Positions 1-41,920 of a stretch of DNA of 41,920 bases are shown piece after piece. Every line of letters starts with the position of its first letter. Position 1 is the stretch's first letter. The stretch comes from Gammaproteobacteria bacterium. GTDB lineage: Bacteria > Pseudomonadota > Gammaproteobacteria > SZUA-152. Position numbers and translations under genes: made by a program. The stretch spans positions 1 through 41,920 of the forward strand of contig JAVVEP010000026.1 of the NCBI GenBank assembly GCA_032250735.1, in the 5' to 3' direction. The notes under the pieces are model-generated. The model searched no databases. It was not told where the DNA came from and saw nothing but the letters and a program-made list of their open reading frames with translations.

Positions 1-794
1 GGAGCCGAGCCCTCTCGGCGATTTCCTCTCAACAATCGCACCAACCCAACCCATCGGCCACGGACATACGGCGCAATGCCCTACGATTATTGGCGCCCTA
101 CACGGCTGAGCAAAGCCCTGTGGGAGCCGAGCCCTCTCGGCGATTTCCTCTCAACAATCGCACCAACCCGACCCATCGGCCACGGACATACGGCGCAATG
201 CCCTACGATTATTGGCGCCCTACACGGCTGAGCAAAGCCCTGTGGGAGCCGAGCCCTCTCGGCGATTTCCTCTCAACAATCGCACCAACCCAACCCATCA
301 GCCACGGACATACGGCGCAATGCCCTACGGTTATTGGCGCCCTACACGACTGAGCAAAGCCCTGTGAGAGCCGAGCCCTCTCGGCGATTTCCTCGCAGCG
401 ATCGCACCAACCCAACCCATCAGCCACGGACATACGGCGCAATGCCCTACGGTTATTGGCGCCCTACACGACTGAGCAAAGCCCTGTGGGAGCCGAGCCC
501 TCTCGGCGATTTCCTCTCAACAATCGCACCAACCCGACCCATCGGCCACGGACATACGGCGCAATGCCCTACGGTTATTGGTGCCCTACACGGCTGAGCA
601 AAGCCCTGTGAGAGCCGAGCCCTCTCGGCGATTTCCTCGCAGCGATCGCACCAACCCAACCCATCAGCCACGGACATACGGCGCAATGCCCTACGGTTAT
701 TGGCGCCCTACACGACTGAGCAAAGCCCTGTGGGAGCCGAGCCCTCTCGGCGATTTCCTCGCAACGATCACACCAACCCGACCTATCGGCCAGG
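1..794. repeat. 122-bp tandem repeat array, about 6.5 copies
   Basis: Units begin at 1, 123, 245, 367, 489, 611 and 733, an exact 122-bp period. The last unit is cut at about 794 and the array probably continues off the left edge. Each unit holds a small hairpin (GCCGAG-ccct-CTCGGC) and one copy of the dispersed GGCGCAAT/ATTGGCGCC palindrome found elsewhere in the window. Units 4 (367-488) and 6 (611-732) read as identical, while neighbours differ at a few sites, which suggests later duplication in blocks of two units. 122 is not a multiple of 3, so the open frames crossing it are by-products. I see no gene here. Confidence 0.95.
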
Positions 795-848
795 GGGCTG
801 GCCTCCTACCTGCCGCAACCGAACAAAGCGAAGAGGTATGCATCATCG

Positions 849-2384
849 CTACCAGTGCATCGTTATGCCGGCACTCAGCTGATTTTCGACGTAATCATTG
901 CCCGCCCCGCTGCCATTACGACGCACGTTGCGCATTTCAAATGTGGAGTTGACGCTCTTTCCCAATTGTTTCTCGTAACTGACTCCGGCGATGGTATAAC
1001 GGTCATCGCCTATCTCTCGCTCGGTGTTCTGGCGGCCTAGATTGGCGCTAAATTCTTCGCTGCGGGATATTTGCAAATTCCAGCCAAGGTCAACGCCGGA
1101 TGTAATCTCGGTAACACTGGTCTCCTGAAACTCTCTGCGTGAGCGATTAACCTGAAAGGTGCTTGTGGATTTTCGGTGACGCATCGTCCAGTGAAAGCTG
1201 GCGCGCCGCTCAATGAATACCTCGTCGGTTGCCACGAGTATATCTCGCTGAGATATGACCGGACTCAATGTAATGGGATCAGTGTAAATCGTGCCATCTG
1301 GATTAACCCGTATAAAAGTGAATTGCTCCAGCTGCAGTTCGCGACGTGATGACAGGTCTTCATTGTAGGCCAGTTGCCAGCCATGCCGACGAGCCTGGTG
1401 TGACCAGTCCAGCGCCCAGGTGCGGCCAAAGAAGCGACGTCCGCCGGAGGCGGTGATCGACGTCTGCGAGCTGGGCGTCCAGACCGTGCCCAGGCTCCAG
1501 TACTCCCCTTCGGGTGTCTCAGCGTCAGCACTTAACTGGTATTCATTGTCCTCATAGCCCGTCTGTCCGGTGAGTCGAATCCTGGGGCTTAGTTGATAGC
1601 CCAGATCCAGCACGGTATCGCGGCGTTTTACATCCTCACGATTCTGTGTGACCGACAGCTCGGAATAATCGATAGTCTGTTCCGTGTAACGCACGCCCCA
1701 GGTCCATGAGCCGAAGGACTTGGCGGACTGGAGACTGGCGCTGACCTGTTCAGACGTGCTGTCTTCCGCCATCTCGCCGCTATAGCTCACGCTGTCCTGT
1801 GAATAGCGTAGATCGGCGACCGTCCACTGGGTCACTCGGGTCTGGATGTAGGGTGAAACCCTGGTGGTCAACACATCCTCGCGGCCACTGACCACGCCAA
1901 TGTTGCCGAGGCTCACATTGTCATCCGGGCTCAACACCTGTTGACTCAGAGTGCTCGATGCATCCAGAAACAACCAGTCCGGCGCCAGCGTTGCCTTGAG
2001 GCCCGCATTTAGTTGGTGGTTGGTGTTGTTACGGTCGCTGTCGCCCAGGTAAAAAAGATTTTGCATACGATAGTCAAATGCCAGTTCCAGCTCTCTTCCC
2101 TTGCCGGTTAATGAAAGCGCCGGATTGATCTGTGAAATCAAGTCGGACTCCGAGTTGGCATCGCTACTGAGGGTGACGTTATCGGTATAGGTTTCAACCA
2201 ATTCGATGGATGGCGTCAGGCGCCATTGCGCGGCGAACCCCAGGCTGGGCATGAGCATGATGGCAAGCCCAAGGCTGCCTATTTTTGTATTTAACCTGAA
2301 TCCACGGCTAAGCCACGGATTCAGATTGAACTCTCCCACCACTAACATTTTCTGGTTTGACCTGGTAAGCAAGCCAGGGCTCAC
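849..2384 (-). CDS. Outer-membrane beta-barrel protein, PEP-CTERM system associated (TIGR03016-like)
   Basis: A 511-residue protein with a signal-peptide-like segment (about residues 33-52, ending GFAA), then alternating polar/hydrophobic strands rich in Tyr, Thr and Arg, ending in a C-terminal Trp as outer-membrane barrels often do. It resembles the uncharacterised barrel family found in exosortase/EPS operons, probably an outer-membrane part of polysaccharide export. It is last in the operon with the export, Wzz and kinase genes. A GTG start overlaps the kinase stop codon (GTGA); an ATG at 2348 is an alternative. Residues about 19-31 are encoded by a dispersed palindrome, so the N-terminus may have been remodelled by a repeat. 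Family call is good; exact role unknown. Confidence 0.82.
   Translation of the reverse strand: MSPGLLTRSNQKMLVVGEFNLNPWLSRGFRLNTKIGSLGLAIMLMPSLGFAAQWRLTPSIELVETYTDNVTLSSDANSESDLISQINPALSLTGKGRELELAFDYRMQNLFYLGDSDRNNTNHQLNAGLKATLAPDWLFLDASSTLSQQVLSPDDNVSLGNIGVVSGREDVLTTRVSPYIQTRVTQWTVADLRYSQDSVSYSGEMAEDSTSEQVSASLQSAKSFGSWTWGVRYTEQTIDYSELSVTQNREDVKRRDTVLDLGYQLSPRIRLTGQTGYEDNEYQLSADAETPEGEYWSLGTVWTPSSQTSITASGGRRFFGRTWALDWSHQARRHGWQLAYNEDLSSRRELQLEQFTFIRVNPDGTIYTDPITLSPVISQRDILVATDEVFIERRASFHWTMRHRKSTSTFQVNRSRREFQETSVTEITSGVDLGWNLQISRSEEFSANLGRQNTEREIGDDRYTIAGVSYEKQLGKSVNSTFEMRNVRRNGSGAGNDYVENQLSAGITMHW
2295..2323. repeat. Dispersed palindrome, CTGAATCC type, copy A
   Basis: CTGAATCC/GGATTCAG arms (with GGC/GCC and G-T pairs inside) around a 3-nt loop. 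Related to copies at 5645-5679, 11034-11064 and 23356-23386. This copy lies inside the 5' end of the barrel-protein reading frame. Confidence 0.85.
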
Positions 2385-3280
2385 ACACCACCACCATAAC
2401 CACCATACGCACCATACCCATACAGCCCGTAACCGGTGCCAATGCCTCGCTCGCTCTTGTTGAGCAATACACCGACGATTTGATTGGGCGCCAACAGGGC
2501 AACCGCGTCTTTCACCACCGGTTGCGGTGTCTTCCCCGCCTCCACCACCAGGACAACCTGCCCCATCAGCCCGGCCAGCACCGCGGCCTCGCTGGTCAAC
2601 AACAGCGGTGGCGTGTCAAAAATAACCACCCGATCCGGATAGCGTTGTGACAACTCATCCATGAGATTGCGCATGTTGGTGCTGGCCAGCAGCTCGGTAG
2701 AATGGGTGTGGCGTCGACCGGCGGGCAAGATGCTCAGCTTCGGCACGTTGGTTTTTAACATCAGATCCGAGATATCCAGATTGGGCTCGGCCAGATAATC
2801 CACCAGACCCTTTTCCGGCTCCGGCACACCCAGGTACTGGCAGACGGCGGGCTTGGCCACATCCGCTTCCACCAATAAAACCGTTCGATCCATCTCGGTG
2901 GCCATGCTGATCGCCAGGTTGATTGCGGAAAAGGATTTACCCTCGCCCGGCAATGCACTCGTCACCATAATCAGATTCGCGTGGGGAATATTCGCCGCCG
3001 TTTTGCCAAAGGCATTATTCAGCAGCGGGCGCTTGATGGCGCGATACTCTTCCGCTAATTGATTCTTGCTCTGGTCCAGGGTCAGCATGCCCAGTGCGGC
3101 AATGCGTTCAAAATCTATTATCACCTCACGCGAAGCGCTGCGACTCGGTCGACCGGGGGTCTGGGCAGCAGTGGTTTGCATATCCTGCTCGGAGACGGGA
3201 AATGACGGCTCCTGTTTGCCGGCATCGCCACTCGTCGCTTTCTTGCCGAGTTTGTCTACAAATTTTTCAATGGAACTCAT
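2381..3280 (-). CDS. Exopolysaccharide tyrosine autokinase, PEP-CTERM locus type (TIGR03018-like)
   Basis: A 299-residue cytoplasmic BY-kinase-like ATPase that is expected to work with the separate Wzz-like protein encoded just upstream to control polysaccharide assembly. Visible motifs: Walker A SALPGEGKS (108-116, Lys115), Walker A' VEADVAKP (137-144, with Glu138 where many have Asp) and Walker B VVIFDTPP (218-225, Asp222). The last 17 residues are almost only Gly and Tyr, with five Tyr (284, 287, 289, 292, 295): the autophosphorylation cluster. No membrane segment, so the kinase and chain-length domains are split, as in other exosortase-linked EPS operons. It starts 15 nt after the Wzz stop, and its own stop overlaps the start of the barrel gene, so the three are probably co-translated. 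Confidence 0.93.
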   Translation of the reverse strand: MSSIEKFVDKLGKKATSGDAGKQEPSFPVSEQDMQTTAAQTPGRPSRSASREVIIDFERIAALGMLTLDQSKNQLAEEYRAIKRPLLNNAFGKTAANIPHANLIMVTSALPGEGKSFSAINLAISMATEMDRTVLLVEADVAKPAVCQYLGVPEPEKGLVDYLAEPNLDISDLMLKTNVPKLSILPAGRRHTHSTELLASTNMRNLMDELSQRYPDRVVIFDTPPLLLTSEAAVLAGLMGQVVLVVEAGKTPQPVVKDAVALLAPNQIVGVLLNKSERGIGTGYGLYGYGAYGGYGGGV

Positions 3281-3295
3281 GTCATTAACAGCCGA

Positions 3296-4846
3296 TCAGG
3301 CTGCACCTCCCGATAACAACTGGTAGGCCATATACGCGCCATAGACGGACATCAACATAAGCCCTCCCACGCCAAAGGCGAGCACCTCCATGCGTCGCTT
3401 GAGCCGCTCTTTGCCGCTCCAGACACGCGACACGCTACCCAGTACCGGCAGACCCAATTCATGGCGTACCGTACGCGCACTGTCATAGGTGGGCCTGACC
3501 TGGGACATGAAGAAGGCGAAGGCGATCCCCGCCAACCAGCCGGCGGCCAGGACCACGCTGGTCAACAGCGGTCGGTTCGGAGAAACCGGCTCCGAGGGAA
3601 CAAACGGGGGATCGACCACACGAAACTTGACGTTGTCTCCCGCCTTGCCGGCGTCTTCTGACATCTTCGCCGTTTCACGCCGCTCCAGCAGGGTGTCGTA
3701 ATTCTTTTTGTTGACGTCGTAATCGCGGTTCAGGCGCTTGAAGTCCGCCTCGACTTTCGGAATCGTATCGACGGCCTGCTTGAGCTCCTCCACCTCGGAC
3801 TGAAACTGTTTCACGCGCACCTCCAGCCCGGCCACTGTCGCCTCGGACTCGCCCAGTGAGATTCTCAACTGCTGATAGACGGGATTGGTATCGAGATTAT
3901 TCGAGGCCTGGGGAGCGCTCTCCTGAATCAGCGCCATCTCCGCGGCCTTCTGTTCTTCCAGGTCATTGATGGTGCGTTGCAGCGCCGCGACGTCGGGATG
4001 CTTATCGGTAAATTGCAGCAACAGATCGTCAAGCCGGATTCGCAGGCCCTGAATCCGTGAATCCAGGGCGCTATCCATAGTCTGCGCCTTTGGTGGCGCC
4101 ACCATGCCGAATGTCGGCTCCTCACCACGCAGCTGCCGGCGTAATTCATCGCGCCGATTAACGGCCTCGCTCAATTCGAGCTGAGCGCCGGACAGGCGGG
4201 TCATCGCGGTCTGAAGGCGTGAGAAATACTCGCCGCCGTCGGTCGGCATCATGCCGATATTTTTACGTTTGAATTCCTTCAGTTTTTCCTCGGCGGCAAA
4301 CAGGCGGGCCTCGTATTCCTTTATCTGCTCGTCCAGGAAACCCTGCGCCGAGCGCGAATCTTTCCGGCTGTCACCCAGGCTGGTCTCCACAAAAAGCGTC
4401 AGCAGCGATTGCACAACCTGCTTGGCCTGGGCGGGATCTTTATCGACATAGGCAAGAGAGTAGAGATTTTCCCGGCCATGGCCGGCCAACACAATCTTGT
4501 GTTTGAGTCGGTCCAGCAGCTCTTCCATCTGTTCCGGCGTGGTGGCCGTCAGATCCATGTCGGTCATCCGCGCTATCTTTTCCAGGTTAGGTCGGCTCAC
4601 CAGGGTCCGGGTCATCAGCTCCACCTCCTGTCCCACGTTGCCCTCAACTGCCAAACCTCTCAACAAGGGACGGAGTACCGACTGTGTATCCACATACACC
4701 CGCGCTGAGGCCTGGTATTCATCCGGCAACTGATGCACCACAATCCAGCCGGCAATACACAGCGGCCAGGCGACGAAATGCATATACCAGCGGAATCGCC
4801 ACGCACCACGCAGATAACCCAATGATTGTTCAATCAGCTCTTGCAT
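3296..4846 (-). CDS. Wzz-like polysaccharide chain-length determinant, PEP-CTERM locus type (TIGR03007-like)
   Basis: A 516-residue inner-membrane co-polymerase. An N-terminal Wzz domain has a first membrane helix at about residues 19-38 (FRWYMHFVAWPLCIAGWIVV), followed by the conserved stretch that runs from the periplasmic face (YQASARVYVDTQSVLRPLL). A long periplasmic coiled-coil region occupies about residues 160-400. A second helix (about 431-450, LTSVVLAAGWLAGIAFAFF) is preceded by a Pro-rich motif (PPFVPSEPVSPNRP), and a further hydrophobic segment lies near the C-terminus. Its role is to set polymer length and to activate the partner kinase encoded next. Second gene of the operon, 89 bp after the export-protein gene. 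The start is the first ATG; its ribosome site is weak. Confidence 0.93.
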   Translation of the reverse strand: MQELIEQSLGYLRGAWRFRWYMHFVAWPLCIAGWIVVHQLPDEYQASARVYVDTQSVLRPLLRGLAVEGNVGQEVELMTRTLVSRPNLEKIARMTDMDLTATTPEQMEELLDRLKHKIVLAGHGRENLYSLAYVDKDPAQAKQVVQSLLTLFVETSLGDSRKDSRSAQGFLDEQIKEYEARLFAAEEKLKEFKRKNIGMMPTDGGEYFSRLQTAMTRLSGAQLELSEAVNRRDELRRQLRGEEPTFGMVAPPKAQTMDSALDSRIQGLRIRLDDLLLQFTDKHPDVAALQRTINDLEEQKAAEMALIQESAPQASNNLDTNPVYQQLRISLGESEATVAGLEVRVKQFQSEVEELKQAVDTIPKVEADFKRLNRDYDVNKKNYDTLLERRETAKMSEDAGKAGDNVKFRVVDPPFVPSEPVSPNRPLLTSVVLAAGWLAGIAFAFFMSQVRPTYDSARTVRHELGLPVLGSVSRVWSGKERLKRRMEVLAFGVGGLMLMSVYGAYMAYQLLSGGAA

Positions 4847-4935
4847 TAATTATTACTTCTTAATCGCTATGGGATGGATCATGGATAGAGGAGCCAGACA
4901 TGAAAAGGAAGCAACCGACACCTGGCGCGCAGGGC

Positions 4936-5616
4936 CTAAAACCAGGATTCAGGAATAATCAGGATATCGCCTGGCAATATGGGCACGTTGGCACTGATAT
5001 CCCCCTCGCGAATGAGATCATCCAGGCGCACGCCAAACTGTTTCTGCTGGCCCTCAACATTCCTGACGATGGAGGCCTTATTGCCGGCGGCAAATTCGGT
5101 GAGGCCACCGACCGCAATCATCACATCCAGCACCGACATATGCTCACGATACGCCAGCGCCTGCGGCCTGCCAGCCTCTCCCACGACCCGGACCTGCTGG
5201 CTATAGGGGCCCACAAAACCGCTGACCATAATCGTCACCAGCGGCTCCTTGAGATAATTCGCCAGTTCACGCTCCACATCACGCGCCAGCTGCGTGGGCG
5301 TCTTGCCCGCCGCGACCAGGTCTTCTACTAAAGGGGTAGAAAGCTTCCCATCGGGCCTGACGATCACCGAGGTCGACACCTCGGGATTACGCCACACAAA
5401 CACCTGTAAGGAATCCCCGGGGCCGATGAGATAATCGGTGCTGATTGCACCCGATGTCGCCGCCGGCAAGGTGGGTTGCTGGGAACAACCGGCGGTAAAC
5501 ACTAGTGAGATGAGTAACATTGCAGTGAGCAATAATGGGCCGGATTTTAAACCGGATAGTAAGCCGGATGACGGCATCGAAAGCGAGGCAATACGTCGTT
5601 TATCACAAAAGGCCAT
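4936..5616 (-). CDS. Polysaccharide export lipoprotein, Wza-like (TIGR03027-like)
   Basis: A 226-residue outer-membrane export protein. The signal sequence ends in a lipobox FTAGC with Cys44 as the lipidated residue. The Poly_export domain (about 58-135) opens with TDYLIGPGDSLQVFVWRNPE, and an SLBB-like domain follows (about 138-215, VRVVGEAGRPQALAYREHMS). It forms or caps the channel that carries the polymer across the outer membrane. The start at 5616 is favoured over Met14 because AGGGA sits about 8 nt upstream. First gene of the minus-strand operon that continues with the Wzz, kinase and barrel genes. A perfect 15-bp-arm palindrome lies 29 nt upstream of the start and would be in the leader if transcription begins beyond it. 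Confidence 0.92.
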   Translation of the reverse strand: MAFCDKRRIASLSMPSSGLLSGLKSGPLLLTAMLLISLVFTAGCSQQPTLPAATSGAISTDYLIGPGDSLQVFVWRNPEVSTSVIVRPDGKLSTPLVEDLVAAGKTPTQLARDVERELANYLKEPLVTIMVSGFVGPYSQQVRVVGEAGRPQALAYREHMSVLDVMIAVGGLTEFAAGNKASIVRNVEGQQKQFGVRLDDLIREGDISANVPILPGDILIIPESWF

Positions 5617-5644
5617 AAATCAATCCCTAATTTAATCTGACTCA

Positions 5645-5679
5645 GACCTGGATCCGTGGTTAAACCACGGATCCAGGTC
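5645..5679. repeat. Dispersed palindrome, perfect 15-bp arms, copy B
   Basis: Arms GACCTGGATCCGTGG (5645-5659) and CCACGGATCCAGGTC (5665-5679) around the loop TTAAA. It is the best-preserved member of the CTGAATCCGTGG-type family and sits just upstream of the export-lipoprotein gene. Confidence 0.95.
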
Positions 5680-6328
5680 AGAAAAATACCATGAAAAACA
5701 ATCTACAGGACGAATATTCAATACCCAGCCCAACAATGTTAGTACACAAAATCCGCTACATTGTACATCGGCGCAGGAGGGTAAGTCTTTACGTTGAAAA
5801 TATCAGTAAATTATTACCCAATTATTAACCGGGCAGAACCGCCGGCACTGACACAGACCCACAATCAGTGTCATTCCGACCAAAACCCAGAAGCTTTGTG
5901 ATCCCGGCGAATACCCTCGGGGATTAAGGCCGGCGTCCAGAATAAACAATCGTGTCAGTTTCTCTGGGTTCCGGCCCCGGCGGACAGCGTATCGGGTCAG
6001 GTTTGGCCGGGAGGAAACAGCGTTTTTAAAAAAACTACCCCTCTATATCTATATCCCCGGTGTGAGCCCTGGAACTGGCGGATATGTCGGGTTTCCTTAC
6101 GGCCACAACCCACGAATTACCATATAATCCCCTAATCACACCGGCAATCCCCACCATAAAGCCCGGATAACAACGTAACATATTGTTAATATTTGATTTT
6201 ATCTCACCTTGCTCATGCAGGCATGCCAGAAGTCAAGGCCAGATGGGATTGTCGAAATTTCTTACAATGCGTGCCCTCCTCGCACCAAAATATATTTATT
6301 ATTATTTAATATCAATCAGTTACAAAAC
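5680..6328. other. Intergenic region between the EPS export operon and the PEP-CTERM gene
   Basis: About 650 bp with no convincing gene. It must hold the promoter of the minus-strand export operon and any upstream activator sites for the sigma-54 promoter at 6329. A spaced inverted repeat TGACAC (5849-5854)/GTGTCA (5868-5873) and degraded repeat-like sequence rich in CCGG (about 5876-5995) are visible. I cannot assign a promoter on the minus strand with confidence. Confidence 0.6.
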
Positions 6329-6344
6329 TGGCACGCCTGTTGCT
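6329..6344 (+). promoter_or_regulatory. Sigma-54 (-24/-12) promoter of the PEP-CTERM-like gene
   Basis: The sequence TGGCACGCCTGTTGCT matches the RpoN consensus TGGCACR-N4-TTGCW at every defined base, with GG at 6330-6331 and GC at 6342-6343 in the required 10-bp spacing. Transcription should begin near 6355, leaving a leader of about 58 nt. A sigma-54 activator with an intact GAFTGA loop (PrsR) is encoded at 13991-15346, making it the natural candidate activator. Confidence 0.9.
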
Positions 6345-6412
6345 ACATATCCACCGAGAGACATTTAATTAATGGAATGGCTTCACAATCAAGCAACATA
6401 GAGGATAGGACA

Positions 6413-7153
6413 ATGGGCAAAATGAACAAAAAACTGATGGGAATCGCAGCAGCAGCAATGCTGGCCAGCGGTTCATCATGGGCTGTAAGCTTTGGTGATG
6501 TAGCAACTGATGGTGTGGCGATACAGTCTGTTCTTGATAGCATCGCTACTGATGGCGTCAACAACGTCAATGCGACAACCGATTATTTGAGTGATGGAAA
6601 TGACTCGTACTGGAGCGTTGGCGGTTCCGGTGGCAGCATTTCAACCATCGTGGTTGAGCTGGCTGGTTTTGCCAATACCAATACCTTTGGTATCTATGAC
6701 AAGGTCACCGCTCAGCACATTCAGCTCTTCGCGGGCGCCAATGATGCTGGCGATCAGGCACTGGTTTCAATTCTGGCCGACGGTTCAGTATATGTGAACT
6801 TTGCTGATACCGGCATCGATTTCGCCGGCAACAAGTTTGCCTACTATCTGAATGCCAATGGGCAGAACCTGTTCTACAGTGATACCGATCTTAACGCCGA
6901 TGGCGTCGATCACATGGCCGCTTATCAGGGTGTTGGTGAAGAAATTGAAATTGCACCATTTGCCGCCGGTCCTTGGGGCGCGAATGAGTATATCCTGGCC
7001 TGGGAAGACCTGTATGGCGGTGGTGACAGGGATTTCGTCGATTTCGTAGTCCTGGTTGAGTCAGTAACGCCGGTGCCTGCTCCTGCTACCCTGGCCCTGA
7101 TCGGCCTTGGTCTAATCGGTATGGGCTTTCGCGCACGTCGTAAAGCAGCGTAA
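6413..7153 (+). CDS. Secreted protein with C-terminal PEP-CTERM-like sorting signal (DUF4114-like)
   Basis: A 246-residue exported protein. Signal peptide at residues 1-24 (MGKMNKK, Ala-rich core, cleavage after SSWA). The mature part is rich in Asp, Asn and Gly with few charged basics, and residues near 205-215 (YGGGDRDFVDFVVLVE) resemble the end of DUF4114-type domains. The last 26 residues are tripartite: VPAPA, a hydrophobic helix (TLALIGLGLIGMGF) and a basic RARRK end, as in exosortase substrates, but with VPAP in place of VPEP. Start chosen at 6413 because GAGG lies 8 nt upstream; an ATG at 6422 is possible. Sigma-54 promoter upstream, terminator downstream, so a single-gene unit, probably controlled by PrsK/PrsR. 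Function likely in the extracellular matrix; substrate unknown. Confidence 0.88.
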   Translation: MGKMNKKLMGIAAAAMLASGSSWAVSFGDVATDGVAIQSVLDSIATDGVNNVNATTDYLSDGNDSYWSVGGSGGSISTIVVELAGFANTNTFGIYDKVTAQHIQLFAGANDAGDQALVSILADGSVYVNFADTGIDFAGNKFAYYLNANGQNLFYSDTDLNADGVDHMAAYQGVGEEIEIAPFAAGPWGANEYILAWEDLYGGGDRDFVDFVVLVESVTPVPAPATLALIGLGLIGMGFRARRKAA

Positions 7154-7172
7154 ATCTCGATCTTAAGATAAG

Positions 7173-7203
7173 AAAAACGCCACCCTCGGGTGGCGTTTTT
7201 TTT
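7173..7203 (+). terminator. Rho-independent terminator of the PEP-CTERM-like gene
   Basis: Stem ACGCCACC (7177-7184) with GGTGGCGT (7189-7196), a short loop and a run of eight T. It lies 24 nt after the stop codon. Confidence 0.95.
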
Positions 7204-7248
7204 GCGCCGAATTTTATAGTGCTGGGTGCTGACTAAAATCTACAACCC

Positions 7249-7283
7249 GTAGGGCGCCAATAACCGAAGGGCATTGCGCCGTA
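7249..7283 (+). repeat. Dispersed GGCGCAAT-type palindrome
   Basis: A GTAGGGCGCCAATAACCGAA-type element ending GGGCATTGCGCCGTA. Same family as the copies at 7591-7671, 8077-8157, 22199-22231, 23889-23921 and 24053-24085 and as the core of the 122-bp array. It lies just before the 486-bp duplication. Confidence 0.9.
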
Positions 7284-7590
7284 TGTCAGTCAGGTAGGGG
7301 GCACGTTTGTTGTGCCCACCCTGCATCGGTGAGCCGATGGCTGAAAATGATAACAACATATGGCGTAGGGAATTCGGGTGATACTGTATGTGAACACGAG
7401 AAATGATTGTGGATGTAGCCGCATGGGCACAAAAAACGTGCCTACCTTACCTGGCTATTACCATTGTAGCGTCTGGACCCCGGCATTCCCCGGGATGACG
7501 AGGATTCGGGCCTTAAGTAAGTGCCACTCCCCTATGGCCCACAATCCCGGTATCGGGGATCAGCAACTCCTCGGGTGGGTATCGTTCATG

Positions 7591-7671
7591 CGGCGCAATG
7601 CCCTTCGGTTATTGGCGCCCTACGCACCATCCCACCCCGTAGGGCGCCAATAACCGAAGGGCATTGCGCCG
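7591..7671. repeat. Perfect 34-bp inverted repeat, 13-nt loop (copy 1)
   Basis: Arms 7591-7624 and 7638-7671 are exact reverse complements; each arm is one dispersed GGCGCAAT-type element in opposite orientation. A second copy lies 486 bp further on because of the tandem duplication. Confidence 0.92.
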
Positions 7672-7721
7672 TATATCAGTAGCCGCGTGGGTACAAAACG
7701 TGCCCACCCTACAGGGTGGGA

Positions 7722-7778
7722 TCAGAGCTGCTCCAGCAATTGCTGTGCCTCTTGTCGTGTCTGAAATGTATCACCAGC
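7722..7778 (-). pseudogene. Detached 3' fragment of the TPR gene (duplicated tail)
   Basis: This stretch encodes GDTFQTRQEAQQLLEQL and a stop, the same 17 C-terminal residues as the TPR gene ending at 8208. It has no gene body upstream: it is a remnant copied by the 486-bp tandem duplication. Open frames that run into it are not genes. Confidence 0.85.
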
Positions 7779-7782
7779 CAGG

Positions 7783-7943
7783 TAGGGTGGGCACGTTTTT
7801 TGTGCCCACACGGCATCGATGAGCGGATTGCTGAAAATGATAATGACGTATGGCGTAGGGAATTCGTGTGATGCTGTATGGGAACACGAAAAATGATTGT
7901 GGATATGGCCGCGTGGGCACAAAAAACGTGCCCACCCTACCTA
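7783..7943. repeat. GTAGGGTGGGCAC-type inverted repeat pair
   Basis: Short palindromes GTGGGCACG-tttttt-GTGCCCAC near 7786-7808 and CGTGGGCACAAAAAACGTGCCCACC near 7911-7937. The same type occurs at about 7294-7322, 7684-7712, 8170-8198 and 23926-23994. It is a second dispersed family. Confidence 0.8.
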
Positions 7944-8076
7944 GCTTAGTTTGTAGGGCGCAATAACCATCGGGCATTGCGCCGTATGTTCGGCGTAACG
8001 ATAATTCGAATATAACCTTATGGTCCACAATCCCGGCATCGGGAATCAGCAACTCCTCGGGTGGGTATCGTTCATG

Positions 8077-8157
8077 CGGCGCAATGCCCTTCGGTTATTG
8101 GCGCCCTACGCACCATCCCACCCCGTAGGGCGCCAATAACCGAAGGGCATTGCGCCG
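8077..8157. repeat. Perfect 34-bp inverted repeat, 13-nt loop (copy 2)
   Basis: Arms 8077-8110 and 8124-8157. It duplicates 7591-7671 exactly as far as I can read. It lies about 50 bp beyond the stop codon of the second TPR gene and would form a long transcript hairpin. Confidence 0.92.
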
Positions 8158-8207
8158 TATATCAGTAGCCGCGTGGGTACAAAACGTGCCCACCCTACAG
8201 GGTGGGA

Positions 8208-11006
8208 TCAGAGCTGCTCCAGCAATTGCTGTGCCTCTTGTCGTGTCTGAAATGTATCACCAGTTTTGAGAATCTGTTCGAGGATGCGGCGTGACTCTGG
8301 TTTTTTGCCGGACTGGGCGAGGGCTGCGGCGAGATGGTATTGCACATCGCCGGACTCCGGCATTTTTTCAGCGGCCTGGCGCAATAATTCCAGCGCGGGC
8401 TTTATCTCACCCTGCTGAAATCTGATCCATCCCAGCGTGTCCAGCACAGGCCCGCTATCCGGGCGTTGTTCGTAGGCCTTATTCGCCAATAGTAAAGCCT
8501 CATCGAGCTGCTTATTCTGATATAGCAGCCAGGCGAGATCATTGAGTGCGGGGACGAATTTCGGCGCACCCTGCAACAAGCGTCGATATTCATTCATCGC
8601 CTCAACCCTTTTACCATCGGTGGAATAGGCGGCTGCCAGGGCGTAGTGCGCGGTTACGTCGTCCTTATGCGACGCGACCCAGTCTGACAGCAGCTTTATG
8701 CTGGCAGCACTGCCTTGACTACTCTGCAGGGCGGCAGCCTCTTTCAACAACACCGGTGTACCCGCACCCAGCTCTCGGGCCCGGGCATAGGCACCCGCTG
8801 CCCGTGCGCTCTGCTTCTGCTGGGCGCGTATATCACCTTCCAGCACAAAACCGGCGGGCGATTGGGGATGCTGCTTTTTGATCACCGCGACACTGCGCAG
8901 CGCCGCGGTCATATCGTCCGTCTTTACATCCAGCAGCGCCAGCAGGGATAACGCCTGAAGATCACCCGGGCGCTGCTCCAGGCTTTGCCGGAGCGAGGTC
9001 TTTGCGGCGACAAGATTGTTGGCGCGGAACTGGGCCACGCCCAGTGAATAATAGGCCTGGGCGGTCGGTTGCTGCTTTACGACCGTTTTAAAACTGTTCA
9101 CTGCGGCGCTGTAATTCTGCGCGGCCAGCTCAACACTGCCCATCAGCTCAAGCGCCTGTGGGTTGTTGATGTCGATAGTAACGGCCTCGCGCGCAATTTC
9201 ACCGGCCCGAGCGAGATTTCCGGTGCGCGAATAATAGCGTGCGAGCAACAGCCGTGGCGACAACGCCCTGGCATCCGCAGCTCGGGACCTTTCCAGCCAC
9301 TCCAGGGCCTGCTTGCGATCATTCCCGGCATCCGCCAGCTGGGCGAGGGCCATCATGGCCGAGGTATTGTCTGCATCCTTTGCCAGAATCCCGTCGAGTC
9401 GCGCACGCGCCTCATCGGAGCGGCCCGCCAACACGTCAAGGCGTGCAAGATTGAGTGTCGCTGGGGTGAAATCCGGCTCACGTTTCAAGGCGGCGGCAAA
9501 GGCGGTGCGCGCCTGCGCAACCTCACCCCTGGCGCTGAGAATGACACCCAACAGGTTTTGCGCATAGGCGCTTTTCGGTTGCTGGGCGGCCAGCTCTTCG
9601 GCGGCCGCAATGGCCTTATCGAAATCATTATTCTTCAGGTAGGCCAATGCCAGCAGGGATTGCTCACGCGCCGGAGCATTCCCCAGTTTAACCGCCTGCT
9701 CCAGCTCATCAATGGCCAGCGCATCATTACCCTCGGCCAGATGCAACACGGCGAGCTGGGCACGCAACGCCCCTGCCTCGGGCTGACTGGCGATGGCCTT
9801 TTGCAGATATGCCCGGCCCTTTTCGAACTCACCGCTTTGTAAGGCTGCCTGCCCCGCCATCGCCAACAGCCGCAGATCATTCGGCCGCTGTGCCAGTGCA
9901 GGCTCCAGCACATCCAGAGCCAGATCGGTCTGCGAGCGCTGCAATTGCAGATTAGCCAACAGCATTCGTGCCGCCAACAGGGAGGGATTTGCGCCCACTA
10001 CCCGCGTTAACTGCTGTTCTGCCTGTTCCATATTGCCCAATGCGTAATTGGCGCTGCCCAACAGAAACACACTGGGAATATGGTCGGGCGAGAATTTCAA
10101 CACCGTCTGAAAATAATCGCGGGCCCTGGTGTAGTCCTTTTTTTCATAGGCCAGCAATCCCGCCATGTAATTCGGCATCGGATTGTTGGGCGAAGCCTTC
10201 AGCAAATACTCCACATGGCTTGCCGCGTCATCAAATTTTTGCTGCGTGATCAACAATTTTGTGAGGCCGGTGTGCGCCGCCATTCCCGCACGGGTGACGA
10301 TATTGGCCGCCGCCAGGTCGATTGCACGCTGATAGGCCGCCTGCGCCTCATCCTGTCGTTGCGCCCGATTCGCAATATCACCTCGCAACACCCATGCCTC
10401 GACGTTTTTGGGATCTATCGCCAGCAGCTTTTCAAGCTTTTGATCGGCCTTTTCCTGTTCACCCGCCGCAATATACATTCTGGCCTGGCCGAGTAAGGCA
10501 GCCGGATCATCCGCCTTGCTGACCAATGCCTCGCTAAAATCCGCCGCTGCCAGATCATTCTGGCCCAGGCCAAGCTGGGCCTCGCCTCGCAACACAAGAA
10601 GATCCGGCTGCGAACTGACATCCATTTCCGATAGCATTGCCAGCACTTCCGCATGGCGACCTTGAAGCAACAGGGATTTTCCGCGCAGTTGTTGCACATA
10701 GCTGCTGGACACGCCGAGTTGCAGGGCCTTGTTCAATTCCTTTTCTGCGGCCGCACCGTTACCGATCAACACATATAATTCACCGAGCATGAGTCGCGCT
10801 TCAGAGTTATTCGCATTTTTCTGCAGGGCATTTTTCAATTCTATAAGCGTCGCCTTAAGATCACCCTTCGACTGATATTGTTTCGCCTGAATGACATGTT
10901 GCGCATCACTGATCTCTGCCTTTCCGCAGGCCACCAACGCCAGACTCACCATCAGTAACAAAATCACCCGTCCACGCATCATGGGATTTACTAAACGACA
11001 AATCAT
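8208..11006 (-). CDS. prsT: PEP-CTERM system TPR-repeat lipoprotein, PrsT type (paralog 2)
   Basis: A 932-residue protein made of about 20 or more TPR-like helix pairs (family TIGR02917). The N-terminus is a lipoprotein signal with lipobox LVAC (Cys27, Gly at +2), so it is probably lipid-anchored, likely in the outer membrane. The start at 11006 has GAGGGAG directly upstream. TPR scaffolds of this family sit in exosortase/EPS loci beside prsK and prsR and are thought to act in polysaccharide or protein assembly; the mechanism is not established. It lies 97 bp after a related gene at 11104-13914, and its last codons are duplicated at 7722-7778. The two are clear paralogs: both begin the mature part with a KGDxxAxxIxLKNALQK repeat. 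Confidence 0.9.
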   Translation of the reverse strand: MICRLVNPMMRGRVILLLMVSLALVACGKAEISDAQHVIQAKQYQSKGDLKATLIELKNALQKNANNSEARLMLGELYVLIGNGAAAEKELNKALQLGVSSSYVQQLRGKSLLLQGRHAEVLAMLSEMDVSSQPDLLVLRGEAQLGLGQNDLAAADFSEALVSKADDPAALLGQARMYIAAGEQEKADQKLEKLLAIDPKNVEAWVLRGDIANRAQRQDEAQAAYQRAIDLAAANIVTRAGMAAHTGLTKLLITQQKFDDAASHVEYLLKASPNNPMPNYMAGLLAYEKKDYTRARDYFQTVLKFSPDHIPSVFLLGSANYALGNMEQAEQQLTRVVGANPSLLAARMLLANLQLQRSQTDLALDVLEPALAQRPNDLRLLAMAGQAALQSGEFEKGRAYLQKAIASQPEAGALRAQLAVLHLAEGNDALAIDELEQAVKLGNAPAREQSLLALAYLKNNDFDKAIAAAEELAAQQPKSAYAQNLLGVILSARGEVAQARTAFAAALKREPDFTPATLNLARLDVLAGRSDEARARLDGILAKDADNTSAMMALAQLADAGNDRKQALEWLERSRAADARALSPRLLLARYYSRTGNLARAGEIAREAVTIDINNPQALELMGSVELAAQNYSAAVNSFKTVVKQQPTAQAYYSLGVAQFRANNLVAAKTSLRQSLEQRPGDLQALSLLALLDVKTDDMTAALRSVAVIKKQHPQSPAGFVLEGDIRAQQKQSARAAGAYARARELGAGTPVLLKEAAALQSSQGSAASIKLLSDWVASHKDDVTAHYALAAAYSTDGKRVEAMNEYRRLLQGAPKFVPALNDLAWLLYQNKQLDEALLLANKAYEQRPDSGPVLDTLGWIRFQQGEIKPALELLRQAAEKMPESGDVQYHLAAALAQSGKKPESRRILEQILKTGDTFQTRQEAQQLLEQL

Positions 11007-11033
11007 ACTCCCTCATCCTGTTGTTGTGTTTGA

Positions 11034-11064
11034 CCTGAATCCGTGGCTTAACCACAGATTCAGG
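11034..11064. repeat. Dispersed palindrome, CTGAATCCGTGG type, copy C
   Basis: Arms CCTGAATCCGTGG (11034-11046) and CCACAGATTCAGG (11052-11064), loop CTTAA, one mismatch. It lies between the two TPR genes, 28 nt upstream of the second one. Confidence 0.93.
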
Positions 11065-11103
11065 TTTGACTGTTATGTGTTATTCGCGGCTTGCGGAACG
11101 CGG

Positions 11104-13914
11104 TTATTTTTCCAGCTCTGCCAACAAGGCTCTCGCCGCTTTTGCCTCTGAAAAATCGGGCGCCATATCCAGCGTTCGCTTCAACTCTGACTTCGCCTCC
11201 GCTTTACGGCCGGCCTTATGCAGCCCGACGCCGAGGTGATAGCGTATCTCCGCGATTTGTGGCGCCTTGACCACGGCCTGCTGCAACAAGGCCAGACCAC
11301 GATCGGTGTTACCGGTCTCCACCAGCAGCCAGCCAAAGGTATCGGCTACGGCGGGGTTATCCCCTGCCAGGTCGTAGGCCCGTTTTGCGTAATCGAGTGC
11401 GTCGGCCTTACCCAGCATATGCGACGACCAGGCCAGGTTATTGAGCGCGGCCACATCATTGGGGTGATTTTTGATGACCTGCCGATATTGCTCAATCGCC
11501 TTATCCAGCAGGCCATGTTCCTGATAGGCACCCGCCAATAGGGAACGCACCAGCTGATCCTGCGGATTTTTCGCCAGCCAGGTTTCCAGCGAGGCATAGG
11601 GTGCCTTCACCTTTGCCATCTTCCGCGCCTGAAAGATAAGCACTGCCAGGGCTGAGGCCGGCGATTTATCGTAGGCCTGCTGATAGAGTTTTACCGCCGA
11701 AGTGTAGTCACCCTCGGCCATCAACACATCACCCTGCAGACGAAAGCCGTCGACTTCTGTCGGCCGCTGCTGCTGGATCTTTTTCGCAATCGCCAGTGCG
11801 GCCTTTGGTCGTTTCTGCTGCAATTCCATTTGTGCCAGCGATATCTGCGCGGGTAAAAAGTCTGCCTGCAGTGCCAGCGATTGATTGAGATGTTTTATGG
11901 CGGTATCCCTGTCATCCATCTGCCGATTGATCTGCGCCAATAGTAGATGGGCCTGCGGGGATTCCGGCAACAACTTTACCAGCGATTCGAAGGTCGCCTG
12001 TGCATTGTGATAGTCCTTCGCGGCCATCTGCGACATGCCCAGCGCATTGATGACTACCGGATTATTGGGGTGTTTCAGCAGTAAATCCCGGGCAATGCTG
12101 ACAGCGCGTAGTGGCTGTTGTTTTTTGTTGTAATAATCGATCAAGATCATGCCGGGTTGAATGGCGTCCTCGTTGGATTCCCAGGCCTTTTCCAGCAGGC
12201 GAACCGCCTCTTCGCCTTTACCCTCGGCATCGGCCAGCTGCGCCAGAGACAACAGGGCCCCCAGATGATTGTCCCGTTGTTTCAGAATGGATTCATAGCG
12301 GCTGCGCGCGGCTGCAGGGTTGTTTTCACGCTCGTCGAGTCGCGCGAGGTTGATGATGGCGGGAATAAAGTTCGCTTCCATATCGATGGCCTGTTGAAAC
12401 TGTTGACGGGCCTGAGGTAACTGTTCCAGCCCCACATAGGCCGCGCCCATCAGATTAAAGGGCAAGGGACTGGTGGGCGCCTTTTTCGCAAACGCCTGGG
12501 CCTGGGTTAACGCCTTGTCATATTGCTTTTCCTGTAGGTGCAGCATGATCAGCATCACATCCGCCTGAAAAACGTTCTGTCCCAGATCGATGGCGGCCTC
12601 CAGATCCTCGACCGCCTGCGCGGTATTGCCGCTCGCCAGACGACCTAACGCCAATTGTGTACGAATACCGGCGGTCTCGGGTGCTGCGGCCACGGCCTTT
12701 TCCAGATACTCGGTGCCCTTCGCCGTCTGCTTGTTCTGCATGTAGGCGGTGCCGGCCAGTGCCAGCAGCTGGGCGTCATCCTGGGTCGCCGACAGTACCG
12801 GCTCAAGCACCTTAATCGCCTCAGCGGGCTGATTGAGCTTCAGACGGGTGGCGGCCAATAATTTCACCGCCGCGATATTACCTGGGTAGGCCTGCACCAC
12901 GCGCGAGAGGGCCTGATCGGCCTGTTCAAAACGCCCCTTGCTAAAATCGATCGCGCCCAACAACTGCTGGCTGGGAAGGTGATTCGGGGCAATCCTCAGA
13001 ACATTCTGTAGAGATGTCACCGCCCCCGCGATATCCTTCTTACTATAAAGCAGGGTCGCCTTTAGATAATTGCCCATGGGATGATTCGGACTGAGGCGCT
13101 GCACAACCTCGATGCGCTTTGCAGCACCCTCTGTGTCGCCCAGTGCCAACTTGACACTGGCGCTGCCTAATAATGCCGACACGTTGTAGGCCTGCAGGGA
13201 AAGCGCCCGGTCAAAGCTCTTTTCCGCGGACGGCATGTCGCCGCTCATGCGCTTCACCTCACCGTCCAGGAGCCAGGCGGCATCACTTTCGGGGTGCATG
13301 CTGGTGAGCCTGTCCGCCAACGCCTTCGCTTCCCTGGTGTCACCCTTGATCATCGCCAGCCGCGTTTGCCCGGCAAGGGCGTTGAGCGATTTGGGTTCGA
13401 GCTCGAGCGCCTTTAGAAACGCCGCCTCGGCTTCCTTATTCTGCTTCAGCAAAATGTGCGCATTGGCCTGCAACACGTAGACCTCGGCCTGTACATCGAC
13501 GGGGAAATCCTTTTCAACGGTGATCTCTTTTAAAACATCATCTGCGCGCCCCTGAATCAACAGCGCGCGCCCCAGTGACACGACCATTTGCTGGCGGGCC
13601 ATGCCCAGACTCTGTGCCCGGGACAGTTCCTTTTCTGCACTGGCACCATCGCCCAGGGTCAGGTACTGCTCACCCAGGAAAAACCGCGCCTTGATATTCT
13701 TGGGGTCTTTCTGCAGGGCATTCTTCAGCTGAATAACGGCGGCGTTAATGTCGCCTTTTTTGACGTAGTCCTGCGCCTCTTTAAGATAGTCTTCACTGGA
13801 GGCGGCGTGCACCGTTGAAACATACACCACTGGAAGTAGACACATAAGTAACGATAGTAAAAAAGCTCTCAGTCCGCTTCCATGCTTAGATGAGAAAATT
13901 CCTGTTGTTGACAT
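11104..13914 (-). CDS. prsT: PEP-CTERM system TPR-repeat protein, PrsT type (paralog 1, not lipidated)
   Basis: A 936-residue protein (947 if begun at the earlier ATG 13947) built from about 20 TPR-like repeats, TIGR02917 family. The start at 13914 (MSTTGIF) is preferred because AAGGA lies 8 nt upstream. It has a long signal peptide (about 37 residues, ending STVHA before ASSED) but no lipobox Cys, so the mature protein should be soluble in the periplasm, unlike its lipoprotein neighbour. It directly follows prsR (76-bp gap), the usual prsK-prsR-prsT order. Role: probable scaffold for exosortase-linked EPS assembly. Confidence 0.9.
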   Translation of the reverse strand: MSTTGIFSSKHGSGLRAFLLSLLMCLLPVVYVSTVHAASSEDYLKEAQDYVKKGDINAAVIQLKNALQKDPKNIKARFFLGEQYLTLGDGASAEKELSRAQSLGMARQQMVVSLGRALLIQGRADDVLKEITVEKDFPVDVQAEVYVLQANAHILLKQNKEAEAAFLKALELEPKSLNALAGQTRLAMIKGDTREAKALADRLTSMHPESDAAWLLDGEVKRMSGDMPSAEKSFDRALSLQAYNVSALLGSASVKLALGDTEGAAKRIEVVQRLSPNHPMGNYLKATLLYSKKDIAGAVTSLQNVLRIAPNHLPSQQLLGAIDFSKGRFEQADQALSRVVQAYPGNIAAVKLLAATRLKLNQPAEAIKVLEPVLSATQDDAQLLALAGTAYMQNKQTAKGTEYLEKAVAAAPETAGIRTQLALGRLASGNTAQAVEDLEAAIDLGQNVFQADVMLIMLHLQEKQYDKALTQAQAFAKKAPTSPLPFNLMGAAYVGLEQLPQARQQFQQAIDMEANFIPAIINLARLDERENNPAAARSRYESILKQRDNHLGALLSLAQLADAEGKGEEAVRLLEKAWESNEDAIQPGMILIDYYNKKQQPLRAVSIARDLLLKHPNNPVVINALGMSQMAAKDYHNAQATFESLVKLLPESPQAHLLLAQINRQMDDRDTAIKHLNQSLALQADFLPAQISLAQMELQQKRPKAALAIAKKIQQQRPTEVDGFRLQGDVLMAEGDYTSAVKLYQQAYDKSPASALAVLIFQARKMAKVKAPYASLETWLAKNPQDQLVRSLLAGAYQEHGLLDKAIEQYRQVIKNHPNDVAALNNLAWSSHMLGKADALDYAKRAYDLAGDNPAVADTFGWLLVETGNTDRGLALLQQAVVKAPQIAEIRYHLGVGLHKAGRKAEAKSELKRTLDMAPDFSEAKAARALLAELEK

Positions 13915-13990
13915 AGCCTGATTCCTTTTTTTAATCATCGGTTTCAATTATTAATACGGACGTCTTTTCGTATGCCTGTGTTGCGTAGTG

Positions 13991-15346
13991 CTATTTCATT
14001 CCATACTTTTTCATCAAATCATAAAATGTCGGGCGACTCACATTCAGCAGGTCGGCGGCCTGGGTCACATTATCATTGGCGATGGCCAGGGCACGTTGCA
14101 TGGCCTGACGCTCCGCCTGCTCTCTTACCTGTCGCAGGTCGGTGAGAAAAGACAGATCAAGCTCGCCTTCAAGTTCCAGATCGCCCGGCTCGATGAGATC
14201 GCCATCGGCCAGGATCACCGCGCGTTTGATCTTGTTTTCCAACTCACGCACATTGCCGGTCCAGACGTGTTTTTCCATCGCCGCCAGCGCCGCCGTGGAA
14301 AAACCCTTGAGGGCGCGACCGTTTTCGCGCGAAAAACGATACAGAAAGGCGCGCGCCAGCAACAGTACATCACCCTCACGCTCACGCAGCGGCGGGATCT
14401 CCAGCGATATCTCGTTAATACGATAGTATAGATCCTCGCGGAATTTCCCCGCCTCGATCAGGGCGGGCAGGTTCTGGTGCGTGGCGCAAATCACGCGGAC
14501 ATCGACGGGAATCTCCTTGCGTCCACCCACCCGCTCCACCACGCGCTCCTGCAGAAAACGCAGCATCTTGGCCTGTAGCGACTGCGGCAGATCACCGATT
14601 TCATCGATAAAGAACGTGCCGCCTTCGGCCAGTTCGATTTTTCCGGGAGTGGTCTTGTTGGCGCCGGTAAAGGCGCCTTTTTCATAGCCGAAGAGTTCAC
14701 TCTCCAGCAGGGTCTCAGGGATGGCGGCACTGTTGATGGCGATGAATTTTTCATGGCTGCGGGCACTGAGCTGATGCAGGGCCTTGGCCATCACCTCCTT
14801 ACCGGTTCCGCTTTCACCCAGTATCAAGGTGGTGGCATTGGTGGGCGCCACCTTCTCTATCATGCGGCAGAGCTTGTGCATCTGCGGGCTGGCGGCGATC
14901 ACCCCATCCAGCGGAGACGATGTCTGTTGCAGCAGCTCGCGATTTTCGGCCTCGAGATCGTACAGCGCATAGGCGCGTTCAATAATCAGCGAAAGAATCT
15001 CGGGCTCGATGGGCTTCTGATAAAAGTCGTACGCTCCCATGGCGATGGAACGTACGGCATTTGCCCGATCGTCATTGCCCGTCACCACGATCACCTTGGT
15101 GTGCGGCGCCTTGCTCAGGATGGCCTCCAGCGTCGCCAGGCCTTCGGAGGCATTGGCGGGGTCGGGCGGCAGGCCAAGGTCCAGGGTCACCACGGCCGGC
15201 CTCAGCGACTCCACGGCCTCTAGGGCAGACGCCCTGTCGCCCGCGATGGTGACCTCAAAATCCTCAAAGCACCAACGCAGCTGACTTTGCAGGCCAGGAT
15301 CATCCTCGACCACCAGCAATGCGCGTAATTTGTTCTTCTTTGCCAT
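13991..15346 (-). CDS. prsR: Sigma-54-dependent response regulator PrsR (TIGR02915 family)
   Basis: A 451-residue NtrC-type activator. The receiver domain (about 8-125) has an acidic pocket EDD (14-16), phosphoacceptor Asp56 (VVTLDLGLP) and Lys111. The AAA+ domain has Walker A GESGTGKE (177-184), the sigma-54 contact loop GAFTGA (224-229) and Walker B GGTFFIDEIGDL. A Fis-type helix-turn-helix closes the protein (NVTQAADLLNVSRPTFYDLM). All parts needed to activate RpoN promoters are present; the perfect -24/-12 promoter at 6329 is the obvious in-window target. ATG at 15346 is preferred; a TTG at 15352 is in frame. It follows prsK, separated by a 17-bp duplicated stretch. Confidence 0.95.
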   Translation of the reverse strand: MAKKNKLRALLVVEDDPGLQSQLRWCFEDFEVTIAGDRASALEAVESLRPAVVTLDLGLPPDPANASEGLATLEAILSKAPHTKVIVVTGNDDRANAVRSIAMGAYDFYQKPIEPEILSLIIERAYALYDLEAENRELLQQTSSPLDGVIAASPQMHKLCRMIEKVAPTNATTLILGESGTGKEVMAKALHQLSARSHEKFIAINSAAIPETLLESELFGYEKGAFTGANKTTPGKIELAEGGTFFIDEIGDLPQSLQAKMLRFLQERVVERVGGRKEIPVDVRVICATHQNLPALIEAGKFREDLYYRINEISLEIPPLREREGDVLLLARAFLYRFSRENGRALKGFSTAALAAMEKHVWTGNVRELENKIKRAVILADGDLIEPGDLELEGELDLSFLTDLRQVREQAERQAMQRALAIANDNVTQAADLLNVSRPTFYDLMKKYGMK

Positions 15347-15375
15347 ATTCAATTCATCGCCATATTCAATTCATC
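15342..15375. repeat. 17-bp tandem duplication at the prsK/prsR junction
   Basis: GCCATATTCAATTCATC occurs twice in a row (15342-15358, 15359-15375). On the coding strand it repeats the GATGAATTGAATATGGC segment, which contains the prsK stop and the ATG used to start prsR. The duplication lengthens the gap from about 2 to 19 nt. Confidence 0.95.
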
Positions 15376-17543
15376 GCCGTTGTAGGGGGTGTGGGTGGTA
15401 TAGCCGTTGCGGCAACCGGACTCTCAACACCCGCATCGAGCATTTTATCCGTTTCGAGCCTTAGCTGAATGGTAAACATCGTCCCCTCTCCCAGGCTACT
15501 GCGCACGTGCAGCCGGCCACCCAGGCCGTGGATAAACTCCCGACTCTCATACACCCCGATGCCCATGCCGGCATTGCCCTTGGTGGTGTCGAAGGGACGG
15601 AACAGACGCTCGCGCTGAAAGGCCGCATCCATGCCACAGCCGTTGTCCTCTATCTCCACAATCGCAAACCCGTCTTGCTGTGACAGTTTCAGTCGCACAT
15701 AACCATCATCCGGGGTCGCATCCTGTGCGTTCTGGATCAGATGCCCGATCACCGCCGACAATCTGTCTTCATTGGCGATGACTGTCGCGTGCTTTGCCAC
15801 CTCGCGGTTCAGGAATTCGGGCGCAGGCAATTTTTCAGAATGATCACGTACAACATTCTCCAATATGAGATTCAGGTCAATCTTGTGACTGTCGGCGGCG
15901 TCAACCCGTCCCTGGCGCAACTGGTCCAGCATGCGATTCATTTTGCCGGTGGCGTTTTTGATGGTCAAAAACACATCATCGACAAAGGCGGGATTATCCC
16001 TGTGCCGATCGGCATTGGAGACGATCAGTGACAGTTGCGCCACGATGTTCTTGAGGTCATGCACCACATAGGCGGACAACCGGTTAAAGGCCTCGAATTG
16101 CCGCGCATCCACCAGCTCCTCGTTGGCCTTCAACAGGGCCAGATAGCCGGCGCACTGGCGGCCTGTGGTCAGCAACAGGTCACGCACCTCCCAGTTAATC
16201 TGCATTTTCGCCCGTGGGCGACGCAGGATCACAAAGCCCATAATGGTCGCAGCCGACCTTTTCCCTTCCGGCATACCCGGCAAGGCCTCCGCACCCAAAA
16301 AGAGTGGCACCACCAGCCAGGCCTCGGTCAGTTCCAACAGCCAGGGGGGCAATATCAAGCCTGGGTAGGATTCCGGCTCCGCATCCAGTTCGTCGATATC
16401 GATGACCCACTTTCGCTCGGACAAAAAGGCCACCAGTGGCCGATTCTCATCCTCTCGAAACGAGGCCTCATCGGGCATATTCCAGCCGGCCTCGGGCTGA
16501 TAGCCCCCGGACTCCTGGCGCAACCATAACATGCCACCGGGGCTTTCCACGATTTTCGCCATGGCGCTGATGACCGTCATTTTCAGGTTCGAGTCGAGCT
16601 GCGCCTCGGACAGGCTCTGAATCAGGCGCAGCCATTCTTCCCGATAATCGTAGCGGTAATTAAAGAAGTGTTTGTTCAGGAAGATGCGCAAGCGGGCGCG
16701 CATATGGCCTGAGAACAGCACCATCAGCAGCACCAGGATCGCGCCAAAGAAGAATACCTGCTGACCGAGGCTGCTCCAGTCGCCGCCCACCGTTTTGATG
16801 TAATAGCCGCCGGCGGCCATCGCCAGCAGATAGATCCCGCCGCCCATCATCGCCGAGGAATGAAACACAAAACTGCGCGATACAAAGACATCCAGCGACC
16901 ACTGCGGGTTGCGGGCCGCCGAGACGGCGATCAGGGGCACCACAATGGCATTGATATAGCCTCGGGCCCCCCAGATCTCTGCATCCATGTTTTTCAGCAA
17001 CAGGGCATCTGAATAGAGATAAAAGTCATAGGCGAAGAGCCCGCCCAACCCGAGGCACAGGTATTTGATCGACCAACGTGATTCCAGGGGGGTATTGCGG
17101 AAGATCTGCTCGACCAGCACCAGGCCCAACAGGGCCAGGCTCAGAAACAGGAACACCTGTAAACCAAAGCCCATGCCGATGGGGCTGGCCTCTCCGCTGA
17201 CGATGACAATGACCAGTATCAGCATCAACAGCACCGTCAGGGAGCCTCCCGCCCATAGCAGGGGGCGGGCGATAGTCTGCTGTCGGGCCTTGGCCATAAT
17301 GAGCAGCAGGAAGCCCAGCCAGGCGGCGTTGCGCAATACCTCCGCACCCAGCAGATAGACGGAGGCGTAGTATCCCTCAGAGGCCTGGTAGGCCGACAGC
17401 CCGGCCCAGATGGCGCTCAGAGCAGAGGCCAGCAACAACATGCCGCCCTCTTGCCGGCCGCGCCAGGCCGTGGCCAACAGCAACCCCAACACCAGGAAGG
17501 CGATGGTCGCCGCCAGATAACCCAGCATCGCCGCCCCGACCAT
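15366..17543 (-). CDS. prsK: Membrane sensor histidine kinase PrsK (TIGR02916 family)
   Basis: A 725-residue kinase. Residues about 1-290 hold many hydrophobic helices (about eight or nine membrane segments), giving a membrane sensor. A GAF-like region follows (about 310-480). The phosphoacceptor is His495 in the motif VVHDLKN, followed by a dimerisation helix pair. The ATP-binding domain shows HLIQNAQDA (N box), EDNGCGMD (G1), FRPFDTTKG (F) and GMGIGVYESR (G2). The partner is PrsR, encoded next. The start at 17543 has AGGAG 9 nt upstream. It lies 38 bp after the sugar-transferase gene, suggesting one operon. The signal sensed is unknown. Confidence 0.95.
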   Translation of the reverse strand: MVGAAMLGYLAATIAFLVLGLLLATAWRGRQEGGMLLLASALSAIWAGLSAYQASEGYYASVYLLGAEVLRNAAWLGFLLLIMAKARQQTIARPLLWAGGSLTVLLMLILVIVIVSGEASPIGMGFGLQVFLFLSLALLGLVLVEQIFRNTPLESRWSIKYLCLGLGGLFAYDFYLYSDALLLKNMDAEIWGARGYINAIVVPLIAVSAARNPQWSLDVFVSRSFVFHSSAMMGGGIYLLAMAAGGYYIKTVGGDWSSLGQQVFFFGAILVLLMVLFSGHMRARLRIFLNKHFFNYRYDYREEWLRLIQSLSEAQLDSNLKMTVISAMAKIVESPGGMLWLRQESGGYQPEAGWNMPDEASFREDENRPLVAFLSERKWVIDIDELDAEPESYPGLILPPWLLELTEAWLVVPLFLGAEALPGMPEGKRSAATIMGFVILRRPRAKMQINWEVRDLLLTTGRQCAGYLALLKANEELVDARQFEAFNRLSAYVVHDLKNIVAQLSLIVSNADRHRDNPAFVDDVFLTIKNATGKMNRMLDQLRQGRVDAADSHKIDLNLILENVVRDHSEKLPAPEFLNREVAKHATVIANEDRLSAVIGHLIQNAQDATPDDGYVRLKLSQQDGFAIVEIEDNGCGMDAAFQRERLFRPFDTTKGNAGMGIGVYESREFIHGLGGRLHVRSSLGEGTMFTIQLRLETDKMLDAGVESPVAATAIPPTPPTTAMN

Positions 17544-17581
17544 CGATTAGTGCTCCTGCACGGTTGTTCTGCCCATGGCGC

Positions 17582-18985
17582 TCATCGTCCACCCTTGCCC
17601 GCAATCACCGAATGGGCCGTCTGCAAAATGATCACCAGATCGAGGAACAGGCTGTAGTTCTTGATGTAATAGAGGTCAAACTGCAGTTTTTCCAGCGAAT
17701 CCTTTTCCGATGCGCCGTAGGGGTAACACACCTGCGCCCAGCCCGTAATGCCGGGCTTCACCCGATGGCGCTCCGCAAAATAGGGGATGCGCTCGGACAA
17801 CTGGGTCACAAACTCCGGGCGCTCCGGACGCGGCCCCACAAAGCTCATGTCGCCCTTGAGCACATTGAAGATCTGCGGCAGTTCATCCAGCCGGGTCAGG
17901 CGGATAAAACGCCCCGTGCGGGTCACCCGGTCATCATTCTTCTTGGCCCACTGGGCGCCGCCGCTCTCGGCGTCTTCACGCATGCTGCGGAATTTATACA
18001 CATTGAATAGCCGCCAGTGCTGGCCGACCCGGATCTGGCGATAGATGATGCTGCCGCGTCCCCGGCCCTCGAGCTTGATCATCAGCACCACCAGCAGCAT
18101 GAAGGGCCAGGAGACCGCCAGCAGTGCCAGGCTCACCACGATGTCAAAAAGGCGCTTCTGGGTGCTCTGCCCCTTTCCCTGATTAAAGCCATCGGAAAAG
18201 ATCATCCAGCTGGGGCTGAGGATATCCAGCTTCAGTTTGCCGGTCTCCCGTTCAAAGAAGGCCTGCAGGTCGATCACATCGATGCCGCTCAATTTACAGT
18301 CCAGCAGATCGTGCACCGGGAAACCCTTGCGACGCCGCTCGCCGACCGCCACCACGATTTCATCGATATCCAGACTGTTGGCCAGCGCCAGCAGGGTCAT
18401 GTCCGGTCGAATGATCAGCGATTCGTCGACCACATCATGCTCACCCCGCACGTGCACGTGACCCACAATCTGGAACCCCTGCTGATCCACCCGCCGCCGC
18501 AGGTTATGCGAGATCTGTGCGGCATTCTGGCCCGCCCCCAGCACCAGGATGCGTCGCTTGAGGGCATCCTTACCGAGGGAACGGATGAATACCGTACGCA
18601 CGGCGGTGAGCAGAACCCCGGCAATCATCAGGCTGAGCACAAAGATACCCCGATCCAGCGCCAGCTTGGGTAACAGAAAATACAGCAGCCCGAGGGCGAT
18701 GCCGGTCACCACCAGGCTGATGCCGATGCGCAAGATCATACCGACAATGGCAAAACGGAAGCGTCGCTGATAAAGCCCCAGAAAGCTCTGCGACAGAAGC
18801 AACATGGCGGTGAAGGCCAAGCCCTTTGACCAGACCGGCTCTCCACCGAGCAGGCCGTTCTCACTGTGCATTGCGAGCGGCCACAGCCAGGCGGCGAGAT
18901 AGACAGATGACATGGAGACTAAAAATTCAACCGCGCCGAGCAGCAAAAACGGCACGGGAATGTATTGCTTGAAAACTCTAACCAC
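17582..18985 (-). CDS. Polyprenyl-phosphate sugar-1-phosphate transferase, PEP-CTERM system type (TIGR03013-like)
   Basis: A 467-residue initiating transferase that loads the first sugar-phosphate onto undecaprenyl phosphate. The N-terminal half has about four membrane helices and a nucleotide-binding-like CoA/NAD-type fold segment (RRILVLGAGQNA, near 141-152). The C-terminal catalytic part starts with KRLFDIVVSLALL and contains the family signatures YKFRSM, RLDELPQIFNVLKGDMSFVG, GPRPERPEF and KPGITGWAQV. The start is GTG at 18985, with AAGGA 12 nt upstream. First gene of the operon that continues with prsK, prsR and two prsT genes. The sugar specificity cannot be read from sequence. Confidence 0.93.
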   Translation of the reverse strand: MVRVFKQYIPVPFLLLGAVEFLVSMSSVYLAAWLWPLAMHSENGLLGGEPVWSKGLAFTAMLLLSQSFLGLYQRRFRFAIVGMILRIGISLVVTGIALGLLYFLLPKLALDRGIFVLSLMIAGVLLTAVRTVFIRSLGKDALKRRILVLGAGQNAAQISHNLRRRVDQQGFQIVGHVHVRGEHDVVDESLIIRPDMTLLALANSLDIDEIVVAVGERRRKGFPVHDLLDCKLSGIDVIDLQAFFERETGKLKLDILSPSWMIFSDGFNQGKGQSTQKRLFDIVVSLALLAVSWPFMLLVVLMIKLEGRGRGSIIYRQIRVGQHWRLFNVYKFRSMREDAESGGAQWAKKNDDRVTRTGRFIRLTRLDELPQIFNVLKGDMSFVGPRPERPEFVTQLSERIPYFAERHRVKPGITGWAQVCYPYGASEKDSLEKLQFDLYYIKNYSLFLDLVIILQTAHSVIAGKGGR

Positions 18986-19471
18986 GGGTGAACGATATCC
19001 TTATTGTACAATCTCGCTACAATGCGGGAGCACGGCGGGACCGTGCTGTTAAACTAAACGATCAAGCGAACTTTGCAAACATTTAATTCTTCTGACAAAT
19101 AAGCAGCGAATTCGCCGGACATTCTAGTGACTTTTCTTAGCCTGAACCAGTAGAATAACGCCCGCAAATGGCCAAAATTGTGGCATCTGGCAACATCGAT
19201 AGGTCCTTGTAGGACGCGCCCTACAAAGGCATGACAGGCCGCTTACGCCGGGCCGCTTCAAAAAATCACGCTAACGGATGCCTCGCGCGAAGAATACACG
19301 AAGAATACACATAGAAAGCTGGTAGCATCTTGCACACCCGAAAATTAGCTCGCCCCTCTCCTCCGAATAGGAAGGCCCGTTCCATAGGGAGGCTCATCCC
19401 ATCAGGTAGGACCGCTGGCTTGTTTATTTCTGGTCAACGCACATCACAAAAAATATGAAAGGTCATCAACA
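18986..19471. other. Divergent intergenic region between the two EPS transcription units
   Basis: It holds no gene. Visible structures: the palindrome ATTGTACAAT (19002-19011); a hairpin AGCACGG-cggga-CCGTGCT (19029-19047) in the leader of the minus-strand operon; a near-perfect inverted repeat CCTTGTAGG/CCTACAAAGG (19205-19229) that resembles a fragment of the dispersed repeats; and an 11-bp direct repeat CGAAGAATACA (19289-19310). Promoters for both directions must lie here, but I find no consensus strong enough to assign, and no -24/-12 site. Confidence 0.6.
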
Positions 19472-20797
19472 ATGAAAGTCACTATCTACGGTTCGGGTTA
19501 TGTTGGTTTGGTTACAGGCACCTGCCTGGCCGAGGTCGGGAACGATGTGCTGTGTGTCGATATCGACCAGGCCAAAACCGAGATGCTGTTACGCGGCGAG
19601 ATCCCCATTTATGAGCCCGGCCTCGAGAGCATGGTGACCAAAAATATCGAATCCGGTCGCCTGCGCTTCACCACCGATGCCGCTGAAGGCGTGGCGCATG
19701 GGCTGTTCCAGTTCATCGCGGTGGGCACCCCGCCCGATGAAGACGGCTCAGCGGATTTACAGTATGTCCTCGCGGTGGCCAACAGCATCGGCGAACACAT
19801 GACGGATTACCGGGTCATCGTGGACAAGTCCACGGTCCCCGTGGGCACCGCCGACCGGGTGCGGGCGACGGTCAATGCCGCGCTGGCAAAACGGGACGCC
19901 AAGACCGAGTTCGATGTGGTCTCCAACCCCGAATTCCTCAAGGAGGGCGCGGCGCTGGACGATTTCATGAAGCCCGACCGCATTGTCATCGGCACCGATA
20001 ATCCGCGCACCACCGAGCTGTTACGCGAGCTGTACGCCCCGTTCAATCGCAACCACGACCGTCTGGTGAGCATGGACATCCGCTCCGCCGAACTCACCAA
20101 GTATGCCGCCAACGCCATGCTGGCCACCAAGATCACCTTCATGAACGAGCTCTCCAATCTGGCCGACCTGTTGGGCGCGGATATCGAAAACGTGCGCCTC
20201 GGCATCGGCTCCGACCCCCGCATCGGCTACCACTTCATCTATCCCGGCTGCGGTTATGGCGGCTCCTGCTTCCCCAAGGACGTGCAGGCGCTGGAGCGCA
20301 CCGCCAATGAGATCGGCTACCGCGCGGAACTGCTCAGCGCGGTGGAAGCGGTCAACCATCGCCAGAAGCGGGTCATGTTCAACAAGATCCACAAGCACTT
20401 CGACGGCGATCTCGCCGGCAAGACCATCGCCCTGTGGGGGCTGTCGTTCAAACCCAATACCGACGACATGCGCGCCGCACCCTCCCGCACCCTGATGGAG
20501 GCCCTGTGGGAAGCCGGCGCCAGGGTGCAGGCCTACGACCCCGAGGCCATGCACGAGGCCCGTCGCATCTACGGTGAGCGTGACGATCTGACCCTTGTCG
20601 ACTCGCCGGAGGCCGCCCTGCAGGGTGCTGATGCCCTGACCGTGGTCACTGAATGGAGCGCCTTCCGCAGCCCGAATTTCGAGCGCGTCAAGGCACAGCT
20701 CAGCCAACCCACGATCTTTGATGGCCGCAACCTGTACGATCCCGCCCGCCTGCGCGCCGACGGCTTCAGCTATTACTGCATTGGCCGACCTTCATAA
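19472..20797 (+). CDS. ugd: UDP-glucose 6-dehydrogenase
   Basis: A 441-residue enzyme oxidising UDP-glucose to UDP-glucuronate with two NAD+. N-terminal Rossmann motif [20 protein letters not shown] and the Asp of VCVDID region; the catalytic Cys266 lies in [10 protein letters not shown]; the C-terminal UDP-binding domain begins near [19 protein letters not shown]. Full length for the family. It provides the acidic precursor for the exopolysaccharide and the substrate for the epimerase at 22268. It is the first plus-strand gene after the divergent intergenic region; AAGG lies just upstream of the ATG. Confidence 0.96.
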
Positions 20798-20802
20798 ACC
20801 GT

Positions 20803-20890
20803 AGGGTGCACCCGCGGGGCATAAAGGCATCGCCCACCTTTTACAACCTGGAACCAAGAATGATTGGTGGGCGATGCCCACCCTACAAAA
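20803..20890. repeat. Inverted repeat of GGTGGGCGATGCC type between ugd and the next gene
   Basis: Arms GGCATCGCCCACC (20826-20838) and GGTGGGCGATGCC (20866-20878) are exact complements, flanked by GTAGGGTG/CACCCTAC. It belongs to the GTGGGCAC-like dispersed repeats. It ends about 14 nt before the next start codon. Confidence 0.9.
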
Positions 20891-20903
20891 GGAATGAAGC
20901 AAC

Positions 20904-22181
20904 ATGTTTGATTTAAAGGACACCCGTATCGGCATCATCGGCCTGGGCTACGTCGGCCTGCCGCTGGCCGTTGAGCTTGGCAAGCATTACCCGACCAAGG
21001 GCCTGGATATTAACGCCCCACGAGTGGCCGAGCTGCAGGCCGGCAGGGACAGCACCCTGGAGGTGGATGCCGACGAGCTCAAGCTCGCCACCCTGCTCAC
21101 CTATACCAGCAATCCGGACGATCTGGCGGACTGCAATGTCTACATCGTGACCGTCCCCACCCCTATCGATTCCGCCAAGCGGCCGGACCTGTCCCCCCTG
21201 GAAGGCGCCAGCCGCACCCTGGGCAGACTGCTCAACAAGGGGGATGTGGCGATATTCGAATCCACGGTCTACCCCGGCGCCACCGAAGAGGTCTGTGTGC
21301 CCCTGATGGAGGCGGGCTCCGGCCTGGTCTTTAACAGGGACTTCTTTGCGGGCTACTCTCCCGAGCGCATCAACCCCGGCGACAAAGAGCACCGGGTCAC
21401 CACCATACTTAAGGTTACCTCTGGATCTACGCCGGAAGTAGCTGATTTTGTTGATGATCTGTATCGAAGCATTATCACCGCCGGCACCCACAAGGCCAGC
21501 TCCATCAAGGTGGCCGAGGCCGCCAAGGTGATCGAAAATACCCAGCGCGACGTCAATATCGCCCTCATCAACGAGCTGGCACTGATCTTCCACCGCCTGG
21601 GAATCGACACCCTCGAGGTGCTGGAGGCCGCCGGCACCAAGTGGAACTTCCTGCCCTTCCGGCCCGGTCTGGTGGGCGGCCACTGCATCGGGGTCGACCC
21701 CTACTATCTCACCCACAAGGCCCAGGAGATCGGCTACCAGCCGGAGATGATCCTCGCCGGCCGGCGCATCAACGACGGCATGGGCAGCCATGTGGTGGAG
21801 CGCGTAGTCAAACGCATGACCCGCCAACGCATCCACGTGGTGGATGCCAACCTGTTGATCATGGGTTTCACCTTTAAGGAAAACTGCCCGGATCTGCGCA
21901 ACACCCGCGTCATCGACATGATTAAGGAACTGCAGACCTACAACGCCAATGTGGATGTCTACGACCCCTGGGTGAATCCCGATGAACTGGAGCATGAATA
22001 CGGCATCCGCCCCATCCCGTCGCTGGAAAAGGGCAAATACGACGCCATCATCCTGGCCGTCGCCCACGACCAGTTTAAGGCCATGACAGCCGACGACATC
22101 CGCGCACTCGGCAAACCGGAATGCGTACTGTTCGACGTCAAACACATACTGCCGGCGGACAAGGTGGATGATCGGCTTTAG
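20904..22181 (+). CDS. UDP-N-acetylhexosamine 6-dehydrogenase, TviB/WbpA/WbpO-like
   Basis: A 425-residue nucleotide-sugar dehydrogenase. Rossmann motif [14 protein letters not shown] at the N-terminus; [12 protein letters not shown] typical of the UDP-HexNAc branch; catalytic Cys261 in [18 protein letters not shown]-terminal domain [20 protein letters not shown]. The [12 protein letters not shown] form separates it from the glucose enzyme at 19472. It should make UDP-GlcNAcA or UDP-GalNAcA for the polymer; the substrate isomer is not decidable here. AAAGGAATG lies upstream. It is flanked on both sides by dispersed repeats. Confidence 0.92.
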
Positions 22182-22198
22182 AATCTAGTGCTGAGCCC

Positions 22199-22231
22199 GT
22201 AGGGCGCAATAACCGAAGGGCATTGCGCCGC
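22199..22231 (+). repeat. Dispersed GGCGCAAT-type palindrome
   Basis: GTAGGGCGCAATAACCGAAG followed by GGCATTGCGCCG; arms GGCGCAAT/ATTGCGCC. It lies between the dehydrogenase and epimerase genes. Confidence 0.93.
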
Positions 22232-22267
22232 ATCTCCGACGTTAAAAATTAAACAAGAGAGAAAATC

Positions 22268-23272
22268 ATGAAAGTATTAATCACCGGCACCGCCGGTTTT
22301 ATCGGCAACCGACTGGCGCAACGTCTGCTGGAGCGCGGTGAGGAGGTCGTCGGGGTCGATAACCTTAACGACTATTACGATGTGAGCCTGAAAGAGGCGC
22401 GGCTGGCCAAGATCAAGGACCACCCCGCTTTCACCGAGGCGCGCATCAATATCGAAGACCGCCCGGCCATGGAGGCGCTGTTTGCCCGCCACAGGCCCAA
22501 CAAGGTGGTGAATCTGGCCGCCCAGGCGGGGGTGCGTTATTCACTGGAAAACCCCCACTCCTACGTGGAAAGCAACATCGTCGGCTTCATGAATATTCTG
22601 GAAGGCTGTCGTTATAACGGGGTGGAACACCTGGTATATGCCTCCAGCAGCTCGGTTTACGGCGCTAACACCAATATGCCCTTTTCCATCCACAACAACG
22701 TGGATCACCCGCTGAGCATGTACGCCGCCACCAAAAAGGCCAACGAGCTGATGGCCCATACCTACAGCCATCTCTATGACCTGCCCACCACCGGCCTGCG
22801 GTTCTTCACCGTCTACGGACCCTGGGGTCGCCCGGACATGGCGCTGTTCCTGTTCACCAAAAAGATCCTCGCCGGCGAACCCATCGACGTCTTCAACTAC
22901 GGCAAGCACCGCCGCGACTTCACCTATATCGACGACATCGTCGAAGGGGTCATTCGTACGCTGGATCACACCGCCCGGCCGAACCCCGACTGGAACGGCG
23001 ACGCCCCTGACCCGGCCACCAGCAAGGGCCCCTTCCGCCTCTATAACATCGGCAATAACGCCCCGGTGGAGCTGATGCACTACATCAAGGTGCTGGAAGA
23101 CTGTCTCGGCAAGAAGGCCGAGATGAACATGCTGCCGCTACAGCCCGGCGATGTGCCGGACACCTACGCCAACGTGGAAGACCTGGTGGCGGATGTCGAC
23201 TACAAGCCGGACACCAGCGTGGAAACCGGGATTGCCAATTTTGTGGAATGGTATCGCGGCTATTACGGGTAA
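22268..23272 (+). CDS. NAD-dependent epimerase, UDP-glucuronate 4-epimerase-like
   Basis: A 334-residue extended short-chain dehydrogenase. NAD motif [12 protein letters not shown] at residues 7-18, then [13 protein letters not shown], which is characteristic of UDP-glucuronate 4-epimerases. Ser triad SSSSVYG and catalytic Tyr152-x3-Lys156 (MYAATKK); substrate motif [17 protein letters not shown]. It would convert the UDP-GlcA made by ugd to UDP-galacturonate. AGAG lies upstream of the ATG. Last of the three sugar-nucleotide genes. Confidence 0.93.
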
Positions 23273-23355
23273 CGCGCCGGGCCGGCCCCAGGAGGCCTTA
23301 CCGGACGCGTAACACCTGGTCACACTTAAGGAAATAGCCCCCACTGACGCTAAAA

Positions 23356-23386
23356 CCCGGGTTCGTGGTTTAACCGCGGATTCGGC
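23356..23386. repeat. Dispersed palindrome, CTGAATCCGTGG type, degenerate copy D
   Basis: CCCGGGTTCGTGG-TTTAA-CCGCGGATTCGG, a diverged member of the family at 2295, 5645 and 11034. It is placed 28 nt upstream of the rhodanese start. Confidence 0.75.
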
Positions 23387-23414
23387 TTTAAACCAATAAC
23401 CGGGAGCGACACTG

Positions 23415-23867
23415 ATGAGAATGAAACCTGCTGCGATTTTCCATGCGTCCAGAACTAGAGTGCTGGCCGGCCTGTTCAGCGGCCTGTTTGCCATCAGCGC
23501 CGCCATCGCGGCCACATCACCCGAGTCCATCGACAACACCACCAAGGTGGATGCCGAGGCCTTCATCGAACTGGTGGACGAGATTGACGACCTCATCATC
23601 ATCGACTCGCGCATACCTGGCGATCGCAAACAGGGTTATATCGAAGGCTCCCTCAGCCTGCCGGACGTGGACACCACCTGTGAGTCGCTGGCCAAGGTCA
23701 TCCCCAAAATGGACTCGCCCAGCCTGTTCTACTGCAATGGAGTGAAGTGTGGCCGCTCCGCGGAGGCGATCAAGATCGCCCTCAGCTGTGGCTACAACAA
23801 CATCTACTGGTTCCGGGGCGGTTTCGAGGAATGGCTACATAAGGGCTATCCGTATTTACAACAGTAA
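23415..23867 (+). CDS. Periplasmic rhodanese-like protein
   Basis: A 150-residue protein with a signal peptide (about 1-33, cleaved near AIAA before TSPES) and a single rhodanese domain. The active-site loop begins at Cys107 in YCNGVKCGRSAEA, with a second Cys112 inside the loop. DSRIPGD and the C-terminal YWFRGGFEEWLHKGYP are typical rhodanese elements. It may carry sulfur or act in periplasmic thiol chemistry; the substrate is unknown. GGGAG lies 8 nt before the ATG. It follows the sugar-nucleotide genes but is separated by a repeat, so membership of the EPS system is only by position. Confidence 0.9.
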   Translation: MRMKPAAIFHASRTRVLAGLFSGLFAISAAIAATSPESIDNTTKVDAEAFIELVDEIDDLIIIDSRIPGDRKQGYIEGSLSLPDVDTTCESLAKVIPKMDSPSLFYCNGVKCGRSAEAIKIALSCGYNNIYWFRGGFEEWLHKGYPYLQQ

Positions 23868-23888
23868 GCCGGAATGAAATTTAGTGCC

Positions 23889-24085
23889 GTAAGGCGCAAT
23901 AACCGTAGGGCATTGCGCCGCAGGTGTAGGGTGGGCACTGCCCACCTATTAGACAATGTTGGGCTTGGTGCAATGGTGGGCACTGCCCACCCTACTCCCG
24001 CGAGGCATTTCCACCATCAATCAAAACGACTCCGCTTTGAGAGATGTTTCATGCGGCGCAATGCCCTACGGTTATTGCGCCCTAC
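23889..24085. repeat. Repeat cluster between convergent rhodanese and dnaQ
   Basis: An inverted pair of GGCGCAAT-type palindromes (23889-23921 and 24053-24085) encloses an inverted pair of GTGGGCACTGCCCAC-type palindromes (about 23926-23946 and 23974-23994). There is no clear T-tract terminator, so these hairpins may be what ends or separates the two convergent transcripts. Confidence 0.88.
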
Positions 24086-24111
24086 GCACTCAGCACTCAA
24101 TTGGATGCACC

Positions 24112-24831
24112 CTACTGCGGCTCTTCAACCTGCTGCCACAGGCAGGGTTTGCCACTGGCCTCACTGATCGCTCGCAGGCGGGCCTCGTGCGCCAGCAGGT
24201 CTTCACTGGTCGCGCGTATCACGCGCAGGCGGGGTCGATCGGCGGGCAGGCGGCGAATATCCCCCACCGCCGATTGCGACTCATCGTTTTTGCCGGCCAG
24301 TAACAGATCCGTCTGGCCGCCGGTCATCAGCAGATAGACGTCCGCGAGGATCTCCGCATCCAGCAAGGCGCCATGCAGTTCGCGATGGGCGTTATTGACC
24401 TCGTAGCGCTTGCACAGGGCATCCAGGTTATTTTTCTGCCCGGGGTGCATCTTGCGCGCCAGTTGCAGCGTGTCCAGTACCGTGCAATGCGCCTCCAGCG
24501 GCGCATCACGGCCACCGAGCAGCTTCAGCTCGTTATTCAGGAAACCCATGTCGAAGGGGGCGTTGTGGATCACCAGCTCTGCGCCGCGCACAAATTCCAT
24601 GAAATCATCCACCACATCGGCGAACCGTGGCTTATCGACGAGGAATTCATTACTGATGCCATGCACCTCGATGGCGCCCTCATCGATCTCACGGTCGGGC
24701 TGCAGGTACTGGTGATAATGTCGGCCGGTCAGCCGACGGTTCACCAGCTCGACACAGCCGATCTCGATGACTCGATGGCCCTGGCTCGGTTCGAGGCCGG
24801 TGGTTTCGGTATCTAATACAATCTGACGCAT
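24112..24831 (-). CDS. dnaQ: DNA polymerase III epsilon subunit (3'-5' proofreading exonuclease)
   Basis: A 239-residue DEDD exonuclease. Exo I LDTETTG with Asp7 and Glu9; Exo II HNAPFDMGFLNNEL; Exo III HRELHGALLDAEILADVY. It binds the alpha subunit in replication and removes mismatched nucleotides. The length is close to the E. coli protein (243). It lies downstream of rnhA on the same strand, as usual in gammaproteobacteria, but with a 274-bp gap. Confidence 0.96.
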   Translation of the reverse strand: MRQIVLDTETTGLEPSQGHRVIEIGCVELVNRRLTGRHYHQYLQPDREIDEGAIEVHGISNEFLVDKPRFADVVDDFMEFVRGAELVIHNAPFDMGFLNNELKLLGGRDAPLEAHCTVLDTLQLARKMHPGQKNNLDALCKRYEVNNAHRELHGALLDAEILADVYLLMTGGQTDLLLAGKNDESQSAVGDIRRLPADRPRLRVIRATSEDLLAHEARLRAISEASGKPCLWQQVEEPQ

Positions 24832-25105
24832 CTTTTCGCTTACCTGTTGTTCACTATATGTTCGCTATCGGTGGTGGATTAGCCCGGGGCATGCCTGAAG
24901 CCGGTAGATGATCGCGCCGCGGAGGCGATATCGCAAGGGATCTGTTCGCCGCCATGCGGTACCGCAGGTGATGGCCGACGGAGAAAGATCGCGCGGTATC
25001 CAGCATCACACCAGTCTCATTCAACTTATTAACAATATCTATTAAGGTATTGTTATTATTACATTTGTAATGTCATGCGATGCCCGCCGGACGGGGGCGT
25101 CGCCC
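24832..25105. other. rnhA-dnaQ intergenic region with an AT-rich inverted repeat
   Basis: 274 bp, no gene seen. TAACAATA (25030-25037) and TATTGTTA (25048-25055) form an exact 8-bp inverted repeat in the AT-rich part, a possible regulator site or part of a dnaQ promoter. Confidence 0.55.
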
Positions 25106-25549
25106 TCAAGCGGACAGCTCGTCGATACCCCGGTTGGCCAGCACATCGGCGCGTTCGTTCTCGATATGTCCGGTGTGGCCGCGCACCCACTCCCACTTCA
25201 CGCTATGCCGGGCCAGGGCCTGGTCCAGGCGCTGCCAGAGGTCGATGTTTTTCACCGGCTTGCGGGCCGACGTCATCCAGCCCTTGCGCTTCCAGCCCGC
25301 CATCCACTCGGTGATGCCCTTCATCACATACTGCGAATCGGTGGTCAGCACCACCTCGCAGGGCTTGGTCAGGGCCTCCAGCCCCTGGATCGCGGCCATC
25401 AACTCCATGCGATTATTGGTGGTCAGGGCCTCCCCGCCGAAGAGCTCCTTTTCCTTGTCCTGAAAACGTAACACAACACCCCAGCCACCGGGGCCGGGGT
25501 TACCGCGGCAGGCGCCGTCGGTAAACATCTCTACTACCTGCTTGCTCAT
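25106..25549 (-). CDS. rnhA: Ribonuclease HI
   Basis: A 147-residue enzyme that cuts RNA in RNA-DNA hybrids. All four acidic catalytic residues are present: Asp11 ([16 protein letters not shown]), Glu49 ([10 protein letters not shown]), Asp71 (LTTDSQYV) and Asp135 (NERADVLAN); His125 of the flexible loop is also present. Length and layout are those of the E. coli protein. It follows the methyltransferase gene by 26 bp. Confidence 0.97.
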
Positions 25550-25575
25550 CGCTTAACCTTTTACTGATCTGATTC

Positions 25576-26397
25576 TTACTGGTCCGTTTCTGTCGACTGC
25601 CGATTGTCCATGGCCCGCGTGTTACCCGCCAGACCGGGCCGGATGAGGTGGCCATTGGCGGGTCGCCAGCGTGATTTCAGGGGCGTCAGCACCGAAGTCC
25701 GCTTCTGCGCGACGACCACATAGCCCGCGCCAAAAAAGGGGGTCCAGCGCAGGCCGATGCGGTCCAGAAACCGTAACCGGCTCATCACCCCCTTATGGCT
25801 CAGGGGCGGGCGGAAAAAATACCGGCGGCACTGCACAATGTCGAAACCCAGCAGCTGCAACCAGTCCTTCAGCCGGGCCGGGCTCACAAAATGGCTGCAC
25901 CAGGGCGGCTTGCCCTGCCAGGCCAGCGCCAGGCGCCAGATCATCCACAGGCTCCAGGGGTTAAAACCGAGGATCACCACATGGCCATCCGGGATGAGGA
26001 TGCGATCCACCTCGCGCAGCACCTGATGCGGATCATCGGTGAATTCCAGGGTATGCGGCATAACCACCGTGTCCACGAAATCCGAGGCCACGGGCAGATA
26101 TTCCGCGACGCCACGGATGCAGCTGCGCTCCCGCTCACCGGCCGGTTGTTTGTCCTGCGGCCACTCATCCAGCACCACGCAATGCGGGATGCGGGAACTG
26201 GTCAGGCAGTCCTTGGAATACAGGTCACCCAGTTGCAGCAGGTGATAACCGAACAGGGTCGGCAGGATCTGGCGTAATTGCGCACGCTCTTCCGCCTGTA
26301 GCCAGCGCCCCGGGAGATGCGTAAACCAGGCACGCATGCGCTGGCGTGTCAGCTCGGGGGAATCGCATTTCAGCCACCGGGAAAAGCGCCTTTTCAA
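25576..26397 (-). CDS. SAM-dependent methyltransferase, YafS-like
   Basis: A 273-residue class I methyltransferase-fold protein. The core reads GYHLLQLGDL, then VDTVVMPHTLEFTDDPHQVL and ILGFNPWSLW, matching the E. coli YafS pattern, including the C-terminal TPLKSRW-like stretch. The usual glycine-rich motif I is altered, and the substrate is unknown. The start appears to be TTG at 26397 with GGA about 10 nt upstream; an internal ATG (residue 21) is possible. Position next to rnhA and opposite gloB is the classical order. Confidence 0.88.
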   Translation of the reverse strand: MKRRFSRWLKCDSPELTRQRMRAWFTHLPGRWLQAEERAQLRQILPTLFGYHLLQLGDLYSKDCLTSSRIPHCVVLDEWPQDKQPAGERERSCIRGVAEYLPVASDFVDTVVMPHTLEFTDDPHQVLREVDRILIPDGHVVILGFNPWSLWMIWRLALAWQGKPPWCSHFVSPARLKDWLQLLGFDIVQCRRYFFRPPLSHKGVMSRLRFLDRIGLRWTPFFGAGYVVVAQKRTSVLTPLKSRWRPANGHLIRPGLAGNTRAMDNRQSTETDQ

Positions 26398-26631
26398 TTC
26401 ATTTTTTCCATTATATTCATCATATTAAGAGATTATTCTAAACCTGTTTCGCCGTCTGTGCGGGGCGTTTTGCCGATCATTTTAACGCCGATGACCGGCC
26501 GGCATAAAGACAGCGCAACGATACGCGGAAAGTCGCGATGTCACCAGTCAGACGGACCGCCTTGGCTTCCCATCTCAGCCTTCCAGGGGCCTGCAGGGCC
26601 CCATCAAATGGCGTAAACTCTTCGGCATGAC

Positions 26632-27279
26632 GTGTACTCCGCCCGCACCTTCAACCTCAGCCGCGACCGGCCAGCAGCGATGAAATGGTCGGTCATCCGC
26701 CAGACGCCACTCTATCAGGGGTTTTTCAGGCTGATACGATTCGAGCTCACCCACAGCCTGTTTGCCGGGGGAGACAGCCCGCCGCTCACCCGCGAGCTGC
26801 TCGACCGTGGACAGGCCGCGGCTGTGCTGCCCTATGACCCGCTGCGCGACGAGCTGGTGCTGATCGAGCAGTTCCGCATCGGTGCCGGCGCCGACCCCTC
26901 GGGCCCGTGGCTGATCGAGATCATTGCCGGCCTGCAGGAGCCGGGCGAGTCCATCGAGGCACTGATGCATCGCGAGGCCGGGGAAGAGGCGGGTTGCACC
27001 CTTTCCGAGCTCATCCCCATCCATCGCTACTATTCCAGCCCGGGCAGCAGCAACGAGCAGATACACGCCTATTTTGCCCGCACCGAGACCGCCGGCCTGG
27101 GCGGCATCCATGGGGTGGATGACGAGGTCGAGGATATTCGTGTGCACGTGGTCAGCAGTGACACGGCCTTTGAGTGGCTGGACCAGGGTCGCATCGATTC
27201 CGCCCTGCCGATCATCGCGCTACAGTGGTTCCGGCTGAACCGGGACAGGATCCGCCAGCAGTGGCTTGAAAAACCATAA
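26632..27279 (+). CDS. nudF: ADP-ribose pyrophosphatase, Nudix family
   Basis: A Nudix hydrolase that splits ADP-ribose to AMP and ribose 5-phosphate. The Nudix box GLQEPGESIEALMHREAGEEAG is complete. The upstream signature PLYQGFF and ELLDRGQAAAVLPYDPLRDELVLIEQFRIG match NudF, as does YYSSPGSSNEQIHAYFA. The open frame begins at a GTG (215 residues) with no clear ribosome site; an ATG at 26680 would give 199 residues and removes a low-complexity start. It lies 21 bp before gloB on the same strand. Confidence 0.93.
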   Translation: MYSARTFNLSRDRPAAMKWSVIRQTPLYQGFFRLIRFELTHSLFAGGDSPPLTRELLDRGQAAAVLPYDPLRDELVLIEQFRIGAGADPSGPWLIEIIAGLQEPGESIEALMHREAGEEAGCTLSELIPIHRYYSSPGSSNEQIHAYFARTETAGLGGIHGVDDEVEDIRVHVVSSDTAFEWLDQGRIDSALPIIALQWFRLNRDRIRQQWLEKP

Positions 27280-27300
27280 ATCATCCACGAGGCTAACGAC

Positions 27301-28092
27301 ATGCTCACCGCCCAGGCCGTACCGGCCTTTAATGACAACTATATCTGGCTGATCCGCGACCCGGACAGGCCACAGGTCGCCATCGTGGACCCCGGCGATG
27401 CCGCGCCGGTGCTGCAGGCCATTCAGGCCGAGGGGCTCGAACCCATCGCCATTCTCATCACCCACCATCACTGGGATCACGTCGGCGGCATTGCCGACCT
27501 GCTCACCTATTACTCCCTGCCGGTGTATGGCCCGGCCAGCGAAACCATCCCGTATATGACCCATCCGCTGGCCGAGGGCGATATCGTGCGACTCCCCGCC
27601 CTGGCGGCGGAGCTGCGCGTCATGGACGTGCCCGGCCACACCGCGGGACACATCGCCTACTACACCCGCCCCGCGGAAAACGACACCGGCCTGGCCTTCG
27701 TCGGCGACACCCTGTTTGCCGGTGGCTGCGGCCGCCTGTTTGAAGGCACACCGGCACAGATGCACGACTCGCTGAGCCGGATCGGCGCCCTCCCCGACGA
27801 CACGCTGGTCTACTGCGCCCACGAATACACCGAAGACAACCTGGTCTTTGCCCGCATCGCCGAACCGGATAACGCCGCCCTGCAGGCCCGCCAACAGGAG
27901 GTGCGCGAGCGCCGCCGCCGGGGCCTGGCCACGGTGCCCTCGCTGCTGGGCACCGAAAAGACCACCAATCCCTTTTTACGCTCCGGGCAGCCGAATATTA
28001 TCCGCGCCGCCGAGGCCTTTGCCGGGCGCAGCCTGACCACCCCGGCCGAGGTCTTTGCCGTGGTGCGCCACTGGAAAGACACCCTGGATTGA
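27301..28092 (+). CDS. gloB: Hydroxyacylglutathione hydrolase (glyoxalase II)
   Basis: A 263-residue metallo-beta-lactamase-fold enzyme that hydrolyses S-lactoylglutathione to lactate and glutathione. The metal motif THHHWDH is at residues 54-60 (His55, His57, Asp59, His60), followed by VPGHTAGH, FVGDTLFAGGCGRLFEGT and YCAHEYTEDNLVFA. The C-terminal helical part with FLRSGQPNI carries the glutathione site. GAGG lies upstream of the ATG. Confidence 0.97.
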   Translation: MLTAQAVPAFNDNYIWLIRDPDRPQVAIVDPGDAAPVLQAIQAEGLEPIAILITHHHWDHVGGIADLLTYYSLPVYGPASETIPYMTHPLAEGDIVRLPALAAELRVMDVPGHTAGHIAYYTRPAENDTGLAFVGDTLFAGGCGRLFEGTPAQMHDSLSRIGALPDDTLVYCAHEYTEDNLVFARIAEPDNAALQARQQEVRERRRRGLATVPSLLGTEKTTNPFLRSGQPNIIRAAEAFAGRSLTTPAEVFAVVRHWKDTLD

Positions 28093-28358
28093 CCCCGCTT
28101 GCTCGTCGGCCACGCCGCATTGGCCGCGCCGACGAAAAGACCCATAGCGTGACATTTCCCCCGTCCAGACAGGGCCTTCGTGGCCCCCTGATCCGGGTGA
28201 AAAGGCTGGCGCCGGTAACCCAACCGCTGGTCGACTGCGACCATCTTTTTTACAGACTCTGCCTCCCCCTGCCGATACCACCATGACGGGAAACGGATTA
28301 ACTGCCATAATCCCTGAACAATAAATCGTAGCTCACGAGCCTACCCAATAAATCGCCT

Positions 28359-30182
28359 ATGACCTCTTCCCTGTTCCGACGCCCTTCTCTTTCCGCTTTT
28401 GCCGTTGTGCTGATGCTGAGTGCCCTGACCGCCTGTGTCGGCCTGGATGTCGCGAGCACCGAACCCCTCCAGCCACCCATCGGCAACCCGGAAGACAACC
28501 GCGAGCACGACGCAGCCGAGGCACCGGCGGTAGCGGCGTACGAAAGCGCACAGCTGGAACCCGACGCGGATGCCGCACCGACCTCAGCGCATCGCCGCCG
28601 TCATCTACCACTGGCCACCGACCCCGGCACCCCCTGGTGGATGCTGGTGGCCGGCTGGGAGAGCGAGCAGGCCGCCATCAACGGCATGCCGAAGGCGCTG
28701 GGTGCCAAACCCTTCGCCCAGGCCCCTGCCCCTGCTGATGACCATCCGCTCGATAGCGCCGCCACCCAGCAGACCGATGACCTCTGGCAACGCATCCGTA
28801 ACGGCTTCCAGCTCGGCGACAAGGAGCACCGTCTGGTGCGGCCCTATATCGACTGGTACGCCAGCAACCAGGCCTATCTGGATCGCGTGGTCGAGCGCGC
28901 CCAGCCCTTTTTGTACGATATTGTGCAGGAGATCGAGGCCCGGGGCATGCCCATGGAGATCGCCCTGTTGCCCGTGGTCGAGAGCGCCTTTCAGCCCTTT
29001 GCCTATTCCCCCGGCCGGGCCGCCGGCATCTGGCAGTTCATCCCCGCCACCGGCAAACGATACGGCCTGAAACAGAACTGGTGGTACGACGGCCGCCGTG
29101 ACGTGCCCCGGGCCACCACGGCCGCGCTGGATTATCTGGAGGTGCTGCACAAACATTTCGACGGCGACTGGCTGCTGGCCCTCGCTTCCTATAATTCCGG
29201 CGAAGGTCGCGTTGCCCGCGCCGTGAAAAAGAACCGGCAACTGGGCCGGCCCACCGACTTTTGGTCGCTGGACCTGCCCCGGGAGACGGTCGGCTATGTG
29301 CCCAAGCTGCTGGCCATCAGCGCCGTGATCCATCGCCCGGACGCGCACGGCATCAGCCTCGCCAGCATCCCCGATGAGGCCTACCTCGCACAGATCGACA
29401 TCGGTTCCCAGATCGACCTGGCGCTGGCCGCCGAACTGGCCGAGCTGCCCATCGAGACCCTGTACCAGCTCAATCCCGCCTTTAATCGCTGGGCCACCGA
29501 TCCCAAGGGGCCGCATGTCCTGTCCCTGCCCATCGAGCGGATCGACAGCTTTGCGCAGGCCCTTGCCGAGGTCGACGACAGGCAGCGCGTGCGCTGGCAA
29601 CGACATCAGGTCCGTCAGGGCGAGACCCTCGGCCACATCGCCCGCAAATATCAGACCTCGGTCAACCTGCTGCAAGAGGTCAACGGCATTAACGACAAAT
29701 GGATACGGGCCGGGAAGAGCATCATCATTCCGGTGGCCACCAAGGACCTCGAGGACTATCTGAGCGCAGACCGTCGCCGGGTCGCGCTGCAGGATACCAA
29801 ACGGGCCGGCCACAAAATCCAACATAGGGTAAAGGCCGGCGACACCTTCTGGGATCTGTCTCGCAAGTACAAGGTGAAGCTTAGCCGACTGGCCGCGTGG
29901 AATGGCATGTCACCCCGGGATACGCTCAAGCCGGGCCAGCAGCTGGTGATCTGGACCGATAGCCGCGATGCCACCACTGCCCGTTTCGGCGCCCCGCCGC
30001 GCAACGCCACCCGCCAGCAGCTGCACTACAAGGTCCGCGCGGGAGATTCGCTGGCGCTGATCGCGCAAAAGTTCAGTGTCACGGTGGAGAAGCTCCGCCT
30101 CTGGAACTCACTGAAGAAAGGCAAGTACCTGCAACCGGGTCAACGCCTGACCCTGTTTGTGGATGTCACCCAGCAGTCCTGA
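28359..30182 (+). CDS. mltD: Membrane-bound lytic murein transglycosylase D with three LysM domains
   Basis: A 607-residue outer-membrane lipoprotein that cleaves peptidoglycan glycan strands. Lipobox LTAC with Cys26. The SLT catalytic domain (about 200-310) has Glu208 in PVVESAFQPFAYS, then GIWQFIPATGKRYGL and ASYNSGEGRV. Three LysM peptidoglycan-binding modules follow, at about 416-457 (RQGETLGHIARKYQTS), 489-531 (KAGDTFWDLSRKYKVK) and 560-602 (RAGDSLALIAQKFSVT). The gene follows gloB, as in E. coli. The 266-bp gap before it holds only a stem TCGTCGGC (28103-28110)/GCCGACGA (28138-28145) without a T-run. Confidence 0.96.
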   Translation: MTSSLFRRPSLSAFAVVLMLSALTACVGLDVASTEPLQPPIGNPEDNREHDAAEAPAVAAYESAQLEPDADAAPTSAHRRRHLPLATDPGTPWWMLVAGWESEQAAINGMPKALGAKPFAQAPAPADDHPLDSAATQQTDDLWQRIRNGFQLGDKEHRLVRPYIDWYASNQAYLDRVVERAQPFLYDIVQEIEARGMPMEIALLPVVESAFQPFAYSPGRAAGIWQFIPATGKRYGLKQNWWYDGRRDVPRATTAALDYLEVLHKHFDGDWLLALASYNSGEGRVARAVKKNRQLGRPTDFWSLDLPRETVGYVPKLLAISAVIHRPDAHGISLASIPDEAYLAQIDIGSQIDLALAAELAELPIETLYQLNPAFNRWATDPKGPHVLSLPIERIDSFAQALAEVDDRQRVRWQRHQVRQGETLGHIARKYQTSVNLLQEVNGINDKWIRAGKSIIIPVATKDLEDYLSADRRRVALQDTKRAGHKIQHRVKAGDTFWDLSRKYKVKLSRLAAWNGMSPRDTLKPGQQLVIWTDSRDATTARFGAPPRNATRQQLHYKVRAGDSLALIAQKFSVTVEKLRLWNSLKKGKYLQPGQRLTLFVDVTQQS

Positions 30183-30191
30183 GGTTGGCGC

Positions 30192-30252
30192 GAGAGCCTG
30201 ACCTGAGAGCCTGGCCTGAAAATCCGACCTGAGATCTGACCTGAGAGCCTCC
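30192..30252. repeat. Short 13-bp tandem repeat after mltD
   Basis: About 4.5 imperfect copies of GAGAGCCTGACCT between the convergent mltD and yejF-like genes. No terminator hairpin with a T-tract is seen here. Confidence 0.85.
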
Positions 30253-30282
30253 TAGACGTCGGCGGCAGCCACAGGCCACCAC

Positions 30283-32325
30283 CTATTTATCGTTATCGGC
30301 GAAGAGAAAGCAGCGTGCACTGTGGGTGTCACTGCGGCGGTAGCTATCGGGATAGCGGACCCTGCACTCGGGCATGACATATGCGCAACGCGGGTGAAAG
30401 TGACAACCGCTGGGCGGATTGATGGGCGACGGCATTTCACCCTGCACACTGACCGCCTCTCGCCCCGGCTTTTCGGCCCCCCCCTCAATCACCGGCACCG
30501 CGGCCAGCAGGGCCCGGGTATAGGGATGCATGGGATCTTTCATCACCTCCTGCACCGCACCCTGCTCCACGATACGCCCGAGGTACATCACCGCCACCTC
30601 GTGCGCGAGGTATTCGACCACTGACAGATCATGGGTAATAAACAAATACGACAGGCCCAGCGCCTCCTGCAGATCCTTGAGCAGATTCAGAATCTGCGCC
30701 TGCACGGAGACGTCCAGGGCACTGGTCGGCTCATCACAGATGATCAGTTTCGGCTCCACCGCCAGCGCCCGGGCAATACAGATACGCTGACGCTGGCCGC
30801 CGGAAAACTCGTGCGGGTAACGATGCTTCACCTCCGGCGACAGGCCCACCTGCTCCAGCAACTGGTCCACCCGCCGGGCCCGCCCCTTCGCATCACCGCC
30901 CAGCCCCTGGGTGATCATGCCCTCTTCGATGATGTCCACCACCATCATGCGCGGGTTCATCGAGGAGAACGGATCCTGAAAAATGATCTGGATGTCGCGG
31001 CGATACGGACGCAGCTGCCGCATCGAAAGGCGGGTGAGTTCGGTCTGCGCGAAATGCACCTGCCCCGCCGTTGGCCGGGTCAATTGCAGGATACTTTTAC
31101 CCACCGTGGTCTTTCCACAGCCGGACTCCCCCACCAGGGCCAGGGTGCGGCCGGCCGGAATGGACAAGGCGATATCGTCCACCGCCTTGACGTGATTCAC
31201 CACCCGCCGCAACAGCCCCTTGTGAATGGGAAAGTGGACCTTCAGGCCATCGACCGTTAACAGGTTCTGCTGGTCGGTGGATACGTAGTCCGAGGTCAAT
31301 TCCGCCTCGGCCTTCGGCCGGTCGCCCTGGGTATCCTGCAGCTGCTGGCCGGCCTCATAGATCAGGCAACGCACCCCACTGCGGTCCGCCGTATTGAGCG
31401 GTGTCCAGACCGGGACCTGTTGCTGGCAGGCCTCCCAGCTGAACTCACAGCGATCCGCGAAACGGCAGCCGCGAAACACCGTCGCCAGGGAGGGCACATG
31501 CCCGGGGATCACCGCCAGGCGCTGGCCGCGTTTGTCCATATCCGGCAAGGAATCAAACAGCTTTTTGGAATAGGGGTGTTTGGGCGCGGCGAAAAAGTCG
31601 TGACGATCGGCCTCTTCTACTATCTGTCCCGCATACATTACCGCCACACGGTCGGCCATTTCCGACACCACGCCCAGGTCGTGGGTGATCAACAGGATCG
31701 CCATGCCGGTGTCTTTTTGCAGTTTGCGCATCAGGTCCAGCACCTGCGCCTGTATGGTCACATCCAGGGCGGTGGTCGGCTCATCGGCGATCAACAGATC
31801 CGGTTCGCCGGCCAGGGCAATGGCGATCATGATGCGCTGCTTCATGCCGCCGGAGAGCTGATGCGGATACTCGTTGATGCGTTGCACCGGATCGGGGATG
31901 CCCACCGCCTCCAGCAATTCCAGCACCCGCGTACGGGCCGCCGCATTGCGCAGGCCCAGATGCTGCCGCACCCCTTCACCAATCTGCTGACCGATGGTCA
32001 ACACAGGATTAAGGCTGGTCATCGGTTCCTGAAAAATCATCGCGATCCGGTTGCCGCGGACCTTGCGCATGCCCACTTCCGGCAGCTGTAACAGATCCTC
32101 GCCATTCAGGTAAATCGCACCCTGGGTAATGCGCCCGGCCGGCTCGGGCAGCAGGCGCATCATCGACAGGGCGGTCATGGATTTTCCGCAACCCGACTCC
32201 CCCAGCAAGGCAAAGGTCTGACCCCGATGGATTTCAAAACTGACCCCATCCACTGCCCGCACCAGTCCCGCGGAGGTGGCAAAACTGGTTTGCAGGTTTT
32301 CTATTCTGAGTAAGGGTGTGGTCAT
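30283..32325 (-). CDS. yejF: Peptide ABC transporter ATPase, fused double NBD (YejF-like)
   Basis: A 680-residue ATPase made of two complete nucleotide-binding halves, equivalent to DppD plus DppF. First half: Walker A GESGCGKS, signature LSGGM, Walker B LLIADEPT, and an oligopeptide-type C-terminal extension (HPYSKKLF, then cysteine-rich [12 protein letters not shown]). Second half: [25 protein letters not shown], and the same extension ([14 protein letters not shown]). It energises the permeases encoded upstream. ATG at 32325 (MTTPLL) matches YejF and is preferred to the GTG at 32349. A large inverted repeat separates it from the permease gene. Confidence 0.94.
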
Positions 32326-32403
32326 AGGGTTTTGTCTTTTGTTAAACACTTCGTGATGTTTTTGTAATGAACGGTTTGTGATGACTGTTTACTAACAAGG
32401 CGC

Positions 32404-32509
32404 ATGGAAAGGATACCCTTCAATCAAGACCGTCAGCAGCAAGGATGCTGCTGTCGAGCGTACACGGATGTATTCTCAGCGTGTCTTGATTGAAGGGTAT
32501 CCTTTTCAT
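32404..32509. repeat. Large inverted repeat with nested hairpin between yejE- and yejF-like genes
   Basis: Arms of 23 bp are exact complements (32408-32430 and 32483-32505; 27 bp with one mismatch when extended outward). Inside is a second stem CAGCAGCA-AGGA-TGCTGCTG (32434-32453). The 106-bp palindromic unit looks like a MITE-type or ERIC-like intergenic repeat. The transcript would fold strongly and could reduce yejF expression relative to yejE. Confidence 0.94.
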
Positions 32510-32584
32510 ATGACTCAATAGTATGCGTCAGCTTATGCGTCAATTTATGTTCAGCAGGTTTGATTCATCTTCTGAAAACTAATC

Positions 32585-34105
32585 TTAGTTAGCCAGGCCT
32601 ACACGCGGGTCAAAGGCATCGCGCACCGCGTCGGAGAAAAGATTGGCGGCCAACACCAGCACGAACATAAACCAGAACGCCGCCACCAGCGACCACCACA
32701 CCACCGGCTCACGCGCCATTTCCAGGCGCGCGCTGTTGATCATATTACCCCAGCTCACCATGCTGGGATCAACGCCGACACCGACATAGGACAGCACCGC
32801 CTCCGCCAGCACCAGACCGCTAAAGTCCAGCACCACGGCGATCAACACGATGTGCATCACATTGGGCAGGATGTGGCGGCTGATGATCTTCATGTTGCCC
32901 ACACCAAAGGCCGTGGCGGCCTGAATATAGTCCAGCTCACGGAGTTTCAGGGTCTCGCCGCGCAGCAGACGACAGAGTCCCGTCCAGCTGGTGATGCCCA
33001 GAATCATGCACAGGAATAACAGGCGGACATCCGCTCGCTCAATGACGGTCTCAAACAGACCGGGGTTATTGGCAATGTAGACATCCACCGACAGGATTGC
33101 CGCTGCAATCAACAACACCCCGGGGATCGAATTGAGTGTGGTGTAGACATACTGGATCACATCATCGACCCAGCCGCGAAAATGTCCGGCCATGATGCCC
33201 AGCAGAATAGCGAACGGCAGCATGATGAGCGTGGTCAGGGTGCCGATCACCAGTCCGGTACGGATACTCTTGAAACTCAGGTACAGCACATCATTGCCGA
33301 CCTTGTCGGTACCCAGCAGGTGATAGCCGACACCGAGCTTGATCACCAGTGCCGCAAACAGAAACACCATGGCCAGGGTGGAAAATATCGCCCGCCAGGG
33401 CAATACGGTGTTACCCGTAACGATCAGCGACAACTGCCTGGCAAAGGCGTGTTCCTGTCGGCGTGCAAGATAGGCAATCCACAACAGCACCACCAGCAAC
33501 CACGCCGTCAGGCCCATGGCCACCGCAGTCAGGGCGCGTTGGGTAATATCCGCCGTCCGTTGGGATTCCGGGTCATCCAGATGCGCGCCACCATACTGCA
33601 GCCGCGGGTAGGCGCGCACGGTGCTACCGTCCGCCTGCTCCACGGTATCCTTACTGAACAGATGCGCGGCCAGGGGCGCCGAATAACTCTTTTCCACCTG
33701 CCGGCGAATGGGGTTGGCGATGACATCCAGCAGGCTCAGCACCTCTACCGAATAATGCGCCGCTGCATCGGCCGGCGGCTCTGCATTTTCCGCCGCCGTC
33801 TGCGCCACCGCCTGGGGGGCGAGCGCCATGCGAAAATGCACGGAGTCCAGCAGGCCAACCAACACGTAAGCCGACAACACCACCAGGGAGATCATCGCCA
33901 ACGGCCGACTCAACACCTGTCGCCAGGGACTCACAAGGTGTGGCTTGCCGCGCACATAGCTAAAAAAGGACACCAGGGTGAACAACAAAATGTAGATCAG
34001 CAGATCGGTCCACAGCAGCACGGGTTTTATCGGTGCCAGCCACAGGCCGATGGCCACCGCAACCAATACACCGACAAACACAAACAGGCCCGTGCCGCGT
34101 CTCAT
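32585..34105 (-). CDS. yejE: Peptide ABC transporter permease, YejE-like with enlarged N-terminal region
   Basis: A 506-residue inner-membrane permease, clearly longer than the E. coli YejE (341). The C-terminal 280 residues are a typical binding-protein-dependent transport domain, with the EAA-like loop near GETLKLRELDYIQAATAFG and the GVGVDPSMVSWGNMI end. The N-terminal part has several membrane helices and a periplasmic loop (about 95-190) rich in Ala and Glu, absent from short YejE proteins. The gene overlaps the yejB-like stop by 4 bp (ATGA), so translation is coupled. Confidence 0.92.
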   Translation of the reverse strand: MRRGTGLFVFVGVLVAVAIGLWLAPIKPVLLWTDLLIYILLFTLVSFFSYVRGKPHLVSPWRQVLSRPLAMISLVVLSAYVLVGLLDSVHFRMALAPQAVAQTAAENAEPPADAAAHYSVEVLSLLDVIANPIRRQVEKSYSAPLAAHLFSKDTVEQADGSTVRAYPRLQYGGAHLDDPESQRTADITQRALTAVAMGLTAWLLVVLLWIAYLARRQEHAFARQLSLIVTGNTVLPWRAIFSTLAMVFLFAALVIKLGVGYHLLGTDKVGNDVLYLSFKSIRTGLVIGTLTTLIMLPFAILLGIMAGHFRGWVDDVIQYVYTTLNSIPGVLLIAAAILSVDVYIANNPGLFETVIERADVRLLFLCMILGITSWTGLCRLLRGETLKLRELDYIQAATAFGVGNMKIISRHILPNVMHIVLIAVVLDFSGLVLAEAVLSYVGVGVDPSMVSWGNMINSARLEMAREPVVWWSLVAAFWFMFVLVLAANLFSDAVRDAFDPRVGLAN

Positions 34106-35079
34106 GACAGCCGCACCCGGGGATCGACCAGGGTATACGACAGGTCGGTCAACAGCAGGCCGATGATGTACAGCACCGAACCCAGAAACACCATGGAGCG
34201 CACAATGGCAAAGTCCTGTCCGCGGATCGCATCAATCGTGTAACTGCCCAGACCGGGGATACCGAAAAAGGATTCGGTGATCAGGCTGCCCATGAATAAC
34301 AGCGGGATAGTCACCACCACGCCGGTCAGAATGGGGATCATGGCATTTTTCAACACATGCCTGAAAAGCACCACCCGCTCGGCCAGACCTTTGGCCCGCG
34401 CGGTGCGTACATAGTCCTTGTTGATCTCTTCCAAAAAGATGGTGCGAAACCAGCGGGTGCCCGCACCGATGCCGCCGACGATGCCGATAATCACCGGCAG
34501 AACCAGAAACTTCACCGCCGCCCAGCCCTCGTCATAACCAGAGATAGGCACCAGGTGCAGGAGTTTGCTGATCACAAACTGACCCCCAATGATATAAAAC
34601 AGCGTGGAGATCGACATCAGCATGACGCTGAGCACCACCCCCATATAATCCACGTAGGTGGCGCGGAAAAAGGCGATGATCATCGCAATGGTGATGTTCA
34701 CCAGCAGACTGATAATGAACACCGGTATTGCCAGCGCCAGGCTTGGCACCATGCGCTGACGGATATCGTGGCCGATATTTCGACCATCATCGGCGCTACC
34801 AAAATCAAACACAAACAGCCGCAGCGTTTTTTCAAAAAATATTGTGTTGGTAAGGACCGCGCTGCCCTCGGCCGTGGTGTTGAGCAATAAGGGCTTATCG
34901 TAGCCCCGCTCCTGCTTCCATTTTTCAATCGCCTCTGGCGTGACCCGCTTCTGGCCCAGCTGCATGCGCGCCATGTCTTCCGGGCTGTTGACCACAAAGA
35001 ACAGCCAGAAGGTCAACAGGTTGACGCCGATCAGGATCGGGATCGCGTACAGCGTACGGCGGATAATATACGCCAGCAT
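34102..35079 (-). CDS. yejB: Peptide ABC transporter permease, YejB-like
   Basis: A 325-residue inner-membrane permease with about six membrane helices. N-terminal MLAYIIRRTLYAIPILIGVNLLTFWLFF is the usual first helix of DppB/YejB proteins; the EAA loop EINKDYVRTARAKGL and the end FFGIPGLGSYTIDAIRGQDFA fit the family. Its ATG directly follows the TAA of the binding-protein gene, and its stop overlaps the next permease start. It is one half of the membrane channel. Confidence 0.95.
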   Translation of the reverse strand: MLAYIIRRTLYAIPILIGVNLLTFWLFFVVNSPEDMARMQLGQKRVTPEAIEKWKQERGYDKPLLLNTTAEGSAVLTNTIFFEKTLRLFVFDFGSADDGRNIGHDIRQRMVPSLALAIPVFIISLLVNITIAMIIAFFRATYVDYMGVVLSVMLMSISTLFYIIGGQFVISKLLHLVPISGYDEGWAAVKFLVLPVIIGIVGGIGAGTRWFRTIFLEEINKDYVRTARAKGLAERVVLFRHVLKNAMIPILTGVVVTIPLLFMGSLITESFFGIPGLGSYTIDAIRGQDFAIVRSMVFLGSVLYIIGLLLTDLSYTLVDPRVRLS

Positions 35080-37314
35080 TTACACCGTACCTCGCGCGCG
35101 TAGTTTTCGGCGGTAGGTCAGCAGGGCCGGGATAAAGCCGGCGACCAGCAACAGGCCCAGCAGAACAATCGGCCATACCACCGGACGGTTCCAGGCGGCG
35201 CGTTGTGCCGCGCGCAACCGGGGGTCGATGCGCTTGTACTTGAGGGTGTTATTCGCCATATCATTGGGTTTGATGTTTTTCAGCCAGGCATGATACAGGC
35301 TGAACTGTTTCGGATGCAGGCCCCAGAGCCACGGGGCATCAGCCTGGGCGATGTCCACCATTTCCGCAATCACTGCCAGACGCTGCGGTCCGTTGGGCAT
35401 ATTCTTCATTTCGCTGAACAGCCGATCGAACTGCGGGCTCTCATAGTTCGCCGCGTTTTCGCCGTTTTTCCCCGCCTTGGCATTGGGCCCGTAGAGCAGA
35501 AACAGGAAATTTTCGGGGTCCGGATAATCCGCATTCCAGCCCCATTGAAACAGTTGCGCGGTGCCCTTCAGCATCTTCTCCTGAAAACGATTGTAATCGG
35601 TGGAGCGGATATCTAACTGTAAATCAATCTTGGAAAACTGTTTTCGCAGCCAGTCAAAACGTGACTTATCATCCGGCCCACCCCCGGTGCTGTCCAGGTG
35701 CACAATCAGGGGCTTGCCGGTTTTGGCATCACGACCTTGCGGATAGCCCGCCTCTGCCAGCAATCGCCTGGCCTCGGCAATCGGTTTGCGTTTCAATTTA
35801 CCGTTATGCCATTCATACACGTAGGGGTTCATGCCTGCTTCACCGGGCTGATAACCGGTAATGCCCGGCGGCAGCGGGCCCTGTGCGGGGATGCCACGAT
35901 CATTGAGAAAGATAGAAATAAACTCCTCATAATCGACGGCAATGGAAATCGCCTGGCGCAGTTTTCGCGCCTGCTCACTGTAGCCGCCCACGACGGGATC
36001 CCGCATGTTGAAACCCATGTAGTAGGTAGAGGCGGCAATGCCGGTGGACAACTGGATATCCTTGGCCCGCATCTCATCGGACAGGGCCACATCACCCTGA
36101 CTGGAAATCTGGATGGCCTGATCAAAGCTGTCAGAGCTGACGCCGGAGGCGTCGTAATAGCCCTGCAGAAATTTATTCCAGGTAGGGATGTCTTCCTTTT
36201 CGAGACTGAACACCACCTTGTCGATAAAGGGTAACGGCTGTCCGGCATCGGCCAGCAGGCCCGCTGCCTGGTCTTCCGCTTCCCCCTCGGCGGGATATGT
36301 TTCACCGTGGAAATGGGGATTGCGCTCCATCACCATCTGGCGGTTCGGGTTGTTGACCGTCAGCATGTAGGGTCCAGTGCCGACGGGATACCAGTCCAGG
36401 GTGAGGTTTTTTTCCTTCATGCCCGACTGCGAATAAAACTGGTCCGCCTCGGGCGGGATGGGGCCAAAAAAGGGCATGGCCAGCCAGTACACGAATTGGG
36501 GATATTCGCCGTAGAGCCTGATGCGGTAGGTGTAGCGATCCACCAGCTCGACACCGGACAGCGCATACTGCTGCAAATCCAGAAATTGCGAGGCTTCGCC
36601 ATCGGCCTCGCGGGCCGCCACCACTTGTCGCAGGGTATCCGAATATTCCTTCAGGCCGACGATGTATTCGCTCATCAGACCAAAGATCGGTGAATGCAGT
36701 TTGGGATGGGCGAGGCGTTTAATCTCATACACATAATCCGCCGCCACCAGTTCGCGACTACCGGTTTCGCCAAAATCACTCAAGCGATTTCGCTGCGCCA
36801 GCTCTTCGGGAGGCAAACTGAGATACAACGGCTGGCCATCGGCTGTTTTGGCAAAGGCCGGATGCGGCTGATAACGGATGCCAGGCCGGATCCGGATCTC
36901 GTAGACGCTATAGGCAATAGCCTCGTGCGCCGCCCCCGGCGGCAGGCGTCTGCCCTGCCGGTCTTCGAAATAGGGCTGGGGGATCTCGGTGGCGGTCAGC
37001 GGCGTGAGGGTATAGGGGCGTTTAAGGTAGTGGTACTGCAGCGGGGGTTCGTAGATCTGGCCGGTAAAGACGACCTCGTTGGAACTGTATGATTGCGCCG
37101 GATCGAGATGTTTGGGTCGCAGGCTAAACGCGGAATAATAAATATTCTGCTGCCGTTCCGCTTCGGGATAGGGGTTATTCCAGCTGTCGCCATCACAAGC
37201 CGTCAAGACCATCGACGACAGGAGGACCCACAGGCTGATGCTGAAAAAGGTTAGGCCGCTGCCGTGTTTATGCACTCGAATATCCCATGGCCCCGATTTC
37301 ATTCCTGTACTCAC
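35080..37314 (-). CDS. Extracellular solute-binding protein family 5, peptide type, with C-terminal membrane helix
   Basis: A 744-residue binding protein, longer than YejA (about 600). A lipobox LTAC gives Cys40 with Asp41 at +2, the classical inner-membrane retention signal. The SBP_bac_5 fold is visible ([17 protein letters not shown]-like start, [32 protein letters not shown]). Residues about 711-735 ([21 protein letters not shown]) form a membrane helix followed by a basic tail. The protein would be anchored at both ends. The gene heads the operon with the yejB-, yejE- and yejF-like genes. The start is GTG at 37314 or ATG at 37302. Confidence 0.93.
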
Positions 37315-37317
37315 TCA

Positions 37318-37370
37318 CTTGACCTACTGTTGCTTGACCTTCTGTAACTTGACCTTCTGTTGCTTGATCC
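37318..37370. repeat. 15-bp tandem repeat upstream of the binding-protein gene and fabI
   Basis: Three full copies and a part of CTTGACCTTCTGTTG (37318, 37333, 37348, 37363). Each copy contains TTGACC, close to a -35 hexamer on the plus strand. It lies in the divergent region between the yej-like operon and fabI. Confidence 0.9.
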
Positions 37371-37485
37371 CGCCGTTATCTGGCCTCACCGGTTTGCACC
37401 GACACTGCCTAAACTGCCATCATCCTCGCCGGGAATCAATCATCGCCAAGGCGGACAAACGTATCACTTTTGGGGTGCCATTGCG

Positions 37486-37491
37486 TATAAT
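37486..37491 (+). promoter_or_regulatory. Probable -10 box of fabI
   Basis: Perfect TATAAT 95 bp before the fabI start. The expected -35 position (about 37462-37468) reads poorly. The assignment rests on the -10 match and the position alone. Confidence 0.45.
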
Positions 37492-37585
37492 ACGGCCTCT
37501 TGGGCTGGTCCGGTCTGTGACCTCAATGCGTTACGCGACGGCCGAACAGCAAACTAACAACAAACAGATAAAAAGGGTAGCCATC

Positions 37586-38371
37586 ATGGGATTCTTAGAC
37601 GGTAAACGCGCACTGATCATCGGTTGCGCCAGCAATCGCTCCATCGCCTGGGGCATCGCCCAGGCCATGCACCGGGAAGGTGCCGAGCTGGCCTTTACCT
37701 ACCAGAATGACAAACTGCAGGGGCGCGTGGAAAAGCTCGCCGCGGAGTGTGGCTCCGAGATCGTCATTCCCTGCGATGTCGCCAGCGACGAGCAGATCGA
37801 GGCGACCTTTGCAAAACTCGATGACTACTGGGATCATCTGGATATCCTGATCCATTCCGTGGCCTATGCCCCCCGTGAGGAATTGGAGGGTGAGTACCTC
37901 GACAGTGTGACCCGCAGCGGCTTTAACACCGCCCATGAGATCAGCTCCTACAGTTTTGCCGCGCTGGCCAAGGCCGGTCGCAATATGATGCAGGGCCGCA
38001 ATGCCGCGTTGTTGACGCTGAGTTACCTGGGCGCCGAGCGCGTGCTCCCCAACTACAACGTGATGGGCCTGGCCAAGGCCAGTCTGGAGGCCAATGTGCG
38101 TTATATGGCTGCGTCACTCGGGCCGGAAAACATTCGCGTCAACGCGATTTCCGCGGGTCCGATACGCACCCTGGCCGCGGCCGGCATCAAGGATTTCCGT
38201 TCTATGCTGGATTACAGTGCCGCCAATACTCCCCTGCGACGCAATGTGACCATTGAAGAGGTCGGCAACACGGCGGCCTTCCTCTGCTCCGATCTTGCCT
38301 CCGGTATCACCGGCGAGATCACCTACGTGGATGGCGGTTACAATATCACTGGTATGGGCCAGCTGGCCTAG
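37586..38371 (+). CDS. fabI: Enoyl-[acyl-carrier-protein] reductase (NADH)
   Basis: A 261-residue enzyme that makes the last reduction in each round of fatty-acid elongation. Start at [20 protein letters not shown]; the longer upstream frame is not supported. The catalytic pair Tyr157 and Lys164 (Y-x6-K) and Tyr147 are in the FabI positions ([20 protein letters not shown]); [15 protein letters not shown] is conserved. Length equals that of E. coli FabI (262). A monocistronic plus-strand gene that ends 6 bp from a convergent symporter gene. Confidence 0.97.
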
Positions 38372-38377
38372 GAGGTA

Positions 38378-39670
38378 TTAGACGGGCTGCCGCGCAGGCT
38401 GTCCCGTCAGAATATCCTGCTCGCCCTCAGTGCGGGCGATCACCACCGCACCACAGGAATCGCTGAACACGTTGACCGTGGTTCGGCACATATCCAGCAC
38501 CCGATCCACCGCAAGGATCAGCCCGATGGCCTCGATCGGCAGACCGATGGCGGCGAGAATAATCGATATCGCCACCAGACTGGCCGAGGGGATGCCGGCA
38601 ACACCAATCGATGTCAGCAGGGCCACCATCACAACGGTGAACTGTGTCGCGAAGCTCAGCTCAATGCCATAGGCCTGGGCGATGAAGATGGCCGCCACGC
38701 ATTCATACAGCGCCGTGCCGTCCATGTTGATCGTCGCCCCCAGCGGCAATACAAAGCTGGAGGTTTTGTTGGAGACACCCGCATTCTTTTCCACGCACTC
38801 CATGGTCATCGGCAAGGTGGCTGAAGACGAACTGGTGGAAAAGGCGGTCAACAGCGCCGGCAGCATCGCCCGATAGTGACGCCAGGGATTCACCCGCCCT
38901 ATCACGCGCAGCAGGATCGGCATCACCACAAAGAAGTGCACTGCCAGTGCGAGTACAACCGTGACAAAAAACAGCGCCAGGGGTTTGAATGCATCCAGGC
39001 CGGTGGTAGCGACCACCTTGGCCACCAGCGCAAATACCCCGATGGGTGCAAACTTCATGACCCATTCGGTGATCAACATCATCACCTCGTAAGTGCCCTG
39101 CCAGAAATTATACAGCGCCTCGGCGTAGGCCTCCTGAATCTTGGTGAGGAAGAAACCGAATAACAGGCTGAAAAATATCAGGCCCAGCATCTGCCCATTG
39201 GCTGCAGCGGTGACGATATTGGTGGGCACCATCCGCAAAAATACATCGACCACATCACCGGCGCCCTTGCCTTCCACCTTGTCTTTTATATCATCGACAT
39301 CGGCCGTTAATCCGATCAGATCCTTGGCTGGCGCGCCGTCAATTACGCCCGGCGCAATGATGTTCACCATCACCAGGCCGATGAGGATGGCGATCAAACT
39401 GGTCGACATATAATAAAATAATGTTTTTCCGCCCAGACGGCCCAGGGCGCCGGTGGAACCGATACCGGCAATGCCCACGATGATTGAAGAAACAATCAGC
39501 GGAACAATCAGCATCTTTAATGCATTGAGAAATAGCGTACCAATGAACTGGTAGATGGAATAGAAGGTGATGCCGAACAGGCTGCCATCGGTGCCGGTGA
39601 GGGTACCCGCGATAACCGCCAGCACCAGAGCGATGAGAATTTGCCAATGCAGCTTTAATTTCATCATCAC
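38378..39670 (-). CDS. Dicarboxylate/amino-acid:cation symporter (DAACS family)
   Basis: A 430-residue inner-membrane secondary carrier with eight or so membrane helices and two re-entrant loops. The family signatures are clear: TAFSTSSSSATLPMTMECVE (serine-rich hairpin), LPLGATINMDGTALYE, and DRVLDMCRTTVNVFSD. It imports glutamate, aspartate or C4-dicarboxylates with Na+ or H+; the exact substrate is not readable. Starts at GTG 39670, ATG 39667 or ATG 39664 are alternatives. It lies 76 bp downstream of ppiD on the same strand and ends against fabI. Confidence 0.95.
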   Translation of the reverse strand: MMMKLKLHWQILIALVLAVIAGTLTGTDGSLFGITFYSIYQFIGTLFLNALKMLIVPLIVSSIIVGIAGIGSTGALGRLGGKTLFYYMSTSLIAILIGLVMVNIIAPGVIDGAPAKDLIGLTADVDDIKDKVEGKGAGDVVDVFLRMVPTNIVTAAANGQMLGLIFFSLLFGFFLTKIQEAYAEALYNFWQGTYEVMMLITEWVMKFAPIGVFALVAKVVATTGLDAFKPLALFFVTVVLALAVHFFVVMPILLRVIGRVNPWRHYRAMLPALLTAFSTSSSSATLPMTMECVEKNAGVSNKTSSFVLPLGATINMDGTALYECVAAIFIAQAYGIELSFATQFTVVMVALLTSIGVAGIPSASLVAISIILAAIGLPIEAIGLILAVDRVLDMCRTTVNVFSDSCGAVVIARTEGEQDILTGQPARQPV

Positions 39671-39746
39671 GCTAGCACCTGCTTGCAGAAAGTTGAAACT
39701 GTCTTGATAAGCCGCAGCCTGCCGAATTCAGCCCATAAAAAATTAA

Positions 39747-41660
39747 CTACAACTCTTCACTGTGCACGACAATCTTGGCTGTCGACTTCAGCGCCGCCAC
39801 CAGGCGCGCTTGCGCATTAGCCGCCTGCTCCGACGCCAGACGACGCTTCAGGGTTTCGCGCGCAGCCTTATCGGCAGCGGCAGGGTCGCCATCAGTCACT
39901 TTGTTCAGACGAATCACCGCATAGTCACCTGAGCCCAGAGCGATGCCACCAAAACGTGGACTCTCGATCGTCGGATGCTGAAGCCGGAAGGCCTGTTTGA
40001 TAATTGCTGGATTGATCTCCACGTCGGTCGCTTTACGTGTGATGCTACCCGCTGATTGCCACTCGGCAGACACAGTCGCCAACACAGCATCAGCAGACTC
40101 GCCGGACGATAATTGCTGAACCACCTTTTCACCGGCAGCCCTGGCGCTCTCCTGTGCCTTTTCCTGCACCAGGCTTTCTATCACCTGCGCTTTGACCTCA
40201 TCCAGAGGACGGCGGCTGGCTGGCTGGTGCTCCAACAGACGCAGTACGATGACATGATTCTCGCCCAGCTCGATCGGTTCGCTATTAAAGCCCTGCTTCA
40301 ATACATCACCACTAAAAGCCAGCGTGGTCACCCGGGGATTGGCAAAGATACCGGCACCACCGCGGCGAGTAAAAAATGGACTTTCTTTAAGTTCGAGATT
40401 CAGCGTGTCGGCAACTCCGCGTAACGAGTCGGGAGTTTCATACGCCATATTGGTCAGCTTTTCGGCCAGTTCAAAATACTTCCGTTCTGCCTCATCTTGC
40501 TTGAACTTCGCCACGATTTCATCGCGAACCTCGGCAAAAGGTTTTGCTTCCTCTGCGCGAATCCCCGTCAACTTGATGATATGAAAACCGAATGAGGTCA
40601 ACACCGGTTCACTGACCTCACCTTCATTCAGCGAAAACACCACTTCCTCGAAATCACCTTCCATCATGCCGCGTGCGAAATAGCCAAGATCGCCACCCAG
40701 ATCGGCAGAGCCGGGATCATCGGAATTTTTCCTGGCCAGCTGTTCAAAACTCTCACCGGCCTTGATCTGTGCATGCAAGCTCTCGGCCTTTTTGCGTGCA
40801 GCAGCCACAGCGGCCTCATCCGCACCCTCTTCGATCTGGATCAGAATATGACTGGCCTGACGTTCTTCAGCTATTTTAAACTGGCTATTGTTGGCATCAT
40901 AAAACTCACGCAATTCATCTTCGCCAGGCGCTTGATCGCTCTGCAAGGAATCTGCCGATAATTCAACATACTCCACTCGCACCTGTTCCTGCGTCATGAA
41001 ACGTTCGGCATGTTTTTCATAATAGGCGTTGATCGCCTCTTCACTGGCAACAGACGCGTCCTTGAAATTTTCTGCCTTTAAAACAAGATACTGAAAATCA
41101 CGCTGTTGTTCTTCCAGCTTAATGACCGCATCCAGTTCAGCATCCGTAACCAATACGCTGGTTGCCAAACCATCCGGCAATTGTCCAGCGGTAATCAGAC
41201 GTTTAACACGCTGCTCAAATGCGGCGGGCGACTGGCCTTGCATCTGCACCTGTTGCTGATACAGCGTTGCTGAAAAGGCACCATTTTCACGGAAGGCATC
41301 GATGCCCTGAATCGTGGCGACAACGGTTTGATCTGAGACGCGATAGCCCATTTTTTTGGCATGCTGTAACAACAGTTCGCGATCAACCAGTTCACTGATA
41401 ACGCGCTGCTTGATCTGCGGGTCAAACAACTGGGCATCGTATTGAGCGCCCAGCATCTGTTGCATGCGGCTGCGCTGCTCATAAAAAGCCTGCTGAAATT
41501 CACGCTGGCTAATTTCATTGCCATTGACCGTGGCCGCGACCAGCTTGCCGCCATTATCGAAATATTCGTTAATGCCCCAAAGTGCAAAAGGGATAATCAG
41601 CAAACCAACAATGACCCAGGCAATCCAGCCTTGGGCGCGTTCTCGAATAAAATGCAGCAT
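39747..41660 (-). CDS. ppiD: Periplasmic chaperone and peptidyl-prolyl isomerase PpiD (SurA N-terminal domain)
   Basis: A 637-residue inner-membrane protein with a single N-terminal anchor (WIAWVIVGLLIIPFALWGINEYF, about 12-34), then a SurA-like chaperone region. The parvulin domain lies at about residues 260-365 (ASHILIQIEE, FEQLARKNSDDPGSADLGGDLGYF, FGFHIIKLTGI). It assists folding of exported proteins, including outer-membrane proteins, near the Sec translocon. Length is similar to E. coli PpiD (623). No strong ribosome site is visible before the ATG. Confidence 0.95.
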   Translation of the reverse strand: MLHFIRERAQGWIAWVIVGLLIIPFALWGINEYFDNGGKLVAATVNGNEISQREFQQAFYEQRSRMQQMLGAQYDAQLFDPQIKQRVISELVDRELLLQHAKKMGYRVSDQTVVATIQGIDAFRENGAFSATLYQQQVQMQGQSPAAFEQRVKRLITAGQLPDGLATSVLVTDAELDAVIKLEEQQRDFQYLVLKAENFKDASVASEEAINAYYEKHAERFMTQEQVRVEYVELSADSLQSDQAPGEDELREFYDANNSQFKIAEERQASHILIQIEEGADEAAVAAARKKAESLHAQIKAGESFEQLARKNSDDPGSADLGGDLGYFARGMMEGDFEEVVFSLNEGEVSEPVLTSFGFHIIKLTGIRAEEAKPFAEVRDEIVAKFKQDEAERKYFELAEKLTNMAYETPDSLRGVADTLNLELKESPFFTRRGGAGIFANPRVTTLAFSGDVLKQGFNSEPIELGENHVIVLRLLEHQPASRRPLDEVKAQVIESLVQEKAQESARAAGEKVVQQLSSGESADAVLATVSAEWQSAGSITRKATDVEINPAIIKQAFRLQHPTIESPRFGGIALGSGDYAVIRLNKVTDGDPAAADKAARETLKRRLASEQAANAQARLVAALKSTAKIVVHSEEL

Positions 41661-41820
41661 AATGTTTTTTTGTCTATCGTTTAAGAGTGAATGAGTTTTG
41701 TAGCGAGTGAATTTAGCGGAAGATTTTAATCTATTTGCCGACGTTTTAGCCTTCTTTTTTAAATAGTTTTTTATTCGTTTGCAAACGCAGCATGATCATA
41801 AATAGCGAAAGGCAGAAAGT

Positions 41821-41855
41821 AAAAAGGCGCTCCCACATTAAAATAGGAACGCCTT
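41821..41855 (-). terminator. Rho-independent terminator of the tRNA-Asp gene
   Basis: Read on the minus strand: AAGGCGTTCC (41855-41846) and GGAGCGCCTT (41833-41824) form a 10-bp stem with one G-U pair, followed by five T. It lies 13-47 nt after the tRNA end and before ppiD. Confidence 0.93.
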
Positions 41856-41867
41856 GAATACTAGTAA

Positions 41868-41920
41868 TGGCGGAGTGGACGGGACTCGAACCCGCGACCC
41901 CCGGCGTGACAGGCCGGTAT
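41868..41920 (-). tRNA. tRNA-Asp (GTC), 3' part
   Basis: The reverse complement reads the anticodon stem CCGGC-CTGTCAC-GCCGG with anticodon GTC (41908-41910), the T arm GGGTTCGAGTCCC and the encoded CCA end (41870-41868). The 5' third of the gene is cut off by the right edge of the window. Confidence 0.95.

Follow-up and report, generated by a model that had tools for sequence, protein, structure and literature searches.

By all sequence tests applied, the region preceding the gene at 6413–7153 of a 41,920-nt stretch of gammaproteobacterial DNA (the whole stretch analysed, hereafter the window) is a promoter used on demand, of a kind described in 2006, and it serves a secreted biofilm-type protein. 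We consider it very probable that the region controls a PEP-CTERM gene which forms a unit of its own within the PrsK/PrsR/sigma-54 regulon, and that the divergent EPS genes lie outside the switch. Judged from sequence, the tie of the promoter to PrsR is motif 1, which stands at its published spacing and is co-distributed with PrsR. The relevant features of the window are as follows:

849–5616, minus strand: XrtA-type EPS genes (export, chain length, tyrosine kinase, outer membrane protein)
6085–6101, plus strand: weaker second motif-1-like copy TGTCGGGTTTCCTTACG with two mismatches, lying 165 nt further upstream than the first
6250–6266, plus strand: motif 1 TGTCGAAATTTCTTACA, predicted to be the PrsR enhancer, separated from the promoter by a 62-nt spacer
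6310–6322, plus strand: IHF-like site TATCAATCAGTTA without mismatch to the consensus; its start lies 19 nt before the promoter
6329–6344, plus strand: sigma-54 -24/-12 promoter TGGCACGCCTGTTGCT (GG 6330–6331, GC 6342–6343)
6413–7153, plus strand: DUF4114 protein with PEP-CTERM-type tail, presumed secreted (PF13448 and PF07589 over cut-off)
7177–7203, plus strand: apparent intrinsic terminator ACGCCACCCTCGGGTGGCGT followed by a T-run, read directly from the sequence
8208–11006 and 11104–13947, minus strand: two PrsT-type TPR proteins (TIGR02917, 722.6 and 824.5 bits; cut-off 312.2)
13991–15352, minus strand: PrsR, sigma-54 response regulator (GAFTGA, receiver Asp, Fis-type HTH)
15366–17543, minus strand: PrsK, histidine kinase (TIGR02916, 815.5 bits; cut-off 300)

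The promoter and its predicted enhancer

The string TGGCACGCCTGTTGCT is the sole match without mismatch to TGGCACGNNNNTTGCW in the window, where a first-order Markov model predicts 0.023 such matches, and its 3' end lies 68 nt before the ATG at 6413. An earlier note on this DNA had reported a perfect -24/-12 match about 70 bp before the start codon and had placed the transcription start near 6355. The first point was borne out, and the second agrees with the +1 of 6355 predicted by convention with C6343 as -12. When up to two mismatches were allowed, nine matches were observed in the window against 9.66 expected. Over the 3.43-Mb genome there were four perfect sites (none in the reversed control) where 1.8 would be expected, so that perfection alone is weak genome-wide evidence. 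A -24/-12 site identifies sigma-54, not the activator, and a link to PrsR judged from the perfect site alone was rejected on the strength of these genome-wide counts.

The enhancer sequence at 6250–6266 differs at one position from TGTCG-N6-TTTACA (CTTACA here). The exact pair pattern TGTCGN7TTACA-N(50-80)-TGGCN9GC occurred five times in the genome and not at all in the reversed control. A relaxed version of the pattern gave ten matches genome-wide with none in the reversed control, a control which understates the background for this pattern because about three of the ten look like chance. These three are C2:33323 together with C2:109655 and C14:56211, the last two of which look coding by eye. 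Another motif-1-like string with two mismatches lies at 19005–19021 on the minus strand, without a promoter. The earlier note had connected the promoter to PrsR through the perfect -24/-12 site and a prsR gene 7 kb away; the circuit it proposed stands, but it is motif 1 that provides the tie and not those two features. Motif 1, its second copy and the IHF-like site had all been overlooked in that note.

The downstream gene and its neighbourhood

The predicted product of 6413–7153 is 246 residues long, with a hydrophobic N-terminal stretch recognized by eye (a putative signal peptide) and a tail that scored 20.5 bits against TIGR02595 (cut-off 16). This tail, VPAPATLALIGLGLIGMGFRARRKAA (window 7073–7144), reads PAP in place of PEP, which by eye makes it unique among the 13 over-cut-off PEP-CTERM hits of the genome; L015, a hit below the cut-off, likewise reads PAP. 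Among homologues of the DUF4114 protein, the tail reads SAPATLALL in G013 and VPEPATM in two distant Desulfobacterota. The sequence GAGG is found 8 nt upstream of the ATG, and the terminator after the gene fits a unit of one gene. In addition, 219 bases are repeated exactly and in direct orientation at 7559–7777 and 8045–8263 (486 nt apart); the second copy runs into the prsT gene whose 3' end is at 8208.

PrsR scored 696.5 bits against TIGR02915 (cut-off 502.6) and was the only hit over cut-off to this model in the genome, in which one RpoN gene was found (499.9 bits; cut-off 277.35). Its description as an intact sigma-54 activator with GAFTGA and a phosphoacceptor Asp56 proved correct; the receiver Asp is residue 58 counted from the TTG and residue 56 from the ATG two codons after it, so that the number 56 holds if the ATG is the start. 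Genes associated with XrtA are present, and no exosortase was detected among the 20 window frames scanned.

Occurrence of the element in the genome

Motif 1 with at most one mismatch was found together with a -24/-12 site in at least nine places in the genome:

L001, L003, L004, L006, L009 (window) and L010: PEP-CTERM genes, spacers of 61, 63, 74, 97, 62 and 64 nt, respectively
L024, contig 8: PilZ protein (PF07238, 36.7 bits; cut-off 22.5), spacer of 96 nt
L027: Tat-like protein, spacer of 74 nt
L039: presumed secreted protein near a contig end, spacer of 62 nt

Nine is a lower bound, since 31 of the 75 genome-wide matches to motif 1 at this stringency were looked at (four in the window, five at known loci and 22 in 20 regions). 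On this reading of the sequence the link between promoter and PrsR is not private to neighbouring genes, PrsR being the sole over-cut-off regulator of its family for all nine elements. Of the 13 over-cut-off PEP-CTERM hits, six carry the motif-1 pair and seven lack it, so PrsR would not be a general regulator of PEP-CTERM genes.

The PilZ gene at L024 (and L165) stands in a row with frames that we take by eye to be epmA- and efp-like. A Tat-like protein with a GYWKN motif is encoded behind the element at L027/L127 (C2:40517–43517) and at L146. In its own genome the L027 gene is followed by one for a small PqqD-like protein (by eye), and neither product gave a Pfam or NCBIfam match. At L025 (contig 31) two copies of motif 1, 132 nt apart, precede the gene for a large presumed secreted protein, and no sigma-54 site was found there. 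Two other matches were set aside: L022 (C2:33322), an exact motif 1 with a weak promoter at 44 nt which is probably due to chance, and L023, which lies inside an open frame.

Conservation, co-distribution with PrsR and alternative readings

The nearest homologue of the 6413–7153 protein, at 45–50% identity, was found in G013, a genome of the same family. Its promoter TGGCACGCCTCTTGCT differs from that of the window by one base of the inner spacer, motif 1 reads TGTCGAGATACTTTACA with a spacer of 62 nt as in the window, and a second motif 1, here an exact copy, lies 165 nt upstream at the same offset as the window's 6085–6101 copy. By tblastn the gene order was also that of the window, with outer membrane protein, kinase, chain length and export genes running one way and the PEP-CTERM gene the other, followed by PrsT, PrsT, PrsR and the first part of PrsK, where the compared stretch ends. 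At E 1e-8 the protein was detected in two of 96 genomes, its own included, so the evidence for conservation rests on one comparison. In the DNA examined around two more distant homologues, from Desulfobacterota MAGs, motif 1 was absent at up to one mismatch.

Over the 96 genomes, the pair was present in 31 and PrsR in 31, with both in 25 and neither in 59, in a census that scored up to 15 PrsR candidates per genome and included several incomplete genomes as well as related genomes of the window's own family. The pair was seen without an over-threshold PrsR in six of 31 (G002, G005, G012, G021, G023, G074), and PrsR without an exact pair in six of 31 (G033, G037, G040, G078, G080, G093). Among 72 genomes representing one family each of the class, ten had the pair, 15 had PrsR and nine had both. 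This apparent co-distribution agrees with the phylogenetic profile of Haft.

It is unlikely that the -24/-12 site is used by some other sigma-54 activator of the genome. Candidates for such a role do exist, in the form of six further hits to the PrsR model at 244 to 369 bits, all under the cut-off, and none of the genome's three remaining perfect -24/-12 sites belongs to a motif-1 pair; however, motif 1 is found at the published distance, the spacing in G013 is equal and the pair tracks PrsR across genomes.

More doubtful still, and in our view very unlikely, is a role of the element in driving the divergent EPS genes as well, with the enhancer acting both ways. The EPS genes are transcribed away from the promoter, and the export gene, on the opposite strand, begins at a distance of 634 nt from motif 1; sigma-54 enhancers are able to act from afar. 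In a relative, G006, one element (L096) lies 289 nt before an apparent sugar nucleotidyltransferase gene, a possible exception to the rule that no polysaccharide genes are involved. Against this reading, a scan in which GG and GC were fixed and at most one of five further positions could be wrong revealed no minus-strand -24/-12 site before the EPS export gene (5617–6412), and it found none before the EpsB-like gene (18986–19471); the earlier statement that the EPS intergenic regions hold no second site is thus upheld for these two regions at this threshold. Outside the listed genes, strings with none of the five positions wrong occurred at 7191–7206, in the T-run of the PEP-CTERM gene's terminator, and at 24446–24461. 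The EPS genes of Aquincola are also seemingly not RpoN1-dependent (PMC9850573), and prsK and prsR mutants of Zoogloea keep EPS synthesis (Gao 2018, per PMC9012009). Finally, that the site is a product of chance or a relic, with the gene driven by an ordinary sigma-70 promoter, is also very unlikely, for although the upstream DNA is AT-rich and four perfect sites occur genome-wide against 1.8 expected, only 0.023 sites are expected in the window and the site, enhancer and spacing have persisted while the protein diverged to 45–50% identity.

The earlier proposal that a PrsK/PrsR and sigma-54 circuit acts on the secreted protein and not on the polysaccharide genes is therefore supported by motif 1, its spacing and its co-distribution with PrsR.

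Enhancer-promoter spacing

Pair scans over the 96 genomes in three spacer classes (19–49, 50–80 and 81–111 nt) found 7, 87 and 31 pairs, compared with 3, 2 and 1 in the reversed controls. The lengths of the 125 spacers, unfiltered, peaked near 51, 62, 74, 85 and 96 nt and gave R 0.665 for a period of 11.1 bp. Fifteen of the 125 were dropped before the phasing test: seven with spacers below 50 nt (L022, L158–L163), three with a long frame over the element (L047, L143, L157) and five by hand as coding or doubtful (L045, L103, L129, L134, L136). The remaining 110 were combined into 65 groups by protein or spacer similarity, groups defined in this way being distinct from proven orthologues. L139, which has a poor promoter, was in addition left out of the spacer alignment and of the IHF, family-control and target counts, which refer to 109 elements.

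For the 65 groups Rmax was 0.663 at 11.1 bp; the largest value among 5000 null sets, in which the spacers were blurred by half a turn, was 0.428. The 29 groups outside the main peak gave R 0.524, a value reached in 10 of 5000 sets. In families other than that of the window (24 groups) the period was 11.05 (9/2000), with a similar phase (7.6 versus 6.7 of 11.1) that was less sharp. Group medians fell inside the peak windows of 50–52, 60–65, 71–76, 84–87 and 94–97 nt in 59 of 65 cases, these windows having been set post hoc and covering 23 of 48 positions; the six medians outside were 69, 77, 78, 79, 92 and 92. The distance from promoter to start codon had no periodicity (1847/2000).

There were 17 groups with two or more members. 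In six of these, members were about one turn apart (the PilZ group at 85–86 and 95–97 nt, and others at 51/61, 63/73, 72/84, 74/85 and 86/97), and in nine they differed by at most 3 nt. One group pairs 62 with 88, the latter belonging to L139. Near the 110 elements we counted 16 extra copies of motif 1 on the same strand and none on the other, at distances with no clear step by eye. The period of about 11 bp is close to the helical repeats of 11.08 and 11.60 fitted for loops in living E. coli (PMC1762422).

IHF-like sites

The consensus for IHF is WATCAANNNNTTR, and on the plus strand of the window it is matched exactly at 6310–6322 and nowhere else. Exact matches were present in the spacers of seven of the 65 groups (shuffled mean 0.7, maximum 4 in 200 shuffles) and matches within one mismatch in 33 of 65 (shuffled 10.7, maximum 19). 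The shuffle kept dinucleotides by random walk and sometimes fell back to single-base shuffling, and two other controls were added for this reason. None of 300 permuted consensuses reached 7 or 33 (maxima 4 and 29), and upstream flanks of equal length contained three exact matches and ten within one mismatch, at an AT content of 54% versus 64% in the spacers. For motif-1 elements, this enrichment of IHF-like sites is among the new findings. Position was also restricted, as 13 of 27 forward matches begin 19–20 nt and 10 of 21 reverse matches 31–33 nt before the promoter. No match within one mismatch was found in the spacer of the G013 homologue, and the window's site is therefore not conserved there. 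The spacer alignment also showed A/T-rich positions repeated at intervals of roughly one turn, near -31, -20 and -9 relative to the promoter; bending or contacts with polymerase may account for them.

Targets in related genomes

Genes for proteins with a PEP-CTERM-like tail, recognized by a text pattern, follow 58 of the 109 elements (36 of 65 groups). PilZ-type proteins account for 11 of the 109 (12 in the group, one of them Pfam-tested); the PilZ group of L024 includes 11 further loci in relatives, with a PilZ frame identified in ten. Cell-wall hydrolases account for ten, again by text pattern, with one tested against PF07486 (82.4 bits; cut-off 27):

L106 and nine loci like it in related genomes: motif-1 element followed by a gene for a SleB-like cell-wall hydrolase, spacers spread over 71–76 nt

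The remaining elements stand before further putatively secreted proteins or a small number of different genes, or are followed by an unclear frame or a contig end. No description of PilZ or cell-wall hydrolase genes as PrsR targets was found in the open-licence papers searched, and the element before these genes, as identified from the sequence, is new here.

Proposed mechanism and significance

In the mechanism that we propose, sigma-54 RNA polymerase would wait at 6329–6344 until PrsK, in the membrane, phosphorylates PrsR. Phosphorylated PrsR would then bind motif 1 at 6250–6266 and perhaps also the weaker copy at 6085–6101. The 62-nt spacer would bend, probably with IHF bound at 6310–6322, allowing the ATPase domain of PrsR to open the promoter for transcription.

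The PEP-CTERM gene is thereby assigned to a regulon that is already known and backed by experiment, with motif 1 as the corrected linking site. Stepped spacing would offer a simple test of the contact between PrsR and sigma-54, as well as a quick filter for true PrsR targets. We lean slightly towards a broader proposition, that the PrsR regulon is phase-locked, accepting only whole supercoiled turns of about 11 bp, in many cases with IHF at a set position, and that it also drives PilZ, SleB-like hydrolase and Tat-like proteins. If so, PrsK/PrsR would be a general switch for matrix and envelope remodelling tied to c-di-GMP signalling, and the twist of DNA in cells could be read from natural insertions and deletions.

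Comparison with known systems

Haft 2006 described a 17-nt motif 1 ending in TTTACA, a spacer with a mean of 62.8 nt (SD 10.6) and then a sigma-54 site located on average 71 nt before the start; the element matched PrsR, PrsK and PrsT in phylogenetic profile, and the circuit was predicted there (PMC1569441). The window resembles that element in being an apparent single-gene PEP-CTERM unit with a long upstream region and a motif 1 ending in TTACA. Its 62-nt spacer compares with the mean of 62.8 (the motif borders differing slightly) and lies within the 32–92 nt range, and its -24/-12 site, 68 nt from the start, compares with the mean of 71. PrsR, PrsK and PrsT are all encoded here, and the tail is of the PEP-CTERM type (PAP, with a putative signal peptide recognized by eye). 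From what is reported in that paper we see no essential difference. A term search of its main text gave no occurrence of 'phas', 'IHF' or 'face', and stepped spacing and IHF seem to be undiscussed there.

The circuit is thus already known in kind and is not new, having been predicted by Haft and tested in Zoogloea and Aquincola. In Aquincola tertiaricarbonis the start of pepA was mapped and is RpoN1-dependent (PMC9850573). Like the gene in the window, pepA is a PEP-CTERM gene with a -24/-12 site (TGGCAC / CTGCTT) and an enhancer upstream; RpoN dependence was demonstrated there; the window gene encodes a DUF4114 protein which matches the PepA model over the tail only. A PEP-CTERM gene of Zoogloea resiniphila needs RpoN and PrsK/PrsR, with EPS synthesis unaffected (Gao 2018, per PMC9012009), and control in that case was tested by mutants, whereas the evidence for the circuit in the window comes from sequence. 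In Desulfovibrio, DVUA0057, a PEP-CTERM regulator predicted after Haft, bound its five predicted targets in DAP-chip (PMC3333781). On account of the work in these three organisms, the idea of the earlier note was right in kind and established elsewhere. In a 2025 paper on a sigma-54 regulon, a term search turned up neither PEP-CTERM nor PrsR (PMC12316311).

No report of stepped spacing for PrsR was found in the open-licence literature. The principle is already known, since an NtrC-type promoter depends on the face of the helix (PMC7408454) and 61 sigma-54 enhancer loops of Vibrio qrr genes, acted on by LuxO and about 80–120 bp in length, cluster about 11 bp apart (PMC4740811). In both the qrr genes and the motif-1 elements, the natural distances between enhancer and promoter go up by about 11 bp at a time. 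They differ in that the qrr loops concern LuxO in one genus, whereas the elements described here involve motif 1 (PrsR), distances of about 50–97 bp, several families and many target genes, and it is this PrsR spacing comb over several families that is new here.
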